Part shown: piece after piece, positions 1 to 64,000 of the stretch
Layout of the letters: each line of letters opens with the position of its first letter
How positions within the stretch are numbered: position 1 is the stretch's first letter
The notes under the pieces: model-generated
The model's database searches: none
Told to the model about the DNA's origin: nothing
The model's input: only the letters and a program-made list of their open reading frames with translations
Source of the DNA: Terrimicrobium sacchariphilum
Lineage (GTDB): Bacteria > Verrucomicrobiota > Verrucomicrobiia > Chthoniobacterales > Terrimicrobiaceae
Assembly (NCBI RefSeq): GCF_001613545.1
Contig: NZ_BDCO01000003.1
Span: forward strand, 248,001 to 312,000
Reading direction: 5' to 3'
DNA: 64,000 nucleotides
Translations under genes and position numbers: made by a program

Positions 1-78
1 CAATAAGATGCATGGGGGCGAAATGGGATATATACCAGCGAGCCGGACGATATTGCTCGAGCGGAACCTTGGCAAATA

Positions 79-897
79 TTATCCCTGAAACGGACGACTC
101 TCCGGTACCACCGGGTTCGTCAAAGCGCCTATGCCCTCGATGTCGACAGTCACCACATCGCCAGGCTTGAGCCAGCGCGGCGGCTTTGCCGCCATACCGA
201 CTCCATGAGGTGTGCCTGTCAATATCACAGTCCCTGGCAGCAAGGTTGTGCTGCCGCTCAAGAACTCGATCAGCGCCGGGACATCGAAGATCATGTCTGC
301 GGTATTCCAATCCTGCACGGTTTCCCCATTCAGAAGTGTGCAAATGCGTAGTGCATTCGGATCCCTGATCTCGTCACGAGTGACGATCGCCGGACCCAAT
401 GGGCAGAAGGTGTCAAAGGTTTTGCCGCGACACCACTGGCCTCCGCCCTTTCTGATCTGCCAGTCCCGCGCGCTGACATCATTGGCGCAGGTATATCCCA
501 GGACATAATCCATGGCACAGTCGCGCGGGACATTTTTGCAGCGCTTTCCCATAACGATTGCCAACTCGCATTCATAATCCACTTCATCGCTGGGAAGGGT
601 TGCTGGAATCTCGATGGGGTCGCCTGGATTTTGAAGGGAGTTGACGCCTTTGACGAAAAGCACTGGATAATCCGGAATCGCCATCCCGCTCTCCGCAGCG
701 TGACGCTTGTAGTTCAATCCGATGCAAAGGATTTCGGTGGGAATGAGTGGGGCAAGGAATTTTCCTGGTATCGAGAGCGTTTCAGAGAGTTGGAATGATC
801 CGAAAAGATTGCCATGGATTTGACGCACTCTGCCGTCGCGTTCCAGCGCTCCATGAGAGATTCCGCCGTTGCGATCTTCGTATCGGATGATTTTCAT
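79..897 (-). CDS. Fumarylacetoacetate hydrolase (FAH) family protein
   Basis: 272-aa enzyme of the FAH superfamily, which cleaves C-C bonds in acylpyruvates and diketo acids in the cytoplasm. The chosen ATG (complement of 895-897) begins MKIIRY, as does the paralogue at 22762-23568; the frame stays open further upstream but that part is not conserved. Visible motifs are LNYKRHAAESG (61-71), the metal ligands E109-x-E111 in DYECEL, D140 in CANDVSARD, and TGTPHGVG near the C-terminus. It is the last gene of a minus-strand operon after a 2-hydroxyacid dehydrogenase and an SDR. An SDR plus FAH pair is the hallmark of the non-phosphorylative deoxy-sugar acid route, in which a 2,4-diketo-3-deoxyaldonate is split to pyruvate and a hydroxyacid. 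That substrate is inferred, the family is not in doubt. Confidence 0.9.
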   Translation of the reverse strand: MKIIRYEDRNGGISHGALERDGRVRQIHGNLFGSFQLSETLSIPGKFLAPLIPTEILCIGLNYKRHAAESGMAIPDYPVLFVKGVNSLQNPGDPIEIPATLPSDEVDYECELAIVMGKRCKNVPRDCAMDYVLGYTCANDVSARDWQIRKGGGQWCRGKTFDTFCPLGPAIVTRDEIRDPNALRICTLLNGETVQDWNTADMIFDVPALIEFLSGSTTLLPGTVILTGTPHGVGMAAKPPRWLKPGDVVTVDIEGIGALTNPVVPESRPFQG

Positions 898-922
898 AGA
901 TCTTCTGCCGATCGGGCTCCAG

Positions 923-1876
923 CTAGACGCGGTTGACGGGGTGCGAAAGCGCCAGGCCGGCAAGACCCCGCACGATCTCCTCAGCTGCTTTACGCTGGAG
1001 CTCCGGTACGCTGCCTCCGCTGTACCAGGCAGTATGGGAAGTCAGGATCGTATTTGGAACATCTCGAAGAGGATGATCTCCCAGCAATGGTTCTGTCTCG
1101 AATACGTCCAGACCGGCCCCTGCGATACCTCCCTGAGCAAGTGCTTCGGTCAGAGCCTCGGTATCTATCAATCCGCCGCGTGCTGTATTGACCAATACAG
1201 CATCGTTTCGCATCCGGCTCAGCCTGGTTCGATCGATGAAGTGCCTTGTTTGGGTCGTAAGGGGAAGATGAAGGGAGAGAATCCCAGCTTCTTGAAAAAG
1301 CTCCTCCAATTGAAGCTGCTTCACTCCCAGCGCGGCGAACTTCTCCGTTGGAACCAGAGGATCATAAGCAGCGAGTTGAAAGCCGAATCCTCTCGCCCTT
1401 TCGAGCACTGCCCTGGCGATACGGCCAAAGCCAGCGGTGGCAAATACGGTATCCCGGAAAGCGGGAAAGGAGGTGGGTGGGGTGATTTTCCAGGTCCCTT
1501 GCCGGACGAGGGCATCGGTCTGCGGAAGTCGCCGGGTCAAGGAGAGGGCGAGTGCGAGCGAATGGTCCGAGACCTCATCAATGCAGTAGTCGGGAACATT
1601 GCAAACCGGGATGTTTCTTGCAGTGGCCGCCTGGAGATCAATGTTGTCGACCCCGATGCCGTAGCGAACGATGATCCGGCATTGATTGAGGTGGGCGACG
1701 ACTTCGCTGGTGACTGGCGCCCATTGAACCAGCAGAGCGTCGGCTTCCCCACACTCTGCTATGACATCCTCCGCGGTTTTGCATTGCGCGACATGAAGCT
1801 TTGCTCCGGTCTGCGTGATGATTTCACGCTCGCGGTCGACATGGGGGAATCCGTGATCGGTGATGAAGACGTTCAT
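923..1876 (-). CDS. D-isomer-specific 2-hydroxyacid dehydrogenase (CtBP-like)
   Basis: 317-aa NAD-dependent oxidoreductase that interconverts 2-hydroxy and 2-oxo acids. The start MNVFITDHG (complement of 1874-1876) removes an unconserved extension. The nucleotide-binding motif AGFGRIA lies at 148-154, catalytic Arg in NTARGG (R233), Glu in DVFETEP (about 260-262) and His in TSHTAW (H281). The motif RYGIGVDNID (71-80) is typical of the CtBP-like subgroup. It lies between an FAH hydrolase and an SDR on the same strand, with gaps of 25 and 19 bp, so it is probably co-transcribed and may handle a hydroxyacid or 2-oxoacid made by that pathway. Phosphoglycerate dehydrogenase is the other common label for such proteins; the specific substrate is unknown. 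Confidence 0.88.
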   Translation of the reverse strand: MNVFITDHGFPHVDREREIITQTGAKLHVAQCKTAEDVIAECGEADALLVQWAPVTSEVVAHLNQCRIIVRYGIGVDNIDLQAATARNIPVCNVPDYCIDEVSDHSLALALSLTRRLPQTDALVRQGTWKITPPTSFPAFRDTVFATAGFGRIARAVLERARGFGFQLAAYDPLVPTEKFAALGVKQLQLEELFQEAGILSLHLPLTTQTRHFIDRTRLSRMRNDAVLVNTARGGLIDTEALTEALAQGGIAGAGLDVFETEPLLGDHPLRDVPNTILTSHTAWYSGGSVPELQRKAAEEIVRGLAGLALSHPVNRV

Positions 1877-1895
1877 TGATGGACGAAATGAGGTC

Positions 1896-2681
1896 CTAGA
1901 AGTCCCGCATGAAGCCGCCCGCGGACCAGCCGCCATCGACGCAAAGCGTCTGGCCTGTGATGTAGCTGCTCTCGGGAGCTGCGAGAAAGACGATGACGTT
2001 GGCGATTTCGTCGGGCGTTCCGACCCGGCCTACGGGCACGTGGGAGAGCATGCGTTGGGCATTCTCCCGCATCACACCATTTTCTCCATAGAAGAGCGCT
2101 TCCGTCGCCTTCGTCAATGTCGAGCCGGGTGCCACGCAGTTCACCAGGATTCCTCGCGGCGCGAGCTCGATGGCCATGGCTCGGGTCAGGTTGATCACGC
2201 CTGCCTTGGCAGCGGTGAAGGCGCACTGCAATCTTGCCGGCACGACGCCGAGGACCGAGGCGATATTGATCACACGCCCTCCTCCATTTTGCAGCATCAG
2301 TGCGGTGGCGCATCGGCTGACGAGAAAGAGTCCTCGCAAATCCACGTTCATAATGTTGTCCCACTCTTCGGAGGGGAAACGGTCGATCGTGACCCGATGA
2401 TTGAGAGTGTTGAGTCCTGCGTTATTTACCAGGATGTCGATATGCCCGTAGTGAGAGCTGATCCAATCGATCCCAGACTCGACTTCCTGCTGGTTGGAGA
2501 CATCCATCCGCAGCGGTCGTGCGTTCGGTATCTGCATCACTGCCTGTATCGCCTCATCCTCGTCCAGGTCGGACAACACGACGCTCGCTCCATTGGCCGC
2601 GAGCAGGCGCGCCGTGGCAAGGCCGATGCCGCGTGCTCCTCCTGTGACCAGCGCGACTTTCTCTTTCAGGTCGACATTCAT
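1896..2681 (-). CDS. SDR family oxidoreductase with Phe at the catalytic Tyr position
   Basis: 261-aa classical short-chain dehydrogenase/reductase. The dinucleotide motif TGGARGIG is at 13-20, NNAG at 86-89 and the catalytic Ser in INIASV at S142. The expected Tyr-x3-Lys is F155-x3-K159 in CAFTAAKAG, so the general-base Tyr is replaced by Phe while Ser and Lys remain. The minus-strand codon there is TTC. The C-terminus ends with the usual GQTLCVDGG motif and is intact. It is the first gene of the operon with the 2-hydroxyacid dehydrogenase and FAH hydrolase. An intact SDR in this setting would oxidise a 2-keto-3-deoxy sugar acid; the substitution makes normal activity uncertain. Confidence 0.88.
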   Translation of the reverse strand: MNVDLKEKVALVTGGARGIGLATARLLAANGASVVLSDLDEDEAIQAVMQIPNARPLRMDVSNQQEVESGIDWISSHYGHIDILVNNAGLNTLNHRVTIDRFPSEEWDNIMNVDLRGLFLVSRCATALMLQNGGGRVINIASVLGVVPARLQCAFTAAKAGVINLTRAMAIELAPRGILVNCVAPGSTLTKATEALFYGENGVMRENAQRMLSHVPVGRVGTPDEIANVIVFLAAPESSYITGQTLCVDGGWSAGGFMRDF

Positions 2682-2735
2682 CAGAGGAAACGGACCTGAT
2701 GGATCGTCCCGGAAGAGGGAGGCTGGGCAGGGTTA

Positions 2736-2758
2736 GGGGACATGTGTTACTTGTCCCC
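2736..2758. promoter_or_regulatory. Inverted repeat GGGGACA-N9-TGTCCCC
   Basis: Perfect 7-bp arms with a 9-bp centre lie 55 bp before the SDR/dehydrogenase/FAH operon and 43 bp after the AraC-type gene. It could be an operator for that operon or a weak terminator for the AraC gene; no T-tract follows on the minus strand. The half-sites are oriented opposite to the 23-bp regulon palindrome found elsewhere in the window. Confidence 0.45.
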
Positions 2759-2801
2759 CGGAAGCCCTTTTCCCCTCTACCTGTTTTCGATGGAAATCCT
2801 T

Positions 2802-3737
2802 CTATTTTCGCTGGGATTGGGCGAATTCCGTCGGCGACATGCCAATGAGATTTCGAAACGATGTATTGAAATGACTCAGCGTGTCAAAGCCGACGGCCAG
2901 GGCCACTTCAGTGACGCGCATTTCCGGCACGCAAAGGAGTGCCTTTGCCTGCGAAATGCGGTAGGCGCGCAGATAATGTACGCAGCTCATGCCGACCGTA
3001 TCGCGAAAAATCGATTGCAGTCGGTTCACACTCAGCCCTGAGGCCTTGGCGATCTGTTCCACATAAAGCGGCTCTGAGTAGTTTTCCTGAATAAACCTGA
3101 GAGCTTTTTCAATCTGGATCCAGTTTGGCTGATCGGGCAAGGAGCGCGGGCTATTTCGATCCGAATCCTCCCAGCGAAGGATGCGGACGAGAATTTCCAT
3201 GAGCAGGGCGCGCAATCTCAGTTCCGATCCGATCTGCTTTTCGTCGTACTCCCGAGCCATCGTCTCAAACATTTCGATGATCTCCTTGCGGAAAGCGGGA
3301 GGAAGACGCAGGACTGCCTCGTTGATGCTTTGGCTGGAAGTGAAACGTGAAAGCATGCGGGCGCCGTCGCCTCGCGGCCCCATTTCGAGCAAAAGGATGG
3401 GCAGGAAATGAACAGTAATCGAACGGTGGGGGTAGTTGAAGTGCAAGGCGTAGTGGGGGACACCCGGCCCCATGAGCAGGATGCTTCCCGGTAAACGCTC
3501 GAGCTTTTCCGATCCCACAAACTGGATGATCTTGCCCTCGAGAACGATGCCTAGCTCGCAATACGGATGCTGCTCCGGGTGTGGGACGGTCGGCTGGAAG
3601 CGGGAGGCTCCAGAGTGAACGATTTTTGACCGGACGATAAGAGGTTGGGAGGGGTTGATCGGATGGTGGACATCACGCACCTCGCCGAGCCACGCCAGAT
3701 CATCGAGCGAGCGATCTTCTTTTTGGGAGCGACGCAT
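2802..3737 (-). CDS. AraC family transcriptional regulator
   Basis: About 311 aa from ATG (complement of 3735-3737); an in-frame GTG at 3764 would add nine residues. Neither start has a clear Shine-Dalgarno sequence. The N-terminal half is a cupin-like sensing domain (PHPEQHPYCELGIVLEG, GPGVPHYALHF). The C-terminal 100 residues carry two helix-turn-helix motifs, AKASGLSVNRLQSIF and ALAVGFDTLSHFNTSF, followed by GMSPTEF. It sits between the catabolic operon ending at 79 and the divergent E1-lipoyl operon starting at 3869, so it probably controls one or both. Sugars or sugar acids are the usual ligands for this arrangement; the ligand here is unknown. Confidence 0.9.
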   Translation of the reverse strand: MRRSQKEDRSLDDLAWLGEVRDVHHPINPSQPLIVRSKIVHSGASRFQPTVPHPEQHPYCELGIVLEGKIIQFVGSEKLERLPGSILLMGPGVPHYALHFNYPHRSITVHFLPILLLEMGPRGDGARMLSRFTSSQSINEAVLRLPPAFRKEIIEMFETMAREYDEKQIGSELRLRALLMEILVRILRWEDSDRNSPRSLPDQPNWIQIEKALRFIQENYSEPLYVEQIAKASGLSVNRLQSIFRDTVGMSCVHYLRAYRISQAKALLCVPEMRVTEVALAVGFDTLSHFNTSFRNLIGMSPTEFAQSQRK

Positions 3738-3748
3738 GGGGTGCCATA

Positions 3749-3777
3749 TTGACGCCCCGACCACCGGGGATGGTCAA
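3749..3777. promoter_or_regulatory. Nested inverted repeat in the AraC/E1 divergent promoter region
   Basis: Outer arms TTGAC and GTCAA (3749-3753, 3773-3777) enclose inner arms CCCCG and CGGGG (3755-3759, 3765-3769). It lies just upstream of the AraC start and about 90 bp upstream of the E1 fusion gene, a plausible operator position. Function is inferred from position only. Confidence 0.35.
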
Positions 3778-3868
3778 CTGGATTTTACTCCTCGTGGGGA
3801 AAGTGAAGGAAAACCGGGTGAAAACAGAAGGTTAAATCCGCTGGGATGTCTTAGCGTTCGCTCTTTCT

Positions 3869-6286
3869 ATGGCAGTCCGCACCCCAGGCAAACATCCAAG
3901 CGGTCACTCCACTCCGGGAGATATCGGTATTCCAGCCGGAATGAATCGGGAGGATCTCCTGCGTCTCTACGAGCGGATGGTCCTGCTGCGACAATCCGAG
4001 CTGGCTGCTCAGGCCGCCTACAAAAAGGGTGAGATGCCAGGCTTCATCCATCTGTATGTGGGGCAGGAGGCTGTCGCCGTGGGATTGTGTGCCCACCTTA
4101 GAAACGATGATTGGATCACCAGTACGCATCGCGGCCATGGCCATGCCCTGGCCAAGGGGATGCCGGTCAAGTCGTTGTTCGCTGAGTTATTTGCAAGGTC
4201 GACAGGGTGCTGTGGTGGCCGGGGTGGCAGCATGCATCTTTACGATCCAGACCACGGGGTTTTTGGGACGAATGGAATTGTCGGGGCGGGAATTCCTCAT
4301 GCTGTTGGCGCGGCTCTGAGCGCGCGCATCCGCGGCACAGATGGCGTGGGAGTAGCGTTTTTCGGGGACGGAGCAGTCAATCATGGAGCGTTTCACGAGA
4401 GCCTGAATTTTGCCGGGGCTCAGGGGGCGGGGGTGGTTTTTGTCTGTGAAAACAACCTGTATGCGACGGCGACGCCACTTCATATGGCGACGCGCAACAC
4501 GGACATCGCCAGCAAAGCCGCCGCCTATGGAATAACCGGCGTGAGCGTGGATGGAAACGATGTGCTGGCCGTATGGGAAATGGGGCGGGACGCCGTGCTG
4601 AGGGCGCGTAATGGCGGAGGCCCGACGCTGATCGAAGCCAGGACATATCGGTTCGTCGGACACCACGAGGGGGATCCCCTTGTTGGCACCTACCGTACAC
4701 AGGAGGAGCTGGATGGCTGGAAGATGCGGTGCCCGATCCTTCGCTTCCGCCATCGCTTATCCGAGGAGATGCAAATCGCCACCCTGGCCGAGCTTGATGC
4801 TATCGACCTCGCCGTTCAGGAACAGGTGGAGTCTGGACTGGAATTTGCGAGAGTTTCTCCCGAGCCTCTGCCGGAGACTTTCTCTGATCACGTCTGGTCG
4901 GCCCGGACATTCCAGGCTCCATCGATGGAACGTTCCTCGGAATCGCGGGTCACCCAAGGCTGGCTCGATGCCGTGAGGGACGGTATCGCGGAGGAAATGC
5001 GGCGCGATCCGCATATCCTCTATTTTGGTGAGGGTATCGGCGAAAGGGCGGGCAGCTTTGCGCATACGAAAGGATTATGGCAGGAGTTCGGAGGTCATCG
5101 GGTAGTTGATACTCCGATTTGCGAATTGGGTTTCACTGGGGCTGCAGTGGGCGCATCCGCCACCGGGTGCCGTACGATCGCAGACCTGATGTTTGTTGAT
5201 TTTCTTTTCGAAACCGGCGGACAGATCCCGCTTCAGGCCAGCAAGCTTCGCTACATGAGTAACGGGCAGATGTCCTGTCCCATGGTGATACGGGCTCCTT
5301 GCGGAGCGATCAAAAGCGCAGGCCCCCATCACAGCGGAACCTATCATGCACCATGGTCGCATTTTCCAGGGCTCATCGTAGCCATGCCGTCAAACCCCGC
5401 TGATGCAAAGGGGCTGATGAAGACCGCCCTGCGCAGTGAGGACCCTGTGCTGTTTCTCGAGCCGAAAGCTCTTTTTTCAAGCAAGGGAGACGTCCCTGTC
5501 GGCGAGCACCTCGTGCCATTTGGCGTAGCCAGCATCAGACGTTCTGGCTGCGACGCGACGATCGTCGCTGCGGGGCGTATGGTCGAGCTGGCCCTGGAGG
5601 CGGCGAACCGCCTGGAGGCTATCGGCGTCCATTGCGACGTCATCGATCTGCGGACAATCGTGCCTCTCGACCTTGAAGCAATCTCGGCCAGCCTGAAGAA
5701 AACGCATCGGGTACTGGTGGTCGATGAAGGGTATGCGATGTGCGGGGTCGGTGCGGAAATCGCTGCGGCTCTCGGGGAGACCGCTTTCGACGAACTCGAC
5801 GCCCCGGTGGGCCGCCTCCATCTGGAGCCGGTTTCTCATCCATTCAGCCCGAAACTGGAGAATGCCGTGCTTCCCTCCACGGAGAAAATCGTGGAGGCCG
5901 TACGGGATCTCATGGCAGGAAGAACGCCTTTGATCCGCAGGCCTCAAACGTCGGGTGTCTTCACCAGGAAAGAGAACCTCTCATCAGCTGTTGCCACAAA
6001 CATGGAAAGCGTGTCGGTGTCCGTCGGGATCCCTGCGACTGACAAAGTACTTCCGGGGATGCCTGTTCTCATGCCGCATGGCGATCTCACCGTGAGCGAA
6101 GCCAGGGTTGTCAAATGGATCAAGTCTCAGGGTGACGTGGTCGTTGCTGGGGAGGGTCTTCTCGAAGTGGAAACCGACAAGGCCGTGATGGAAATCGAAG
6201 CGCCGGGAAATGGTCGCTTGATTCAGGTTCTTGCTCCCGTCGGAACCGTGGTAAAGATGGGGGAGACCCTCGGAGTAGTGGCATAG
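3869..6286 (+). CDS. Fused 2-oxoacid dehydrogenase E1alpha-E1beta-lipoyl protein
   Basis: 805-aa protein joining three parts that are usually separate. Residues about 25-340 are E1 alpha, with the thiamine diphosphate motif GDGAVN (166-171) closing at NN (195-196). Residues about 360-685 are E1 beta (EGIGERAG, GFTGAAVGA, HHSGTYHAPW). Residues about 728-805 are a lipoyl/biotinyl domain with the lipoylation site ETDKA (768-772, K771). E1 decarboxylates pyruvate, acetoin or a related 2-oxo compound and passes the acyl group to lipoate; here the swinging arm is attached to E1 itself, while E2 usually carries it. No E2 acyltransferase or E3 gene is in the window. It heads a plus-strand operon with an MBL-fold enzyme 3 bp downstream. 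The substrate may be the pyruvate made by neighbouring FAH or lyase enzymes (inference). Confidence 0.9.
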   Translation: MAVRTPGKHPSGHSTPGDIGIPAGMNREDLLRLYERMVLLRQSELAAQAAYKKGEMPGFIHLYVGQEAVAVGLCAHLRNDDWITSTHRGHGHALAKGMPVKSLFAELFARSTGCCGGRGGSMHLYDPDHGVFGTNGIVGAGIPHAVGAALSARIRGTDGVGVAFFGDGAVNHGAFHESLNFAGAQGAGVVFVCENNLYATATPLHMATRNTDIASKAAAYGITGVSVDGNDVLAVWEMGRDAVLRARNGGGPTLIEARTYRFVGHHEGDPLVGTYRTQEELDGWKMRCPILRFRHRLSEEMQIATLAELDAIDLAVQEQVESGLEFARVSPEPLPETFSDHVWSARTFQAPSMERSSESRVTQGWLDAVRDGIAEEMRRDPHILYFGEGIGERAGSFAHTKGLWQEFGGHRVVDTPICELGFTGAAVGASATGCRTIADLMFVDFLFETGGQIPLQASKLRYMSNGQMSCPMVIRAPCGAIKSAGPHHSGTYHAPWSHFPGLIVAMPSNPADAKGLMKTALRSEDPVLFLEPKALFSSKGDVPVGEHLVPFGVASIRRSGCDATIVAAGRMVELALEAANRLEAIGVHCDVIDLRTIVPLDLEAISASLKKTHRVLVVDEGYAMCGVGAEIAAALGETAFDELDAPVGRLHLEPVSHPFSPKLENAVLPSTEKIVEAVRDLMAGRTPLIRRPQTSGVFTRKENLSSAVATNMESVSVSVGIPATDKVLPGMPVLMPHGDLTVSEARVVKWIKSQGDVVVAGEGLLEVETDKAVMEIEAPGNGRLIQVLAPVGTVVKMGETLGVVA

Positions 6287-6289
6287 ACC

Positions 6290-7138
6290 ATGAAGAAAAA
6301 ATCCCCCTCGAAACTCGCTTGCGCCCTGAATTCCTGCCAGGTGAAGCGAGGCCAGATCGCGCTGGCCTGGCTCGGCCAGGCCGGGTTTCTCCTCAAAAGC
6401 CCTGGCGGCGTCGTGCTCGCGCTGGACCCCTATCTTAGCAACTCCTGCGCGGCCATCGGGCGCTCCATCGGTGTCGACATGGAACGTCGATTTCCCTCTC
6501 TTTTGAATCCAGAGGAGCTATCGGGCTGCGACGCTTTGATGTTCACCCATAGCCATCAGGATCACGTTGATCCCGAGACGATCCAGCCTTACCTTCGCGC
6601 TGGCGGACGCGGACCATTCATCGCCCCTCATGAAGCAGCTGACCGGCTCCGCGCCCTGGGGGCGAAGGATATTTGCCTGATCTGGCCAAATCACTGTGTC
6701 GAGATCGGAGACTTTGCTGTGAAAGCGACATTTGCCATCCCGCTTGGAGGAGATGATCTTACCCATGTGGGCTATCTCATCGAGGTGCAAAATGGCCCCC
6801 GCATTTACTTCACTGGAGACACGGACTATAATGAGATCCTTTCCTTGAGCGTCGCGCCCTACCGGCCGGATATCATGGTTACAGTGATCAATCCCGCCTT
6901 TCGTAATCTCTCGCCCGCTGACGCGGCAAGGCTGGCCCGGGCAATCGGTCCGCGCACTGTCATACCGTGCCATCACGATCTCTTTCCGGACAATTCGCTG
7001 CCCGCCCGCTTGTTGCGGACGAACCTTGTCCAAGCGGGTATGCCTAACGCTTTTTGCGAGCCGCCGCGCGGTGAGATCCAGCTTTACCAACGACAGAACG
7101 GGCCGAGAGGTCTGGCGCTCAAGGGAGAACGATCATGA
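6290..7138 (+). CDS. MBL-fold metallohydrolase, UlaG-like
   Basis: 282-aa metallo-beta-lactamase-fold hydrolase. The metal motif H87-S-H89-Q-D91-H92 is intact, followed by further ligands in FTGDTDYNE and PCHHDLF. The layout resembles UlaG-type lactonases, which open L-ascorbate-6-phosphate or similar sugar lactones in the cytoplasm. It starts 3 bp after the E1 fusion and overlaps the next SDR gene by 4 bp, so the three are translationally coupled. A sugar-lactone substrate fits the context but is not proven; the family also contains many uncharacterised hydrolases. Confidence 0.85.
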   Translation: MKKKSPSKLACALNSCQVKRGQIALAWLGQAGFLLKSPGGVVLALDPYLSNSCAAIGRSIGVDMERRFPSLLNPEELSGCDALMFTHSHQDHVDPETIQPYLRAGGRGPFIAPHEAADRLRALGAKDICLIWPNHCVEIGDFAVKATFAIPLGGDDLTHVGYLIEVQNGPRIYFTGDTDYNEILSLSVAPYRPDIMVTVINPAFRNLSPADAARLARAIGPRTVIPCHHDLFPDNSLPARLLRTNLVQAGMPNAFCEPPRGEIQLYQRQNGPRGLALKGERS

Positions 7139-7917
7139 GAGGATTGAATGGCAAACGGATTTTCATTTCCGGTGGATGCGGTGACATCGGCCGTGCTGTT
7201 GCGCAACGTTTTCTCGAGGAGGGTGCATCCATCGTCCTGGCCGACCTACGCGATGGAGGAGTATGCCAAAGCCTTGAGGATCAGTTCATACCGGGGCGGG
7301 TGCACTTCGTTTCCTGCGATGTAACCAGCCCGGCCTCGGTAGACGAGGCATTTGCCGCTGCCGTGGAGTGGTTTGGCGGGCTGGATGTCATCATTTCCAA
7401 TGCCGGGACGGTGAGTAATCAGCCGTTCGCCGAAATCACGACGGAAAAATGGCAGCGGACCCTGGATGTCAATCTTACCGGAAGCTTTTTGATCGCCCAG
7501 GCCGGGCTCCGTATATTGAGAAAGAATGCGAGAATCGGGCATGGCCTTCGAGGCGTGATTCTCTTTACCGGCAGTTGGGTCCAGCAAATGCCGTGGCCCC
7601 ATGCCGCAAGTTACTGCGTAAGCAAGGCGGGACAGGAAATGCTGATGAAAGTCATAGCGCAGGAAGCAGCCTCGGAGGGTATCTCCTGCAATGTCGTTGC
7701 TCCGGGCATGGTCTACGCTGGTCTCACCCGGGAGATTTATGATCGCGACCCAGCCTTTCGGCAGGCCTGCGATCAGGTTGTTCCCGCCGGCCGCATGAGC
7801 TCCGCCGAGGAACTGGCGGGAGCGTTCGCTTTTCTGGCCAGTGACGATGCCCGTTATATCACCGGCACCACTTTCCTTGTGGACGGTGGCGCATCCCTGG
7901 TGCGTCGCGACATCTGA
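7135..7917 (+). CDS. SDR family oxidoreductase
   Basis: 260-aa classical SDR. The motif SGGCGDIG is at 12-19, NAG at 89-91, catalytic S147 (FTGSW), Y160 and K164 (YCVSK). It ends with ITGTTFLVDGG, the usual C-terminal motif. The ATG overlaps the stop of the MBL-fold gene by 4 bp (ATGA). It probably oxidises a sugar or polyol linked to the lactonase-like step before it; the substrate cannot be read from sequence. Confidence 0.9.
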   Translation: MRGLNGKRIFISGGCGDIGRAVAQRFLEEGASIVLADLRDGGVCQSLEDQFIPGRVHFVSCDVTSPASVDEAFAAAVEWFGGLDVIISNAGTVSNQPFAEITTEKWQRTLDVNLTGSFLIAQAGLRILRKNARIGHGLRGVILFTGSWVQQMPWPHAASYCVSKAGQEMLMKVIAQEAASEGISCNVVAPGMVYAGLTREIYDRDPAFRQACDQVVPAGRMSSAEELAGAFAFLASDDARYITGTTFLVDGGASLVRRDI

Positions 7918-7930
7918 TTTTCGCTCTTCC

Positions 7931-10462
7931 ATGTACTCCAAGAAGAAACTGATCGCCCGGATCGACTGTAGCGTCGACCGGGAAGCCGACTCCTATTGTG
8001 CGAACGGGTCGACCTCCGTTGTGCAATCGCCCATTGGTTCCTACCGCGAAGCCACCGCTGAACCCCTTGCGAGATTTGTCTATCGATTCGCGGTGGAGGG
8101 TGTCGGTCAGCCGCATCTCGCCGTGATCCGGTATCCCGACGACAAACGCCGGTTCATGCTGATCGGAGACGGGACGTCGTATGATCTTTCGACCGGGGTT
8201 ATCACCGGGCACGCCTTTCCGTTAAGCGGAAAAATGCAGGAGGTGCAGCAGGTATTCTGGCCCAGATGGAAGGATTGTACGCTGAGTTTTACCACCTGGG
8301 GGTATGGAGAACCAGCCGCAGTCGCGAGCATCGAGATTTACGAGGTGGGGGAGCTTCAGCCACTTGCCATCTCACACCTGATGGATAATCGGGAGTTGGG
8401 AATACAATATGAGGATTGCTGTGGCACTGGAGCGAGCGAGGGTGCCCGGACATTTTCCGAATGGCTCGATCACATCGTGACCTATGCAAAGCATACCGGA
8501 CAGAATCTCCTCTCATATCCCATCGCATGGTATCACGGGCCGATCTATCCTTCGGACGTAGAACGTGGCGACGTTTTTTCCATCGTTGTGGCAGAGGACC
8601 GCAGACAGTATATCGCGTGGACCGATGACCCGCCTGACTGGCCCGCAACCCTGCTGGAGCGATTTGAACGGGAGGGGCTCGATTTTCAAGGTGTGCTCAC
8701 ATTGCTGAGACTTAGCTCCTTGATGAGGAAGTATGACCCTGATCTCGAACGAATCATCTCTGGCGGCGACACGCTGCACAACATGCTTTGGAACGATCAC
8801 GTGCAGGCAGGGACAATGGATTGGACGACGGTTTACAATACGCTCAACTTTCCCGACATTCTCAAACGTCCGGACCCGATTTCCCTCAAACCGGATTTTG
8901 CCTGGGCCTATGGGGAAAGCACCGAGCATACCTACCAGGAGAGTGCTCCGTATCGCCCGGGTCCGATCTTCAACCCTCTGCATCCGGAAGTTCAAAAATC
9001 CATCCGGGAGTTCTTTCGCGAGATCGCCGAGCGCTATGGCAGCTTTTCCTCGTTTAAGGGTGTTGCCGTGACGATGTGGGCACCGACCATGCTATGGTTC
9101 GGCTCTCTGCACTCGGGATACGATGATTTCACCGTGGGCCTGTTTGAAAAGGAAACCGGCATCGCTGTGCCGGTGGAGCCGCAGGATCGCCATCGCTTTT
9201 CGAAGCGCTACCAGTACCTCACTTTTCAATGCCGTCAGGCCTGGATCGACTGGCGTTGCCGCAAGATCCGGGACTTCATCTGTGAACTTCGTGATACGTT
9301 TGCTTCCGTGCGGTCCGATCTGCGGCTCACCTTGAATCTCTGGAGTGAACCCTACGTTCCCGCCGTCCTGGGCGCTGGTCGCGCCGAGCATCAGCTCTAC
9401 GCCCGGCCCTGCACCCATCAACTGTACAGAGAGGCCGGATTGGATATCCGGCTTTTTGAAGGTGAGGCAAACATCGATTTTGACCTTCAGACGGAAGGCG
9501 GTGGCAGGGATCGCTCTCCCTCCAATCAACCGGGAGCGAGGCTGGAGCAGTTCTTCATGTTCCGGGATCATGATTTTCTCGACGAGGAGACCAATGCTGT
9601 GATGCGCAGCCAGCGCCAGCCGGGCGTTTTTATTTTCAATGCCTGGCATGAGGCCTGGGGAAAGCACCTTTGGTTTGCTAATGAAGTGGAAGATCCGAAT
9701 CTTCCGGCAGTCGCGGAGACTTACGATCAGCGAAGCGGGAAGTCCTTTCGCATCAATTCTGTCTACGAAAAGGACGGCTTCTGGTGGGACTCGGAATTGC
9801 GCATCTCTCCGGCGTTTCCGCCTGCACCACATTTCCTCGAGCAGTATGCTCATGCCGTGGCGGAGTATGATGCGACCCGCATCACCCGCGGAGGCCTCTT
9901 CCTCGACAAGGCGCATTCCGATGAGGTGAGGGACTTTGCTCGTGCCTACCGCGCATTGCCGCGCGTACGCTTTGCCACCGTGGGGCAATCGACTGATCCG
10001 GTCGCCGTCCGTACGACCATTCATCGGGGGCGCAGGTATTTTTACCTCATTAATCGTGAGTGGTATCCTGTCCGGGTCACTCTCGCGCTGCGTGGAGAAC
10101 GCGCGCCAGTCTTCGATCTTGCCAGCGGGTTGGAGGTTTCTTCTTCGGAAACACTGGTCATTGATCTGGGCGGCTATGAGTTGAGATCACTATCGACCAG
10201 CCCTTCACAGGACATAACAGGCTTTTCCGCCGAGCCTCCACAGGACATTCTCGAGTCGCTGAGAAATGAAGCAACTGTTGTGCTGGAGAGAATCCGGGAG
10301 TTTCAAACTGGAGGGAGGTGTTTGGCCGGGCTTTCTTCGATTTCCTCTCGTATTTCGGAAGCTGTAAAGCGGGGCCATTATGCGCTCCTCCGCAGATTGT
10401 TGATGAGCTATCCAGCAAGGAAAGTGGTGGGCTCCGCAGCGTCGCTCGAAGGTTGGGACTAG
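7931..10462 (+). CDS. Large glycoside-hydrolase-like protein, no assigned family
   Basis: 843 aa from the ATG at 7931, 13 bp after the SDR; the upstream in-frame extension overlaps that SDR and is rejected. No signal peptide is seen, so it is probably cytoplasmic. The central part (about 150-600) has the feel of a TIM-barrel glycosidase: W-rich segments such as SYPIAWYHGPIY, VTMWAPTMLWFGSLHSG and FIFNAWHEAWGKHLWF. A C-terminal beta-rich segment (about 680-780) follows. I cannot place it in a CAZy family and cannot name the acid/base residues. Operon position suggests hydrolysis of an oligosaccharide whose products feed the SDR, lactonase and E1 enzymes. Confidence 0.7.
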   Translation: MYSKKKLIARIDCSVDREADSYCANGSTSVVQSPIGSYREATAEPLARFVYRFAVEGVGQPHLAVIRYPDDKRRFMLIGDGTSYDLSTGVITGHAFPLSGKMQEVQQVFWPRWKDCTLSFTTWGYGEPAAVASIEIYEVGELQPLAISHLMDNRELGIQYEDCCGTGASEGARTFSEWLDHIVTYAKHTGQNLLSYPIAWYHGPIYPSDVERGDVFSIVVAEDRRQYIAWTDDPPDWPATLLERFEREGLDFQGVLTLLRLSSLMRKYDPDLERIISGGDTLHNMLWNDHVQAGTMDWTTVYNTLNFPDILKRPDPISLKPDFAWAYGESTEHTYQESAPYRPGPIFNPLHPEVQKSIREFFREIAERYGSFSSFKGVAVTMWAPTMLWFGSLHSGYDDFTVGLFEKETGIAVPVEPQDRHRFSKRYQYLTFQCRQAWIDWRCRKIRDFICELRDTFASVRSDLRLTLNLWSEPYVPAVLGAGRAEHQLYARPCTHQLYREAGLDIRLFEGEANIDFDLQTEGGGRDRSPSNQPGARLEQFFMFRDHDFLDEETNAVMRSQRQPGVFIFNAWHEAWGKHLWFANEVEDPNLPAVAETYDQRSGKSFRINSVYEKDGFWWDSELRISPAFPPAPHFLEQYAHAVAEYDATRITRGGLFLDKAHSDEVRDFARAYRALPRVRFATVGQSTDPVAVRTTIHRGRRYFYLINREWYPVRVTLALRGERAPVFDLASGLEVSSSETLVIDLGGYELRSLSTSPSQDITGFSAEPPQDILESLRNEATVVLERIREFQTGGRCLAGLSSISSRISEAVKRGHYALLRRLLMSYPARKVVGSAASLEGWD

Positions 10463-10609
10463 GCGTCCTCATCTGTCTGGGCGACTTTTCCATCACCGGA
10501 AAAATGGAGGCTTTTCGTAGGAATTCAGGTAGTCCGTTTTTCGGAAAATGAGATGATCTCCCATGAAGTTGGCAACAGCTTCCCCAGAAACATTACCCCC
10601 ACTCTCCAC
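10463..10609. other. Short intergenic segment before the secreted-protein group
   Basis: Nothing coding is seen. CCGGAAAAATGG and CGTTTTTCGG tracts give a weak inverted-repeat feel at 10496-10548, possibly ending the upstream operon. The 23-bp regulon palindrome is absent. Confidence 0.3.
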
Positions 10610-11353
10610 ATGAAACTATCCCTTCCGAAATTGTGTGCGGCATTCGTATTTTCGATGGTCATTAGCTCGCATGCCCAGGTTTTGCTCAATTTTCAGCTCA
10701 ATGGCGGCATATATAGTTCCCCCAATGGTGATCAATCGTACAGTGGTGCGGCAGCAATCGGGCAGGTGGGCGATGTCTGGAATCACTTGACGCTCTATGA
10801 TCGCAGCGCGCTTACACCCACTACAGGTTTCGTTTATTCGGACGGTTCCGCGGCGACAGGTGTTTCGATTACCAATCTTGCCAACTGGGACCTCAGTGGC
10901 GCGATCATTCCATCTGTCACAGGTAACGGCATTTTGAGCAGCTACATGGGCGCCTCCCCGAGTATTGCAGAATCGACTCCGTCCACCCTCACGATCGCGG
11001 GACTCACCCCGGGCGGATCCTATAACCTCTACATCATCGCCTCCTCCGATCACCAGGGGGTGGGCGGGATATTCTCCGTGAATGGCAGTGCCACGCAGAC
11101 GCTCAATGGCGCCGCTGGAGCCAATTTTACGCTGGGAGTGGATACACTTTTGTTCAGCGTCGTTGCTGATATCAATGGCAACATTAATATCGCGGAGACG
11201 GCAACCTCGGTGCAGTACCGGGTGCTGAATGGAATCCAGCTTGAGGCGGTACCCGAGCCTTCCACCTGGGCGCTCCTCGGTCTGGGTGCGATGGTGATCA
11301 TTGGTCGCATTTCTCTGCGGAATCGACATGCGCGTATGCAGTTTCCGGCCTAG
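10610..11353 (+). CDS. PEP-CTERM sorting domain protein
   Basis: 247 aa. The ATG at 10610 gives a Sec signal peptide (MKLSLPKLCAAFVFSMVIS, cleaved after SHA). The body is beta-rich, with VQYRVLNGIQLEAVPEP leading into the C-terminal sorting signal: the PEP triplet, a hydrophobic helix (WALLGLGAMVIIG) and a basic tail (RNRHAR). PEP-CTERM proteins are handed to an exosortase at the cell envelope and often coexist with exopolysaccharide; no exosortase gene is in this window. The central domain (GLTPGGSYNLYIIASSDHQG) resembles the one in the secreted protein at 63099-63749. Specific role unknown. Confidence 0.85.
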   Translation: MKLSLPKLCAAFVFSMVISSHAQVLLNFQLNGGIYSSPNGDQSYSGAAAIGQVGDVWNHLTLYDRSALTPTTGFVYSDGSAATGVSITNLANWDLSGAIIPSVTGNGILSSYMGASPSIAESTPSTLTIAGLTPGGSYNLYIIASSDHQGVGGIFSVNGSATQTLNGAAGANFTLGVDTLLFSVVADINGNINIAETATSVQYRVLNGIQLEAVPEPSTWALLGLGAMVIIGRISLRNRHARMQFPA

Positions 11354-11378
11354 TTTTCAGCATCGAAGAAACTCCCCC

Positions 11379-11912
11379 ATGCTTATGAAATCGCTGTTCC
11401 TTGCTTTTGTGGTCCTTTCGAGCGCTCTTGCTGGGGCGAGCGAGTTGTATTCCGACTCGCAAACGGATTTTTCCCAGGAGCAGGGAGCGAATGGTTGGCG
11501 CTATCTTTACTGGGATGGCGTGAACAAGACCCAGGAACTCGAGTGGCAGCAAGAAACTCGTAAATGGGCGCTCGGAGATGGCGGTATCTGGATCGGCGGC
11601 ATGCATCCCATTTCTACGAAAGCTTATATCGTCAGGGAATGGACCTGCCCGGAAAGCGGGTCGGTGCAGATCGAGGGCAAGGGGGAGCTTTTCCTCGATG
11701 CGGCGGGCGTCACACTGATCATCGTCAGGAATTACGACATGGATCATCCATTGTGGACGAAGGAACTGGATGCCAACCAGAGCGAGCAGTTTTCGATTCA
11801 GGCAACGGTCGCAAAAGGTGACACCTTGGACTTCATGATCGTCGGGAAAGATGGTGTTGGCATTCGAAATGATTCGACCGCCTGGTTGTTCGCAATTTCT
11901 CCTGCCAAATAG
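11379..11912 (+). CDS. Secreted hypothetical protein
   Basis: 177 aa. The start MLMKSLFLAFVVLSSALAG (11379) gives a clean signal peptide with cleavage near AGA-SEL. The mature part is W-rich and beta-rich (NGWRYLYWDGV, WALGDGGIWIGG, GKGELFLDAAGVTLIIV), like small carbohydrate-binding or jelly-roll modules that bear on sugar surfaces. No catalytic motif is seen. It follows the PEP-CTERM gene by 25 bp and precedes a pseudopilin-like gene. A glycan-binding role is a guess from composition. Confidence 0.7.
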   Translation: MLMKSLFLAFVVLSSALAGASELYSDSQTDFSQEQGANGWRYLYWDGVNKTQELEWQQETRKWALGDGGIWIGGMHPISTKAYIVREWTCPESGSVQIEGKGELFLDAAGVTLIIVRNYDMDHPLWTKELDANQSEQFSIQATVAKGDTLDFMIVGKDGVGIRNDSTAWLFAISPAK

Positions 11913-11965
11913 GAACGTTTGAGCAAGCGGGCGAAGATTTTCCCCTCCAGCCAACTCCCCTCCGC

Positions 11966-12664
11966 ATGCACAGGGTCTTTCCATCTCCAGCACGTCGACA
12001 GTCGGGATTTACTCTCGTTGAGCTTCTTGTCTCTCTTGGCGTCATCGCCATCCTTGCGTCGGTTCTTCTTTCCGCGTCTTCGACCGCTCAGGAATCGGCC
12101 AATCGGACAAAATGCCTGGGAAATATCAAGCAGCTCGGTGGAGCCCTTACCCAGTATGCGGCTGATAACAACAACTTCGGCCCCTATGATGGCAGAGAGG
12201 CAGGCATCGATAGTCCGGCAATATTGAGAGCCGGCCAATCCTTGATTCTCTTTGGCCAGTTGCTTCCCTACCTGATCCCCGACCCGGATAAATACCTCGC
12301 CTCCGTATCGCAAACTCCCGAGGTTTTTCTCTGTCCGTCGACAGAGAGAAAGATGCTCGCCGCGTATCGCGCCCCGGTGGGCCCAGGCGGACTGCAATAT
12401 ACCCGCTACTTCATGAATACGGATGTATCGACTAACCCTCTCAAAAAAACGAGCCTCCTGGCCTTTCCGGGGCGCACCATCACCATTGTGGATTTCTGCC
12501 TTTGGTGGAGCGCCGCGTCCGGACTGGACGAAAACCACAAGGGGAAGGGCCTGAACTGCATCCGGCTGGATGGGAGTGCGGGATGGATCTCCAAGAAAGA
12601 TACTCTCAATCTGCCGGGGTGGAATTTTGAGGCGTTAAGCCGCAACGGAACGGGCCAGCAATAG
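11966..12664 (+). CDS. Type II secretion-like pseudopilin (prepilin-type N-terminus)
   Basis: 232 aa. A class III prepilin signal RQSGFTLVELLVSLGVIAIL stands near the N-terminus, with the +5 Glu and hydrophobic helix that prepilin peptidase recognises. The sequence SANRTKCLGNIKQLGGAL and a tail containing KGLNCIRLDGSAGW match the DUF1559/H-X9-DG pseudopilin-like group that is greatly expanded in Planctomycetes and Verrucomicrobia. These proteins are presumed to be cell-surface or periplasmic; their function is unknown. It stands alone, away from the four-gene cassette at 16885. Confidence 0.88.
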   Translation: MHRVFPSPARRQSGFTLVELLVSLGVIAILASVLLSASSTAQESANRTKCLGNIKQLGGALTQYAADNNNFGPYDGREAGIDSPAILRAGQSLILFGQLLPYLIPDPDKYLASVSQTPEVFLCPSTERKMLAAYRAPVGPGGLQYTRYFMNTDVSTNPLKKTSLLAFPGRTITIVDFCLWWSAASGLDENHKGKGLNCIRLDGSAGWISKKDTLNLPGWNFEALSRNGTGQQ

Positions 12665-12726
12665 CGGGATCTCTTCCGAAGGGTCGAGGCTTCCATGGAC
12701 CTATCGCCCAGTCCTTGCCAAGAATT

Positions 12727-14508
12727 ATGCGTTACCTTTTATCCTTTATTCTTCTCGTTTCCTCTGCACTGGCCGAGCCTGTCGCGAGTGTAGGGAGTCC
12801 TTCGGTCCCGGAAGCTCTCCAAGGGCAGATAATGGATGCCTACAATAGGGGGGAACGAAAAATCACAATAACGCCCGGGATTTATGTGGTGAAGGCCCCG
12901 TTGACCCTGCGGGAGATCAGGGATGTGGAGATCGCTGCCTACGGGGTGGAACTCGCCGTCGATCACCCAACCAGCGGGGCGCTTATGCTGGAGAACTGTC
13001 ACAATGTGCAGTTCAAGGGGGCCATCCTTCGGTATGCGAAGCCTCATACCGGGCAGGCTCGAATCCTCGCGGTCGGATCTGATGATGAGGGGGAGTATTG
13101 TGATATTGAGCTTGAGCCGGGATTTCCCAAAGACGCGACCTTTGCCATCGCTGCGGTGGTTGATGGCTTGACCCTGCTTCCGAAAACCGATGGCGGTTCC
13201 GCTCGTTTTCTTCAATCTCTCGCGGGTCCCGATCAGTTTCGCCTCTACTGGAAGGGCGACCCGAGCTGGAAAAAATTCCCCGACACCTCCATCTGGCCTG
13301 CACCGGGAGATTATCTCGTATGCCGAGGCCCTGGTGGGATGATGTGCTATGCCAAGGGCTCTCAATCCTGCACCTTTGAAGACATCACCATCTACTGGGG
13401 CGGGCAGTTTGGCTTTTATGAATCCCATAGTGCGAGTGCGAATCGATACATCCGCAACACCATTACCTATGGGCCGATTCCGCCAGGAGCCAGGATGCGA
13501 GCGCTTGTCTCCCAGAGTGCCGATGGTCTTCACTGTGGAGGTTCCATCGTCGGTCCGACGGTGGAGGGGTGTCTATTTGAAGGCCAGATGGATGATGGGG
13601 TGAATATTCACGGCAGCTTTTACCAGATTGCAAGATCCAGAGGTTCCATAGTCACGATGGGCTTTCCTTCGGACTTTTTGGATGCGCCGCGGGAATATCA
13701 CCCAGACGACGCGATCTACATTTATGATGTGCGTAAACATACGCTTCTTGCTCGGAAGATCGTCGCCATCAATGAGACGAATTTTGTCTCGAGCCGGCAG
13801 TCGCGGCATTCACGATTCGCCAACTATCCTATGCGCTTCGTCGACCTGACTCTGGATGAGGAGGTCGATGTGCCCTATGACTCCGTCGCTTGGTTTCCTT
13901 CCCGGTGCGGAGCCGGCTACCGCATCAATGGCTGCACCATCCGAAATAATTGGTCGCGAGGATTTTTGCTCAAGGCTGATGACGGGTCATTGACAAACAA
14001 CATCGTGGAGCGAACTCCGGGAGCTGGCATTGTGCTCTCGACCGAGTTGAACTGGGCTGAGGCTGGATACAGTCGCAAGGTGACGATCGAAGGCAACACT
14101 CTGCGGAGCTGTGGATTTCTCAACGTCGCCGCCTTGGGAGAACAAGCTGGCGGCCTCGTCGTTACCTCGACTGGCATGGAAGGCCATGGACATGCGGAGA
14201 TCCGGATTCGTAATAATACGTTTGAGAATATCGATCTCACTAACATCATCATCAGGCACGCCCGGGATGTCATTATCAGCGACAATAAATTCATTAATCC
14301 GCTCCACCGCACCAGTTCGACCGGGGACATTGGCAAGCCATTCGGCATCGATGGGCAAGCCATCATCTGGATCGATGATAGCGAGAGGATCACTCTGTCC
14401 GGCAACCAAGTGATCAAACCAGGTCCCTACGCGCGATCAGGTCTTTCCGTTTCGACATCTGTCGAAGAGGTCACCGGTTCGCTCGAGATCCCGCAGGCAG
14501 GCTTGTAG
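12727..14508 (+). CDS. Secreted right-handed parallel beta-helix protein
   Basis: 593 aa from the ATG at 12727 (a TTG at 12715 would add four residues). A signal peptide (MRYLLSFILLVSSALA) precedes a beta-helix region with repeating hydrophobic-Asn rungs such as GCTIRNNWSRGFLLKADDG, GSLTNNIVE, VTIEGNTLRSCGF, EIRIRNNTFENI and VIISDNKFINP. The fold is used by polysaccharide lyases and pectate-lyase-like or GH28/GH110-type enzymes that act on acidic glycans outside the cytoplasm. Active-site residues cannot be assigned. It is the last intact gene before a degraded region. Confidence 0.85.
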   Translation: MRYLLSFILLVSSALAEPVASVGSPSVPEALQGQIMDAYNRGERKITITPGIYVVKAPLTLREIRDVEIAAYGVELAVDHPTSGALMLENCHNVQFKGAILRYAKPHTGQARILAVGSDDEGEYCDIELEPGFPKDATFAIAAVVDGLTLLPKTDGGSARFLQSLAGPDQFRLYWKGDPSWKKFPDTSIWPAPGDYLVCRGPGGMMCYAKGSQSCTFEDITIYWGGQFGFYESHSASANRYIRNTITYGPIPPGARMRALVSQSADGLHCGGSIVGPTVEGCLFEGQMDDGVNIHGSFYQIARSRGSIVTMGFPSDFLDAPREYHPDDAIYIYDVRKHTLLARKIVAINETNFVSSRQSRHSRFANYPMRFVDLTLDEEVDVPYDSVAWFPSRCGAGYRINGCTIRNNWSRGFLLKADDGSLTNNIVERTPGAGIVLSTELNWAEAGYSRKVTIEGNTLRSCGFLNVAALGEQAGGLVVTSTGMEGHGHAEIRIRNNTFENIDLTNIIIRHARDVIISDNKFINPLHRTSSTGDIGKPFGIDGQAIIWIDDSERITLSGNQVIKPGPYARSGLSVSTSVEEVTGSLEIPQAGL

Positions 14509-14539
14509 GAACTCGCCTCGGCCACTCAAGGGCAATCCT

Positions 14540-14900
14540 TTACTTCACGTCAGCACCGCACAGGTGGAGGGCAAGATTTATATAATGGGAAAAGGCATTG
14601 GTGCAGGGTCCGTCGAGCAGCGCGCGTCCGAGCCACTTGAACTGTCCGGCCCAGTCGGCGCGATGGTGTAATAGGATGTCGAGCGTGGTCACACTCCCCA
14701 GGCAGATATGGATATCACTCGTCCCATCTCGCCCCGTCGGATGCTTGCCAGCGCCTCCGCAGTGAGCGCCGAATAGACATGCTGAAAGCCCACCATCACC
14801 CGGCAATCGCGATCGGCATCGATCAGTTCATTGAGCTCCGAGAGCAGAGGAACTGCGAGCTTTTCCAGCAGCAGGACACAGGTGGCGCTGGCCGAACTGC
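14540..14900 (-). pseudogene. Gfo/Idh/MocA oxidoreductase remnant
   Basis: Two minus-strand frames join to give one recognisable piece. The first reads LLLEKLAVPLLSELNELI then VMVGFQHVYSALTAEA and GEMGRVISISAWG, ending at a stop at 14689. The second, from about 14700, reads HHRADWAGQFKWLG, then LLDGPCTNAFSHYINLALH and stops at 14540. The intact homologue at 34896-36137 has NWAGKLSMGPEPVFDGPATN and ALSHYVHL at the same points. At least one frameshift is present, the N-terminal Rossmann half is poorly preserved and the C-terminal domain is missing, so this is a decayed gene. Confidence 0.7.
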
Positions 14901-15561
14901 ATGATCGCTGGCATCCGGGGCGGCACGTTCCCCAGTCCGGGATGCCCGTGTCGTCCCAGTTCGTGATGTCGAATATGCGCATACTGTGCATGGGGCAGGC
15001 TCCGAGGCGAGTGCTGCGCATCGGCGTCGGTGGAGTTTGAAACGCGATATGCCGCAGAGAATATCTGTACCCGCTGTTCGGTGTGACGTTGCGGCCTGCG
15101 TTGTGGTCTTGGGATTCGGGTTCGCAATAGGTCGATTGAGCTAACTTCACTCCATGCCAGCGCTCGTTCCGGGGGAGATGAAGCTGGTTACAGTCAGATG
15201 ATGCTGGATCTCAAGGATGTTCGTTTCGGTGGCGATCGCGGTGGGCATGGGGACTTGTCATATTATATTGCATCTTGGGGATCATGGCGGCAGTTCCCCC
15301 TGCTGCTGGATTCCTCTTTTTGCCGCGGCCTGCGTGTCCTGCGCGACTGGGCTGGCGGGCGATTTTAGCGATTGTCCACCCTGGGTTCAGGGGGATCTTC
15401 CAGAAGTTTCGGAAGCTTGATGAGCAGGCGTGCCTTCCACGAAGGCATTGACCACAGCGGGGGCGAGTTCTAGCGTCGGCCTCTTGTTTGACAGCTCCTC
15501 GACTGCCCATCGGCGGGCTTAAACATCCAGGGCGCAGCAGTGTTTTCGTACCCATATTACA
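14901..15561. other. Degenerate region without an intact gene
   Basis: Short open pieces occur on both strands. A 56-codon plus-strand ORF spans 15198-15368 (starts MMLDLKDVRFGG). On the minus strand about 40 codons read RWAVEELSNKRPTLELAPAV before a stop near 15391. None is complete or recognisable. The region looks like eroded coding DNA continuous with the Gfo/Idh/MocA remnant. The final 80 bp must hold the promoter of the downstream ATPase gene. Confidence 0.4.
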
Positions 15562-16680
15562 ATGGCACAAGTCAGCCTTAAAAACGTTTACAAGATCTAT
15601 CCGGGAGAGAGTGGCGCCGATGTCACGGCGGTGACAGACTTCAATCTCGAGATCGAGGACCGCGAGTTCGTCGTATTCGTTGGACCATCCGGCTGCGGAA
15701 AGTCTACGACTCTGCGTATGATCGCGGGTCTCGAGGAAATCTCAAAGGGTGATGTGTCCATCGGCGGCAAGCGGATGAATGATGTGCCGCCTAAGGATCG
15801 CGATATCGCGATGGTCTTTCAGAATTATGCGCTCTATCCGCATATGAGCGTGTACGACAATATGGCCTTTGGCCTTAAGCTGCGAAAGTACCCCAAGGCG
15901 GAAATCCACAAGCGTGTGATGGATGCAGCAGCGATCCTGGGCATTGAGCAGTATTTGGAACGCAGGCCCAAGGCGCTCTCGGGCGGGCAACGCCAGCGCG
16001 TAGCCGTGGGGCGTGCCATCGTCCGGCAGCCAAAGGTGTTCCTCTTTGACGAACCGCTGTCCAACCTCGATGCCAAGATGCGCGTGCAGATGCGTACGGA
16101 GATCACGAAACTCCACCAGCGCTTGCAGGCCACGATGATTTATGTGACCCACGATCAGGTCGAGGCGATGACGATGGGTACGCGCATCGTGGTGATGAAG
16201 GATGGCTTCATTCAGCAGGTGGATGCTCCGCTCAAGATCTACAGCGAACCCGTGAATCTCTTCGTGGCTGGCTTTCTGGGGACTCCTCCGATGAATTTTG
16301 TGAAAGGCACGCTAACCGGAATGGATGGGGGCATTGTTTTTCAGGAGACGCAGGGCGGAGCTGTGGAGTTAAAGCTGGGAGACCGCAAGGCGGCTTCTGC
16401 CTATCTCGGCAAAGAGGTGATCCTGGGCGTGCGTCCGGAGGATTGTGACATGGTGCTACCCGGTGAAAAGGCTGTGGAGCATTCGTTCCTGGCGGTGGTT
16501 GATCTGGTCGAGCCGATGGGCGCCGAGACCTATTTCTACATCCAGACCGGAGCGCACACGATGATCAGTCGCAGTTCCTCAATGATGATTCACCGCGAGA
16601 CGGGGCATCGCCAGGAGTTTTCGATCAAGGTGAACAAGGTGCACTTGTTCGATCCGGTGACGACGAATCGGATCGTTTAA
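15562..16680 (+). CDS. ABC transporter ATP-binding protein, MalK/UgpC family
   Basis: 372-aa cytoplasmic ATPase of CUT1-type sugar importers. Walker A GPSGCGKST is at about 38-46, the Q-loop in FQNYALYPH, the signature LSGGQRQRVAVGRAI, Walker B VFLFDEPLSNLD, and the H-loop His in VTHDQVEAMT. A C-terminal TOBE/OB-fold regulatory region (about 240-372, LGVRPEDCDM) is characteristic of MalK/UgpC. It stands alone with no permease beside it. The only permeases in the window are the fused pair at 48079-52696, so it may power them, as shared MalK-type ATPases do elsewhere. That partnership is inferred. Confidence 0.92.
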   Translation: MAQVSLKNVYKIYPGESGADVTAVTDFNLEIEDREFVVFVGPSGCGKSTTLRMIAGLEEISKGDVSIGGKRMNDVPPKDRDIAMVFQNYALYPHMSVYDNMAFGLKLRKYPKAEIHKRVMDAAAILGIEQYLERRPKALSGGQRQRVAVGRAIVRQPKVFLFDEPLSNLDAKMRVQMRTEITKLHQRLQATMIYVTHDQVEAMTMGTRIVVMKDGFIQQVDAPLKIYSEPVNLFVAGFLGTPPMNFVKGTLTGMDGGIVFQETQGGAVELKLGDRKAASAYLGKEVILGVRPEDCDMVLPGEKAVEHSFLAVVDLVEPMGAETYFYIQTGAHTMISRSSSMMIHRETGHRQEFSIKVNKVHLFDPVTTNRIV

Positions 16681-16816
16681 TCACGGAAACGTCAGCTTCA
16701 GCAGCCTGGATTGCTTGTGCCGGGCGCCTGGGCACTCTGGTGAATATGCCCGCGGCAAATCCTGCCAGAAAAGGAGCCGGAGTAAGACAATGGAGATGGG
16801 ACGGCTTGCGGGTTTT

Positions 16817-16839
16817 GCCTGTCAAGGAAACCGACAAGT
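16817..16839. promoter_or_regulatory. 23-bp palindromic operator, copy 1 (Verru_Chthon cassette)
   Basis: Left arm GCCTGTCAA, 5-bp spacer, right arm CCGACAAGT. It matches the other copies in the window in arm sequence and exact spacing, and ends 45 bp before the ATG of the first cassette gene. Confidence 0.65.
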
Positions 16840-16884
16840 TGCTGGTCCTTGATAATTTATGATTTGGGAATAGGGTGACGATTC

Positions 16885-17523
16885 ATGGATACATCGAGGG
16901 ACTGTTGTTATTCATGGGAGCAAAGGGCCAGGCGGCTCCCTACTTTCCGGGCGAGAGCTTTTTCGCTCGTAGAGCTTTTGACCGTGATAGCGATCATCTC
17001 GACTCTTGGAGGACTGACGGTCACTGCGCTGTCGGGGGTTTCTTCCTCTCGGGCTTCTGCGAATGGGGCCAGCCTTGTCGCTGACGTTCTTTTGTCAGCG
17101 CGCCAGCAGGCTGTTAGCTCCGGGCAGCCGGTAGCGGTGGTTTTTTCGTCCCGCATCCGGCCGGAGAAACCTCAGGCAATGATGCTGCTGGAAGGAGCTT
17201 GGAAAGATGGGGCGATGCAATGGAGTCCCTCGTCCCGTTGGCAGACATTTGGCAATGAAATCAGCGTGATTCCATTCGCGAGAGATCAGGTGGAATCGCT
17301 GTATTTGTCGAATTCCAAGGAACTGAGTTCGTCCTTGGAGATTCCGCTGCAAGGGGAGAAGGTCACTAACTACTTTTACCTGATTTATCGTCCCAATGGT
17401 TCAATTGACGCCCCCCAGACAGCGCCGAGTGTAGCCATCCGCAAACAGAACAAGGAATCCGTGAATGACTACGTCGTTGTTGCCCAGGAGAACACCGGTC
17501 GCATCAAGATCGTTGGGAATTGA
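16885..17523 (+). CDS. Verru_Chthon cassette protein D (GspH-like pseudopilin)
   Basis: 212 aa. A long basic leader precedes the prepilin motif AFSLVELLTVIAIISTLGGL with Glu at +5. The remainder resembles GspH-type minor pseudopilins (SLVADVLLSARQQAVSSGQP, then VAVVFSSRI). AGGGTGA stands 6 bp before the ATG. It is the first gene of five on the same strand, behind a 23-bp operator. Verru_Chthon cassettes of four such proteins are known only from Verrucomicrobia and their function is undescribed; assignment to protein D rests on size, order and the methylation motif. Confidence 0.85.
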   Translation: MDTSRDCCYSWEQRARRLPTFRARAFSLVELLTVIAIISTLGGLTVTALSGVSSSRASANGASLVADVLLSARQQAVSSGQPVAVVFSSRIRPEKPQAMMLLEGAWKDGAMQWSPSSRWQTFGNEISVIPFARDQVESLYLSNSKELSSSLEIPLQGEKVTNYFYLIYRPNGSIDAPQTAPSVAIRKQNKESVNDYVVVAQENTGRIKIVGN

Positions 17524-17962
17524 TCCGGAGCGTTCCATTGGGAACGGGTTCACTCTGGTTGAGGTGGTGGTGGCGATAGGGATTTTCTCTTTCTGTATTG
17601 TTGCGTTGATCGGGTTGTTGCAGGTGGCATTGACTTCCGTGCGAGAGTCCCAGGTGGATTCCTCTCTCGCCAGTGTGATTGGCAACCTCTCCGCCAATCT
17701 CAAGACGATCGACGCGACTGAGTTGTCCCGCGTCGATGGAACGAGCCAGTATTTTGATCTTGCAGGCATGCCCTTGGTGGCGACGAACGGAGTTTCCACT
17801 TATTTTCGGGCCAAATGGTCCGAGGTAGACACTGCGACGATGGATTCGCTCTTTGATTTGCCAGGCGGGGTCAATCTTCGGACCTGGGTGGTGGCGATCG
17901 AGTATCCAGCCCCGCAATACAGCAAGTCGCTGCGATTTTTGGTCGGCAGGCGAGCATGGTGA
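17465..17962 (+). CDS. Verru_Chthon cassette protein B (GspI-like pseudopilin)
   Basis: 165 aa from ATG at 17465, overlapping the previous gene by 59 bp in another frame. A TTG at 17513 would shorten the overlap to 11 bp and give a more usual leader. The prepilin motif is GNGFTLVEVVVAIGIFSF, followed by CIVALIGLLQVAL, like GspI-type minor pseudopilins. It ends in a TGATG junction with the next gene. Inner-membrane insertion and processing by prepilin peptidase are expected; function is unknown. Confidence 0.85.
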   Translation: MTTSLLPRRTPVASRSLGIDPERSIGNGFTLVEVVVAIGIFSFCIVALIGLLQVALTSVRESQVDSSLASVIGNLSANLKTIDATELSRVDGTSQYFDLAGMPLVATNGVSTYFRAKWSEVDTATMDSLFDLPGGVNLRTWVVAIEYPAPQYSKSLRFLVGRRAW

Positions 17963-18876
17963 TGAAAAAGCGCAGTGCTTTCACTCTCATCGAGTTGCTT
18001 GTGGGCATGGCGATCCTTTCCATACTGCTGCTGCTTATCTTCAACGTGATCGAGCGGACGGGTGCGCTTTCCTCCGGCAGCATGTCGCGGATGGAGGCCG
18101 CACGCATCGCCCGGGAGTGTTTTGACTTGATCGGGCGGGATCTGTCTGGAGCACAGTTGCCTTACAACCGGTCGGCCACGAATTCGCTGCAGTTCCTCGT
18201 CAATCCCAAGGATCTTGAGCCATCCTATGCCAATCCGCACTCCATCTTCTGGCAGGCACCGCTGGCCTCGTCTGCCGAGAACGGCAACCTGGCAATGGCG
18301 GGATATTTTGTCCAACGGGATGTGGTGACCTCCGATCCGAAGCAGAACCGCTTCCAGCTTCGCCGACTCTATGTGGAGCAATCGGACACGAACCGGTTTG
18401 ATCTCCTTTCCACGAGTGGAGGCAACGCGTGGTATCGAGCGCTGGTCCCGGAGTTTGCCCCGACGACCGAGTCTCCCCAAAGCGCGCAGGGTTTCAAGGG
18501 GTGGGTGGCAGACGGTGTGCTGGGGTTGTGGGTGCGATGTCTGGATGCAAGGGGCAAACCGATCAAGCTGACCGCGGCCGGGACTGATCTGCAGGCATCT
18601 TTTGACTCGCGGCAGGCCTTTCAATCCGATCGCAATCGTTATCCCTCCACAGGTTTTTCTGCACTCCCCGCATTCGTTGAGGTCGGAATGGTCACGTGTT
18701 CTCCCAGCGACACACGGAGGATTACGAAGCTTCCCGCGTCCGGCGCCAGTGGCAATCCGGATACCTTCTATCAGGATCTGAATGCCTTCGCGGCCAACCT
18801 GCAAAACGACAATCCTGCGGCGAAATCGATTATGGTTTCCTCGCGTATCATTCCCATTCTGACGGCAGATCCCTGA
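17962..18876 (+). CDS. Verru_Chthon cassette protein C (GspJ-like pseudopilin)
   Basis: 304 aa from the ATG at 17962, which shares one base with the upstream stop (TGATG), exactly as at the next junction; an ATG at 17956 adds two residues. The prepilin motif is KKRSAFTLIELLVGMAILSI. The following region (EAARIARECFDLIGRDLSGA) resembles GspJ-type minor pseudopilins, which lie in the pseudopilus tip complex. It sits third in the cassette. Confidence 0.88.
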   Translation: MKKRSAFTLIELLVGMAILSILLLLIFNVIERTGALSSGSMSRMEAARIARECFDLIGRDLSGAQLPYNRSATNSLQFLVNPKDLEPSYANPHSIFWQAPLASSAENGNLAMAGYFVQRDVVTSDPKQNRFQLRRLYVEQSDTNRFDLLSTSGGNAWYRALVPEFAPTTESPQSAQGFKGWVADGVLGLWVRCLDARGKPIKLTAAGTDLQASFDSRQAFQSDRNRYPSTGFSALPAFVEVGMVTCSPSDTRRITKLPASGASGNPDTFYQDLNAFAANLQNDNPAAKSIMVSSRIIPILTADP

Positions 18877-21800
18877 TGAAGTTCCAACGCTCCAACCGCG
18901 CCTCGGCGCTTATCATCATCCTCGTTGCCGTCGTGATGGTGACCATTCTCTGTGTGGCATTCCTAAACTTTGCCGGCATAGAGAGGCGCTCCTCGCGGCT
19001 TGCGCTAAACTCTACCATCGCGGGTTCTCTCGCCAGCGTGGGAGCTGATGCGGCACTCGCCAAGCTCAAGTACGCGACCGAGACAGGCATGCAGAAAGGC
19101 AAACTTTGGGCATCGGAGCCAGGCAGGATTCGTATCTTTCCGGCTGATAACCTTTCCGCCTATGAGGATGTCCAGCTTTTCTCTGCGTTGCCGGGGCCGG
19201 ATGTGCCGGGTGCGGCGGATATTAACAGCGTCGACCTTAACAAGCCATCCTATCAGGGGAGGCATCCGATCGTTGAGCCAGTGTCTTCAGGTGGGGAGGT
19301 GCCTATGAAGGTCGGATGGATTGACCTGCTGGCAGATCCAGGCAGCCCTGCCTCTCGAAGCAATCCTCTCATCGGTCGTGTGGCCTATTGGGTTGATGAT
19401 GAGAGCTGCAAAATAAACATCAACGTTGCGGATGGTAGCAAGAAGGATACGGCGCAGAGTTATGGCTTTGGCACGCCCTCGGAGGTAACTCTGGAGGCGC
19501 TCAGAAAACCCGATGGTTCTCACCTCAGCAATGCGCAGGCGGCAAAGATCAGTGAGTATGCATGGAGTAGCGGCTTCAACTCGGCAGCGGAAGTCACGAG
19601 GGCCGGGCTGAACGGCGAGGTTACCGAGGAGTTTTTCGAAAAGAACAAGTTTGTCCTGACCCATTACAGCAAGGCCCCGGAGATCAGTTTCACCGGGGAC
19701 CCGAAAATTTATCTCTTTCCTGCCGTGCGGCTTTCTTCCAACGGAGCCTCTGCCGGCGGCCTTGTGCGATCGTGGTTGACCAATGCGTATGGGGTGGCAC
19801 TCGACTCCGGGCTGACGAATTATCTCTCATCATCCGGCAGTACGGATGCGAAGCGCATCGCGATCACGGACCCGATCAATTTCGTCTATCCCACATCGCG
19901 GCAGATCGAAGCCGCCCTGCCCGGGAAGGCGCCTTTTTATCAGTTTGGTCGGCACTACTACCTGGATAGTGCGCAGTTGCTGGCGACGAGCCCGACGGGA
20001 ACGAATCCCGAGAACTATATTTTTGCCAAGAGAATCGCCGAGGCGATCAAGGGGATGAATTCGCTCCAGGGAGCGTTTACATGGCCGGTCTTTAGCGGCA
20101 GCGCCGCCGGGGGATTTGCGGATAAATACAATGACCGGCAGATCGATTCGCTCGCATTGCAGATCCTCGACATCGGGACCCGGGCGGCAATGGGAGACGA
20201 GGCGCGAGGGGGCAACCTGCCGTCGCTCGTCACGACGGGAATGTTGAGCGGGAAGAATGCGATCGGGCTCGGGCGTACGCCGAAGTTTACGGAATTCACT
20301 GTTTCCTTCGACGCGGTGCGCACAGCGACTCTTCCGACAGGTTCCGGACCTCCGCCCCGTGTTGCAAACATTCCGGCCCTCCAAATCGATCCGAAGGTTG
20401 AGTTTTGGTTTCCCTCTCAGTTTGAGGGGATGCCCTGGGATGAGAGATTCGGCGGATACTGGCGTCTTGGCCAGAACGGGAACAACTACATGCTCAATCC
20501 GGTGGAGCAGGTCTTCTCCGGCGCTTCGGCATTGGGTGGAAGCTGGATGGATAATCTATTTCAGATTACCGGGATCGATCTGGGAGGACTCAGCTTCACC
20601 TCGACAGATCCCGACCCGAGACATGCGATTTATCATCCCTATCGCAATGGACGGGGAGGTTCGAGCAATTCGCAGCCCTCCGGGAACAGGCGGCCGCCTT
20701 TTGCCTTTGCGACGGCCAGTACTTCGGGAACAGTATGGCGACCGGGTGAATACCATGGCGTGCCTGCGACCGATCGCGGGAGCGTGAGCTTATATGGTCC
20801 GAATGACCCGGCGATGACGGCCTTTCCCGTCTCAGGTGGCATCGTGCTCTGGACGCAGGCTGGCGGCGCAGGAGCGATCAATGGAAACTGGGATGTGGCA
20901 CCTCTCGACAGCCTGCGCGGGGACTACCGAACGACCAGCGGAGAGCCCAGTTACATCTATACCAGCGAACCCCCGATGAGCATCCGGACGGAACTGAAGG
21001 AGGCTGTCATCCCGGTGCCTGCGGGATTTAGCATTCCTCTTCCGGCGATCGAGCATGTCTGGCATGGTTACGTTAAGGACCCCTTGGTTAACAAATTCCC
21101 TGGCGACTGGATCGTGTCGGATACTGATGCGGATGCGACCCTGAAAACGAGCGGTGCCACGGCCTATTCCTACCAGGATGGTGCCAATCCAGGCTTTCTG
21201 GCCTCCCAGGGAGGCGATCCGCTGTCCGTCTGGATGCCGCGACTGGACGTGAACTACCCGAAACAATCGCGCTTTCCCTCGATTGGCGCGCTGAACTATG
21301 TTCGCACCGGCGTCGCACCTGATGATGTGACCGTCCCGCTTCCGCAACAAAAGGGCACGCCTTGGCGCAGCCTGAGCCTGACACCGGCCTCAGCTCCGGG
21401 GCAGGCCACCCTGAAGGGGAGGTATCCCGACTGGGCGATGCTGGATTTATTCACGGTGCCATTTCTGCCGCAGCTCCCGTTTCGGGTGGGTGAAGCAGCG
21501 CCCCCAAAGAGGCGCCTTACCTCTGGCGGGGCAACCGAGGGCAAGATCAATATCAACAACCCGGCGGTGCCATATCCGTTTTCGCAGACCATGAGCCAGG
21601 TTGAGCGTGATCAATTTCCCAAACGCACGGCTCCGATGGAGGCGCTTTTTTACAAGGTGAGGGTTAACCAGGGCTACGACGCAGCGGATGTCCCCGTGTA
21701 TGCCACACTGGGCGACTCGGAGGTGAGTACCCTCGTCTCAGCGATACAAAATCGGGTCATGGCGGGTGGTCCTTTCGTGCTGCCCGGGCAGATGGCCGAT

Positions 21801-22196
21801 GTGAGCGAGGTCGATACCTATACTTACAAAGGCGTTGCGGAGGAGGCGCAGTCGCGCAACGACTTGCTAAAGCAGGTGATCGGAGCGGCGACCACGCAAA
21901 GCAATGTCTTCTCGATCTGGGTCGTGGCGAGATCGGTCAAGAAGAAGGCTGCCAATACCAGGTTCGGAGAATTCGAGGCTGGTGATATGGTGACAGCCGA
22001 GGTGCGACGCCGGTATGTGGTGGAGCGGTTTATCGATCTCGGGGCTGATGGCGTGCCAGGAAATGCCAACAACCCGGGGACGGATGGCGTCGTTGGGACG
22101 GAGGATGATCCCGTCGATCCCAAATACCACCCGGCCATGAAACCGCCATTTCCTTATCTCTGGCGGATCGTCAGCATGGAGGAAATCCAGCGTTAG
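18876..22196 (+). CDS. Verru_Chthon cassette protein A (very large GspK-like protein)
   Basis: 1106 aa from the ATG at 18876, joined to the previous stop by TGATG. The N-terminus has a single membrane helix (SALIIILVAVVMVTILCVAF) after a short basic leader, as in GspK. VAYWVDDESCKININVADGS (about 177) matches the conserved start of the GspK periplasmic domain, and KINININ-type wording recurs near GKININNPAVPYPF. GspK itself is about 330 aa, so this is three times the usual pseudopilin size. The rest is rich in G, P, S and W and looks like an extended surface domain. GspK caps the pseudopilus tip; an equivalent tip role here is inferred from order and motif. Confidence 0.85.
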   Translation: MKFQRSNRASALIIILVAVVMVTILCVAFLNFAGIERRSSRLALNSTIAGSLASVGADAALAKLKYATETGMQKGKLWASEPGRIRIFPADNLSAYEDVQLFSALPGPDVPGAADINSVDLNKPSYQGRHPIVEPVSSGGEVPMKVGWIDLLADPGSPASRSNPLIGRVAYWVDDESCKININVADGSKKDTAQSYGFGTPSEVTLEALRKPDGSHLSNAQAAKISEYAWSSGFNSAAEVTRAGLNGEVTEEFFEKNKFVLTHYSKAPEISFTGDPKIYLFPAVRLSSNGASAGGLVRSWLTNAYGVALDSGLTNYLSSSGSTDAKRIAITDPINFVYPTSRQIEAALPGKAPFYQFGRHYYLDSAQLLATSPTGTNPENYIFAKRIAEAIKGMNSLQGAFTWPVFSGSAAGGFADKYNDRQIDSLALQILDIGTRAAMGDEARGGNLPSLVTTGMLSGKNAIGLGRTPKFTEFTVSFDAVRTATLPTGSGPPPRVANIPALQIDPKVEFWFPSQFEGMPWDERFGGYWRLGQNGNNYMLNPVEQVFSGASALGGSWMDNLFQITGIDLGGLSFTSTDPDPRHAIYHPYRNGRGGSSNSQPSGNRRPPFAFATASTSGTVWRPGEYHGVPATDRGSVSLYGPNDPAMTAFPVSGGIVLWTQAGGAGAINGNWDVAPLDSLRGDYRTTSGEPSYIYTSEPPMSIRTELKEAVIPVPAGFSIPLPAIEHVWHGYVKDPLVNKFPGDWIVSDTDADATLKTSGATAYSYQDGANPGFLASQGGDPLSVWMPRLDVNYPKQSRFPSIGALNYVRTGVAPDDVTVPLPQQKGTPWRSLSLTPASAPGQATLKGRYPDWAMLDLFTVPFLPQLPFRVGEAAPPKRRLTSGGATEGKININNPAVPYPFSQTMSQVERDQFPKRTAPMEALFYKVRVNQGYDAADVPVYATLGDSEVSTLVSAIQNRVMAGGPFVLPGQMADVSEVDTYTYKGVAEEAQSRNDLLKQVIGAATTQSNVFSIWVVARSVKKKAANTRFGEFEAGDMVTAEVRRRYVVERFIDLGADGVPGNANNPGTDGVVGTEDDPVDPKYHPAMKPPFPYLWRIVSMEEIQR

Positions 22197-22201
22197 GAAT
22201 C

Positions 22202-22708
22202 ATGCAAATCTCACTACGAGTATTCATCATTGTCTGCGTCTGGGCAATGCAGGCCATCGCAGCACAGTCTGCAGAAGAGAAGGACGAATCGCCCAAAGTG
22301 GAGGTCGTTGGCTCGGGATGGAGCGAGGATCACCAGCTTGTGCTCGGCGTGAGGATCACGGCAGCGAAGTCGAGGCATCTGGAATTGGGAAGAGCGGCAA
22401 AGACTTCAGAACAGACGGTTATGTTGTTCACCACCAAGGAAAGCTGGCTGATAGATATAGCCACTGGCAGCAAGATTTCCGCCAGTCGACGCTTTCCCAA
22501 CAAGCCGAACTTCGGATGGATCAAAAGCGCGGAGACGATTGCGCCGGGGGATTCCCGGGAGTTTACGGCTGCTTTTCCCGCGCCGCCGCTGCCGCCCGTC
22601 GTGAACGGCAAAAGGCAGGACTATCAGTTGGAACTCCATCTGCCGGGCGGACTCCCTCCGGTCACGTTTCGTATTCCCGTGCCGGCTGAGTTTTTGAACT
22701 CGCCATGA
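22202..22708 (+). CDS. Secreted protein linked to the Verru_Chthon cassette
   Basis: 168 aa, starting 5 bp after protein A. A signal peptide (MQISLRVFIIVCVWAMQAIA, cleaved near AQS) leads to a compact mature protein of about 145 aa with no Cys and several beta-like segments (HQLVLGVRITAAKSRHLEL, YQLELHLPGGLPPVTFRIPV). No known domain is recognised. Tight linkage suggests a periplasmic or outer-membrane helper of the cassette. It is the last gene before a convergent terminator. Confidence 0.75.
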   Translation: MQISLRVFIIVCVWAMQAIAAQSAEEKDESPKVEVVGSGWSEDHQLVLGVRITAAKSRHLELGRAAKTSEQTVMLFTTKESWLIDIATGSKISASRRFPNKPNFGWIKSAETIAPGDSREFTAAFPAPPLPPVVNGKRQDYQLELHLPGGLPPVTFRIPVPAEFLNSP

Positions 22709-22710
22709 AC

Positions 22711-22740
22711 CCAGGCAGGCTGCTGCCAGCGCCTGCCCGG
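22711..22740. terminator. Convergent hairpin terminator
   Basis: Arms GGCAGGC (22714-22720) and GCCTGCC (22731-22737) with a 10-nt loop, extended by CC/GG after one mismatch. It lies between the plus-strand cassette and the minus-strand FAH operon, which converge. No strong T-tract follows. Confidence 0.5.
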
Positions 22741-22761
22741 GTCTCTCATGGGAGATGAGGG

Positions 22762-23568
22762 TCAGGCTTTCTCGGTGGCGACCGGATTGGTCAGGCGACC
22801 GATGTTGTCGATCTCGATGGTGATTTCGTCGCCGGGCTTCAGCCAGCGCGGGGGCTTGGCGGCCATCCCGACACCATGGGGAGTCCCGGTGAGGATCACG
22901 GTGCCTGGCAGGAGTGTGGTGCTGCCGCTGAGGAACTCGATGAGGGTGGGTACGTTGAAGATCATGTCATCGGTATTCCAATCCTGAACGGTCTCGCCAT
23001 TCAGGATGGTGCGGATACCGAGTTGGTTGGGGTCGGGGATGTCATCGGTCGTGACGAGCACCGGGCCGAGCGGGCAGAACGTGTCGAAGAATTTGCCGCG
23101 GCACCACTGGCCGCCGCCCATCTTGAGCTGCCAGTCGCGGGCGCTCACGTCATTGGCGCAGGTGTAGCCGAGGACGTAGTCGAGGGCATCTTCCTTGCGT
23201 ACGTTCTTGCAGGGACGGCCGATGACGACGGCAAGCTCGCACTCGTAATCCACCTCATGGCTCGCCATCTTTGTCGGGATCTCGATCGGGTCGCCCGGAT
23301 GCTGGAGGGTATTGGTTCCCTTCACGAAGAGGATCGGCATCTGGGGCGTCTTGGCGCCGCTTTCCGCTGCGTGGTGACGATAGTTCAGCCCGATGCAAAG
23401 GATCGCCGTGGGTTCCAGGGGAGCCAGGAGTTTTTTGATCGTGTCATGTGTGCCTGTCGGAGACAGACCGGAGAACAGATCGCCCGAGAGGCGCTCGGCC
23501 TGGCCGGACTCCAGGAGCCTGCCGAAGTGGGTCTGGTCGTCGGGAGTTTGGTAGCGGATGATTTTCAT
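22762..23568 (-). CDS. Fumarylacetoacetate hydrolase family protein (second copy)
   Basis: 268 aa, close paralogue of the protein at 79-897; both share MKIIRY, LNY-x2-HAAESG, VDYECELA, LGYTCANDVSARDWQ, GGGQWCRGK and LSGSTTLLPGTVILTGTPHG. The start (complement of 23566-23568) overlaps the nagA-like stop by 4 bp. It is the last gene of the nine-gene amino-sugar operon and probably splits a diketo acid to pyruvate and a second carboxylate. Metal ligands E-x-E and D are retained. The substrate is not known. Confidence 0.9.
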   Translation of the reverse strand: MKIIRYQTPDDQTHFGRLLESGQAERLSGDLFSGLSPTGTHDTIKKLLAPLEPTAILCIGLNYRHHAAESGAKTPQMPILFVKGTNTLQHPGDPIEIPTKMASHEVDYECELAVVIGRPCKNVRKEDALDYVLGYTCANDVSARDWQLKMGGGQWCRGKFFDTFCPLGPVLVTTDDIPDPNQLGIRTILNGETVQDWNTDDMIFNVPTLIEFLSGSTTLLPGTVILTGTPHGVGMAAKPPRWLKPGDEITIEIDNIGRLTNPVATEKA

Positions 23569-24476
23569 GGGATTAAAAGGGCGCGTTGCGGATTGTCCCG
23601 GCAGAGAGCCTGCACTTGGGATTCCGAGAGTCCGAGTTCCTCGGTGAGTTTCTGCGAGACGTAGGGGAGACTGGCGGCGGAGCCGACGAGGTGGCTGCCG
23701 CCGGGCGCCCGGGCGGCACGGTCGGGGCCGACCTCGATGTCCCATCGGCCGAGCTTGTAGCGACCCGGCCCGAGGCCTGCGGCGGCCATGGCATCGGTAG
23801 TGACGATGGATCTCTCCAGCCCGGCGAGATCGAGGTAGTTCTTCAGGACGAAAGTTGGGATGTGAACGCCGTCGGCGATGAAGCAGAGAATGAGCTGATC
23901 TCTGAGAAAGAGAGCCCGCTGGATGATATTGTCATGCCGGGGGAGGGATGCCGGGCAGGCATTGCCCAAATGGGTGAAAAGGCTCAGCCCGTGCCGGATA
24001 GCGCCGCGAAGTTCCTCCAGACTCGCATCGGTATGACCTGCGGATACGGCGACGCCCTGGTCGCGGAGAAACCGGATGGTGGCTCCGGAAGGGTCTTGCT
24101 CAGGAGCCAGCGTCACGAGGCGGATATGCCCGCGTCCTGCCGTGAGCAGTTCGCGCATCAGGCCGACGTCTGCTGGGCGGATGGCATCCGCAGGATGAGC
24201 TCCCCGGAAGCCTTCCCGGTCCGAGATGAATGGCCCCTCGATGTGGATGCCCGCAATGACCTCGTCGGTCAGGGAGTTATCTGTCTTCAACCGGGCGAGG
24301 GTCTCGATCCTCCGGGCCATGGAGTCGGCATGGTCTGTGATGATCGTGGCGAGGACCTTCGCGGTGCCATCACGCCGGAGTCGCCCGCAGGCATGAAGGA
24401 GGTCGACGCGGGACAGGTTGTCCTGGTTGAAATCAATCCCGGCGTACCCGTTGACCTGAATGTCGAAGAAATTCAT
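23565..24476 (-). CDS. nagA: N-acetylglucosamine-6-phosphate deacetylase-like
   Basis: 303 aa, amidohydrolase superfamily. It begins directly at MNFFDIQVNGYAGIDF, the first strand of the TIM barrel, and lacks the N-terminal beta-sandwich part of classical NagA (about 380 aa). Motifs are HIEGPF (H78, E80), GHTD (H148), FTHLGNA (H169), ADGVH (202-205) and the catalytic Asp in TTDAM (D228). NagA removes acetate from GlcNAc-6-phosphate, giving GlcN-6-phosphate for NagB, the adjacent gene. The truncation is at a clean ATG and probably natural for this subgroup. Confidence in family is high; the exact sugar is inferred. Confidence 0.82.
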   Translation of the reverse strand: MNFFDIQVNGYAGIDFNQDNLSRVDLLHACGRLRRDGTAKVLATIITDHADSMARRIETLARLKTDNSLTDEVIAGIHIEGPFISDREGFRGAHPADAIRPADVGLMRELLTAGRGHIRLVTLAPEQDPSGATIRFLRDQGVAVSAGHTDASLEELRGAIRHGLSLFTHLGNACPASLPRHDNIIQRALFLRDQLILCFIADGVHIPTFVLKNYLDLAGLERSIVTTDAMAAAGLGPGRYKLGRWDIEVGPDRAARAPGGSHLVGSAASLPYVSQKLTEELGLSESQVQALCRDNPQRALLIP

Positions 24477-24479
24477 GCC

Positions 24480-25220
24480 TTACTTGAGCAGCGAGGCGGC
24501 AGGCGGGTCCAGGTACAGGGTGGTGCCGAGATGTGTCTGCAGGATGGATGCCGGGATGCCGGGATCGATCGTGTGCTCCAGCGTATTGCGCACCGCCTCT
24601 GCTTTGCGGGCGTCGGGCACGGTGAGAATGATCGAGCGGGATTTGAGGATCTGGCGGATCGACATCGAGATGGCCTGCTGCGGGACGGCTTCCAGCGAGG
24701 GGAACCATCCTTCGCCGAGTTGCTGGCGGCGGCAGGCGTCGTCGAGGTTTACGACAAGATAGGGGCGTGTTGTTTCAAAATTCGCCGGTGGGTCATTAAA
24801 GGCGAGATGGCCGTTCTCCCCGATGCCTGCAAAACATACGTCAATGGGGTGCTCGGAGATCAAAGCTGCGAGGCGCTCGCATTCCGCCTCAGGATCGATT
24901 TCGCCATTGATGTAATGAAACTGGTTCAGGGGATTGGGCAGGAGGCGATGAAAGCGTTCCCAAAGGTACTGCCGGAAGGAGGCGGGATGCGTTATCGGCA
25001 GACCCACATACTCGTCGAGGTGGAAAACGGTGACCTTATGCCACGGAAGCTCTTCTCCCACGAGGGTCTGAAGCATCTCAAACTGGGACGCGCCGGTGGC
25101 AATGATGATATTGGCTCGTCCGTGTTCTGCGATGGCCTCGCGGATCAGGAGCGCCCCATGGCGGGCGGCGGAAGCGCCGGAGATTTTCTTGTTCGAGCTG
25201 ATGATGGTACGAATGGACAT
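24480..25220 (-). CDS. nagB: Glucosamine-6-phosphate deaminase-like protein
   Basis: 246 aa from ATG (complement of 25218-25220), 4 bp after the preceding SDR and 3 bp before nagA. Motifs [10 protein letters not shown] (41-50), FHLDEYVGL (66-74) and [13 protein letters not shown] (132-144). In E. coli NagB the last motif carries D141, H143 and E148; here these positions read N136, H138 and D143. The His is kept, but both acids differ. Related sequences still get called GlcN-6-P deaminase or 6-phosphogluconolactonase-like. Next to nagA the deaminase/isomerase reaction to fructose-6-phosphate is likely, but the changed acids leave room for another sugar phosphate. Confidence 0.8.
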
Positions 25221-25224
25221 GACT

Positions 25225-25977
25225 TTAGTAAACGGCCCGTCCGCCGCTGAGATCGAAGGTAAACCCGGTGGTGAAGCTGTTGGCGGGAGAAACGATGAAT
25301 GCGGCGATTTCGGCAAATTCTTCCAGAGTGCCGCACCTCTTCATGGGGATCTTGTCCGTCATGTAGGATACCTGGGCTGGAGGCATGGCGTCGACCAGCG
25401 CGGTCTGGATTACGGCGGGGGCCAGCGCGTTCACAGTGATCCCGGTCTCGGCGTATTCCTTGCCCATAGCCTTGGTCATACCGATGACGGCGGCCTTGGA
25501 GGTGGAGTAGGCCACCATGCCGGCATTGCCCTCCTTGCCTGCGATCGAGGCGATGTTCAGGATGCGCCCGTAGCTCCCGGAGAGCATCACGGGAAGCACG
25601 GTCTGGCAGCAGAGAAAGGTGCCGCGGGCATTCAGGCTGAGGACCCGGTCAAAATCTTCCACGGGAACCTCGTGAGACTTCAGGTTGGTCTTGCCGGTGA
25701 TCCCTGCGGAGTTGACGAGGATCTCGATGGTCCCTCGTTTTTGTTGCACGGCGTCCACCGCAGTACGGATTTGTTCGCTCTGAGTTACATCCACGACGTG
25801 CCAGTCGGCGAGTTCGCCGAGATTGGCCGCAGTTTCCTGGAGTTTGGCTTCGTTGAGATCGAAGAGAGTGACAAACACTCCCTGCTGGACAAGTTTGCGG
25901 GCGAGGGCCTTGCCCAAGCCGTCGGCGCCTCCAGTGATGATGGCCGTCTGGTAGCTTGATGAGGTGAATCGAGTCAT
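25225..25977 (-). CDS. SDR family oxidoreductase
   Basis: 250-aa classical SDR with TGGADGLG (15-22), NSAG (89-92), S144, Y157 and K161 all intact. The start overlaps the creatininase stop by 4 bp (ATGA). It is the sixth gene of the nine-gene operon. With the FAH hydrolase it could form the dehydrogenase/hydrolase pair of a deoxy-sugar acid pathway; the reaction is not determined. Confidence 0.9.
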
Positions 25978-26756
25978 GATGAAAAATCCCGGCGTTTCCA
26001 GGTGGCGAATTCCTCAAGGAACCTGGCGACAGCCGATGCAAGAAGAGTGAAAAGTTGTCTGCCCTTTTCCTCGGTGGCCAGTTCCGGAGATCCCAGCGCA
26101 CCCGTCTGGGAAAGCTGGTCAAAGGACTGGGAGACGACGACGCGAGATGGCGTGTAGCCGAGGGGATCGTAATACTGCGACCCGATGCCTGAGGTCTCTC
26201 CGAGGGCGTCCTTTTGCACCCAGTCGGGGCGGAGCGCGAGCATGAGGGAGGTCTCATATTCGCAGGCATGAGAGAGGCGGGGGGTCGCCATGAAGGTCTG
26301 TGCGGCCAGCTCCCGAGCGGCGAGATTCCAATAGCTGGCTGCCGCGATCCAGGGTTCGTTGGCTCCCTTGTGCTTCAGGTTCAGCCGGTAAAGAGCCTCC
26401 GCAAAGGGCGTCTGATTGCCGCCATGGCAGTTTAGGAAAAAGATCCGCCGAAACCCGGAGGCGATCAATGAGTCGGCCATATCGACCAGGACCCGCGTGT
26501 AGGTTTCGCTACTGATGCTGATTGTGCCGGGAAAGCCCAGGTGATGGTGCGAGGACCCGCACCAGAGCGTGGGGAGCAGGACGATCCTGTCGGGAAGGAG
26601 CACCTCGACCCTCCGGCCGAGTTCATCGGCGATGGCTGCATCCGTGATGACGGGCAGATGGTTGCCATGTTGCTCCAGCGCGGCGATGGGGAGGACGGCG
26701 ATGCGATCCGGTGCGATCCGGCCGATCTCGGGCGAGGTGAGGTCAGCGTACTTCAT
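25974..26756 (-). CDS. Creatininase family protein (amidohydrolase)
   Basis: 260 aa with the family's metal motifs: ALEQHGNHLPVITD (E28, H30), SSHHHLGFPGT, FLNCHGGNQTPF and SHACEYETSLML. Members include creatinine amidohydrolase and enzymes that hydrolyse cyclic amides or formamides with divalent metals. It is coupled by 4-bp overlaps with the RidA gene before it and the SDR after it. Co-occurrence with RidA and NanA suggests opening of an amide, lactam or lactone made during amino-sugar breakdown. That is an inference; creatinine itself is unlikely. Confidence 0.85.
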   Translation of the reverse strand: MKYADLTSPEIGRIAPDRIAVLPIAALEQHGNHLPVITDAAIADELGRRVEVLLPDRIVLLPTLWCGSSHHHLGFPGTISISSETYTRVLVDMADSLIASGFRRIFFLNCHGGNQTPFAEALYRLNLKHKGANEPWIAAASYWNLAARELAAQTFMATPRLSHACEYETSLMLALRPDWVQKDALGETSGIGSQYYDPLGYTPSRVVVSQSFDQLSQTGALGSPELATEEKGRQLFTLLASAVARFLEEFATWKRRDFSS

Positions 26757-27151
26757 AGCGGGATGCGCACGATGCAGTCGATCTCCACGTCGATCTCCAG
26801 CAACTGAGTGCCGATGGTGGTGCGGGCCGGACGGTGAGCGCCAAAGAACTCGGCATAGATCGCGTTCATGGCGGCGAATGTCTGCTTGTCCAGGGGCTGG
26901 AGGTAAACCCGGCAGCTAACGATATCGGAGACGCCTGCGCCGCAATGCACGATCACTCGCCGGAGGCACTCCAGCGTCAACCGTGTCTGCTCCGCGATCG
27001 TTCCGCGAACGAAGCCGCCAGTCTCCGGACAGTATGGTCCCTGCCCCGAGACATGGAGCAGCCGACCCTCGGAAATGATGCCTGCGGAAAATGGTCCCCT
27101 GGGCTTGGGGAGACCGGGGACTTCGGAAAGTATTTCGAGAGACGAAGGCAC
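26753..27151 (-). CDS. RidA/YjgF/YER057c/UK114 family protein
   Basis: 132 aa, normal length for the family. RPARTTIG carries the substrate-binding Arg, and LEIDVEIDCIV holds the acidic residue near the end. RidA proteins hydrolyse reactive enamine/imine intermediates to ketones and ammonia. It starts 12 bp after the NanA-like gene and overlaps the creatininase gene by 4 bp. In an operon with a deaminase and amino-sugar lyase, a role in clearing imines fits, or the protein may be a dedicated pathway deaminase. Confidence 0.88.
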   Translation of the reverse strand: MPSSLEILSEVPGLPKPRGPFSAGIISEGRLLHVSGQGPYCPETGGFVRGTIAEQTRLTLECLRRVIVHCGAGVSDIVSCRVYLQPLDKQTFAAMNAIYAEFFGAHRPARTTIGTQLLEIDVEIDCIVRIPL

Positions 27152-27163
27152 GGGATTCGGGGC

Positions 27164-28135
27164 TTAGGGTTGCAAAAGTTCGGCTCGGGCCTGTTCGAGT
27201 CGTTCGAAAAACGCGATGCCCTGAAGCTCGTCACGGAGGGCGTCGGTCACACACTCGTCGGGCGCTCGAAGGGGGAGACGCATCGGGCCGCAATCGAAGC
27301 CGCAGAGCTTCATTGTGGAGCGAATGACGTTCAGCCCACCGAGGCGAATCATGATCGATATCGCGTTCGTGCAGAGGGACTGCCACTCTTCGGCCTCGGA
27401 GGAGCGACCGAGGGCATGGAGACGCGCCGTCTTGTGATAGAGCGGCGCGGCGAAGTTGTAGGTGCTGCCGACTGCGCTCTTCGCGCCCAGCGAAAGGCCG
27501 GTGAGCAGGAGTTCATCGCGGCCGAAGAAAATCTCGTATCTACCGTCGGCGAGGCGGAGGCACTCGGAATAGTCCCCGAGATCCTCGTGGGTGAACTTGA
27601 TGCCAGCGAAGGACGGGATCGCCTTGATCATCTGCGGAAGAAGGCGGCTGGCCTTTTCCCGGATGCGGCTCATCGAGGGCATATGATAGTAATAGAATGG
27701 GGTCGAGGGCGCGGCAGCGGCCATTATCTGGCAGCACTCCACCCAGGCTTCCGGGGAGGAGGGATCGAAGAAGACAGACCCGATGGAGGCGATGCCATGC
27801 GCGCCGATTGAGGAGGCATGAGCCGCAAGCCCCTTGGCCTCCTCGAGACAAGTGTGGCCGACGTGCACAATGACACTGAGTCTCTGGCCTGCGGCAGCCA
27901 GCCAGGTCTCCGCCAGTCGCATGCGTTCCTCCCGGGTAAGGGACATGCCTTCACCTGAGGTGCCTCCGATGAAGACCCCGGTGACGCCGGAGGAGGATAG
28001 GTTCGCCGCGTACTCTGCGAGTGAATCGTAATGGACCGAACCATCCGGAAGGAGCGGGGTGAAGGGGGCCGCAATCAATCGCGGGCGATCGACGCAGGGG
28101 GGCTTGGTGGCAGGAGGGCAGGAGATGGCGGTCAT
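27164..28135 (-). CDS. nanA: N-acetylneuraminate lyase-like (DapA/NanA family)
   Basis: 323 aa. The phosphate-free carboxylate-binding motif GTSGEG (58-63), catalytic Tyr in FYYYHMPSM (Y150) and Schiff-base Lys in FAGIKFTHEDL (K180) are present, followed by FFGRDELLLTGLSLGAKSAV. FYYYHMPSM and the IKFTHEDL block resemble the animal-type N-acetylneuraminate pyruvate lyase more than E. coli NanA. The expected reaction is sialic acid to N-acetylmannosamine plus pyruvate. It overlaps the Gfo/Idh gene by 4 bp. The nagB and nagA neighbours strengthen the amino-sugar assignment; other DapA-family aldolases acting on sugar acids remain possible. Confidence 0.82.
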   Translation of the reverse strand: MTAISCPPATKPPCVDRPRLIAAPFTPLLPDGSVHYDSLAEYAANLSSSGVTGVFIGGTSGEGMSLTREERMRLAETWLAAAGQRLSVIVHVGHTCLEEAKGLAAHASSIGAHGIASIGSVFFDPSSPEAWVECCQIMAAAAPSTPFYYYHMPSMSRIREKASRLLPQMIKAIPSFAGIKFTHEDLGDYSECLRLADGRYEIFFGRDELLLTGLSLGAKSAVGSTYNFAAPLYHKTARLHALGRSSEAEEWQSLCTNAISIMIRLGGLNVIRSTMKLCGFDCGPMRLPLRAPDECVTDALRDELQGIAFFERLEQARAELLQP

Positions 28136-29148
28136 GAGCAGGAGAGTTGGATGGCGGGGAAGATCGAGGAGGAAGCGGGTTCAGGATCGCGCTCAAGGAG
28201 ATCGATCAGCCGGGCCATGATCCGGTTGGTCTCAAGAGCCTGCTCTGCCGAGCAGATCTGGCTGGGAAGGCCGTCGCAGAAGTCCTGAAAGGCCTGCCAC
28301 TGCGCGAGGTAGAGGGCGTCACGTTCAAAGGGGAACGAAAGATCCTCACAGGTTCCGTCGGCAACCTGATGCCGAACAAAGGTTCCGCTGTTCAGTTCAA
28401 GACGGATGTTGAATTTACTAGTGGTCACCTCCACGCAGTGGACCTCCGGCTTGCCGGTATAACTAAGGTGCAACTCGGCCTGGAGCGAAGGGTAGGAAAA
28501 GAGAGCATCGAAAACGAGCGGGTTGGCTGAGTAGCCCGCGATCTCACCCGCCACTCCCTGGGCAAAAATTCTCTCTGGAGGCTTGCCTAGCAGGTGATGA
28601 AGGAGGTCGAGTCCGTGGCTGTAATCCATAAGCAGAGCACCAGGGAGATGCGTCTGGTATCGCGAGCGGGAGTTTTCCAGCGTCACGAGCGAATCCACCC
28701 GGTAGCGGATGAAAATGAGGTCGCCCGCCTCACCGCTTTGGAGCATGGCCCGAAGGCGCACCACGGAGGGATGAAATCGTAGGTGAAAACCGATGGCCAG
28801 TGGAGACCCGGTCTCTTGCGCACAGGAGGTCATCTGCGAAGCTTCATCGAGATGATGGCTCATGGGTTTTTCGCAGAGCACTCGGCACCCGTTTTCCAGA
28901 GCGAGACAGGCCATCTCCGCGTGCGCCTGATGAGGCGTTGCGATAAGGACGTAGTCGGGGCGTGAGGCGATCGCTGCGGAGTAGTCGCGCCACTGCGGTG
29001 CATTTGGAAGGAGTGCCCGGGCTTCGTGAAGACCTGCCTCGCGGGAGTCGCAGATCTCAACATTGAGACCGGGGAGGGCGGAGTACAGCCGGGCGTGGCG
29101 CAAGCCGATCGAACCCATGCCGGCAATGATCAAGCGCTTGGATTTCAT
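28132..29148 (-). CDS. Gfo/Idh/MocA family oxidoreductase
   Basis: 338 aa from ATG (complement of 29146-29148); the frame continues 153 codons upstream but there it shadows the SDR. Rossmann motif IIAGMGSIGLRHA (about 7-19), EKP in VLCEKPMS, and the C-terminal GALLMDYSHGLDLLHHLLG helix with catalytic Asp/His. It overlaps nanA and the upstream SDR by 4 bp each. Sialic acid operons of some bacteria carry a Gfo/Idh enzyme (NanOx/YjhC) that converts 2,7-anhydro-sialic acid; that role here is an attractive but unproven idea. Confidence 0.88.
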   Translation of the reverse strand: MKSKRLIIAGMGSIGLRHARLYSALPGLNVEICDSREAGLHEARALLPNAPQWRDYSAAIASRPDYVLIATPHQAHAEMACLALENGCRVLCEKPMSHHLDEASQMTSCAQETGSPLAIGFHLRFHPSVVRLRAMLQSGEAGDLIFIRYRVDSLVTLENSRSRYQTHLPGALLMDYSHGLDLLHHLLGKPPERIFAQGVAGEIAGYSANPLVFDALFSYPSLQAELHLSYTGKPEVHCVEVTTSKFNIRLELNSGTFVRHQVADGTCEDLSFPFERDALYLAQWQAFQDFCDGLPSQICSAEQALETNRIMARLIDLLERDPEPASSSIFPAIQLSCS

Positions 29149-29969
29149 CGATAGGTAAGGAATCCGCCATCGACGGCGAGCGTCTGGCCGGTGACGTAGC
29201 GGGAGGCGTCGGAGGCGAGGAAAAGCACCGCGCCCTTCAGGTCGGCGGAAAAGTCGCCCATGCGGCCGAGCATGGTGTGGCTCGAGTACCGGCGGACAAA
29301 TTCCTGCGGATGGCTCGGGCGCTGGAATCCGCCGGGCAGGAGGGCGTTGACCCGGATCTGGTGGTTTCCCACCTGTGCGGCAAGGTCGACGGTGAGCCCG
29401 ATCACGCCAGCCTTGGCCGCGGTGTAGTCTGCTGTGTTGGGAACAAGGTCGGGAGAGTCGGCGTACACCGAGCGGTCGCGACCGATCAATGAGGAGATCG
29501 AGCTCATGTTGATGATGGAGCCGGAATGCTGGCGCTTCATTAGCGGCAAGGCTGAGCGGCAACAGAGAAAAGTGCTCGTGAGATTCTGGCGGATCGTGCA
29601 GTCCCAATGTGCAAGAGGCTGGTCCTCGGGATGGTGATATGCGTAGCCCGATTCCTCAGGGGTCGTGCCGCGGCCGCTGGCATTGTTGATGAGGATGTCC
29701 AGTTGTCCATGGCGCTCGGCCAGCGAGCGAAAAGCGGAGGAGACTGATTCCTCGCTGGCAACATCCAGGGAGATTCCCTCGACGGGCTGGCCGGTTGCCG
29801 CAGAGAGATCGGCGGCGGCGCGTTCCGCACGGGTTTTGTCCCGGGAGGTGATGATGACTTTGGCTCCTGCTTCGGAGAGGGCTTCGGCCGAGTAATAGCC
29901 AAGGCGTTCCGTGGCTCCGGTGATTAGCGCCACGCGGCCCCGCAGGGAGAAGAGGTTGGTGACATGCAT
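29145..29969 (-). CDS. SDR family oxidoreductase
   Basis: 274 aa, first gene of the nine-gene operon. TGATERLG (17-24), NNAS (95-98), catalytic Ser in INMSSISS and Y182-x3-K186 (DYTAAK) are intact; the C-terminus ends YVTGQTLAVDGG. Gluconate-5-dehydrogenase-like SDRs look like this, but the substrate cannot be read. Its start faces the M55 peptidase gene across a 143-bp divergent region that holds a 23-bp operator. Confidence 0.9.
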   Translation of the reverse strand: MHVTNLFSLRGRVALITGATERLGYYSAEALSEAGAKVIITSRDKTRAERAAADLSAATGQPVEGISLDVASEESVSSAFRSLAERHGQLDILINNASGRGTTPEESGYAYHHPEDQPLAHWDCTIRQNLTSTFLCCRSALPLMKRQHSGSIINMSSISSLIGRDRSVYADSPDLVPNTADYTAAKAGVIGLTVDLAAQVGNHQIRVNALLPGGFQRPSHPQEFVRRYSSHTMLGRMGDFSADLKGAVLFLASDASRYVTGQTLAVDGGFLTYR

Positions 29970-30017
29970 GCGGTCACCATTTCTGATGAGCAGGCATCAT
30001 GGGAGCGATCTGAAAGC

Positions 30018-30040
30018 ACTTGTTAGTAGTGTTTACAAGG
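30018..30040. promoter_or_regulatory. 23-bp palindromic operator, copy 2 (amino-sugar/M55 divergent promoter)
   Basis: Left arm ACTTGTTAG, 5-bp spacer, right arm TTTACAAGG. It lies 49 bp before the minus-strand SDR start and 73 bp before the plus-strand M55 peptidase start. It is weaker than copies 1, 4, 6 and 7 (G to A at the first base, GACAAG to TACAAG) but spacing is identical. Confidence 0.5.
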
Positions 30041-30112
30041 TCCTGGTTGTCGGGTTTCCTTACTGCGCGAATGAAATGGCTCCGTTGGAAAGGCGGGGCG
30101 TAACGTCGCGGC

Positions 30113-30955
30113 ATGAAGGTTTTTCTCATGACTGACATCGAGGGTGTCGCTGGTGTTTCGTCGCATGCCCTGCACTCCTACCCGGAGGGAAAGTATCATG
30201 AGGAGGCCAAGCGCCGTCTGACCGGAGAAGTCAATGCCGCCGTGGATGGACTGCTGGCGGGTGGGGCGTCGGAGGTGCTCGTCGCCGATGGCCACGGGCC
30301 GGGCGGGATCAGCTTTGACCACCTGCATGAAAAGGCGCTGCTCCTGCACGGACGACCGATCACGCGAGAACAGCTGCTGGAGCCGATCTGGGACTGTGAC
30401 GTGGTAGCGGTCGTCGGCCAGCATGCCCGGAGCGGCGTCGCCGAAGGCAACCAGAATCACACTTTCGACAGCCGGGCGATTGATCGCATGACATTGAATG
30501 GCCGGGAGATCGGTGAGACGTACTACCTCGCGGCCTGGGCGGGATTGAAGGGCATCCCCGTCGTTTTCCTGAGCGGAGATGCGGCGGCATGCGAGGAGGC
30601 CGAGACCGACATCCCCGGCATCGTGACGGCAACGGTCAAATGGGGGCAGGGAGCGAACAGCGAGATCTGTCTCTCCAGCCAGGCTGCGCAGGGACTCATT
30701 CGCACAAAGGTCCGCGAGGCGCTGGAAAGCCACCGCCGCGACCCCGTCCAGCCGATCGGCCTGGAGGGACCGTATGAGCTACGCATCCGCTGGTTTTCCA
30801 CGCAGGCTGCCGACGAGGCGGAGTCGGTGTCGGGATGTGAGCGTATCGATGGGAAGACAACATGCTATCGGTCCCCCAGTCTCCTGGATGCTCTGAGGCG
30901 TCTGCACCGCCCGGAGATGCCCGGAGTGAAACCTCTATCCCAAGTAAAAATATGA
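30113..30955 (+). CDS. M55 family D-aminopeptidase (DppA-like)
   Basis: 280 aa. The M55 zinc and active-site residues are visible: D8 and E10 in MTDIEG, H61 in ADGHGPGG, H104 in VGQHA, and the NHTF element at 115-118, followed by NGREIGETY. B. subtilis DppA releases N-terminal D-amino acids from D-Ala-D-Ala and related peptides; other members act on murein peptides. The gene overlaps alanine dehydrogenase by 4 bp (ATGA), so the two probably convert alanine-containing peptides to pyruvate and ammonia. No signal peptide; cytoplasmic. Confidence 0.88.
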   Translation: MKVFLMTDIEGVAGVSSHALHSYPEGKYHEEAKRRLTGEVNAAVDGLLAGGASEVLVADGHGPGGISFDHLHEKALLLHGRPITREQLLEPIWDCDVVAVVGQHARSGVAEGNQNHTFDSRAIDRMTLNGREIGETYYLAAWAGLKGIPVVFLSGDAAACEEAETDIPGIVTATVKWGQGANSEICLSSQAAQGLIRTKVREALESHRRDPVQPIGLEGPYELRIRWFSTQAADEAESVSGCERIDGKTTCYRSPSLLDALRRLHRPEMPGVKPLSQVKI

Positions 30956-32070
30956 TCATTGGTGTCCCAAAAGAAATCAAGGAACAGGAGCATCGAGTCG
31001 GGCTGTTGCCAGCCGGAGTGCAAAAGCTGAGGCGTGGCGGGCATCATGTGCTGGTCGAAACCGGGGCCGGTGCCGGGTGTGGGTATTCCGACGTGGAATA
31101 CTCGGCGGCCGGGGCCGAGATTGTCGGCAGTCACGAGGCGGTCTTCGAGCGGGCCGACCTGATCGTCAAGGTCAAGGAGCCGCTGCCTGCGGAGTATGGC
31201 CTGCTCCGCCGGGGGCAGATCCTTTTCACCTATCTGCATCTCGCTGCGAGCCGCGGGCTCACCGAGGCGCTGCAGCGCTCGGGCTGCACGGCGGTCGCCT
31301 ATGAAACGATCGAGGTAAACCGGCGTCTCCCGCTGCTGGAGCCGATGAGCGAGATCGCGGGCCGGATGTCTGTGGTCGTCGGTGGTTATTATCTGGCGAA
31401 GCACAATGGCGGAAAGGGTGTGCTGCTGGGCGGAGTACCCGGGGTGCTGCCGGGCAAGGTGGTGGTCCTGGGCGGCGGCACGTCGGGAGTCAATGCCGCC
31501 CGCATGGCGGCGGGGCTCGGCGCCGATGTGACCATCCTGGAAGTCGATCTGGAGAGGATGCGTTTTCTCGACATCACGATGCAGACCACGAACACGCTGT
31601 ACTCCACCGAGGCCAATCTGCTGGAACTGCTTCCCGAGACGGACTTGCTGGTCGGGGCGGTGCTCGTGCCCGGGGCGCGTGCGCCCAGGCTGATCAGTCG
31701 GGAGATGCTTTCGCTGATGAAGCCGGGCAGCGTCCTGGTGGATATCGCGATCGACCAGGGGGGATGCGCGGAAACCTCCCGGCCGACTACGCACAAGGCG
31801 CCGGTCTATGAAGAAGGAGGCGTGATTCACTATTGCGTGGCCAATATGCCCGGGGCTTACGCAAGGACGGCGGCACAGGCTTTGAACAACGCGACCTTCC
31901 GCTATCTGGAACTGATCGCGGACAACGGACTTGAGAAAGCCTGCCGGCTCAACCCCTCGCTCCATGGCGGAATCAATGTCCTGGACGGTCAGGTCACCGT
32001 GGCGGCCGTGGCCGAGGCTCATGACATGCCGTACGCCCAACCCGCTCTGGGCGAACTGGCCGCAGCGTAA
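30952..32070 (+). CDS. ald: Alanine dehydrogenase
   Basis: 372 aa, normal length. MIIGVPKEIKEQEHRVGLLP opens the protein, Lys in VKVKEPLPAEY (about K75) and His in FTYLHLAASR (H96) are the catalytic pair, and the NAD-binding motif VLGGGTSGVNAARMA follows. Late motifs are DIAIDQGG and YCVANMPGAYARTAA. The enzyme oxidises L-alanine to pyruvate and ammonia with NAD. The ATG at 30952 lies inside the M55 stop region (ATGA); a longer upstream frame is out of register with this coupling. Confidence 0.94.
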   Translation: MIIGVPKEIKEQEHRVGLLPAGVQKLRRGGHHVLVETGAGAGCGYSDVEYSAAGAEIVGSHEAVFERADLIVKVKEPLPAEYGLLRRGQILFTYLHLAASRGLTEALQRSGCTAVAYETIEVNRRLPLLEPMSEIAGRMSVVVGGYYLAKHNGGKGVLLGGVPGVLPGKVVVLGGGTSGVNAARMAAGLGADVTILEVDLERMRFLDITMQTTNTLYSTEANLLELLPETDLLVGAVLVPGARAPRLISREMLSLMKPGSVLVDIAIDQGGCAETSRPTTHKAPVYEEGGVIHYCVANMPGAYARTAAQALNNATFRYLELIADNGLEKACRLNPSLHGGINVLDGQVTVAAVAEAHDMPYAQPALGELAAA

Positions 32071-32078
32071 TTGATATT

Positions 32079-32128
32079 GCCAGAAAGGCGGCGGCGACCC
32101 GTGGAAAACCCGGGCGTCGCCTCCTGGC
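32079..32128. terminator. Convergent hairpin terminator
   Basis: Outer arms GCCAG (32079-32083) and CTGGC (32124-32128) enclose inner arms GGCGAC (32093-32098) and GTCGCC (32116-32121). It lies between ald (+) and the esterase gene (-), which converge. GC-rich with no T-tract. Confidence 0.5.
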
Positions 32129-32170
32129 GATGGGATTGACTCTGACTGGCGAACGGAACCCGTTCTCGGT

Positions 32171-33055
32171 CTATGCTCCGGCAGGGCTGGCTGGCGGCTG
32201 GAGCTTTTCGTTGATGAACTTGATGACCTCGGGCCAGGACTCCTTGCAGGCGCGGGTGTGATTGGCCCCTTTCAGCACAGTCTGCCGGATGTCGGTGTGG
32301 CCGACCAGCTTCATCATGGAGACAAAGTAGAGGTTTTCTTCGGCGCGCATGAGGGTGTCGGTCTCCCAATCCCCTGTGGCGCACAGAGTGGGTGGCGCGT
32401 CCTTGCGGATATGATAGAGCGGGGCGAAGCGGTCGATGGTGGGGCGAAAATTGCTCGGTTCGATACCCTGTTCCTTGCGGACTGTCTGGTGGGTGATGAC
32501 CTGGCCCGATACGAGGATCAACCCTGCCACCTTGTCGGCGTCGATGTCGTGACGGGCGAGATAGCTTTTATCGAGGATCGCCATGGCGGCGAGATAGGCG
32601 CCGGCGGAGATGCCCAGGACAAAGACCTTTGATGGGTCGCCGCCATAGGATTTCGCATTCTTAATGGTCCACGCTATGGCGGAAGCAGCATCCTCGATAT
32701 AGGCAGGGTGCTGCACGGTCGGGCTGAGGCGATAGCTGGCGGCTACCACGCCCCAGCCCATATTAGTCAGTTCCTTCGGGATGGACCGGTTGCCGCCGGT
32801 CAATCCCCCGCCATGGAAATATACGATGATCGGAAAGTCCTTTACGTCCGTGGGGTGGTAGAAATCCAGCGAGCACCGCTCGCCTCCGGGAGTGTCCTTC
32901 AGCTCGGGAGCGTAGACGATCGAGGATTCCATCTTGTAGTTTGGAGCAAGGATATCGGTGGCGATGAGCGAACTGCCGTGGGCCAGTAGTGCCACGACGG
33001 CGGCGCAGGCAGTTCGGCAGGCGGGAAGCAACGATTTCACGTAGCGGTGAAGCAT
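32171..33055 (-). CDS. Secreted alpha/beta hydrolase (esterase/lipase family)
   Basis: 294 aa. A signal peptide (about 1-32, LLPACRTACAAVVALLAHGS) is followed by an alpha/beta hydrolase: oxyanion-hole HGGG in VYFHGGGLTGGN, nucleophile in GISAGAYLA (GxSxG), later acid in TGDWETD and the catalytic His in KGANHTR. The HGGG type acts as a carboxylesterase on small acyl or aryl esters. With the SGNH hydrolase directly upstream, removal of acyl groups from glycans is the likely job. It is the last gene of the four-gene operon. Confidence 0.87.
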   Translation of the reverse strand: MLHRYVKSLLPACRTACAAVVALLAHGSSLIATDILAPNYKMESSIVYAPELKDTPGGERCSLDFYHPTDVKDFPIIVYFHGGGLTGGNRSIPKELTNMGWGVVAASYRLSPTVQHPAYIEDAASAIAWTIKNAKSYGGDPSKVFVLGISAGAYLAAMAILDKSYLARHDIDADKVAGLILVSGQVITHQTVRKEQGIEPSNFRPTIDRFAPLYHIRKDAPPTLCATGDWETDTLMRAEENLYFVSMMKLVGHTDIRQTVLKGANHTRACKESWPEVIKFINEKLQPPASPAGA

Positions 33056-33064
33056 GGGGGAGGA

Positions 33065-33748
33065 CTAGAGAAATTGGAAGAGGCGACCAAGCGGGCTGTT
33101 GGGATTCCAGATGCCGAGCTCGCGGCACAGGCACTCCAGCATCATTCGATGCCCGTAGGTGTTGGGATGAATGGTGTCGCTTTGCGAAAAGAGGACGACT
33201 CTCTCGTTGGCCGCCATACGCTCATTCCAAAACGCCTGGTGGTCGACGAGGATGGCACCATGGGATGTTGCCTGACGCCGGATGGCCTCGCAAAACTCAG
33301 GCACGTTGAGGCGTTTCTGAGCCATGGGGCGCTGCGATTGCGTATCGACCAATGGAGGCGTGTGGATGATGAGAGCCTCGCAGCCGGACGAGAGGATTTC
33401 CTTAAGGAGGTCGCTGAATGCGGCCTCCCATTCGGCGATCTCGGCGAGCGGGACGTGCGCGGCATCATTCATTCCGATCGCGAGGCTCACGATGGTGGGG
33501 TGAAAGCGAAAGATCACGTGCTCCCGATGTGCGAGGATGTCGGCGAGGCGCCAGCCTCCCACGCCTGTATTGACGACGACGTCAAAGTGGCGGCGAAGTT
33601 CCGTGCGGATACGCTCTTCGAACAACTGAACATAATTGCGAAACTCAAGCAGGTGGACAGAGCCATGGGTAATGCTGTCCCCGGCGAAGAGCCAGGTGAT
33701 TGGTTCGGGGGATCTGAGCCTCTCGGCCAGGCGGGTTTCGGATGTCAT
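33065..33748 (-). CDS. SGNH/GDSL hydrolase
   Basis: 227 aa. Block I is LFAGDSITHGS (nucleophile Ser), block III is GMNDAAH and block V is SDTIHPNTYGHRMM with the Asp and His. No signal peptide is seen, so the site of action is uncertain. SGNH hydrolases de-esterify acetylated sugars, lipids or aryl esters. It overlaps the enolase-superfamily gene by 4 bp, and lies 9 bp before the alpha/beta hydrolase. Confidence 0.88.
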   Translation of the reverse strand: MTSETRLAERLRSPEPITWLFAGDSITHGSVHLLEFRNYVQLFEERIRTELRRHFDVVVNTGVGGWRLADILAHREHVIFRFHPTIVSLAIGMNDAAHVPLAEIAEWEAAFSDLLKEILSSGCEALIIHTPPLVDTQSQRPMAQKRLNVPEFCEAIRRQATSHGAILVDHQAFWNERMAANERVVLFSQSDTIHPNTYGHRMMLECLCRELGIWNPNSPLGRLFQFL

Positions 33749-34899
33749 GGCAGGGTGAACTCCATTTGATCGAGCCGATACGCTTCCATGCTGCGACGAT
33801 CGAGAGTGACGCCGAGGCCCGGTGCGGTTGGGACGGGGATGGCGCTTTCAACCGGTATGAGCTGTTCCTCAATCAAGTCATCCTCGCGGAGGAGATGCCC
33901 GATGGCATCGCCCGGCAGACAGGCGGTCTGGGCGGCGGCAGAGGTATGGAGCAGGAAGGCATCGATGATGCCGAGATCGAGACCAGTGCCCTGCCAGTGA
34001 AGGAGACCATATCTGGCTGCGATGGCGGCATCAGTGAGGATCTCGCGGGCGGAAAACGGGCTGATGTTGACGTAATCGCAGGCGCCGTCCTGCGCCACGC
34101 GGTGGGGATCGGCTCGCATGCCGGAGGCTAGGGCGTGGAGGATGAGGGGCCGGCCGGTGGCGCGGCGAAATTCCCGCCACTCCACGGGATGGTAGGTAAA
34201 CGGGTCCTCGTAGGAAATGTCGGTCTCGTTCCGGAGGGAGTAGTCGATATCCAGCGCTTCGCGGAAACGGTGGAACTTTCGGTTGGGATCGATGACAATC
34301 GGCATCGTAAATCCTGCGGCGGAGCGAACGGCTCGGACGATTCCAGCTATGTCATCCTGTGGAAAGGCTTTCATTTTCAGGCTCCGAAATCCCATTTCCA
34401 CGGCGATAGCGACCTGTCTTGCTGCATCCGAAGGGGTCATACGCCCGATCCAGAACCCCATGGGCACGCGGTCGCGCCATCCTCCGCCAAGGATCTGGAA
34501 GAGGGGCAATCCGGCGCGCCTTGCGATGAGGTCCCATAGGGCGATTTCAAAGCCAAAGAAGGGAGTGCGGTCGTGGATGTGATACTCCCAGTCCGGCCCA
34601 CGATCCTGACTGTCGGCGGGAGAGAGCGCGTAGCCATCTCCGCCCGGTGGGAGCATGATCTGGGATAGGTTGATTGATCGAACGTCGCGCCCGGTCAGAT
34701 GGCGGGCGATGCGCTCGACGGCAGCGCGTCCGATACCGCGGGGAGTCTCTCCCAGGCCGGAGAGACCATCGGCGGTTTGGATCTCGAGAATCCACTTGCT
34801 GAGCGTTTTCCAGGAGCTAGTGCCGTATTGCGGGCTGTCGGTCCAGCCGGAGCGGAAGGGGACGCAGACCTCGGTTGCCAGGATGCGTGTGATCATCAT
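33745..34899 (-). CDS. Enolase-superfamily sugar acid dehydratase (mandelate racemase type)
   Basis: 384 aa from MMITRI (complement of 34897-34899), whose ATGA overlaps the upstream Gfo/Idh stop. The MR/MLE signature K-x-K is LKMKAF (K175, K177), metal ligands D204 in VIDPNRKF and E231 in YEDPF, and a His in LLHWQGTGLDLG (H301). The usual third metal ligand falls near ILHALA (H255), which is unusual. The family dehydrates aldonates or galactarates to 2-keto-3-deoxy acids. Such a product would feed SDR/FAH enzymes of the kind found elsewhere in this window. Confidence 0.85.
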   Translation of the reverse strand: MMITRILATEVCVPFRSGWTDSPQYGTSSWKTLSKWILEIQTADGLSGLGETPRGIGRAAVERIARHLTGRDVRSINLSQIMLPPGGDGYALSPADSQDRGPDWEYHIHDRTPFFGFEIALWDLIARRAGLPLFQILGGGWRDRVPMGFWIGRMTPSDAARQVAIAVEMGFRSLKMKAFPQDDIAGIVRAVRSAAGFTMPIVIDPNRKFHRFREALDIDYSLRNETDISYEDPFTYHPVEWREFRRATGRPLILHALASGMRADPHRVAQDGACDYVNISPFSAREILTDAAIAARYGLLHWQGTGLDLGIIDAFLLHTSAAAQTACLPGDAIGHLLREDDLIEEQLIPVESAIPVPTAPGLGVTLDRRSMEAYRLDQMEFTLP

Positions 34900-36137
34900 G
34901 CTGCGACGCTGGCCATCAGGCTCGGGGGAGCGGTGTGCGCTCGCAGAGCCATCAGGAGATCTGCGGACGAATACTGGCCAGGGGTGATCCTGTGAGGGCG
35001 TATGCTCCACGGTAGCCCTTGCTCGGCAAATGTCTTGCCCTCCAGGACACGTGTGAGAGCGGACTCGATGTCGGCGATGTGAAAGATGGTGTTGGGCTCC
35101 TCGGTCCAGGTCGTAACGTGGGGAGCGGGGATCGTATGGATACCGCCGGATGACGGCCACATCGCCCCGACGATGTCGAGGAAAGGCACGCAATCCTCCA
35201 GCGTGGTAAGGAAACGGACGCCGGACCGCATGGCCTGGGCGAAGTTTCGAAGATTCACATCCAGCACCACGGGGTTTTCCGAGCACGGGGCGGCTAGGGT
35301 GGAATGTACGGTGGTGCGATCGATGGAGATCGAGGCATCGCCTTTCGTGCCGATCAGGCGGATTTCCACGTTGGAGCGATGACGGCACGCATGGGTGAGG
35401 GCGATGCGGAAGTCCACGTCGTTTTGAAACTTGCCGCGCAGGCAGCAGGTGTCGTAGGACTCGATGGGCCGGGCGCGATAAAGCTCCGCCTCCAGCCAGA
35501 GGAGACCGGCGTGATCGATGGCATCGGTGTTTGCGAGGAAGCTGGAGAGATGCACGTAGTGGCTCAGAGCATTTGTTGCTGGTCCATCGAAGACCGGCTC
35601 GGGACCCATGGAGAGCTTTCCCGCCCAGTTGCTTCGCTGGTAATACCATGATGGCCGGGGCCAACTGGCCGCCACGTGGATGCTCAGGAGATCGCCGAGC
35701 GCGCCCTGCATGAGCCCCTCCTTGGAAGCGCGGATGACGGGGTGTGAGATGCCGATGAAGCCGACAGCGGTGCGGCGATGAATGTCGAGAGAGATGAGAT
35801 CCTGAAGGTCAGAGGACAGGATTACGGGAGGTTTTTCCAGATAGACAAACAAGCCGCGATTGAGTCCATCGATAGCCATTTCCTTATGCAGCGGGATCGG
35901 CGTGCAGATGATGATGGCCTCCAGTTCGGACTCCACATCGAGCATATCCCGGTAGTCCTCGTAGCAGGACACGCCTTGTTCACGCAGAGGCGCCAGCATC
36001 TCCTCATGGCGGCTGTGCGCCGGATCGGCGACGGCGAGGAGCTCGACTGTCTGGTCCTGGCGAAGTCGCTGCAAACTTCGGATGTGATTGGCGCCGAATC
36101 CACCAACCCCGACAAGACCTAGCCTGACTGGATTCAT
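34896..36137 (-). CDS. Gfo/Idh/MocA family oxidoreductase
   Basis: 413 aa. Rossmann motif LGLVGVGGFGANHIRSL (6-22), EKPPV (about 93-97) and a C-terminal domain with FDGPATNALSHYVHLSSF. It is the first gene of a minus-strand operon with the enolase-superfamily, SGNH and alpha/beta hydrolase genes. It is homologous to the decayed copy at 14540-14900. NAD(P)-dependent oxidation or reduction of a sugar is expected; the substrate is unknown. Confidence 0.87.
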   Translation of the reverse strand: MNPVRLGLVGVGGFGANHIRSLQRLRQDQTVELLAVADPAHSRHEEMLAPLREQGVSCYEDYRDMLDVESELEAIIICTPIPLHKEMAIDGLNRGLFVYLEKPPVILSSDLQDLISLDIHRRTAVGFIGISHPVIRASKEGLMQGALGDLLSIHVAASWPRPSWYYQRSNWAGKLSMGPEPVFDGPATNALSHYVHLSSFLANTDAIDHAGLLWLEAELYRARPIESYDTCCLRGKFQNDVDFRIALTHACRHRSNVEIRLIGTKGDASISIDRTTVHSTLAAPCSENPVVLDVNLRNFAQAMRSGVRFLTTLEDCVPFLDIVGAMWPSSGGIHTIPAPHVTTWTEEPNTIFHIADIESALTRVLEGKTFAEQGLPWSIRPHRITPGQYSSADLLMALRAHTAPPSLMASVAA

Positions 36138-36181
36138 GCCTTCATCTTCCGTGGCGGACGCTTATTCAGAAGTCCTCTTCG

Positions 36182-36204
36182 CTTGTCAGTTCTCCAAACT
36201 TGTC
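36182..36204. promoter_or_regulatory. Tandem CTTGTC half-sites in the GntR/Gfo-Idh divergent promoter
   Basis: CTTGTC occurs at 36182-36187 and 36199-36204, 17 bp apart in direct orientation, each matching the left arm of the 23-bp operator (GCTTGTCAG, ACTTGTCGC). Right arms are poor, so this is a degenerate site. It lies 46 bp before the regulator ATG and 45 bp before the minus-strand Gfo/Idh start. Confidence 0.35.
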
Positions 36205-36249
36205 GCTGGACATGGCGGAATCGATGAATTCTTATTCTTATCTTCACTC

Positions 36250-37326
36250 ATGGACCCGATCCCTCGCCGGTATTCTTTGGTGGCTCAAGTGGGCGATATC
36301 TTGCAGGAGGAAATCAAAACCGGATTGATGCGAGACGTGCTTCCGTCGGAGCTGGACCTGTCCCGGCGTTTCCAGGTGAGCAGACCGACGATTCGCGATG
36401 CCCTGGAGATTTTGCGAAAGGCCGGGTTGATCGAGTCCTCCCGCGGGCAGAATCATCGGATCATTCCGCAGAAAGTGAGCGTCGAGGCTCCTCGCAAGGC
36501 GGGGGGGGTGACCGTGTTGGGCTTTGCGCCGCTCGATGAGCTGTCCCCCTTTTCCCTGTCCCTGATGAGCCAGATCCAGCTGGCGGTGGGGTCCAAACAC
36601 GAGGTCCGGATCGTGTCAAACTCCAACCTCACCACTCCGGCGGCGTTGCGAGACCTGACCTCGAGGGAGAGGCAGCTGTGCTGGGTGTTGATCGGCCCGC
36701 CCGCGGATGTCCTCCACTGGTTCGAAGCCAACCGGCTGCCCTGTCTGGCCCTGGCTCCGAGCATTCGTTCCAAGGAAATCCCCATCCTAGCCATGGATAT
36801 GCAGTCTGTGATGATGCATGCCTTTTCCCTGGCCATGCAGCGGGGCTACTCGGGTCCGTATTTGCTGATCCCCGCCAATCGGCAGACATCCGAGACGGCG
36901 CGATTTTTTGCGGAAGCCCAGGCGAAGCATCCACAAAGGGATGCGGCCCTCTATTCGCATGACACGACGATGATCGGCGTACGGCGTGCCGTGGAGAAGA
37001 TCATGCGGAGCAAGAAAGGCGACGATCATCCGCCCCTGATCCTCGTGGTGCGGCCCAAGCACGCTCTCATGGCTCTCTCTGTCCTGCGGGCGCAGGATCT
37101 CAAGCCGGGCATGCACTATGGACTGATCTCTATCGGGCGGGAAAACTACATCGACTACGTGATCCCGACGATGGCCTGCTACACGATCAAGCGGCAGCGG
37201 CTCTTCAAGAAATTCCTGAGGATGCTCTCAGAGATTTTGGACAGCGGCTACACGCGGCCGGGTTTGTTTTCCGTGATCGCGGATTTTTACGAAGGAGAAA
37301 CCTTTCCCCGCCTCGGCGGTCAGTGA
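36250..37326 (+). CDS. GntR-type winged-helix regulator with LacI-like effector domain
   Basis: 358 aa from the ATG at 36250 (MDPIPRRYSLV); an upstream extension overlaps the divergent gene and is rejected. Residues about 8-75 are a GntR winged helix (DLSRRFQVSRPTIRDALEIL, then KAGLIESSRG). The rest resembles the periplasmic-binding-protein fold of LacI-type regulators (GVTVLGFAP, YLLIPANRQT, LILVVRPKHAL), as in AraR. It probably senses a sugar. It faces the Gfo/Idh-enolase operon and converges on the epimerase gene, overlapping it by 7 bp at the stops. It is the only such regulator in the middle of the window and the best local candidate for the 23-bp operator. Confidence 0.87.
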   Translation: MDPIPRRYSLVAQVGDILQEEIKTGLMRDVLPSELDLSRRFQVSRPTIRDALEILRKAGLIESSRGQNHRIIPQKVSVEAPRKAGGVTVLGFAPLDELSPFSLSLMSQIQLAVGSKHEVRIVSNSNLTTPAALRDLTSRERQLCWVLIGPPADVLHWFEANRLPCLALAPSIRSKEIPILAMDMQSVMMHAFSLAMQRGYSGPYLLIPANRQTSETARFFAEAQAKHPQRDAALYSHDTTMIGVRRAVEKIMRSKKGDDHPPLILVVRPKHALMALSVLRAQDLKPGMHYGLISIGRENYIDYVIPTMACYTIKRQRLFKKFLRMLSEILDSGYTRPGLFSVIADFYEGETFPRLGGQ

Positions 37327-38225
37327 CAGCCGGCTTCCGGCAATGCCCCGGTCCAGCCCTTAATGCGGAGCCACGATTCAAATGTGAGTTGCGGCTCCCA
37401 GCCGAGAAGTAGCCTGGCTCGGCGGATGGAGCAGACGGAGGAAAACTGTGCCGCGGTCACCGGGAGTCCCTCCCGCTGGAGGATTGCCCCTGCGCCCGGG
37501 TAGTAGCGTTCCACCACCGCCTCGGGATTCAGCAGTCCCTCGGCGAGGTCCGGCTGGCGGAACGGGGATGCTGGCGCGATGATGACAGCCTCGCCCTGGA
37601 AGCCCGAATTCTCCACGGCGAGATAGGCCGCGCGGGCGGCATCGGTCGTGGAGATGGCGAGGTTGAGAAGCTTGGGGCCGAGTGCGTCGTCGTCGAGATA
37701 GCCAAAGGCTCCCAATCGCAGAGAGATGATCGAGAGTCCGTACGCGCGGGCCATTTCCTCGCCGAGGACCTCCATGGTCCGTTTGCTAATGCTATAGGCG
37801 GTATCACCCCGGGGAGGCAGGGATTCTTCCAGGATCATCGTGCCGGAGGCGCGTTGCGTGTAGCCGCAATGAACCTGAAGCGTTGAGGAAAGGCAGATAC
37901 GTTTCAGTCCGGCGGAATGGGCGGCGGTGAGAAGCCTCCCAACCTGGGTCACGTTGATGTCGAGAAAGTCGCCGAGGCTGTGGGTTTTCAGATGAGAACC
38001 GTGAAGGCCGGAGGTGTGAATGAATCCCTCGCATCCCTGCATGAGTTCCGTCATGGCGGAGATATCGGCGGTATCGAGCTTTAGCGAGGTGACACCGGGG
38101 GGCAAAGGCTGGGAATCGGGCCAGCCCCTCCGGCTGACTCCAATGATTTCGTGGCCTCGTTCGGCGGCGAGTCGGGCGATGGCGATGCCAAAGCGGCCGT
38201 TGATTCCGGTGACAAGGATCTTCAT
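37320..38225 (-). CDS. NAD-dependent epimerase/dehydratase family protein
   Basis: 301-aa extended SDR. The nucleotide motif TGINGRFG is at 6-13; catalytic Ser in CLSSTLQ and Tyr-x3-Lys in YSISKRTMEVLGEEMAR. C-terminal residues diverge, as the family's sugar-binding half does. UDP-glucose 4-epimerase-like and uronate dehydrogenase-like enzymes share this fold, and the latter would suit sugar acid catabolism. It starts 47 bp from a 23-bp operator that it shares with the divergent PcRGLX-like gene. Confidence 0.87.
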   Translation of the reverse strand: MKILVTGINGRFGIAIARLAAERGHEIIGVSRRGWPDSQPLPPGVTSLKLDTADISAMTELMQGCEGFIHTSGLHGSHLKTHSLGDFLDINVTQVGRLLTAAHSAGLKRICLSSTLQVHCGYTQRASGTMILEESLPPRGDTAYSISKRTMEVLGEEMARAYGLSIISLRLGAFGYLDDDALGPKLLNLAISTTDAARAAYLAVENSGFQGEAVIIAPASPFRQPDLAEGLLNPEAVVERYYPGAGAILQREGLPVTAAQFSSVCSIRRARLLLGWEPQLTFESWLRIKGWTGALPEAGCH

Positions 38226-38271
38226 GTGGGGACAGGATAGTGAGAGATGGTGCTTTTCAGCAGGAGAATCA

Positions 38272-38294
38272 AGATGTCACAACGACTGACAACG
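38272..38294. promoter_or_regulatory. 23-bp palindromic operator, copy 3 (epimerase/PcRGLX-like divergent promoter)
   Basis: Left arm AGATGTCAC, 5-bp spacer, right arm CTGACAACG. TGTCA and TGACAA fall at the same positions as in the other copies, while outer bases differ. It lies 14 bp before the ATG at 38309, or 44 bp before an alternative ATG at 38339. Confidence 0.45.
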
Positions 38295-38308
38295 AGGATT
38301 GTTTCGCA

Positions 38309-41300
38309 ATGAACGCCATCATCAAGCAAGCAGGAACGATGAGACGGATTCCCCTGGTGGTGATTGGCGCGTTGGCGGGAGTGCTCGGTGCGCAGGCAGA
38401 GTTTCTCCAGCAGGTCCGCCCGGCACCGCTCACACCGACCGAGGAAGCGTCGGTCTCGGATCGATCTGGCAAGCTCAGCCAGCTTCCGCTCAAGTTCACC
38501 CCCTATGACACCCAGCGGGCGCAGATTCCGTTCCGAAGGGAGATACTGACAGACCGGCAGGTGTATTTCGCCGATGACCCGGTCGGCCAGGTGCTCATCT
38601 ATTGCCTGACGCCGCTTTCCGGGAATCCTGCGGCTGGAAAAGTGCGCTTCGAACTGAAGACCGACGGCAAGACCGTGGAACGGCAGGAGGTGACGGTCGA
38701 TCACAAGTTTTCCGCGCTCCTTCCGATCGAGAAGCTACCTGTCGGCGCTTACGAGATGACCGGGGAGTTTGAGGTGGGAGGCAATGTCTGGACGCTCCGG
38801 CCTGCGCAGTTTTCCAAGATCGCCGAACGACGGAACACCCGGCCAATTCCGGAAGGCGGCATCCCGCTGGTGCTGCAAGCTGCGCCGGAAAAAGGACGGC
38901 AGATCAGCCCGATCATTACAGGCATCCCCATTCCCCGTCACCAGGCCCAGAGTCCGGAGGAGTTCACGCTGCTGGAGAACGGCAAGCCTGTCGATGCGCA
39001 ATTCACCCAGCGGGCGACCTGGTACCCTGGACAGCAGGTAAAGTGGCTCGGACTCAGTTTTCTAGCCCGCTATCAGGATGGCCGACCAGCAGAGTATCGG
39101 GTGATCCGCAAGAATACGCCGCTGCCTCCATCCACGCTGAAGATTGCCGAGACGGACAAGGAAATCGTGGTAAGCACCGGTGAGATCACCTTTGAAATCG
39201 GCAAGGCGCCATTCACGGGCATTCGATCAGTGAAGCTCGCGGGGCAGGACAAGCCGCTCGTCCAGGGCGAGGGAGGCCCCTTTCTGATCGATGAGCGGGA
39301 GATGGTTTTTCAATCAGCCCTCGATGAGGCAGCGGAGGTGCGTATCGAGGAGCAGGGATCGGTTCGCGTGACCGTGTTGGCGACCGGATGGCTGACCAAT
39401 CCTCGAAACGAACGCCTGTGCCGGTACGAAATCCGTTTCACCGCCTGGGCAGGGCAGCCATGGATCGATGTTCACCAGCGAACCGTTCTAACCTTCAATA
39501 CGGACGAGAAAAAGCTGGCTCGGCTTGGCTTCCTCGTGCCGGTGGTTGATGCCCAAAAATGGGCGGCGGGACTGGATGCATCGACGAAGTCGGGCGAAAT
39601 CCCCGCGTTGCCCTCGCTTGACCCGAAAAAGAAACCGCCTGCAAACAGCGCTCCGGTCACGACCAAATGGATCATTCAGCCGCGACCGGATCAGGTTGCT
39701 GTGGAGGGTATATCCGGGCCTGCGATTCCGGCGAATCGGGCGGATGGATGGGTGACCGTTTCCGGCTCCCTCGGTACGACTCAGGTCAGCGTGCGAAATC
39801 TCTGGCAGTTGTTCCCCAAGGAGATCGCCTGGAGTCCCAATGCTCTCGTAATTTACCAATGGCCCGAGCACGGCCGAGTGAGTTTCACCGAAGAGGAGGA
39901 ACTCAGTGCGGATCATCTGCATCAGATTCGCTATGCCCATCAGGGCAAATATCTCGATCTGAAGTTCCCGCAGAAATACTTCGACGCGATGCGCAAGGTG
40001 TATCCGCCGATCATTGAAAATCAGGACATCAATGCGCTGTCCGGCAATGGAATGGGCATGGCGATCACGACGGATTTCCGGTTGCAGTTTGCCCAGACGA
40101 TTCCCGAGGTCGACGCAGCAGCGGCAAATCAGATGTTTGCCGCCAATCTCCATGGCATCTCCGACCCAGTCTGGAACGGTCTGAGTGAAGTCGAGGGCAG
40201 GTTTGCCGGAAAGCAAAAGGGAGTCACTGATTCCTGGGACGACTTCTGGGCGCAAGCCTTTCATGGATTTACCTCATCGGTCGACTATCTGGGTGACTAC
40301 GGGATGTGGATATGGCCCGACGTGCACAACAACTGGAGTCCCACCACACTGCGACCGCAGGCGCATCGCTGGTGGCTCAACAGCCACTACCAGAATCCCT
40401 GGGATTACAATTTCATGTATTTCCGATCGGGCGATTTTCGGAACAAGGACTGGGCCAACAATGCCTCGCAGCACTTCATGGACGTAGGAACAGTCAATTA
40501 CTCTGACGAAAGCCGCACGCTGCTCGGCAAATTGCCGGGTGCAAATTACCACGTGAAGGGATTCACGCCCTGGGGTTCTGCCCGAGAGGGCGAGGTGGTG
40601 GGCGACGACTATGTGGAGGTGGCCGCACACTTCATCAATCCCGACGCCAATCTCTTCCGCTACCTGCTCTTTGGAGACAGGAGCGGACTGAATCTCGCGA
40701 GAAATTGGTTTAAATCCCTCGGGCTGGTGACGCTGCCGACCGAGCGGAGCCGCGAGGCATGCACGACGCTGGGCGAGGTCCTCAGCTTTTATGAAAACAC
40801 CTGGGAACCCCAGGCCATCGCCTACATCCACGAACTGGCCGACGCGATGCTGAGCCGTCCCTTCTCCGAGGTGCCCGCCTTCCCTGCGCATCCGTTTTTT
40901 CACGACCGCTGGGTCATGCGGTACTGGAATCTCACGGGCGACGTACGTATTCAGCAGCCGGTGTTGGATGTCCTCAAGGTCGGAAACACGCTGAACTACA
41001 CGCACTTTGAGCTGGCCGCTCTGGCGTGGCGCTGGACTGGAGATGCCGAATATCTGAAGATGTTCCTGCCCAAGGCTGCGCCGACGTTTGGGAAGATATA
41101 CCGCAATCCTGGTGATCCACTGGATGGGTTCGGCGAACGTGTTTTCAAGCCCACGCACAGCCAGACGCAGATCGTTCCCTACTACTTGCAGGCGTTGATC
41201 GATGCGGGGCTGAAATATCCTGAGACCGAGCTAAAGCCGCCGTCGATCGCCAAGGCCACCGTACTGCCCAAACTGGACAAAATGACCAATCTGGGGCCCT

Positions 41301-41635
41301 CCACATCGCTGCTCAAGGTCGATGGCTCAGGTCCGCTGAGCTTGAAGGTGGAGGCGACCTACGATGCCAGGACCTGGGAGAAGAGAGGGACCGTCGGCAA
41401 TGTGGAGGTGTTTGACGCCCGCAACCAACTGGCGGGCAGCGCCTCGGTGCTGGCTGGCGCGAGGAGCAACAGCGCGGTCATTGACCTGGACCCTGCGAGA
41501 TTCCCGGCCCCGTGGACGCTGGTCGTGAGGGGCGCGGTACGGATCGGATGGAACGGCGGCGCTCAAACTGTGACGCTGGAACCCGCCGCGGGAGGCGACA
41601 CCGAACAGGAAGCCGATGACGCTGCGTCGGACTGA
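38309..41635 (+). CDS. Secreted PcRGLX/YetA-like protein (PL26-like), copy 1
   Basis: 1108 aa from 38309 (an in-frame ATG at 38339 gives MRRIPLVVIGALAGVLGAQA and may be the true start). A signal peptide precedes an N-terminal beta domain (to about 230), a middle RIFT-like barrel and an alpha-toroid section. The blocks GDYGMWIWPDVHNNWSP, HRWWLNSHYQNPWDYNFMY, FRSGDFRNKDWANNASQHF and MDVGTVNY are close to those of fungal exo-rhamnogalacturonan lyase PcRGLX (PL26) and Bacillus YetA. A role in cutting rhamnogalacturonan-like or other acidic glycans in the periplasm is inferred. A paralogue lies at 55656-59441; both have the 23-bp operator. Confidence 0.75.
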   Translation: MNAIIKQAGTMRRIPLVVIGALAGVLGAQAEFLQQVRPAPLTPTEEASVSDRSGKLSQLPLKFTPYDTQRAQIPFRREILTDRQVYFADDPVGQVLIYCLTPLSGNPAAGKVRFELKTDGKTVERQEVTVDHKFSALLPIEKLPVGAYEMTGEFEVGGNVWTLRPAQFSKIAERRNTRPIPEGGIPLVLQAAPEKGRQISPIITGIPIPRHQAQSPEEFTLLENGKPVDAQFTQRATWYPGQQVKWLGLSFLARYQDGRPAEYRVIRKNTPLPPSTLKIAETDKEIVVSTGEITFEIGKAPFTGIRSVKLAGQDKPLVQGEGGPFLIDEREMVFQSALDEAAEVRIEEQGSVRVTVLATGWLTNPRNERLCRYEIRFTAWAGQPWIDVHQRTVLTFNTDEKKLARLGFLVPVVDAQKWAAGLDASTKSGEIPALPSLDPKKKPPANSAPVTTKWIIQPRPDQVAVEGISGPAIPANRADGWVTVSGSLGTTQVSVRNLWQLFPKEIAWSPNALVIYQWPEHGRVSFTEEEELSADHLHQIRYAHQGKYLDLKFPQKYFDAMRKVYPPIIENQDINALSGNGMGMAITTDFRLQFAQTIPEVDAAAANQMFAANLHGISDPVWNGLSEVEGRFAGKQKGVTDSWDDFWAQAFHGFTSSVDYLGDYGMWIWPDVHNNWSPTTLRPQAHRWWLNSHYQNPWDYNFMYFRSGDFRNKDWANNASQHFMDVGTVNYSDESRTLLGKLPGANYHVKGFTPWGSAREGEVVGDDYVEVAAHFINPDANLFRYLLFGDRSGLNLARNWFKSLGLVTLPTERSREACTTLGEVLSFYENTWEPQAIAYIHELADAMLSRPFSEVPAFPAHPFFHDRWVMRYWNLTGDVRIQQPVLDVLKVGNTLNYTHFELAALAWRWTGDAEYLKMFLPKAAPTFGKIYRNPGDPLDGFGERVFKPTHSQTQIVPYYLQALIDAGLKYPETELKPPSIAKATVLPKLDKMTNLGPSTSLLKVDGSGPLSLKVEATYDARTWEKRGTVGNVEVFDARNQLAGSASVLAGARSNSAVIDLDPARFPAPWTLVVRGAVRIGWNGGAQTVTLEPAAGGDTEQEADDAASD

Positions 41636-41636
41636 T

Positions 41637-41665
41637 CGGAGCGCCGGACTCCTGCCAGCGCTCCG
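41637..41665. terminator. Convergent hairpin terminator
   Basis: Perfect 8-bp arms CGGAGCGC (41637-41644) and GCGCTCCG (41658-41665) with a 13-nt loop, between the convergent PcRGLX-like and heparinase-like genes. Confidence 0.6.
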
Positions 41666-41675
41666 GATGGAGAAA

Positions 41676-43538
41676 CTAAAGCTCCAGGGTGATCCGCCCG
41701 GAGGGGAGCTGGAGCTCCAGGTTTCGCCCGGTGCGGCGCACGATGGGCGAGGGCTGGTCTTTGGGAAGCGGGATCAGAATGGTCGCAAATTCGCTTAGCG
41801 CGCTTTCCGAACGGACACGGAGGCGCGGGCGGCCAAATCCGTCCTCTCCGAAGGTCTGGAAGGCTTCGTTCCGAAGGTTAAAGACGAAGACGTGCCAATC
41901 GAGGGTCTTCGTATGAATGATCCCGCCTGTGGCGTGAATTGACCAGCGATTGTCAGGGTGGGTATGCCACAGGATCTCGGTGACGAATGAACCGCCATCA
42001 CGCTCGTTCACATCCAGTATGGTCACGACGGGCGCAAGTTCCAGACGATGGAGAGTCACCTTGCGTCGGGACTGGCGTACTCGATGATCCTTACCCGTCG
42101 CGGACGATGCATCGCCGAGCGAATAGGAGCGGGTCTCGGTGTTGCCAAATTCCAGCATTTCCCCTTCACCCCAGCCTGGCGCCTCAAGCACGCCGCGTTG
42201 ATTGAGGCCGTCAATTAGGACGCAGTTGTGTGCCTCGGTCAGACCGAACCAGCGATTCATTTTCTGGCTCATGTCCTTGTGCTCATCGCCGTAACCGGCA
42301 TCCACCAGCACGCGCTCGCCGCCAGCATAAAGAGCGACGTGATTTTGATCGCCTTGCCGGTGGCAGAGCACCTCCTGCCGGCCGCAGAAATGGGATACGA
42401 GGATGTCGGAGGAGTGCCAGCCCGTGCGGTGCGACGCCACGCCCCGGATGGGGAACACTGCAGAGGTCGGCCACTTCAAGTCGTCGGGCGATCGAGTGGG
42501 AATTGACTCATCCCACCAGAGCAGAAAGTTGAGATAATCCCGGATAACGGGGGTATTCACCAACTCACCGTCGGTGCGCTGCGGGGCGAGATCGAGCTGG
42601 CGGGCCAGCCAGGCGATGATCTCCCCACCGGGGAGAGACATGCGATGCAGGCAGCCGCTGATACTCCCGCATTGGGCGTGCGAGTCGTTGAGGTTGTTGA
42701 TCGTGGCTTGTCCCGGCGTCAGTTCGTAGGCGAGGTAGCGCGGGTGGCGTTCCAGGGAGCGGTGCTGCAGGATGTCGGGCTGCCCGGCGCGGCGGAGGAT
42801 CTCCGCCACGAGCGTGAGGCTGCCGAGGGTGTTGCCCGCGTAGGCCGGCCCTTCGTACGGCGCGCCCTGGGCATCGAAGACAAAGTACAGGTGTTTTTCC
42901 AGGCTGATCCAGGCGCGCTTCAGGATGGTGTCGCGGTCTGCGGCCGGAGCGAAGGAATCGAGCATGAGTGCCCACAGAGCGGAGGCAGCCAGCCCGCGTA
43001 TTCCGCGGTTGTTGGTGACGTTGGCATTATCCTGCTGCGTGAGGGCGAGGCTAATTTGCAGGGAGTCTTCGAGGAACTTTTTGACCTTGCTGCGATCCTG
43101 CGGCGCGAATGAGCTGCCAGCAAACTCCAGGACGCACCAGACGCCCAGCGCAAGGAGGAATTTATCGTGCCCTTCGCCATGCCGCCAGCCGGAGGTGGTG
43201 ACACCCCAGGCGAGCGAAGCGCTGTCGGCCAGGCCATGGTCGATGATGGCAAGCAGCACGTCGCGGGCGGCTTCGCTAAAAGCGCTTTCCTGTGTGATCG
43301 CCCCGGCGAGCGCGAGAATCTGCATCGCTTGCGGAACGACGAAGATGCCTTCGCGTGACCGCCAGAAGGGCTTTTCCAGCTTTCGGTGATCGAGGAATTG
43401 CGGGGAGTCAGGATCAAGCAAGGCGCGCGCCCGCGTGAGGTAGAGCCCGGTGAAATGCTGGAGTGTCGGCTGGGTGATCCGGGCGTGAATCGCCTCGGCG
43501 GAAAGGTCAAGCAGGTTGACCGATGGAAAGGGCGTCAT
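41676..43538 (-). CDS. Heparinase II/III family polysaccharide lyase-like protein
   Basis: 620 aa from ATG (complement of 43536-43538), overlapping the GH32/43-like stop by 4 bp. The N-terminal half is an alpha-helical toroid (about 30-330). The C-terminal heparinase II/III domain contains GERVLVDAGYGDEHKDMSQK, WFGLTEAHNCVLIDGLNQRG and the WHTHPDNRW segment. Such lyases cut heparin, alginate or related uronate polymers by beta-elimination. No signal peptide is seen at the chosen start. It is the last gene of a four-gene operon whose first gene is divergent from the AGE/ABC operon. Confidence 0.87.
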   Translation of the reverse strand: MTPFPSVNLLDLSAEAIHARITQPTLQHFTGLYLTRARALLDPDSPQFLDHRKLEKPFWRSREGIFVVPQAMQILALAGAITQESAFSEAARDVLLAIIDHGLADSASLAWGVTTSGWRHGEGHDKFLLALGVWCVLEFAGSSFAPQDRSKVKKFLEDSLQISLALTQQDNANVTNNRGIRGLAASALWALMLDSFAPAADRDTILKRAWISLEKHLYFVFDAQGAPYEGPAYAGNTLGSLTLVAEILRRAGQPDILQHRSLERHPRYLAYELTPGQATINNLNDSHAQCGSISGCLHRMSLPGGEIIAWLARQLDLAPQRTDGELVNTPVIRDYLNFLLWWDESIPTRSPDDLKWPTSAVFPIRGVASHRTGWHSSDILVSHFCGRQEVLCHRQGDQNHVALYAGGERVLVDAGYGDEHKDMSQKMNRWFGLTEAHNCVLIDGLNQRGVLEAPGWGEGEMLEFGNTETRSYSLGDASSATGKDHRVRQSRRKVTLHRLELAPVVTILDVNERDGGSFVTEILWHTHPDNRWSIHATGGIIHTKTLDWHVFVFNLRNEAFQTFGEDGFGRPRLRVRSESALSEFATILIPLPKDQPSPIVRRTGRNLELQLPSGRITLEL

Positions 43539-45001
43539 GAATTGATGGGTTCCTGCCACGGCGGAGCAAGTCGGCGCACCCGGAGATGGCGGAATGCGGC
43601 GGTTCCTTCGATCTGGAACAGCCCGATGCTTCCATTTTTCAGGGCGTAGCTGGCGTGGGAGAGGAGGATCTGATGATCGAGGCTGAACTCAATATACTCG
43701 CCGCAGACAACCAGCCTGAACGAGGTCGGCCGATCTAGGATGGGTGGGTAGCCTGAATTTTGCTGCAGGGTGGGGCCTCTAAACTTGAGGCGGGGAACGC
43801 TTGGGCGGGCGATCTGGTACTGGTGCAGTTCGGCACGTCGGTTGGGCGGATCGAGTTCGATGGCCAGATACTGCTCTCCTGCTTCGTCGGCTCGGAAGAG
43901 GATGCCGAGCCGGGCGCAGGCGGAGCCATCAAGTTCGCCTTCGAGGATGAAGTGATCGAAGCAGCCCGGGTGAAAAACTGCGGTCCGGCCATTGCCGCTC
44001 AATGTCTCCGCGCTGGCTTCGGACCACTGCTGCCAGTCTTCAGTCGCGCGGGATTCCCAGGCCTCCCAGGAGTGTAGCGCAGGCTCTCCGGCAGCAGTCC
44101 ATTTCAGCTCCCTGGCGGGACTTTGGAGGGTGAAGGAAGCGCCGGCGGGGACATAGCGGATCGGCCAGTTGGCGGTGGTACGCAGAGAGTTCCACATGAG
44201 AGTGCGTCCCTGCCACTCGGTAAATCTCCAGACGAAATGGCTGGCCGGGAGCAGCTGGCTGCGGCGGGGGCGGCGCCATGGGCCGTTGAGATCCCGGGCA
44301 ATGCGGCAATGCGTGGTGGCCCGGGTGAAATCATTGAAGAACAACGCCCAGCCCTCGGGACCCCGGATGATGCATGGTACCTCCATGTCCTCCCACTCCC
44401 CCGGGGCGAAGAGCGGCGGCTCCAGGTTCCACTCAAATCCATCGGCAGACGTTGCGTGGCCGATGCAGCCGGAGAGGAAGCGATCTCCCTCTGCGGTGCG
44501 AGCCGTGAAAACCATATGCCATTTTCCCTCTTCGTCATGAAAGACGTAGGGGTCGCGGAATGAAACGAAGCCTACGCGGTCGAGGCAGGAGTTGTAATAA
44601 GGCGCAGCGGCCTCGAGTATGGGAGTCTCGGAGTAGCGCTCCCAGTGAATCAGGTCCCGGCTGGTAGCCAGGCCGATGCGCTGGACCTGCCCGTGTTCCT
44701 TGCGGGAGCAGCCTGTGTAGTACATCAGAAAGAGATCATCCTCCGGGTGCCGGATGACTTGCATGGTCCAGAGCATGTCATCGTCGAACATGCCGTTTTG
44801 GCCCGTAAAGAGAGCGGGCTGGTCGGCCTGCCAGCGAAAGCCATCATGCGATGTCGCATGGGCGATCAGGCTATGGTTGGGCAGGACCAGATGAAACAGA
44901 TGCAGCGTGCCCTGCCAGGAGAAAACCTGGGAATCTCCGAGGGTTCCGCAAAGAGACCCGGGAGGAGTGTAGAGGATGTGCTGGCAGTCGAGCGGGTGCA
45001 T
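43535..45001 (-). CDS. Five-bladed beta-propeller glycoside hydrolase (GH32/GH43-like)
   Basis: 488 aa. The propeller runs from the N-terminus to about residue 280: TLGDSQVFSWQGTLHLF, ATSHDGFRWQADQPALF, SFRDPYVFHDEEGKWHM (the RDP element of clan J), and FNDFTRATTHCRIARDL. The last 190 residues form a concanavalin-like sandwich (FILEGELDGSACARLGILFR, LVVCGEYIEFSLDHQILLSH), as in GH32. The acid catalyst is probably in WEDMEVPCI (E of MEVP). Substrates may be fructosides, arabinosides or others. No signal peptide. It starts 14 bp after the SUMF1-like gene. Confidence 0.82.
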   Translation of the reverse strand: MHPLDCQHILYTPPGSLCGTLGDSQVFSWQGTLHLFHLVLPNHSLIAHATSHDGFRWQADQPALFTGQNGMFDDDMLWTMQVIRHPEDDLFLMYYTGCSRKEHGQVQRIGLATSRDLIHWERYSETPILEAAAPYYNSCLDRVGFVSFRDPYVFHDEEGKWHMVFTARTAEGDRFLSGCIGHATSADGFEWNLEPPLFAPGEWEDMEVPCIIRGPEGWALFFNDFTRATTHCRIARDLNGPWRRPRRSQLLPASHFVWRFTEWQGRTLMWNSLRTTANWPIRYVPAGASFTLQSPARELKWTAAGEPALHSWEAWESRATEDWQQWSEASAETLSGNGRTAVFHPGCFDHFILEGELDGSACARLGILFRADEAGEQYLAIELDPPNRRAELHQYQIARPSVPRLKFRGPTLQQNSGYPPILDRPTSFRLVVCGEYIEFSLDHQILLSHASYALKNGSIGLFQIEGTAAFRHLRVRRLAPPWQEPINS

Positions 45002-45015
45002 TCTTTAGGAAATGC

Positions 45016-45834
45016 CTAGCGGGTGGCTGGCGGGTTTGCGAGTGCCTGACGGAAAGCGTCGGTCACGCTAATGGCGATTCGCAGGCCCAGGTCCGGTCGA
45101 GGGCGGCCGGCCTGGGAAAAGGCGCGGTTACCAACGTCACTAGCTTCGTTTCCGAAGAGGGCGGAACCGCCCCGGATCACGACATAACGATAGAGTGATT
45201 TCTGCGGACCGCTGGGATCCTGTTCCGGCGCGCGTTGGTAATAATCGGGATCGTAGAAATCGGCACACCACTCCCAGACATTACCCTGCATGTCATATAG
45301 GCCGAAGGCATTTGGTGTTTTCTTTCCGACGGCCTGCACTGTGTTGTTGCTATTGCTGGCGGTCCAGGCTTTTGCCTCGAGGTTTGCGGCCTGCTCAGAC
45401 GAGCTGCCGGCCCGAGCGGCATATTCCCACTCGGCCTCAGTGGGAAGGCGTGCTCCCGGGATGTCTTTTTGCAAGGTTTTCAACATTTGAGTGATCTGTA
45501 CGTGGCTGACACAGTTGATCGGATGATCGTCGCCGGGGAAGTAGGTCGAGTGGATCTTGCCCGTGGCGCGCTTCCACTGGCTTTGGGTCATTTCCGTGGT
45601 GGCCAGATAAAAGGGCTTGGAAATCCTGACGGTGTGAGGGGGCGCGTCTGATGCCTCTGCCCGGCCCATGGTAAACGTGCCAGGAGGGATCAGCACAAAC
45701 TCCATGCCGCCCGGGGCGGTCCACTTTTCCGGAAGGCCTGCATCTTGCGCGTAGGCTGTGGTCTGCTCTCCTGCACGGGCGGATGCTCCTCCGAGCGATG
45801 ACAACAGCATGAAGCCGAGGACGAGGTGTTTCAT
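45016..45834 (-). CDS. SUMF1/FGE-like secreted protein
   Basis: 272 aa from ATG (complement of 45832-45834), overlapping the LamG gene stop by 4 bp. A signal peptide (MKHLVLGFMLLSSLGGASA) is followed by a formylglycine-generating-enzyme fold: GGMEFVLIPPGTFTMG, RLPTEAEWEYAARAG, GLYDMQGNVWEWCADFYD and VIRGGSA. At the end, where true FGE has a Cys in its GFRC-type motif, this protein reads LGLRIAI, so the copper-site Cys is absent. It probably does not activate sulfatases, and no sulfatase is nearby. This fold is often reused for sugar binding. Confidence 0.87.
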   Translation of the reverse strand: MKHLVLGFMLLSSLGGASARAGEQTTAYAQDAGLPEKWTAPGGMEFVLIPPGTFTMGRAEASDAPPHTVRISKPFYLATTEMTQSQWKRATGKIHSTYFPGDDHPINCVSHVQITQMLKTLQKDIPGARLPTEAEWEYAARAGSSSEQAANLEAKAWTASNSNNTVQAVGKKTPNAFGLYDMQGNVWEWCADFYDPDYYQRAPEQDPSGPQKSLYRYVVIRGGSALFGNEASDVGNRAFSQAGRPRPDLGLRIAISVTDAFRQALANPPATR

Positions 45835-46781
45835 TTGGCAGGCTTGGCGAGCGCGGCGATCTCGGCGGGATCGAGTGCCGTGCTGTAGATGCGCAGGTCG
45901 TCCAGCAGCCCCTTGTAGTTGTAGGACATCCCGCCGCCGATGCGGATGGAGGTTGACTGCGGCGGGGTCGGGCTGGCGCCCTGCAGCACGCCGAGGGCGG
46001 AATCGACTTCCACTCCGTTGACGTACAGCCGGATGTCGCTGCCATTGGTGACGACCGCGATGTGAGTCCATTCGCCGACCGGGCGGGTGAAGTTCTTAAA
46101 GCTTACGCGATCAGACTTGGGATCGGAACCCCGGAATGATCCGGCAAAGAGAAAGGCGAGCGTATTCTCGTAGAACGACAGTCCGGCGCCGTCCTCGATC
46201 TTGAAGAGCAGTTCGATCGGAGACCTGCGTTTCTCGGGGTTGATCCAAGCTGAGATGGTCAGGCCAGCGGAAAGGTCGAGCGGCTCGTTCCACTGGATGT
46301 CGATCCAGTCATTGATCCCGTCAAACTCCAGGGCATTACCCTCGATGCCCGGCTGGTGAGGCAGGGGAGCATTTTCATAATAGTAGGTATAGCTTAGCTT
46401 CGAGTTGGCCGGGATGTCCTGGCGAAGCAGCCGGATGGCACCACCGACGACTTCAAAGTCCGCTCCTGCACTCAAGGGAATCCCTGTCTCGCCCCGGGGG
46501 ATGAGCGTGACCTCCATCGGGCGATTGGATAGGTAGCCCTGAGTGAGTAATCTATAGCGCCCACCCGGGCTCACCTGGACGGTTTGAGTCGTTGGTACGC
46601 CATTACCGTCCGTGCTTTCATTGGTGCGGCCGTTGCGGTTCTTTCCACTTGTATCCTGGATCTGTGGAGTGCCGGACGGTTCGTCGAAGGCCAGATGAAG
46701 CTCGAGATTCCCGGGTGGATTGGCCATCAGGGAGGAGCTCACCAGGAGAGCGACCATGGGAAGGCGGAGATAACGAACCAT
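45831..46781 (-). CDS. LamG domain secreted protein
   Basis: 316 aa from ATG (complement of 46779-46781); the longer frame to 46985 runs through the operator region and is rejected. A signal peptide (MVRYLRLPMVALLVSSSLMA) precedes a LamG/concanavalin domain: DLSAGLTISAWINPE, EWTHIAVVTNGSDIRLYVNG, YKGLLDDLRIYSTALDPAEI. Such domains bind carbohydrates. It is the first gene of the LamG, SUMF1-like, GH32/43-like, heparinase operon and faces the AGE/ABC operon. Confidence 0.85.
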   Translation of the reverse strand: MVRYLRLPMVALLVSSSLMANPPGNLELHLAFDEPSGTPQIQDTSGKNRNGRTNESTDGNGVPTTQTVQVSPGGRYRLLTQGYLSNRPMEVTLIPRGETGIPLSAGADFEVVGGAIRLLRQDIPANSKLSYTYYYENAPLPHQPGIEGNALEFDGINDWIDIQWNEPLDLSAGLTISAWINPEKRRSPIELLFKIEDGAGLSFYENTLAFLFAGSFRGSDPKSDRVSFKNFTRPVGEWTHIAVVTNGSDIRLYVNGVEVDSALGVLQGASPTPPQSTSIRIGGGMSYNYKGLLDDLRIYSTALDPAEIAALAKPAK

Positions 46782-46828
46782 GGGGGAGGATTTATATGAC
46801 CATATCTCTCGAAAAGGAAAGGATGATG

Positions 46829-46851
46829 GCTTGTCGGTTTGGCTGACAAGC
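46829..46851. promoter_or_regulatory. 23-bp palindromic operator, copy 4 (LamG / AGE divergent promoter)
   Basis: Left arm GCTTGTCGG, 5-bp spacer, right arm CTGACAAGC. This is the best palindrome in the window, one mismatch between arms. It lies 48 bp from the LamG start and 75 bp from the AGE start. Confidence 0.7.
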
Positions 46852-46855
46852 TGAC

Positions 46856-46878
46856 TGTTGTAAGGAAAGATGACAAGT
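46856..46878. promoter_or_regulatory. Second, weaker operator copy beside copy 4
   Basis: Left arm TGTTGTAAG, 5-bp spacer, right arm ATGACAAGT. The right arm is consensus and the left keeps TTGT and G. Its centre is 27 bp from the first site, so the pair could bind two dimers. Confidence 0.45.
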
Positions 46879-46925
46879 CCTTTGCGAGTTGTGCCTCCAG
46901 GGGAATTAATTAGCGTGGCGGAGCT

Positions 46926-48089
46926 TTGTTGAGTTTCTACCGCCAATTTCTTTTTGAGGGAGTCATCCCGTTCTGGCTGGAACACGGCATCGACCGGGTT
47001 CGTGGCGGTCTGCTGACCTGCATGGACGAGGCGGGGAAGCTCATTAGCTCGGAGAAATTTGCGTGGTCACAGGGGCGTGGAATTTGGACGTTTGCGGCGA
47101 TTCACCGTCGGCTTTCGCCGGACCCTCAGCTTTTGGAGATCGCGGTGCAGACCGCGGAGTTTTGCCTGGCTCATGCGATCCAGGCCGACGGGCGGGTATG
47201 TTTCCGCATGTCGCGCAGTGGGGAGGTGCTCGAGGGGCATACCAGCGTCTATGCCGATTTGTTTCTGGCATATGGGTTGAACGAGCTGTATCTCGCCACA
47301 GGCACGCAGCATTACCGGGATACGGCTCTGCGTTTATTCCGGCAAAGCGCCGCAGAGATCACGCAGCCTTATTTCAAGACGATCGCGCCCTATGCCCTTC
47401 CGTCTGGTACGGCATGGGTGCATGGTCCGCCGATGATCGCGCTGGAGACCGCCAATGAACTGTTGGAAGGGGGAGCCGAGAGAGACCTGATTGATTTTGT
47501 CGACTGGGCGTTGGAGCGCATCATGGTACACCATCGGCGTCCGGAATGGAAAACCCTGCTGGAGCACCTGGGACCGGCGGATGAGTTTGTGGACACGCCG
47601 GAGGGACGGGCAGTCGTTCCAGGCCATACGATCGAGTCGATGTGGTTTGTCATTCACGCGGCCACTCGTCGGAATCGTCCGGACCTTGTTCAGCAGGCCA
47701 TCGAGGCGATTCGCTGGATGCTTGAGGCTGGGTGGGATGCGGAGTTTGGGGGAATCTTTCTTGGGCTGGACGCGCGCGGCCACCAGCCGCCGTGGTATGC
47801 CAATGCAGACAAGAAACTCTGGTGGGTGCATTGCGAGGCGATCTATGCGCTGGCGCTGTGCGGAAGTCTCCGCCCGGAGCCATGGGTCGACGAGTGGTCT
47901 GGACGGGTGCTGGACTGGTCGCTGGCTCATCATGGCGACGGCAGAGGCGAGTGGACCCAGCGGCTTGACCGGGAGGGAAAACCGATCAAGGAACTTATTG
48001 CCCTGCCGGTGAAGGACCCGTTTCATTTACCCCGCGCACTTACTCTCAGCATTCAGCTTCTTTCCCATACGCATCCTTATGTCCGTTAG
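46926..48089 (+). CDS. AGE family epimerase/isomerase
   Basis: 387 aa, starting at TTG 46926 or 46929 with GGCGGAG a few bases before; no ATG or GTG fits. The (alpha/alpha)6 barrel motifs are RGIWTFAAIHRR, GHTSVYADLFLAYGL, PGHTIESMWFVIHA and KKLWWVHCEAIYAL, which carry the catalytic His pair. Members convert N-acylglucosamine to N-acylmannosamine, mannose to fructose, or cellobiose-type sugars. In a window with nanA, nagA and nagB, interconversion of ManNAc and GlcNAc is attractive but not proven. It overlaps the downstream permease fusion by 11 bp. Confidence 0.88.
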   Translation: MLSFYRQFLFEGVIPFWLEHGIDRVRGGLLTCMDEAGKLISSEKFAWSQGRGIWTFAAIHRRLSPDPQLLEIAVQTAEFCLAHAIQADGRVCFRMSRSGEVLEGHTSVYADLFLAYGLNELYLATGTQHYRDTALRLFRQSAAEITQPYFKTIAPYALPSGTAWVHGPPMIALETANELLEGGAERDLIDFVDWALERIMVHHRRPEWKTLLEHLGPADEFVDTPEGRAVVPGHTIESMWFVIHAATRRNRPDLVQQAIEAIRWMLEAGWDAEFGGIFLGLDARGHQPPWYANADKKLWWVHCEAIYALALCGSLRPEPWVDEWSGRVLDWSLAHHGDGRGEWTQRLDREGKPIKELIALPVKDPFHLPRALTLSIQLLSHTHPYVR

Positions 48090-50784
48090 CCGAATTTTTG
48101 GTTTCATCTTGCTCCTGGCAGGATGGGTGGCCGTTGCACAGGCAGGGGGAGAGGTCGAGGTGATCGATGGGAGGCCCGTCATTAATGTGGTCGTGCCGAA
48201 CCTGCCCATCCCGAGTGATAACTCCGCCATTGCTCGTGCCCAGGTTGCGGTGGTGCGGCAGTTTACGGCCGATTTTCCCCGCATTTTTCGCGAGAAGTAT
48301 CTCGCCCGCTATCTGGCTGATCCCCAGAAATACGGGTCTTATGATTGGGAGAATGTTGCGATAAGGCTGGTACCCTTTTCCGGACTCAAGGTGGAGGGAG
48401 TGGAAAGCGATCTCATGGCCATCGCGGGCGGCTCACCGCCGGATGTGCTTTATGTGAATTTTCGCAAATCCGACACCTACATCCGAAACGGATTCCTATA
48501 TCCCCTCGACAAGCTGGAGGACCCGTACTTCACCTCATTCAGCGATGCCCAGAAGCGCGCTCGGGTGCATCCCAAGATCTGGCCCGTCATTGATCGGAAG
48601 GGGCCGGACGGTCAGAAACATATCTGGGCTCTGCCCACCGGAGGCTTCATGGGCCGGGTGCTCGCTTACCGCAAGGACCTCTTTGACGAAGCGGGGCTGG
48701 CCTACCCGACGGTGGACTGGACGTGGGATGACATGCTGCATGCAGCCAGGGTGTTGACTGATCCCTCCCGCAATCGCAGCGGTTTGCTGATGCGCGGCGA
48801 CCCGGGGTGGAATTTTTCCACCTTTCTGTGGTCTGCTGGTGGAGAAGTGATGGAGTACGACGAGCCCGCCGACGAATGGCGGTGTGTCTTTGGAAGCCCG
48901 GAAGGGGCGAAGGCTCTGGATTACTTTCTGCAGCTGACCCAGGAACTCTGGCAGACCAAGGAGGGGCAATGGATGCGTGGATATGCCTTCAATGACCAGC
49001 GGCTGGGAGATTACAAGTGGCAGCGCGGCGAGGTCGGGATGAACCTCGTCTACATGGATGAGCAGTTCATCTCCGGGCTGAATCCGGAGCTCGTGGGCAT
49101 CGTGCCAGTGCCGAAGGGACCGACTGGATTGCGCGCCGGAGAACTGAACAGCCGCATGCTGGGCATCTACTCGCAGATCAAATCCCCCGCGGTGCGAGAT
49201 GCCGCCTGGGAGTATATCGCGTATCAGGACAGCGATGCGGCCGGGGCGGTGCGGACGCGAGTCCTGGTGGAAGCCGGGCTGGGACGCTTTGTCAGCCCGC
49301 GCGACTTGAACAAGTTCGGGTATGCCGAGGTTGCCCGCCTTGCGCCCAAGGGCTGGGCGGAGGTGTTTCGCATCGCGTCGGAGACCGGCCGCCCGGAGCC
49401 CTACGGAAAGAACAGCAACCTGGCTTACCGCATGTTGGGAATCCCGGTACGCGAAGCAGCAGAGGCGGCAATGCGCAATGGACTTCCGAAGGCTCCGAAC
49501 GAACGCATCAAATATCTGGCGGAATTGCTGCAGCGCGGCGAGCAGCGCGCCAATGCGGCGATGATTGGCAAGGTGACGCCAGAGGAGCGACGGACGCGCT
49601 CGATCGTCGCGGCGATCTTCCTGATCTTCGTGGCTGCGGCGTTTGGATTCGTTTTCTTCCGGGTGTTCCAGACATTTGGTTCCCAGGCGGCCACGGTGCC
49701 CGGTCGGATTGGCTTTCGGCGGGGCCTTGCGATCAGCCTCATGCTGGCGCCTGCGCTGCTGTCGATTCTGGTCTGGAAATACTATCCGCTGCTGGCGGGT
49801 TCCGTGATGGGGTTTCAGGATTATCGTATTCTGGAGGGATCTACTTGGGTCGGTTTGAAGCACTTTGGAGACATGCTGTGGGATGGGCTGTGGTGGCAGT
49901 CTCTGTGGAACTCGATGCGATTTTCCTTCATCTCTCTGGTCTTCGGTTTTTTACCGCCGATCATCCTGGCAATCCTTCTCCAGGAGGTGCCGAGGGGGAA
50001 GGTGTTCTATCGCCTGATGTTTTACTTGCCTGCGGTCCTGGCCGGCCTCGTGACGCTCCTGCTTTGGAAACAGTTCTACGATCCGACGCCGCGTGCTCCG
50101 CTCAATGCCATCATCCTGAAGCTGCCCGCTATCGTTTTTGTTGGCGTGGGGCTCGCTGTATTAACGCTTACCCTGGTGCTGGCGAACCGCTTCCGCTTTC
50201 ACGGCCAGATGGTTCCTGCCGTCATCTCGACACTGGTGGGTATTGTCTTTCTGGTGAGCGTGGTGAGCATTCCCTGGGTGGTGCTGGAGGAGCATGGGCT
50301 GGCCGGACTCTTCCGCACGCTGCCCGAGCCAATCCAGTGGCTGAAAGATCCCCGCTATGCCATGCTGTCGATCGTGCTCCCGGGCATATGGGCTGGCGCG
50401 GGACCTGGGTGCCTGATCTATCTGGCTGCCTTGAAGGGCATCCCGGACGACTTCTATGATGCCGCCGAGATCGATGGAGCGGGCTTCTTTGACAAGCTCA
50501 TCACCATCGTCATTCCCATGATGCGTCCGCTGATCATGATCAGTTTTGTCGGAGCGTTCATCGGATCGTGGCTGGGATCGGCGGATCATGTGCTGGCCAT
50601 GACCGGAGGGGAGGCCAATACTGAGGTCGCGCCGCTGAATATTTTCTACAAGGCTTTTGTGTACCTGGAGTTTGGTCCTGCGACAGCGATGGCCTGGATG
50701 CTGGGATTCCTGCTGATCGGTTTCACGGTCTATCAACTGCGCATGCTCGCGAAAGTCGAGTTTCGCACGACGGGAGGAAGATAA
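48079..50784 (+). CDS. Fused sugar-binding protein and MalF-type ABC permease
   Basis: 901 aa. Residues 1-22 are a signal sequence (FGFILLLAGWVAVAQA). Residues about 35-470 are an extracellular solute-binding domain of the CUT1 type (GGSPPDVLYVNFRKSDTYI, GFLYPLDKLEDPYF, ALPTGGFMGRVLAYRKDLF, WTWDDMLHAARVL). A membrane helix at about 507-528 (IVAAIFLIFVAAAFGFVFF) leads to a MalF-like permease to the end. The ABC coupling loop is ALKGIPDDFYDAAEIDGAG near 785-803, and the GSWLGSADHVLAMTGG helix follows. Binding protein and permease are normally separate in this class, so the fusion would give a fixed receptor-to-channel ratio. It is co-transcribed with the AGE gene and the MalG-type permease 4 bp downstream. 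Confidence 0.9.
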   Translation: MSVSRIFGFILLLAGWVAVAQAGGEVEVIDGRPVINVVVPNLPIPSDNSAIARAQVAVVRQFTADFPRIFREKYLARYLADPQKYGSYDWENVAIRLVPFSGLKVEGVESDLMAIAGGSPPDVLYVNFRKSDTYIRNGFLYPLDKLEDPYFTSFSDAQKRARVHPKIWPVIDRKGPDGQKHIWALPTGGFMGRVLAYRKDLFDEAGLAYPTVDWTWDDMLHAARVLTDPSRNRSGLLMRGDPGWNFSTFLWSAGGEVMEYDEPADEWRCVFGSPEGAKALDYFLQLTQELWQTKEGQWMRGYAFNDQRLGDYKWQRGEVGMNLVYMDEQFISGLNPELVGIVPVPKGPTGLRAGELNSRMLGIYSQIKSPAVRDAAWEYIAYQDSDAAGAVRTRVLVEAGLGRFVSPRDLNKFGYAEVARLAPKGWAEVFRIASETGRPEPYGKNSNLAYRMLGIPVREAAEAAMRNGLPKAPNERIKYLAELLQRGEQRANAAMIGKVTPEERRTRSIVAAIFLIFVAAAFGFVFFRVFQTFGSQAATVPGRIGFRRGLAISLMLAPALLSILVWKYYPLLAGSVMGFQDYRILEGSTWVGLKHFGDMLWDGLWWQSLWNSMRFSFISLVFGFLPPIILAILLQEVPRGKVFYRLMFYLPAVLAGLVTLLLWKQFYDPTPRAPLNAIILKLPAIVFVGVGLAVLTLTLVLANRFRFHGQMVPAVISTLVGIVFLVSVVSIPWVVLEEHGLAGLFRTLPEPIQWLKDPRYAMLSIVLPGIWAGAGPGCLIYLAALKGIPDDFYDAAEIDGAGFFDKLITIVIPMMRPLIMISFVGAFIGSWLGSADHVLAMTGGEANTEVAPLNIFYKAFVYLEFGPATAMAWMLGFLLIGFTVYQLRMLAKVEFRTTGGR

Positions 50785-50788
50785 AGCC

Positions 50789-52696
50789 ATGCCAATGATC
50801 TCTCTCATCGGGCGTCGACAATGGAAGTCGCGCCTCCTCATCTGGTCCATCTACATCGTGCTGTCCGCGGGCGTAGTGACGATGGTTTACCCGTTCTTGC
50901 TGATGCTGGGCGGTAGCACCAAGACCTCGCTCGATGCCGCCGAGGTCACGGTGATGCCTCGGTATCTGGTCAATGAAACCGCCTTGTACCGGAAGTACCT
51001 GGAGGGTTTTTTCAATGAGCGGAGTGAGGCGATGCAAAACGCCTACGGGCTGTGGGATGCGACCTTCCTGAAGGTGAGTCTTCCGGGAGAATCCTCGCCT
51101 CTGATCGCGGACTGGCAGTCTTTTGTCGCGGACCGGGAGAAGAGCGAGAACGTGGCCTGGTTCGTCCTCGCCTATTTGCAGTGTCCGGTCAGCAAAAATG
51201 CGGTCCCCTTCAACCTCTCGAAACTGCGCACCGAGCTCCTGCGGGAAAACGGAAGCATCGAGGCTGTCAATCTCAAGTACCAGACTTCGTTTCCCAACGT
51301 ATCGGCGTTTTATGTCGTGCCGGCGAACTTTCTCAATCGGTTCGTCACCAGCGCGGCAACTCCGTTCGCCCAGCGGGTGGAGGAGTTTTCCCTGGCGCAG
51401 CCTGTCATGTGGAGGGCGTATGTTGATCTGTCGAATTTCTTTCGTAGCTATCTCCGAGGGGAGTACGGGGCGTCGATTGCCGCCCTAAATGGTGCTCTGG
51501 GGACATCCTTCGGATCCTGGAGCGATGTCCCGCTCGAGGCCACGCGAGCCGAGATGCCTCCTGCATTGCACAAAGACTACGAAGCCTTTGTACGAAACGT
51601 TCTGAACCCTGTGTTTTTGCAGGTCGATTCCGGCAGGGCTCTGGAATTCCGGTCGTACCTGAAGGCGAAGTATCGCGGCGATATAGCCGCTTTCAATGAA
51701 CGCCGGGGGACGGCGGTGACCAGTTTTGAGGAAGTGGTTTTTCCCACGACGAGGCCCAGGCAGAGCATTGAGAAGACGGACTGGGATGGGTTTCTCGAGG
51801 GCTGGACGGATGATGCTACCGGTTCTAGATATCAGCTCCCGATCGAAGGAATACGGCTTACCGGGCCGGATTTTGCCTTTCGGGAATATCTTGGCCAGCG
51901 ATATGGCAGCTTGGCCCGGATGAATGAAATGCTGGGCACCGCTCATTCCACCTGGGGCGTGGTAGCGATGCCGCAACAGGCGGCGCAGTTTGTCGATTTC
52001 CAGAAGATGCAGGGCTGGCTCAAATGGTATTTCACCACCCGCAACTACATCGATGTGTGGAACTACCTCGTTGTTAATGGGCGGGGATTCTTTAACACGC
52101 TGATCTTTTGCGCGCTCTCCATCCTGGCCGCGCTCACTGTAGACCCGATCGCTGCTTACGCGCTCAGCCGTTTCAAGCCTCGCTCCACCTACAAGGTGCT
52201 TCTCTTCCTCATGATGACGATGGCGTTTCCCGCCATGGTGACGCAGATCCCCATGTTCCTGCTCCTGCGGGAGCTAGGCATGCTCAATACCTTCTGGGCG
52301 CTGATCCTGCCGGGGCTGGCCAATGGTTATCACATCTTTCTTCTCAAGGGGTTTTTCGACTCCCTCCCGCGCGAGCTCTACGAAAGTGCCGCCATCGACG
52401 GGGCGAGCGAGCCGACGATCTTTTTCAACATCACGATGGCCTTGTCCAAGCCGATCCTGGCCGTGATCGCCCTGGGGGCCTTCACCCATGCCTATGCGGC
52501 GTTTATGTTTGCCCTCCTCATCTGTCAGGACCCGAAGATGTGGACGCTCATGGTGTGGCTCTTCCAGTTGCAACAGACGAGCGGCCAGGGCATCGTCTAC
52601 GCAGCCCTCATTGTCGCGGCTATTCCCACCCTGCTGGTGTTCGTCTTCTGTCAGAACATCATCATGCGGGGCATTGTCGTCCCAGTGGAAAAGTAG
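50789..52696 (+). CDS. MalG-type ABC permease with a large repeat-bearing periplasmic insertion
   Basis: 635 aa, more than twice the usual 280. Helix 1 is at about 17-38 (IVLSAGVVTMVYPFLLML). A soluble segment of about 390 residues (40-430) follows, then a normal MalG core (FFNTLIFCALSILAALTVDP, AYALSRFKPRS) with the coupling loop SLPRELYESAAIDGASEP (about 524-541). The insertion has four spaced repeats of a motif around YG-x-I-x-A-x-N-x3-GT-x-F-x-S: about 151-178 (GSIEAVNLKYQTSFPN), 221-250 (YGASIAALNGALGTSFGSW), 290-323 (YRGDIAAFNERRGTAVTSF) and 367-395 (YGSLARMNEMLGTAHSTW). Topology places it on the periplasmic side, facing the fused binding protein of its partner. Confidence 0.88.
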   Translation: MPMISLIGRRQWKSRLLIWSIYIVLSAGVVTMVYPFLLMLGGSTKTSLDAAEVTVMPRYLVNETALYRKYLEGFFNERSEAMQNAYGLWDATFLKVSLPGESSPLIADWQSFVADREKSENVAWFVLAYLQCPVSKNAVPFNLSKLRTELLRENGSIEAVNLKYQTSFPNVSAFYVVPANFLNRFVTSAATPFAQRVEEFSLAQPVMWRAYVDLSNFFRSYLRGEYGASIAALNGALGTSFGSWSDVPLEATRAEMPPALHKDYEAFVRNVLNPVFLQVDSGRALEFRSYLKAKYRGDIAAFNERRGTAVTSFEEVVFPTTRPRQSIEKTDWDGFLEGWTDDATGSRYQLPIEGIRLTGPDFAFREYLGQRYGSLARMNEMLGTAHSTWGVVAMPQQAAQFVDFQKMQGWLKWYFTTRNYIDVWNYLVVNGRGFFNTLIFCALSILAALTVDPIAAYALSRFKPRSTYKVLLFLMMTMAFPAMVTQIPMFLLLRELGMLNTFWALILPGLANGYHIFLLKGFFDSLPRELYESAAIDGASEPTIFFNITMALSKPILAVIALGAFTHAYAAFMFALLICQDPKMWTLMVWLFQLQQTSGQGIVYAALIVAAIPTLLVFVFCQNIIMRGIVVPVEK

Positions 52697-52786
52697 GTTC
52701 CCTTCTTTCCCAACTCTTCAAGTCAGGGGCGGCAAGTGGGCGTTTCATCGTTTTTCTGAAGGCGTTTCTCCGCCCTGTAACCGGTT

Positions 52787-52809
52787 GCTTGTTCGCAAAA
52801 CTGACAAGT
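52787..52809. promoter_or_regulatory. 23-bp palindromic operator, copy 6 (beta-strand-repeat protein)
   Basis: Left arm GCTTGTTCG, 5-bp spacer, right arm CTGACAAGT, ending 68 bp before the ATG at 52878. Arms match the consensus at every conserved position. Confidence 0.65.
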
Positions 52810-52877
52810 TCATGCCTCTGGCAACAGCGGAAAGCTACGCATAACAAGGCGGTGAACCGTAACCACTGATTCACATC

Positions 52878-55370
52878 ATGAAGAAATCCGCTCCACGTCA
52901 TTTGGTAGTCTGTTGTGCAGTTTCACTATTGTTAGGGAACATCTCCATCCAGGCGGCCAGCAGTACCTGGACCGGGGCAGTAAACGGAAACTGGACCGAC
53001 TCGGGAAACTGGTCAGGCGGCTCTGTCCCGGGAGCGGGCGACACGGCAACTTTCAGTGGTTCCTCGAATACCTCGGTGACGGTGGATTCCAGCAGGAGCA
53101 TTCAGAATATTTCCTTCCTTGGATCGGATGCCGGAGCGTTTTCGCTGCAGTCGGGTTCCTTTGTGCTGGGATCGGGTGGTTCGATCCTGCTCGGTGCCAA
53201 TGTGGCAAACTCCCAGACGATTGGTTCGGCGCTGGCTTTGGATACTGCTGCGACATTTTCCAACGAAAGCTTGCGTGGTGGATCGGTTCTCTCCCTGGGG
53301 GCGGTGAGTGGAACTTCTGCGGTTTCGCTTGGCGGCGTGGGTAATGGAGAAATCAACGGAGCGATTGCGGGGACGGTCACCGGGATCACCAAGAGTGGCA
53401 GCGGCACATGGACGTTGCGCGGTGGAGGTTCATCTGCCGGGCAGGTCACCGTTGCCAATGGCAACCTTGTGGTGGATTATTCGAATGCCGCAAGCGGCGT
53501 GAATACGAACTACGCCTTTGCCAGCACCGCCTCGCTCATGGGCTCTGGCGGGACCATGCAGTTTGTCGCAAAGACGGGCGCGGGCAATGAGACGGTGCAG
53601 ACGTTTGCTTCGGCGGGAGCCACCGCCAACACGGGGTTGAGTACATGGAAATCCCAGCTGAACGGCGCGACTGACTTGCGTGTAACTGTAGGCGCCTTCT
53701 CGCGTGGTGCGGGAACCGCCGTCCTTTTTGATTCCTCGAGCGGCGGCAAGTTCTACACCACTACGGCGAACCAGACGGCGGGCTACCTGAACACTGCGAC
53801 TTTTTTCAAATCCGCCTCCGGGGTGGACTTTGCCAAGGCCGGGTCGGGTACGTTAAAAGAGATCTCGGCCCTGGGAGCCACGACGGAGCTGACTAACGGA
53901 GCTTCCAGTGGAAACTTTGTCGTTACTGCAGACAGCTCCATTACGACCACCACCCGTGTGAATAGCCTGCGTGTTGCGGGTGACGTCACCATTACGCTGA
54001 CCAACACTCGCATCCAGTCGACGGCGGGATTCCTCTTTGATAGCGGAACCCAGCTGGTTACGGGATCGGGAACTGCTGCTTACCTGGCAGATGCCAATCC
54101 TTCGAATGCGATCATCGCAAAGTTTGGCACGGGTGCATTGACGATCGACTCCGCTGTGAAGGTGGGAACGGGCGCTGGAAACGTGAGCTTTTTTGGAGAT
54201 GGATTGATCGATGTGAAAAGCGCCTCGAACGTTACGGGGACGAATCAATATTTCGGGACGGTCCGGCTTTCCAATACGGGAGCCATCAACTTTTCCAACG
54301 CTACGGGAACGGGCAATGGAAAGGGAGCCGTCTATCTGGGAAGCGGTGGTATCCTGGAAATCGGCGCTGCCACCAGCCTGACCCGCGATGTGAGCTCGGC
54401 CGGTACGCTTGGCACGATCCAGTGGACGGGCGACGGCGGATTTAGTGCTTTTGGAGGTGATCGCACGGTCAATCTCTCCAGCGGCTCCTCTCTGGGCTGG
54501 GGCAGCACGGCGGGGTTTGTGGGAAATGGAAGCGCGCTGATCCTGGGTTCCAACTTCTCCGATTCCAAGCTGACCTTCCAGAATGCCATCGATCTTGGTT
54601 CCGGAAATCGTGAGGTCAGGGTTCATAATGGAGTGTCGTCGACGAATGTGGATGGCGAACTTTCCGGTGTACTCAGCGGCTCAGGGGGAAGCCTGACGAA
54701 AACCGGCCTGGGAGCTCTTTCGGTAACCGGGGCGAATATCTACTCGGGCGGCACCTACGTCAGCGTCGGTTCCTTGCTGGTCAATAATACCACCGGCTCG
54801 GGAACGGGAACGGGTGCGGTCTACGTCCAGTCCGGGGCCAGGCTGGGTGGTGGCGGAACGATGAGTGGAGCGGTGGTGGTTCAGGGTACGCTCGCTCCCG
54901 GCAACAGCATCGGCACCATCTCGACAGGCAGCCTGACCATCGCGAGCACAGGCGCCCTGAGCGTCGAGCTCGGTCGCAATGCCGGCACGCCGGTGGCGGA
55001 TCGCGTGGCGGTCACCGGGGCTGTGACGCTGGATACCGGCTCAAACTTGCAGCTGACAATCTACGCCGGGCTGACCAATCCACAGGTCGGAGATATCTTC
55101 TTCCTCGTGGACAATGATGGGGCGGATGCGGTTGTTGGGGTGTTTTCCAAGTTGAATGGAGTGACAACGCTCCTGAACGAAGGCAGCCAGTTCTTTTGGA
55201 ATTCGCAAGCTTGGGAGATCACCTACAAGGCAGACTTCAGTGGCGGCACCTTCACGGGTGGAAACGACGTCGCCTTGCTGGCGGTGGTCCCGGAGCCTGA
55301 GACGTGGCTGCTCGTCACGGTGGCCGGTCTCCTGATGCTCGTCAATGGCCGACGCCGCAGAGCTCCCTGA
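52878..55370 (+). CDS. Autotransporter-associated beta-strand repeat protein with PEP-CTERM
   Basis: 830 aa, secreted. After a signal peptide (VVCCAVSLLLGNISIQA) the sequence is a long low-complexity beta-solenoid of G, S, T, N and A: openings such as STWTGAVNGNWTDSGNWSGG, TKSGSGTWTLRGG, then LTKTGLGALSVTGANIYSGG and LVNNTTGSGTGTGAVYV, the typical autotransporter-associated beta-strand repeat. There is no translocator barrel. The last 27 residues are a PEP-CTERM signal (VPEPETW, hydrophobic helix, RRRRAP). Verrucomicrobia have many such proteins, presumed to be surface adhesins or matrix components. It is a single gene with its own operator and a strong terminator. Confidence 0.88.
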   Translation: MKKSAPRHLVVCCAVSLLLGNISIQAASSTWTGAVNGNWTDSGNWSGGSVPGAGDTATFSGSSNTSVTVDSSRSIQNISFLGSDAGAFSLQSGSFVLGSGGSILLGANVANSQTIGSALALDTAATFSNESLRGGSVLSLGAVSGTSAVSLGGVGNGEINGAIAGTVTGITKSGSGTWTLRGGGSSAGQVTVANGNLVVDYSNAASGVNTNYAFASTASLMGSGGTMQFVAKTGAGNETVQTFASAGATANTGLSTWKSQLNGATDLRVTVGAFSRGAGTAVLFDSSSGGKFYTTTANQTAGYLNTATFFKSASGVDFAKAGSGTLKEISALGATTELTNGASSGNFVVTADSSITTTTRVNSLRVAGDVTITLTNTRIQSTAGFLFDSGTQLVTGSGTAAYLADANPSNAIIAKFGTGALTIDSAVKVGTGAGNVSFFGDGLIDVKSASNVTGTNQYFGTVRLSNTGAINFSNATGTGNGKGAVYLGSGGILEIGAATSLTRDVSSAGTLGTIQWTGDGGFSAFGGDRTVNLSSGSSLGWGSTAGFVGNGSALILGSNFSDSKLTFQNAIDLGSGNREVRVHNGVSSTNVDGELSGVLSGSGGSLTKTGLGALSVTGANIYSGGTYVSVGSLLVNNTTGSGTGTGAVYVQSGARLGGGGTMSGAVVVQGTLAPGNSIGTISTGSLTIASTGALSVELGRNAGTPVADRVAVTGAVTLDTGSNLQLTIYAGLTNPQVGDIFFLVDNDGADAVVGVFSKLNGVTTLLNEGSQFFWNSQAWEITYKADFSGGTFTGGNDVALLAVVPEPETWLLVTVAGLLMLVNGRRRRAP

Positions 55371-55422
55371 TCGGGGGCTGATTTTCGGCAGCTCCCTTCC
55401 GGGTGATCTGCTGCGCGTCCTT

Positions 55423-55472
55423 GAGGCGGCTCCGTTTTCTTGGGGATAACGGATGCCGCCTCTTTCTTTTTT
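55423..55472 (+). terminator. Strong rho-independent terminator
   Basis: Two stacked helices, GAGGCGGC (55423-55430) with GCCGCCTC (55455-55462) and TCCGTT (55431-55436) with AACGGA (55448-55453), form a 14-bp stem with one bulged base, followed by TTTCTTTTTT. It ends the beta-strand-repeat gene. Confidence 0.85.
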
Positions 55473-55511
55473 ATGAAAGTGCCCCTCCGGGCGAGGCGTG
55501 GGAGCAAATCG

Positions 55512-55534
55512 GCTTGTTTGCTTGGTTGACAAGC
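55512..55534. promoter_or_regulatory. 23-bp palindromic operator, copy 7 (PcRGLX-like copy 2)
   Basis: Left arm GCTTGTTTG, 5-bp spacer, right arm TTGACAAGC, 121 bp before the ATG at 55656. A right half-site TTGACAGGC follows at 55547-55555. Copy 4 and this copy share the bases TTGG inside the spacer. Confidence 0.65.
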
Positions 55535-55655
55535 AGTTGCTGCTGGTTGACAGGCCGGGATTAGCATCGAATGAAATACGTGCAGGCACTGTGTTGTCGA
55601 ATCTCTCGGGGTGTAATTCGCGCTTTGGGTGGGCCGCGTGTCCTGCGCGACTGAT

Positions 55656-58600
55656 ATGGCCAGACACTCTTCTCCTCAGCCTGTGGACTCCGGTTATATC
55701 CGGACGGTATTGTTGTTCATCCTTTTCGGCATCGCCGCGGCTGTCGTGGCCTGGCGGCTTGGCTATCTGCCCTCTGGAGACGGCGGGAAAAAAACAGAGA
55801 GTCGCGGAGAGGTGGCGGCTTCTTCAAGACCAACTGCATCTGCAACACCGGCCGCGAGGGCGGTCATGCCTGGGACGCCGCTCGAAACCCTGCGTCGGAT
55901 AGACAGTCCGCTCGCCACCCTGCCCGCCAAGGTGGCTGCCAACGCCGTGTGGTGCGATCGGGTGGTCTATGCGCCGAATGACCCCGCTGGTCAGCTCCTG
56001 GTAGTTTCCACGGTCTTGAGCAAGGCTTCTGCGGGCACGCGGCTGGAGGTGAGCCTGCTTGACGGAAAGGGGCAGGCTCTGGCCACGGAGTCCTATCTGA
56101 CCGAGGAGGGAAAACCCGCCTATCTGGTCGCAGGCAAGCTGAACGCGGGCGCTTTGCCGGAGGGAAGCTACACCCTCGCCGCGCGTATCGTCCTCTCCTC
56201 GGGCGGCGGTGAGACTGCGCTGGTCTCGGGGACATTTTCCGTGGGTAAGGCGCTGCGGCCCGAGGCGGGTTTTCCTGCCGCCGGGGTCCCCTTGATGGTG
56301 CCTCCGATCGAGGCGACGGGCGAGACGATCGCGCCGATCTCCTTCGGCGTGCCGCTGCCGTTTGGCGCTCTCTCTCCGGGAGAAAAGCTGGAGGTCTGGG
56401 AGGGCGATCAGCCGATCCTGACCCAGTCTCAGCCGATGGCATACTGGGGGCCGGGGCCGGATGACTCCGTGCGCTGGATGGGAATTTCCTTCGTTGCCAG
56501 ATACCGCGATGGCAAGGCCCAGAAGTACGTGCTGAAAAAGGCGGCGGCGGAAGTTGCCTCCCCGCTGAAGGTGGCGGAGTCCGCAGAGAGCGTGGTTATC
56601 GAAACAGGCGCGGTCCGGTTTCAGATTTCCAAGCGGGCCTTCCGGGGGCCGGAACAGATTGAAGTAAAGCAAGGTGAAACGTGGGCAAGGTTGTCCACGA
56701 CAGTGAATTCCGCGGGCGCCTATCTCGTTGACGAAAAGGGAACGCGTTATGAGGCGTCCGCGGATCTCGCTCCCGAAGTGCGGATCGATGAAAACGGCCC
56801 GGTGCGCGCGGCAGTATCGATCCGCGGATGGTATGTCAACCCGGCCAACCCACAGGACAGGCTCTGCCAGTTTCAGGTGCGACTTTATGCCTATGCGGGG
56901 CTGTCGCGGATCGATGGATTTCAGCGCACCATCATCACCTATGACACGCATGCGAGGAAGCTCGCTGATGTGGGCTTCTCGGTGCCGGTCGCAGCTGCCG
57001 GGCAGAATGCGGTTCAGTGGTACACCGGCATCGATGGCCAGATCCAGTCGGGTTCAGTGGCATCGACTGGCTCGGTGTTCTTTGCCCAGGCTGCGCCGGA
57101 TGCGGTGTGGCTGAATCACATCGATGGAGACCCTGCGGGGAAGCGCTCCGACGGCTGGCTGGCGGTGCGCGACAGCACAGTGACAGCGGCGGGTTTTCTG
57201 CGCGATGTGTGGGAGAAGTTTCCCAAGGAGATTTCCTATTCCTCGGGGGAGATGACCTTTCATTCCTGGCCGAAACACGGGCGGCGCATCGTGGCGCCGG
57301 AGGAGGAGATCAAGCGGGAGAACATCCACCGCAATCTCTTCGCACACCAGGGGCCGCTGCTCGATCTGCAACTGCCCGAGGTCTACTTCAACCAGCTGCG
57401 GACGTGGCATGATGCGCTGCGGTGGGATCGCGAGAATACCTCATTTATCGGCTATCGCAGCGATGGCAGCGGGGTAAGCATGAGCATCCGCTTCGGCGTG
57501 GAGTATTTCCCGGGCAAGACGCCGGATGCCGCCGTTGCCTCGCAGTCGATGGTCAACCAGACGGCGCCATCGGCGATCACTGATCCTGCGTGGAATGTAG
57601 GGAGCGGCGTGATTCCTTTCCTGACGGCGGCTGGCGATCCGCGCTGGGAAAGATCCGACGCATTACTTGAGGCCTATGCCACCGGCATGAGCAACCTGGC
57701 TGCGGTCGGGCGGATCTATGGCATGTGGATTTACGGGAATACGAACAACAACTGGGATACCGGGCTGAAGGCACCGTGGCTCCATCGTATCTGGCAAAAC
57801 TCGCATTACGGGCACGCCAGCTTCCCGTGGAAGTTCTATTTCCGCAGTGGAGACCCGCGATTTCTCAAGATGGCCCGGGCGCAAACCGGCAACCTCATGG
57901 ATGTCGGCATCGTCCACTATGTCCCTCCGGAAGAGGCTGGCACCTATGCGGGGAAGACCCCCGGAGGGCTCTATCACGCCAAGGGCTGGCTGCCTTGGGG
58001 AGTGCGGCTGCGCGGCGAATTTCCCACGGATTCGGATGTCGGCATCCTCCAGCACTGGACCAACCCGAAGGTTTTCCTCGAGCGTTACCTGACCGAGGTG
58101 GACCTCGAGGCCCGGGATGTTTTTGACCTCTGGTACAACCGGCTGGTCAGCCAATACCAATATCGCTCCCATTATGGAGTAGGCCGGGAACTGACTCAGT
58201 CCATCAGCGAACTCGTGGATATCTATCAAACCATCTGGGACCCGCGCCTGGTGGGGTATCTTCGGCCGATGGGGGATTCCGCGCTCGGCACGCCGTTTTG
58301 GAATTATCCTTCCCAACTGGGATTCGCCTTCTTCAATCGCACATGGCCGATCCGCTATTTTGTCTTTGCGCGTGATCCGAAGGTGATCGAAAGACTGGAG
58401 GAGGCGCTGCCCACGGAAAACTACGGCCCTTATGGCATGGCATCGGCAGCGTTGCTGCTCAGTCAGAAAAAGGAGATGGAACGCGCGCCGCGACTGCTGA
58501 GTGTGCTGGAGAACGCCGATCAAAAAGTCTTCCGCAGTCCTGGTGATCCGCTGGATGGTTATGGCGCCTACTCCAGCGCGGTGGATTCGCGAATGCTCGA

Positions 58601-59441
58601 TGAGATTCCGGGAGTGCAGGCGGCCTTGGCGGAACTGAGTCCGGCGGAGTTGAACAAGGCGCGGGCGCAGGGAGTGAATCTGGACCCGGTCTTTCCGGCG
58701 CGGTCGGGAAAGAACCAGGTGCGGGACGGATCAGAGTCTGCCCTGATCCTAGCGCTGAATCCGGACGGCCGTCCGTTCAAACTTCGCTTCGAGAGCCGGA
58801 TGGGCGTCGACATGCTCCCGTCTATCGCCCGGATCGTCGATCCGGCGGGCAAGGAGGTACGGCAAATCCCGCTCCATGATCGCAACGCAGACGGCAGCCC
58901 TCGGCAACTGCGTTACCTGAGCAATGAGGCTCCCGTGTTCGAGATTCCGGGCGGACTGCCCGGCGTGTATCGCATCGAGTTCTACGGGTATTATCCGATC
59001 TATCGGGCGCCGCTGACGGATCTGCCCAATGAGGTGGCGGTACTCGGGCAGGGTTCGCAGGCAGTGAACGGCTTCCTCTTCGCGCCAAAAGCCGGGCAGC
59101 TTACGCTGAACTTTGCCGCTGGCAAACCGCAGGGTGCGTCGCGACCGCTGAGTTTCGCGGTGCAGAATCTCGACGATGGCAAGACCTTCGAGACGATCCT
59201 GCTGTTCGGCTCATCGCGTACTTCGGATTCCGTCACACTCCAGGGTGGCTTGCAAGGTGTGCGCGCAGAAGTTTCCGCGCCCGGGCTGAGTTGGCTTCCC
59301 GCAGACCAGACCGTGTTTTTTGCTCATCGCTGGGATGACTTTGCGCCCGTACTGGGGCGGATCGGCGAGCAATCAACGAAACTCGATAATACATCACTTC
59401 CGGCTGCTCCTGGAGGGGAATCCGCCGGGGCGGAAGAATAA
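55656..59441 (+). CDS. PcRGLX/YetA-like protein (PL26-like), copy 2, membrane-anchored
   Basis: 1261 aa from the ATG at 55656. An N-terminal uncleaved-looking helix (TVLLFILFGIAAAVVAW) suggests a membrane anchor, followed by an S/T/A-rich linker to about 75. The rest aligns by eye with copy 1: VWCDRVVYAPNDPAGQLLVV, PMAYWGPGPDDSVRWMGISF, GMWIYGNTNNNWDTGLKAPW, LHRIWQNSHYGHASFPWKFY, FRSGDPRFLKMARAQTGNL and MDVGIVHY. The extra C-terminal 150 residues form beta modules. The probable role is depolymerising an acidic glycan at the cell envelope. It is followed 7 bp later by the sialidase-like gene. Confidence 0.75.
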   Translation: MARHSSPQPVDSGYIRTVLLFILFGIAAAVVAWRLGYLPSGDGGKKTESRGEVAASSRPTASATPAARAVMPGTPLETLRRIDSPLATLPAKVAANAVWCDRVVYAPNDPAGQLLVVSTVLSKASAGTRLEVSLLDGKGQALATESYLTEEGKPAYLVAGKLNAGALPEGSYTLAARIVLSSGGGETALVSGTFSVGKALRPEAGFPAAGVPLMVPPIEATGETIAPISFGVPLPFGALSPGEKLEVWEGDQPILTQSQPMAYWGPGPDDSVRWMGISFVARYRDGKAQKYVLKKAAAEVASPLKVAESAESVVIETGAVRFQISKRAFRGPEQIEVKQGETWARLSTTVNSAGAYLVDEKGTRYEASADLAPEVRIDENGPVRAAVSIRGWYVNPANPQDRLCQFQVRLYAYAGLSRIDGFQRTIITYDTHARKLADVGFSVPVAAAGQNAVQWYTGIDGQIQSGSVASTGSVFFAQAAPDAVWLNHIDGDPAGKRSDGWLAVRDSTVTAAGFLRDVWEKFPKEISYSSGEMTFHSWPKHGRRIVAPEEEIKRENIHRNLFAHQGPLLDLQLPEVYFNQLRTWHDALRWDRENTSFIGYRSDGSGVSMSIRFGVEYFPGKTPDAAVASQSMVNQTAPSAITDPAWNVGSGVIPFLTAAGDPRWERSDALLEAYATGMSNLAAVGRIYGMWIYGNTNNNWDTGLKAPWLHRIWQNSHYGHASFPWKFYFRSGDPRFLKMARAQTGNLMDVGIVHYVPPEEAGTYAGKTPGGLYHAKGWLPWGVRLRGEFPTDSDVGILQHWTNPKVFLERYLTEVDLEARDVFDLWYNRLVSQYQYRSHYGVGRELTQSISELVDIYQTIWDPRLVGYLRPMGDSALGTPFWNYPSQLGFAFFNRTWPIRYFVFARDPKVIERLEEALPTENYGPYGMASAALLLSQKKEMERAPRLLSVLENADQKVFRSPGDPLDGYGAYSSAVDSRMLDEIPGVQAALAELSPAELNKARAQGVNLDPVFPARSGKNQVRDGSESALILALNPDGRPFKLRFESRMGVDMLPSIARIVDPAGKEVRQIPLHDRNADGSPRQLRYLSNEAPVFEIPGGLPGVYRIEFYGYYPIYRAPLTDLPNEVAVLGQGSQAVNGFLFAPKAGQLTLNFAAGKPQGASRPLSFAVQNLDDGKTFETILLFGSSRTSDSVTLQGGLQGVRAEVSAPGLSWLPADQTVFFAHRWDDFAPVLGRIGEQSTKLDNTSLPAAPGGESAGAEE

Positions 59442-59448
59442 AAATCAA

Positions 59449-60531
59449 ATGATAGCAAAATATCCCGTATGCCGGGACGACGCAATCTACCATGCCTGGC
59501 CGGACATGGCCTTGCAGGGAGATCGTATGATCTGTGTGTTCAGCGAGTGTCCCGACCATGGAGACCGCAGCTACACCCGCATCATGGTCACGCACTCCGA
59601 AGATCGCGGGCGCACGTGGACTACCAAGCGCCCCGTAACACCGGGCCTGACCAAGCATGGTCCGGACGATCCCCACTGGAACTGCCCCCGCGTGACAGCG
59701 CTCGACGATGGGCGTCTCGTTGTCATAGTCGATAAAGTTAGCGGAGCGGGCGAAGGTAATAAACCCGGAGGGCGGCAGACCAACTGGATGTTCTTCAGCG
59801 ACGATGGCGGGCTGACTTGGTCGGACGCAGTGCCTACGCCGATCGAGGGAATCGTTCCCGACAAAGTCACCGTCTTGCGGTATGGATCGCAGCCCGGGCG
59901 CTGGCTCGTGAGCGCCCAGACCTGCCGGGCCGATGAAAAGGGAGAGGAAATATGGCGGTCCTACGCCTGGTTTTCGGACAACGAGGGACTTTCGTGGACG
60001 GGACCCTGCTTCATCGCTGGAAGGTCCGATCTGAAACTATGCGAGGGAAGCTTCCTGGAGCTGCCGGATGGAGAACTCGTTTGCTTTTTCCGGGAGAATT
60101 CCCGCATGGGCCGCGACGCCTACAAGGTCTTTAGCCGCGATGGAGGTGTGACCTGGGAGGGACTCGTTGAGATGCCGATCCCTGCCTGTCATCGGCCGGT
60201 CGCAGGGATGCTGCAGAGCGGCGAAGTGCTGGTCACCTATCGTTACGAGCCGGGCGGGCGGGGGCGGCGTGAGAACTGGGCGCAGAATGTCTTTGCGAGC
60301 CTGACCGACGTGGAGAGCTGCAAGGCCCGGAGCCGCGCCGAGGCGTCGACCCGCGTGCTTCCTCTCGATTATGACCGGGCGGACAGGCCGGATACGGGCT
60401 ATACCGGGTGGGTGCAGTTTCCCGACGGCGAGATCCATGTGGTGACGTACATCGTGGACGATGCGCCGAAGGGGCAGATACGGGGATATGCCTTCCGCGA
60501 ATCGGCTTTTCGCATTTCATCCAGCGACTAG
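59449..60531 (+). CDS. Sialidase-like beta-propeller protein (BNR/Asp-box)
   Basis: 360 aa from MIAKYPVCRDD (59449), 7 bp after the PcRGLX-like gene; the longer frame overlaps that gene and is rejected. Four Asp-box repeats mark the propeller blades: SEDRGRTWTT, SDDGGLTWSD, SDNEGLSWTG and SRDGGVTWEG. No signal peptide is seen. Exo-alpha-sialidases and relatives have this fold, but the catalytic Arg triad cannot be checked by eye and many BNR proteins act on other sugars. With the nanA-type operon in the same window, a sialic acid link is plausible. Confidence 0.82.
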   Translation: MIAKYPVCRDDAIYHAWPDMALQGDRMICVFSECPDHGDRSYTRIMVTHSEDRGRTWTTKRPVTPGLTKHGPDDPHWNCPRVTALDDGRLVVIVDKVSGAGEGNKPGGRQTNWMFFSDDGGLTWSDAVPTPIEGIVPDKVTVLRYGSQPGRWLVSAQTCRADEKGEEIWRSYAWFSDNEGLSWTGPCFIAGRSDLKLCEGSFLELPDGELVCFFRENSRMGRDAYKVFSRDGGVTWEGLVEMPIPACHRPVAGMLQSGEVLVTYRYEPGGRGRRENWAQNVFASLTDVESCKARSRAEASTRVLPLDYDRADRPDTGYTGWVQFPDGEIHVVTYIVDDAPKGQIRGYAFRESAFRISSSD

Positions 60532-60683
60532 GAGCTGATCCAGGTACGGCGCTCGGTCCGAGAAGCAGGCTATCGAGCTGAAGACGCGGCGTCCTGTATT
60601 GCCTGCGTTCCCGGATTACGGGATCTGCATCTTGGAAAACTGGCACCTAGAACCGATGACCAACGCGTTGGTTGGGTCCCTGA

Positions 60684-61100
60684 AATAGGCCCGACGTTGA
60701 CACTTGCGACGATTGCTATGCCCCCCAATACGTATCCATTTCCGAAAAACGCTTCAGAGGCGGAGAAGGATGGAATCCGGAAAAAAGGTATGGCACGAAA
60801 AATGCCGACTTCTGTCAGGAAACCGATGGATGGAAACTCGAAATTTCGAAAGGGGTTACTGGTCAGGCCAAGGTCCTGCCGGCAGAATACGAGGGCAAAA
60901 ATGTCCTGGTGCTCGCTTTCGAACAGGGAGGCATTAAGCCTTGGGCAGCGTAGTTTTCCTCGGATAACATCGCTGTTGAACCAGGAAAAAGCTACGTGCT
61001 CCGATTTTTCGCCCGGCTGGAGGGAGAACGTAAAGCTAGGAAGGTTTGTTTTGTGGAGGACGTATACCACCCAGAAGGTGCTTCATATCACGATTGGTGA
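60684..61100 (+). pseudogene. Decayed carbohydrate-binding-like domain with in-frame TAG
   Basis: One plus-strand frame reads TDGWKLEISKGVTGQAKVLP, then EGKNVLVLAFEQGGIKPWAA, a TAG at 60951-60953, then FSSDNIAVEPGKSYVLRFFA and VCFVEDVYHPEGASY to TGA at 61098-61100. The text on both sides of the TAG continues the same beta-sandwich motif, so a Gln or similar codon was probably mutated. The frame is closed upstream by TGA at 60681. The parent was probably a secreted glycan-binding protein. A minus-strand frame (60570-61070) crosses it as a shadow. Confidence 0.6.
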
Positions 61101-61124
61101 TATTGGCTGGCCCGGCTCCGCAGG

Positions 61125-61379
61125 ATGGCTGAAGAGTTGACCGCTACAATAGCCGATTATCTTCCCGAAAAGAAGGTCGAAGCCATGAGGGATAAAAATT
61201 CTCACTATGGCATGGTCTACCTCAAAGCCATCAATGAGCAGGTGCAATCTAGCAGGAATTCAAAACTGGAGGCGAAGCGGATCAAATTGCTAAAAGAAAT
61301 TGAGCAATTGCATCCGCTGCTCGCCAAGAAGATTGTCGCCGCAACGGTCTACCAATTTTTTGCCCAATTTGACAATTGA
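61125..61379 (+). CDS. Small hypothetical protein
   Basis: 84 aa starting MAEELTATIADYLPEKKVEA, then a strongly helical, Lys-rich stretch (SKLEAKRIKLLKEIEQLHPL) that may form a coiled coil. No signal peptide or known domain. Base composition is visibly more A+T-rich than the neighbours, and the ORF directly follows a decayed gene, so it may be a remnant or newly acquired piece. No Shine-Dalgarno is obvious, although AGGATGGCTGAAGAG surrounds the start. Confidence 0.35.
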   Translation: MAEELTATIADYLPEKKVEAMRDKNSHYGMVYLKAINEQVQSSRNSKLEAKRIKLLKEIEQLHPLLAKKIVAATVYQFFAQFDN

Positions 61380-61386
61380 TTGGATT

Positions 61387-61408
61387 AACACCCCACGCGT
61401 GGGGTGTT
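61387..61408. terminator. Perfect 22-bp palindrome (probable bidirectional terminator)
   Basis: AACACCCCACG and CGTGGGGTGTT are exact reverse complements with no spacer, forming a 9-bp stem and CGCG loop. It lies between the plus-strand small ORF and the minus-strand MFS gene, which converge. T-tracts are weak; a protein-binding site is the alternative. Confidence 0.5.
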
Positions 61409-61524
61409 GCTAAAGCCATGCCCCACTCCTTCTCCATCGAGAAGCGCCGGGAGAGACATTTTGTTATTTGCAAATGCTAACTCGGAGCGCGTAAACCCTC
61501 GCGAAAGCAGCGATATGTCGGAAC

Positions 61525-62913
61525 TCAGCTTGGCAGGGGAGGGACATAGTGGCCGCGTCCGCCATGAAGATGCCACTCGCGCAGGACGATAAGCATGGAA
61601 GGAATGGAAGCGAGAGCCATCACGACCGCCCAGAGAAAGGCAAAGCGGTAATCGCTCCGCAGGGCATCCATGAGAAGGCCGGTCAGGAAATTGCTTGCGA
61701 TCAGCGCACCGCAGCCGAAGACATTCAGGCCTCCGGAGAACTGGCCAAACTTTTCCGCCGGGAAGAGCTTCATCGAGCTCGCACGCTGGCAGAGCCCCCA
61801 TGCCACTGCTGGCAGGGCATACGCCAGGGAGTAGATAAAGAACCCCAGCCAGCTACCCACAAACAGAAATGCCATCAGCTGGCTCACTATGATGAGGATG
61901 ATGGAGATGAGCGCGATGTGCATGGGCGAGAACCGATCACAAAGCCATCCGGTGGGATAGAAAAACAACACAGAGATGGCTGAGGTCCACGCAAATACAT
62001 GCCCCAGCTGCCCCATGTTCAAACCGAGCGACTCTCTTGCGAAAAGCGTGATGAAGTTATTCGCGCCGGTGGTCGCCGCGATCATCAGCAGGCAAGTCAG
62101 AAAGAAGTGCCGATAGAGCCGGATCTGCAGGCACTCCCGGAAGTAGGTGACGAAAGTTCTGGCGATTCCAGGCTGCTCCGACTTTTGCACGGGCGGGGGA
62201 TATTCGCCTTCCTTCACTTTCATGCACATGAGGAAAAAGGCCACGATGTAGAATACGCCGACTCCGAGAAAGATGACCTGCCTGTGCTCAAGCAAATGCG
62301 GAAAGACAAACCAGAGAAACAAGGTTCCGCTGATGGCTCCCACGATGCTGAACCAGGCGAGAAAGCGTGACATCACGCTGAGCGGGACGACATCGCGCAC
62401 CAGCCAGTTGTAGCCGTTGACCAGGACCATGTTAAAGAAGTGGAAGCTGACCACGAGCACACAAAGGAGACCCAGTGTCACGGTGCCAGCGGTCATGGTC
62501 GATGGCAGCAATCCTCCGGCCCATGAGTGGAGCCACTGACCCATCTCGGGAGCGAATCCCACACCGATGAGAGTCACAACCGTGAGCGGGGCAAAGACAT
62601 AAAGGAGCGGAATACGTCGCCCGATCGGAGTACGGAGATTATCGCACCACTGGCTGATCATGGGCAGGAAGAGGACATTAACCAATCCCGCAAAGCTGCC
62701 GGTCATGATGCCGATCAGGGTATTGGAGGCATTCAACTCCTTCAGGAAGATGGGCATGAACCGTGCAAAGATCGACTCAAAGAACTGAAAGGCAAAGTCG
62801 CCCCAGAGAAGCCAGAGCGAGAGTATGAGTAGTCCCTTTTTGGAGTAGGTAAGACTTCCCGTCTTGTATTCGGTTACCGGAGTGGACGGAACGTTTGCCG
62901 TGGCTGTTTGCAT
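61525..62913 (-). CDS. MFS transporter
   Basis: 462 aa, about 12 membrane helices (GLLILSLWLLWGDFAFQFF, GIMTGSFAGLVNVLFLPMI, LISIILIIVSQLMAFLFVGS). A conserved cytoplasmic loop SQWCDNLRTPIGRRIPLLY after helix 2 resembles the GPH/SLC45-like sugar symporters. It probably moves a sugar or glycoside across the inner membrane. The start is ATG at 62911-62913 (complement) with an inverted repeat about 130 bp upstream. It stands alone. Confidence 0.87.
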   Translation of the reverse strand: MQTATANVPSTPVTEYKTGSLTYSKKGLLILSLWLLWGDFAFQFFESIFARFMPIFLKELNASNTLIGIMTGSFAGLVNVLFLPMISQWCDNLRTPIGRRIPLLYVFAPLTVVTLIGVGFAPEMGQWLHSWAGGLLPSTMTAGTVTLGLLCVLVVSFHFFNMVLVNGYNWLVRDVVPLSVMSRFLAWFSIVGAISGTLFLWFVFPHLLEHRQVIFLGVGVFYIVAFFLMCMKVKEGEYPPPVQKSEQPGIARTFVTYFRECLQIRLYRHFFLTCLLMIAATTGANNFITLFARESLGLNMGQLGHVFAWTSAISVLFFYPTGWLCDRFSPMHIALISIILIIVSQLMAFLFVGSWLGFFIYSLAYALPAVAWGLCQRASSMKLFPAEKFGQFSGGLNVFGCGALIASNFLTGLLMDALRSDYRFAFLWAVVMALASIPSMLIVLREWHLHGGRGHYVPPLPS

Positions 62914-63040
62914 GAGAGTTCAGTGCAGGGAGATGGTATTCTGGCGATCATCCATCAGGACGCCTGCGAATCTGCGGGCGGGAAGTCCCCTGGATGATCA
63001 TTAACCTACGATCACCTCTCGACCACCCAACTCTCTTTCA

Positions 63041-63060
63041 ACGCATCTCGTTGCATGCGT
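63041..63060. promoter_or_regulatory. Inverted repeat ACGCAT-N8-ATGCGT before the MFS gene
   Basis: Perfect 6-bp arms. Its CGCATCTCGTTGC segment matches CGCATGTCGTTGC in the longer repeat at 63825-63869 except for one base, so one regulator may bind both. It is about 130 bp before the MFS start. Confidence 0.45.
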
Positions 63061-63098
63061 GGAATCTTGCCGGGGCCGTGCCGCCGAGGCGCTGTGGA

Positions 63099-63749
63099 TC
63101 AGTTCTCCGAGATGCGAAACCCGCTCAGGAGCGGCGAACCCAGCTTATTTGATATCGAGATGATCACTTTCCCGCTGGCATCGGCGGTGGCCGTGAGCGA
63201 CGCCGAGAATTCCTCTTCAGGAGTGGAGTCGGAAAACTGGAAGTCTTTGACCCACTCGATCGCGCAAAACTCACCGCCCTCTCCCGAGGTGATATCGGTA
63301 AGGGTTTGATTCCCGGACCGCGTGCTCGTGAAGGAGAAGAACTCGATCGTGTATTTCTTTCCCGCCTTCAAGCCGGTGATGGAAACGATCAGCGGGTTGC
63401 CATCGAGGCTGCAGATCGCATCATAGTACAAAGCGCCCAGGGGCAGGTTTGCCATCGAGGGGTCCACGGTACAGAGCCGCCCCGCTACCGGTCCGCTGTC
63501 GCTCTCGGATTTTCCCGTCGTGACAGATACGCCGAGCTGCGAGGGATAAAGGTTATCGGCTGGAGAAAAGGACGCGGCCACGGGTCCGTTGGCTTCGGTC
63601 ATGCTGACATCGAAAGGCTGAAAGCCTGGCATGGTGGGACTTGCCGCGCCCTTCCCCTGAGCATTGAAATCCACGGCGAGAAGAGGAGTTTTGGCACAAA
63701 GGCTTCCAAGCGAAATGAGCGTACACAGGATGAGAACCAGAGCTTTCAT
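63099..63749 (-). CDS. Secreted hypothetical protein
   Basis: 216 aa with a signal peptide (MKALVLILCTLISLGSLCA). The mature chain is beta-rich (LLAVDFNAQGKGA, ISITGLKAGKKYTIEFFSF-like wording as VSITGLKAGKKYTIEFFSF, GKVIISISNKLGSPLLSGFR). It resembles the central domain of the PEP-CTERM protein at 10610-11353 but has no sorting tail. A malectin-like or other sugar-binding sandwich is possible. It starts 75 bp from a large inverted repeat, upstream on its own strand. Confidence 0.75.
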   Translation of the reverse strand: MKALVLILCTLISLGSLCAKTPLLAVDFNAQGKGAASPTMPGFQPFDVSMTEANGPVAASFSPADNLYPSQLGVSVTTGKSESDSGPVAGRLCTVDPSMANLPLGALYYDAICSLDGNPLIVSITGLKAGKKYTIEFFSFTSTRSGNQTLTDITSGEGGEFCAIEWVKDFQFSDSTPEEEFSASLTATADASGKVIISISNKLGSPLLSGFRISEN

Positions 63750-63824
63750 GGGAAAAGGGGCGGTGGGAGTCGAGAAAACGTAGCCTCTAGTTTATCTCCG
63801 CTTCCCTCAGGATCAATCATCTCT

Positions 63825-63869
63825 CCACGCATGTCGTTGCAGAGAAAGTTTACGCAACGACATGCGTGG
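63825..63869. promoter_or_regulatory. Perfect 16-bp inverted repeat, operator candidate
   Basis: Arms CCACGCATGTCGTTGC (63825-63840) and GCAACGACATGCGTGG (63854-63869) are exact reverse complements around a 13-bp spacer. It lies between the minus-strand secreted protein and a plus-strand start at 63946, so it is well placed as a shared operator. Confidence 0.6.
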
Positions 63870-63945
63870 GCTGAATGTTGCCTCGATGCATGGCTTTTGG
63901 CACAGCTCGGTTCTCTGCCGGAGGAGATTCCCGGCGCTAATTTTC

Positions 63946-64000
63946 ATGGCCCCTGCTAAACGTACTGCTAAATCAACTTTCGCCTCACGTGTCAGCGAAG
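63946..64000 (+). CDS. N-terminus of a possible LacI-type regulator (runs off the window)
   Basis: Eighteen codons reach the window edge, starting MAPAKRTAKSTFASRVSE. A basic leader followed by RVSE is compatible with the start of a LacI-family helix-turn-helix. GGAGGAG lies about 20 bp upstream, rather far for a ribosome site. The adjacent 16-bp inverted repeat would suit autoregulation. Identity is speculative because nearly all of the gene is missing. Confidence 0.3.
   Translation, partial: MAPAKRTAKSTFASRVSE

What the first reader, a model, noticed from the sequence alone, without database searches (positions are those of the whole stretch)
16817..22708. Verru_Chthon pseudopilin cassette appears co-regulated with glycan degradation
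The cassette has had no described role. Here its promoter carries a good copy of the same operator that precedes polysaccharide lyase-like genes, a sugar ABC importer and surface proteins. This suggests that the cassette builds a surface or secretion apparatus used when the cell attacks polysaccharide.
Basis: partly seen in the sequence, partly recalled or inferred. Interest (0 to 1): 0.72.

Follow-up and report, generated by a model that had tools for sequence, protein, structure and literature searches.

The report
Sugar-controlled pseudopilin tip gene set
In the soil bacterium Terrimicrobium sacchariphilum, a set of pilus-tip-like genes of unknown role shares its control switch with neighbouring genes that take polysaccharides apart, and the genome carries about 23 such sets, most of them beside their own sugar-sensing regulator, which suggests that each set is a dedicated tool for attacking one kind of polysaccharide.

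Summary
16885-22708 is an operon D-B-C-A-E; D, B, C and A are diverged relatives of the "Verru_Chthon cassette" proteins, each below NCBI's cut-off. A 21-bp palindrome, CTTGTC-N9-GACAAG (here CCTGTC...GACAAG), lies 47 bp before D. Copies precede a sugar-acid catabolic operon, a lectin-like/heparinase operon, a sugar ABC importer, a surface protein and a lyase-like gene. Of seven unmismatched CTTGT-N11-ACAAG sites in the genome, four lie in this window. A sister species keeps the whole 36-kb block; conservation upstream of the cassette begins at the operator. The inference partly holds and widens. Order and weak homology (A to GspK, C to GspJ, D to GspH) point to a minor-pseudopilin tip operon, not a complete apparatus. 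The genome has about 23 such operons, none within 44 kb of a detected secretin or extension-type ATPase. Sixteen lie within 10 kb of a LacI/GntR-type sugar regulator (3.8 expected), amid glycoside hydrolases and surface proteins. The link recurs in some related genomes and is absent in one. My reading: sugar-induced accessory tip sets used with a shared secretion or pilus engine. Co-regulation is well supported; the tip role and engine sharing are inferred. Expression was not tested.

The parts
16818..16838 (.). Operator copy CCTGTCAAGGAAACCGACAAG before the cassette, 47 bp from the D start codon
   Evidence: footprint in sister species
16885..17523 (+). Protein D: prepilin-like (RAFSLVELL), GspH-like minor pseudopilin
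   Evidence: TIGR02596 39.6 bits (cut-off 70), TIGR01708 gspH E=5e-6
17465..17962 (+). Protein B: prepilin-like (NGFTLVEVV), GspI-like by position and weak match
   Evidence: TIGR02598 51.3 bits (cut-off 51.4), TIGR01707 gspI E=2e-5
17956..18876 (+). Protein C: prepilin-like (SAFTLIELL), GspJ-like
   Evidence: TIGR02599 57.2 bits (cut-off 256.5); profile of 14 C proteins against E. coli GspJ E=3e-9, probability 96%
18876..22196 (+). Protein A, 1106 aa: pilin-like N-terminal helix without the Glu5 position, very large globular part; GspK-like
   Evidence: TIGR02600 172.8 bits (cut-off 332.3); 19 members of the cassette protein set hit NF037980 GspK, in detail N-terminal in three A paralogues; best of five E. 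coli pseudopilins is GspK, weakly
22202..22708 (+). Protein E, 168 aa, secretion-signal-like N-terminus, no known family; follows A also in two distant relatives
30019..30039 (.). Operator copy 50 bp before the SDR / Gfo-Idh / DHDPS-like / creatininase-like / SDR / NagB-like / NagA-like / FAA-hydrolase gene run (29969 down to 22762, - strand); identical in the sister species
36250..37326 (+). GntR-family regulator, candidate binder of the operator; two conserved CTTGTC half-sites at 36182 and 36199 before its start
   Evidence: PF00392 E=5e-9, translation, conservation, PDB hits to GntR repressors
46830..46850 (.). Perfect operator copy CTTGTCGGTTTGGCTGACAAG in the divergent promoter of the lectin-like/FGE/GH32-like/heparinase-like genes (-) and the epimerase/ABC importer genes (+); identical in the sister species
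46857..46877 (.). Weaker second operator-like copy beside 46830; altered in the sister species
48079..52696 (+). Sugar ABC importer: SBP plus permease fused in one ORF, and second permease ORF; no ATPase of its own
52788..52808 (.). Operator copy before a surface protein with passenger-transport repeats (52878-55370)
55513..55533 (.). Operator copy before an exo-rhamnogalacturonan-lyase-like gene (55629-59441) and a BNR-repeat gene
15562..16680 (+). MalK/UgpC-type sugar importer ATPase directly upstream of the cassette; no good operator copy of its own; conserved beside the cassette in the sister species

Best explanation
The cassette is one operon of a local, sugar-responsive regulon. A repressor, most likely the GntR-family protein at 36250-37326, binds CTTGTC-N9-GACAAG before the cassette, the sugar-acid catabolic operon, the importer, the lectin-like/heparinase operon, the surface protein and the lyase-like gene, and a sugar ligand releases it (co-regulation: supported by sequence; identity of the regulator and of the ligand: inferred). 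The operon encodes four pseudopilin-like subunits in the order of the type II secretion genes gspH-I-J-K (order shown; homology weak), plus a small exported protein E. These would form a tip complex that starts a pseudopilus or pilus and decides what it carries or touches, working with core machinery encoded elsewhere (inferred). Because the genome holds about 23 such operons, none near a detected secretin or extension-type ATPase gene, and most lie beside their own sugar regulator, glycoside hydrolase and surface-protein genes, I read them as interchangeable accessory sets switched on with the matching polysaccharide.
For: Operator recurrence and genome-wide concentration; sites 47-96 bp before start codons (and for the lectin gene start); conservation in the sister species beginning at the operator within a collinear 36-kb block. 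H-I-J-K reading: family hits of the window proteins, GspK hits in 19 of 69 cassette proteins and N-terminal in the A paralogues inspected, C against GspJ E=3e-9, E. coli order G-H-I-J-K for comparison. Machinery elsewhere: 5 full-length ATPase matches and 6 secretin matches in the genome, nearest cassette 44 kb. Generality: flanks of the other 22 cassettes hold 13 Peripla_BP_3 regulators, 11 PEP-CTERM, 7 PATR and many glycoside hydrolase or lyase proteins among 167; 126 control proteins show at most 2 Peripla_BP_3 and 2 PEP-CTERM. 16 of 23 cassettes lie within 10 kb of a Peripla_BP_3 regulator against 3.8 expected, no shift in 5000 reaching it. Same tendency in two congeners (8 of 21 against 2.7; 7 of 20 against 3.1) and in other families G083 (7 of 14 against 1.5, shift p 0.004) and G142 (9 of 26 against 3.7, p 0.007).
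Against: No expression data. The operator was not found near the 36-47% identical cassettes of other genera. G102, with 14 cassettes and only 5 such regulators, shows no link and G115 no significant one. GspK and GspJ similarity is largely N-terminal and below curated cut-offs; the window's own A has no GspK hit. The C-terminal part of the GntR protein is not recognised as a sugar-binding domain by Pfam. A de novo search found no convincing shared operators at the other cassettes. Structure models were too poor to use.
Confidence: 0.6

Rival explanations
1. The cassette is a surface pilus or adhesin tip that grips or takes up polysaccharide (type IV pilus-like) and does not serve secretion of enzymes. 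Regulation as in the main reading.
For: Minor pilins of type IV pili and T2SS pseudopilins are homologous; cassette proteins also hit ComG, PilV and PilW-like models. Neighbouring PEP-CTERM and PATR surface proteins. Planctomycete fibres bind dextran (PMC5394234).
Against: Gene order and the A-to-GspK and C-to-GspJ best matches favour the T2SS type, but not decisively.
Confidence: 0.3
2. The cassette only lies in the glycan island and shares the operator by proximity; its product has no role in polysaccharide use.
For: Glycan loci are gene-rich islands; in G102 cassettes occur without such regulators.
Against: Conserved operator position in the sister species; 16 of 23 cassettes of the genome beside sugar regulators; repeated tendency in other families.
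Confidence: 0.15
3. The palindrome is real but is read by another regulator (for instance the AraC-type protein at 2802-3764 or one encoded elsewhere), possibly as an activator site.
For: No binding data; the GntR protein's ligand domain is not recognised.
Against: The GntR gene is central, 89% identical in the sister, with conserved CTTGTC half-sites before its start; the AraC gene was not found in the sister's collinear block.
Confidence: 0.2
4. The operator copy before the cassette is a chance match.
For: It has one mismatch, in the outer part of the left half (CCTGTC), and the sister has two.
Against: Chance about 0.0008 for that gap, 90% conservation in a 37% conserved stretch, same spacing to the start codon as the other sites.
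Confidence: 0.05

Closest known systems
Verru_Chthon cassette (NCBIfam TIGR02596, TIGR02598, TIGR02599, TIGR02600)
   Same: Four co-directional genes whose products hit D, B, C and A; A is over 1000 aa
   Different: All four score below the curated cut-offs; order D-B-C-A; extra gene E; controlled by a local operator
Type II secretion minor pseudopilins GspH-I-J-K (e.g. E. coli K-12 gsp, Pseudomonas XcpUVWX)
   Same: Order, prepilin N-termini in three subunits, large fourth subunit without the Glu5 position; best profile matches of A and C
   Different: No core T2SS genes nearby; A is about three times the length of GspK; about 23 sets per genome; identity weak
Myxococcus xanthus minor pilin/PilY1 clusters 1-3 (PMC7541494, PMC9109919)
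   Same: Several tip sets thought to share one pilus machine, differently regulated
   Different: Three clusters, no sugar regulators or glycan genes reported in the passages read; each has PilY1, not seen here
Alginate-induced PulG-like pseudopilin of Verruconatronum alginivorum (PMC13274419)
   Same: A pseudopilin gene lies in, and another is induced together with, alginate lyase clusters in a verrucomicrobial relative; 67 homologues in that genome
   Different: Single PulG-like protein, described there as such; not stated to be a Verru_Chthon cassette
Bacteroidota polysaccharide utilization loci
   Same: One locus with surface proteins, lyases, import, catabolism and a dedicated regulator
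   Different: ABC importer instead of SusC/SusD among the genes annotated here; pseudopilin set instead of a surface glycan-binding pair

Membership tests
Verru_Chthon cassette | Proteins over the curated cut-offs of TIGR02596/98/99/600 | tested here: not met
   39.6/70, 51.3/51.4, 57.2/256.5, 172.8/332.3 bits
Verru_Chthon cassette | All four protein types in one operon | tested here: met
T2SS minor pseudopilin operon (gspH-I-J-K) | Prepilin cleavage motif in H, I and J types | tested here: met
   FSLVELL, FTLVEVV, FTLIELL
T2SS minor pseudopilin operon (gspH-I-J-K) | Gene order H-I-J-K | tested here: met
   D-B-C-A with D-H, B-I, C-J, A-K assignments; the B assignment rests mainly on position
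T2SS minor pseudopilin operon (gspH-I-J-K) | GspK family match of protein A | tested here: inconclusive
   Paralogues hit NF037980 in the N-terminus below cut-off; the window's A does not; hhalign E=8e-4
T2SS minor pseudopilin operon (gspH-I-J-K) | Encoded with the core secretion genes | tested here: not met
   nearest detected secretin or extension-type ATPase to any cassette is 44 kb away
GntR-family regulator with LacI-like sugar domain | GntR DNA-binding domain | tested here: met
   PF00392 E=5e-9
GntR-family regulator with LacI-like sugar domain | Peripla_BP_3 domain | tested here: inconclusive
   no Pfam match at 1e-4, not listed in the genome-wide search; likeness by eye only
Polysaccharide utilization regulon | Co-expression on the substrate | not testable with these tools
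   no expression data held

The most novel reading that the evidence does not exclude
Terrimicrobium and some relatives carry a toolbox of about 20 interchangeable pseudopilus tip complexes, each under its own sugar regulator and dedicated to one polysaccharide, all loaded onto one or a few shared secretion or pilus engines: a substrate-specific surface system that fills the place SusCD has in Bacteroidota.
Probability: 0.35. Interest if true: 0.85.

Novelty: new variant of a known kind. Interest (0 to 1): 0.62.

Why it matters
The Verru_Chthon families carry no assigned role in NCBIfam, and no paper naming them was found in the library searched. The result gives them a concrete, testable one: sugar-induced tip sets of a type IV filament machine used in polysaccharide attack. 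Verrucomicrobiota are abundant degraders of complex glycans; which surface system they use instead of SusCD is, as far as I know, open. T. sacchariphilum is a cultured strain, so expression can be measured directly.

Tried and rejected
De novo search for operators shared between each of the other 22 cassettes and its neighbourhood: nothing clearly above controls, and weak power, since even the known operator ranked only p=0.013. AlphaFold models of C and A from two-sequence alignments: pLDDT 39 and 26, not used; fold search not run on them. PDB profile searches: A and B no relevant hit; C and D only pilin N-terminal helices. C-terminal part of A against E. coli GspK: no match. Promoter scan: no sigma-70-like site at the cassette start. 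The operator was looked for at cassettes of other genera and not found with at most one mismatch.

Full report
The window lies in a genome of 4,751,807 bases in three contigs. Size and contig number equal those published for Terrimicrobium sacchariphilum NM-5 (PMC5532833); I take that identity as near certain, but it rests on this match alone.

What is there. The ORFs at 16885-17523, 17465-17962, 17956-18876 and 18876-22196 overlap or abut and are followed by a fifth at 22202-22708. They hit the NCBIfam models of Verru_Chthon cassette proteins D, B, C and A in that order, all below the curated cut-offs, B by 0.1 bit. This is a diverged relative of the named cassette. The fifth protein has no family, but a homologue follows A in two distant relatives, G005 and G027.

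The operator. A palindrome CTTGTC-N9-GACAAG recurs at 16818 (first half CCTGTC), 30019, 46830, 52788 and 55513, with a weaker copy at 46857. The spacing of 11 between CTTGT and ACAAG is the only spacing from 0 to 19 that gives unmismatched copies. In the whole genome there are 7 unmismatched copies of CTTGT-N11-ACAAG, four in this window, and 22 with at most one mismatch to the longer form, four in the window. The outside copies inspected lie in long open frames. The copy before the cassette ends 47 bp before the D start codon; others lie 50, 70, 76 and 96 bp before starts. The lectin-like gene has a start at 46781 with a signal-peptide-like N-terminus, 48 bp from its site (read). The genes behind the sites are SDR, Gfo/Idh, DHDPS-like, creatininase-like and NagB-like catabolic enzymes (the NagA-like assignment of 23568-24476 is by motif), a LamG lectin-like/FGE/GH32-like/heparinase-like run, an epimerase and sugar ABC importer, a PATR surface protein, and a PcRGLX lyase-like gene.

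Conservation. A sister species (G001, JAFKMU010000035.1) keeps a collinear block from 16814 to 52711 (82% nucleotide identity), with every gene from the cassette to the importer. The operators at 30019 and 46830 are identical there, and the cassette copy is GCTGTCAGGGAAACCGACAAG. Upstream of the cassette, identity is 37% over 16681-16811, 90% over the operator and 74% from there to the start codon. Constraint therefore begins at the operator. The block stops before the PATR and lyase-like genes: of the PATR protein only short pieces match, and those two operators were not seen in the sister. The cassettes of G027, G005, G041 and G006 (roughly 36-47% identity in A) have no copy with at most one mismatch nearby and no good match to this GntR.

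The regulator. The only regulator gene found inside the conserved block is a GntR-family protein, 36250-37326. Two CTTGTC half-sites, fully conserved in the sister, lie 50-70 bp before its start. Its C-terminal part resembles LacI-type sugar domains by eye, but Pfam does not recognise it. That it binds the operator is inference.

What the cassette is. B, C and D have prepilin cleavage motifs; A has the hydrophobic N-terminal helix without the glutamate, as GspK does. Across 69 cassette proteins of this genome the GspK model hits 19; in the detailed scan it hits A proteins only, in the N-terminal 60-90 residues, below cut-off. A profile of 14 C proteins matches E. coli GspJ best (E=3e-9, 96%); A matches GspK best, weakly; D matches GspG and GspH; B is undecided. 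In the window the order D-B-C-A equals gspH-I-J-K. In Pseudomonas the corresponding four minor pseudopilins form the pseudopilus tip complex, described as critical for recognising and binding secretion substrates (PMC6211770). I therefore read the cassette as a tip operon. The match is too shallow to call it a member of the Gsp families.

The general pattern. Besides the window's cassette, the genome has 22 further TIGR02600 relatives in large open frames: 13 over the cut-off and 9 diverged. Five full-length and three weaker T2SSE-family ATPase matches, and six secretin matches, were found; measured to the five full-length ATPases and five of the secretin matches, no cassette lies closer than 44 kb. 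Of 167 proteins flanking the other 22 cassettes, 13 hit Peripla_BP_3, 11 PEP-CTERM and 7 PATR, with GH1, GH2, GH5, GH28, GH38 and alginate-lyase domains repeatedly; among 126 control proteins Peripla_BP_3 is not in the list (so at most 2), PEP-CTERM has 2 and no glycoside hydrolase is listed. Peripla_BP_3 regulators lie within 10 kb of 16 of 23 cassettes, against 3.8 expected; no circular shift in 5000 reached this. The window's own cassette is not among the 16, because its GntR is not recognised by that model and lies about 17 kb away. In two congeners the figures are 8 of 21 and 7 of 20, from a truncated regulator list. Outside the family, G083 and G142 show the link, G115 not significantly, and G102 not at all. 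The genera are not independent samples, and contig breaks lower the counts.

Precedents. In Myxococcus three clusters of minor pilins and PilY1 are thought to serve one pilus machine (PMC7541494), with PilY1 expression switched by a phosphorelay (PMC9109919). In Verruconatronum alginivorum a PulG-like pseudopilin lies in the alginate-induced cluster, and one of three further induced genes encodes a pseudopilin (PMC13274419). Planctomycete fibres bind dextran (PMC5394234). So accessory tip sets and pseudopilin induction by a polysaccharide are known. What I have not found described is the number of sets and their pairing with sugar regulators. The search covered an open-access library only.

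Shown: cassette, operator, its concentration and conservation, and the genome-wide proximity to sugar regulators. Inferred: GntR as the binder, de-repression by a sugar, tip-complex assembly, shared engine, and substrate (an acidic polysaccharide, from the lyase-like and sugar-acid enzymes). Not tested: expression, binding, export.

Noticed in passing
window 7841-14508: A run of GH-like-10, PEP-CTERM, DUF1559-type pseudopilin and right-handed beta-helix genes upstream of the cassette; no match to these genes was found in the sister's collinear stretch.
   Followed up: partly
window 48079-52696: ABC importer in which the solute-binding protein and a permease form one ORF, and the second permease ORF has a long N-terminal part with a weak GH42 match; no ATPase gene beside it (MalK-type ATPase at 15562).
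   Followed up: no
window 82-963 and 22762-23745: Two FAA-hydrolase paralogues, about 72% identical in DNA over the repeated stretches, at the two ends of the region.
   Followed up: no
genome G142 (same class, other family): 64 first-look candidates for Verru_Chthon protein A in one 6.6-Mb genome; 26 places counted from the scored matches.
   Followed up: partly
L132:2579-16854 (E. coli K-12): The cryptic gsp operon with the order gspG-H-I-J-K lies close to the endochitinase gene chiA, a parallel for pseudopilin genes beside a glycan-degrading enzyme.
   Followed up: no
window 36182-36204: Two CTTGTC half-sites as a direct repeat before the GntR start, fully conserved in the sister species; not the palindromic arrangement of the other sites.
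   Followed up: partly

Follow-up and report, generated by a model that had tools for sequence, protein, structure and literature searches.

The closest described relatives of the system analysed here are type I sugar importers and a family of glycosidases. In the maltose importer of E. coli, MalFGK2, the periplasmic P2 domain of MalF (residues 91-271) contacts the binding protein MalE (PMC3150292), and this provides a precedent for the importance of a domain placed beside the binding protein. Importers in which MalE is fused to MalF are competent for transport (Licht et al. 2019, via PMC7756565), and we found no report of a repeat insertion in the MalG of such an importer in the literature searched. 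The alginate ABC importer subunit AlgM2 (4tqv) also belongs to a polysaccharide importer and matches the core fold of the permease described below (Z 19.5), but its chain of ~284-305 residues is too short to hold a comparable insertion and its binding protein is separate. Among enzymes, GH42 beta-galactosidases (1kwg, 4oif and BiBga42A) carry one copy of a helical excursion of ~55-70 residues after barrel strand 4; in BiBga42A, the excursion brings Trp-200, 40 residues on from the acid Glu-160, and Phe-221 to the substrate site of the neighbouring subunit (PMC10688820).

The window, that is, the whole 64,000-nucleotide stretch of Terrimicrobium sacchariphilum DNA that was analysed, encodes an importer that shares with MalFGK2 its type I subunits, the fold of the MalG core and an extra periplasmic domain that would lie by the binding protein. 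It differs in that the extra domain lies between TM1 and TM2 of MalG rather than in MalF and is built of tandem helical repeats, and in that the binding protein is fused to a MalF that lacks a P2-sized loop. In comparison with the GH42 enzymes, the insertion holds five tandem copies of the excursion within a membrane transporter and has neither the barrel, the catalytic residues nor the FWxQ loop. A literature search for a comparable described MalG insertion, with thin coverage of subscription journals, returned nothing relevant.

A MalG-type permease with a long TM1-TM2 insertion

The permease gene (50789..52696, forward strand, as are all features given below) encodes 635 amino acids and was delimited by its open reading frame, Pfam, an AF2 model and fold matching. 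The transport core (residues 432-630, 52082..52678) contains the BPD_transp_1 domain (PF00528, residues 459-625, E 1.2e-12), and residues 12-635 of the full-length model (mean pLDDT 79.8) align with E. coli MalG (2r6g_G) over 262 residues with a Z of 19.6 and an rmsd of 3.1 (VIA-align). The protein scores 71.7 bits against the maltose MalG equivalog in NCBIfam (NF008231), below its cut-off of 261, and is best classified as a MalG-type subunit that is not the maltose MalG equivalog. TM helix 1 (residues 12-42, 50822..50914), with positive residues N-terminal of it, precedes the insertion (residues 46-430, 50924..52078), and a modelled helix at 408-461 leads into TM2. The spacing between TM1 and TM2 is ~385 residues, a net gain of ~345-360 over ordinary MalG and close to the 390 residues that the sequence-only reading had placed between helix 1 and the core of a MalG-type permease. 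In 66 more distant MalG-type proteins from the same scan this loop usually had 12-27 residues (59-177 in a few), compared with ~200-500 in members of the family carrying the insertion (here termed armed MalG); a clear gap in bit scores separates this family (at least 387) from ordinary MalG (at most 209). Modelled alone, the insertion reached a pLDDT of 86.3 and a pTM of 0.85 (AF2), values that indicate an ordered rather than a disordered domain.

The insertion is an array of five related units

Five units were delimited within the insertion: a degenerate unit 1 (residues 63-127, 50975..51169; repeat HMM and model secondary structure), unit 2 (141-211, 51209..51421; model secondary structure, the motif and detection in orthologues), unit 3 (214-279, 51428..51625; self-alignment, repeat HMM and secondary structure), unit 4 (281-357, 51629..51859; Pfam GH42 with the isolated unit at E 0.0018, self-alignment, HMM and secondary structure) and unit 5 (360-406, 51866..52006; Pfam GH42 with the isolated unit at E 0.0032, repeat HMM and secondary structure). 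Each is modelled as helix-helix-3/10-helix-short strand, with unit 5 lacking the strand. Self-alignment of the insertion scored 107, compared with a mean of 32 (sd 4.9) and a maximum of 58 for 300 shuffles, so the repeats proposed from the sequence passed the statistical test; together with the AF2 models, the shuffles rule out chance or disordered repeats. The four copies that had been proposed are present, with the motif Asn at residues 161, 234, 303 and 379 (spacings of 73, 69 and 76) in units 2-5, but the total is five, a degenerate copy at residues 67-114, inside unit 1, having been overlooked. The wording of the motif was too strict, since Tyr-Gly occurs in only two of the four copies and Gly-Thr in three. 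A loosened form finds all four, against a mean of 0.05 and a maximum of 2 in 5000 shuffles, although it was worded with the copies already in view, which makes self-alignment the cleaner test of repetition.

An iterated HMM of the unit, seeded from the window only, detected 85 copies in 23 proteins. Checking the repeat number across orthologues in this way showed that it varies from one to seven units per protein. Units at matching positions in 35 proteins are 32-41% identical, compared with 19% among different units of one protein, so that the array can be taken as old and fixed.

The unit resembles the helical excursion of GH42-like glycosidases

The Pfam family Glyco_hydro_42 (PF02449) matches three stretches of the insertion with 40.6 bits (cut-off 21), repeatedly through the same profile positions, ~151-214 of 376; units 1, 2 and 3 submitted to Pfam each alone gave no match. 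When a profile of 13 permease units was searched against all PDB sequences, 34 matches were obtained to E 10 (best 2.8e-9), the top 27 of which are glycosidases or enzymes of the glycosidase fold, and the first unrelated protein appeared at E 0.043. The matched enzymes include beta-galactosidases, GH167 enzymes, beta-amylase, agarases, exo-glucosaminidases and a beta-1,2-glucosyltransferase that shares their fold; in 1kwg the matched segment is 156-213. Only the unit profile succeeded in this respect, as phmmer with the whole insert found nothing useful in the PDB.

Structural comparison pointed to the same region. A Foldseek search with the insert model was led by one ~60-residue segment in GH14, GH42, GH50 and GH167 enzymes, with weak E-values (best 0.68), and residues 309-372 of 6ptm align with a single unit over 61 residues (rmsd 1.7 A, 26% identity, Z 7.5), while the VIA-align Z scores of the insert, at most 8.2, fall within the range of common arrangements. 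Among the PDB matches listed for the insert model there were single-unit glycosidase segments and no whole array, a result that does not imply a new fold. The relationship of the unit to glycosidases is carried by the sequence evidence rather than by the structure scores. In the same genome, the other carriers of the unit are GH42-like enzymes, each holding a single copy. In these enzymes the strand-4 Asn-Glu acid/base motif, which the permease units lack, lies upstream of the unit, and the enzyme in L150 has its acid Glu-188 and, 40 residues on, Trp-228.

Although no complete GH42 barrel is present, each unit is, from these comparisons, homologous to the helical excursion that follows barrel strand 4 of GH42-like glycosidases; the arm is therefore a detached and amplified glycosidase sub-domain without its barrel. 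The FWxQ loop that bears the sugar-contacting Trp of GH42 is absent from the permease units, and for this reason we regard the unit as a piece of a glycosidase that now serves as a scaffold, with the direction of transfer putative. The residues shared by all permease units are those of the hairpin scaffold and appear structural, not sugar-contacting. The likeness to GH42-like enzymes near their substrate cleft, which had been proposed from shared wording, thus holds in part: sequence and structure match, and the excursion does border a substrate site, but that site belongs to the neighbouring subunit and the Trp-bearing loop is missing.

Armed MalG is inherited with a binding protein-MalF fusion

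Directly upstream of the permease, a 901-residue protein (48079..50784) combines a substrate-binding protein (SBP_bac_1, residues 113-388) with a MalF domain (BPD_transp_1, 709-843). By hydropathy, a tether helix (residues 509-527, 49603..49659) links the binding protein with the MalF core (545-900, 49711..50778), and every loop of this core is shorter than the 180-residue P2 domain of E. coli MalF. All three parts lie in one chain, which places the protein among binding proteins fused to MalF. The MalF part also contains an extra hydrophobic helix pair (residues ~677-729 of the 48079-50784 product), seen too in L031, L032 and L034.

Sampling of 388 genomes of the phylum identified armed MalG in 132, the fusion in 131 and the two together in 125 (odds ratio ~740; p 2e-84 by Fisher's test, without correction for phylogeny). 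The link that the sequence-only reading had drawn between the insertion and the fused binding protein is thus a strong one, 125 of the 132 genomes with armed MalG also having the fusion. The fusion lies directly upstream of armed MalG in 26 of the 29 best loci and beside it in nearly all regions checked; the exceptions are contig ends and pairs whose genes are not adjacent, the latter in L040, L043, L133, L134, L136, L164 and L166. Across 37 neighbourhoods no third widely conserved gene family accompanied the pair. The recurring neighbours, named from their sequences, were sulfatases (6 loci; Pfam confirmed the name for L035 and L044) and Gfo/Idh-like proteins (5 loci). Partial correlations of distance matrices were 0.37 for insert and binding protein, 0.36 for insert and MalF core, and 0.45 for binding protein and MalG core; covariation of the insert with the binding protein is present but not specific, and the binding protein is not singled out.

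Named genomes with armed MalG include those of Verrucomicrobia, Lentisphaerae, Kiritimatiellae and Oligosphaera ethanolica, and the family also occurs in MAGs labelled Cloacimonadota, Sumerlaeota and Hydrogenedentota and in a single MAG, perhaps misbinned, labelled Actinomycetota. An Omnitrophota MalG (L084:6360-7661), which lies outside the armed family by score and represents an independent lineage, holds a CBM30-like insertion of ~177 residues in the same loop (Pfam CBM30, E 1e-6) and stands beside its own fusion of binding protein and MalF (L084:4123-6369).

Other variants of these subunits were observed. A Victivallis MalG (L079:1631-2809), which is not accompanied by a fused binding protein, has a ~123-residue loop insertion that lacks the units. 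In L036:5998-7992 and L044:4189-7107, the MalG core has a second, hydrophobic insertion (~56 and 114 residues, respectively) after profile position ~448. In the related genomes of L009, L016 and L020, MalF and MalG form one chain, in ORFs of 675, 682 and 734 residues, the last being cut at the start of its locus.

Proposed function of the periplasmic arm

The gene product is the MalG member of a type I sugar importer whose binding protein is tethered to MalF, and its expanded TM1-TM2 loop forms a periplasmic arm, predicted to be ordered, with five helical units in tandem. We propose that the arm most likely stands over the translocation pore, where it would dock, cap or position the tethered binding protein, a job partly done by the P2 domain of MalF in E. 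coli, and it may in addition present glycan chains to that protein. We give a probability of roughly 55% to docking or capping of the binding protein by the arm. That the arm touches the binding protein, or any sugar, is our inference, and co-inheritance in an operon does not require physical contact. Docking or capping is the likelier role and glycan presentation its main rival, and the two can hold together.

The strongest competitor, to which we give appreciably less weight, is that the arm is mainly a glycan-binding structure: close to the membrane, it would catch long oligosaccharides or bring them into line and pass them on to the tethered binding protein. The glycosidase derivation of the units is consistent with such a role, as are the two aromatic residues that the GH42 excursion donates to a substrate site (PMC10688820) and the range of unit number. 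The insert is also the fastest-changing part of the system, as expected of a part that adapts to substrate (mean identity of 24%, compared with 35% for the binding protein and 62% for the MalG core), and the importer is surrounded in the window by PcRGLX-like, heparinase II/III-like, GH32-like and sulfatase-modifying-factor-like genes. By analogy, the CBM30-like domain that fills the same loop in L084 keeps glycan contact by the arm plausible. These observations are offset by the permease units themselves, which lack the loop with the sugar-contacting Trp and have in common the residues of a hairpin scaffold. A wider proposal, which we advance tentatively, is that the tethered binding protein and a modular, glycosidase-derived MalG arm, replaceable elsewhere by a CBM, might jointly hold long glycans and feed them into the pore, and define a distinct, widespread class of importers.

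Elongated repeat arrays often serve as spacers, and array length differs between lineages here, as might be seen if the arm anchored the importer to peptidoglycan, an outer-membrane protein or a surface glycan without touching the binding protein. We consider such an anchor improbable, given that the conserved partner of armed MalG is the fusion itself and that the 37 loci offered no other widely conserved neighbour. A reading of the insertion as a glycosidase domain, whether decayed or active, as its Pfam label would have it, has a negligible probability, since so small a portion of the profile is matched and unit positions are conserved in ~30 orthologues, and enzymatic activity is rejected on the missing barrel and strand-4 Asn-Glu acid motif.

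The arm has implications beyond this locus: an enzyme piece of sub-domain size appears to have been put to new use, in tandem copies, within a transporter, and armed MalG is common, occurring in about a third of the genomes sampled (132/388). Because armed MalG is tightly inherited with the fusion, the organisation of importers with permanently tethered binding proteins, including docking and the hand-over of substrate, becomes testable.

Gene neighbourhood and substrate

The genes that accompany the importer in the window, which besides those named above include an AGE epimerase-like gene, point, by inference only, to an acidic polysaccharide as substrate. In the subset of window ORFs examined, none was identified as an ATPase gene. 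The importer region is flanked by two genes for PcRGLX-like proteins (38240-41635 and 55629-59441), and heparinase II/III-like, GH32-like and BNR proteins are encoded nearby. Directly downstream of the permease, the product of 52878-55370 carries a PEP-CTERM sorting signal as well as autotransporter-type repeats.
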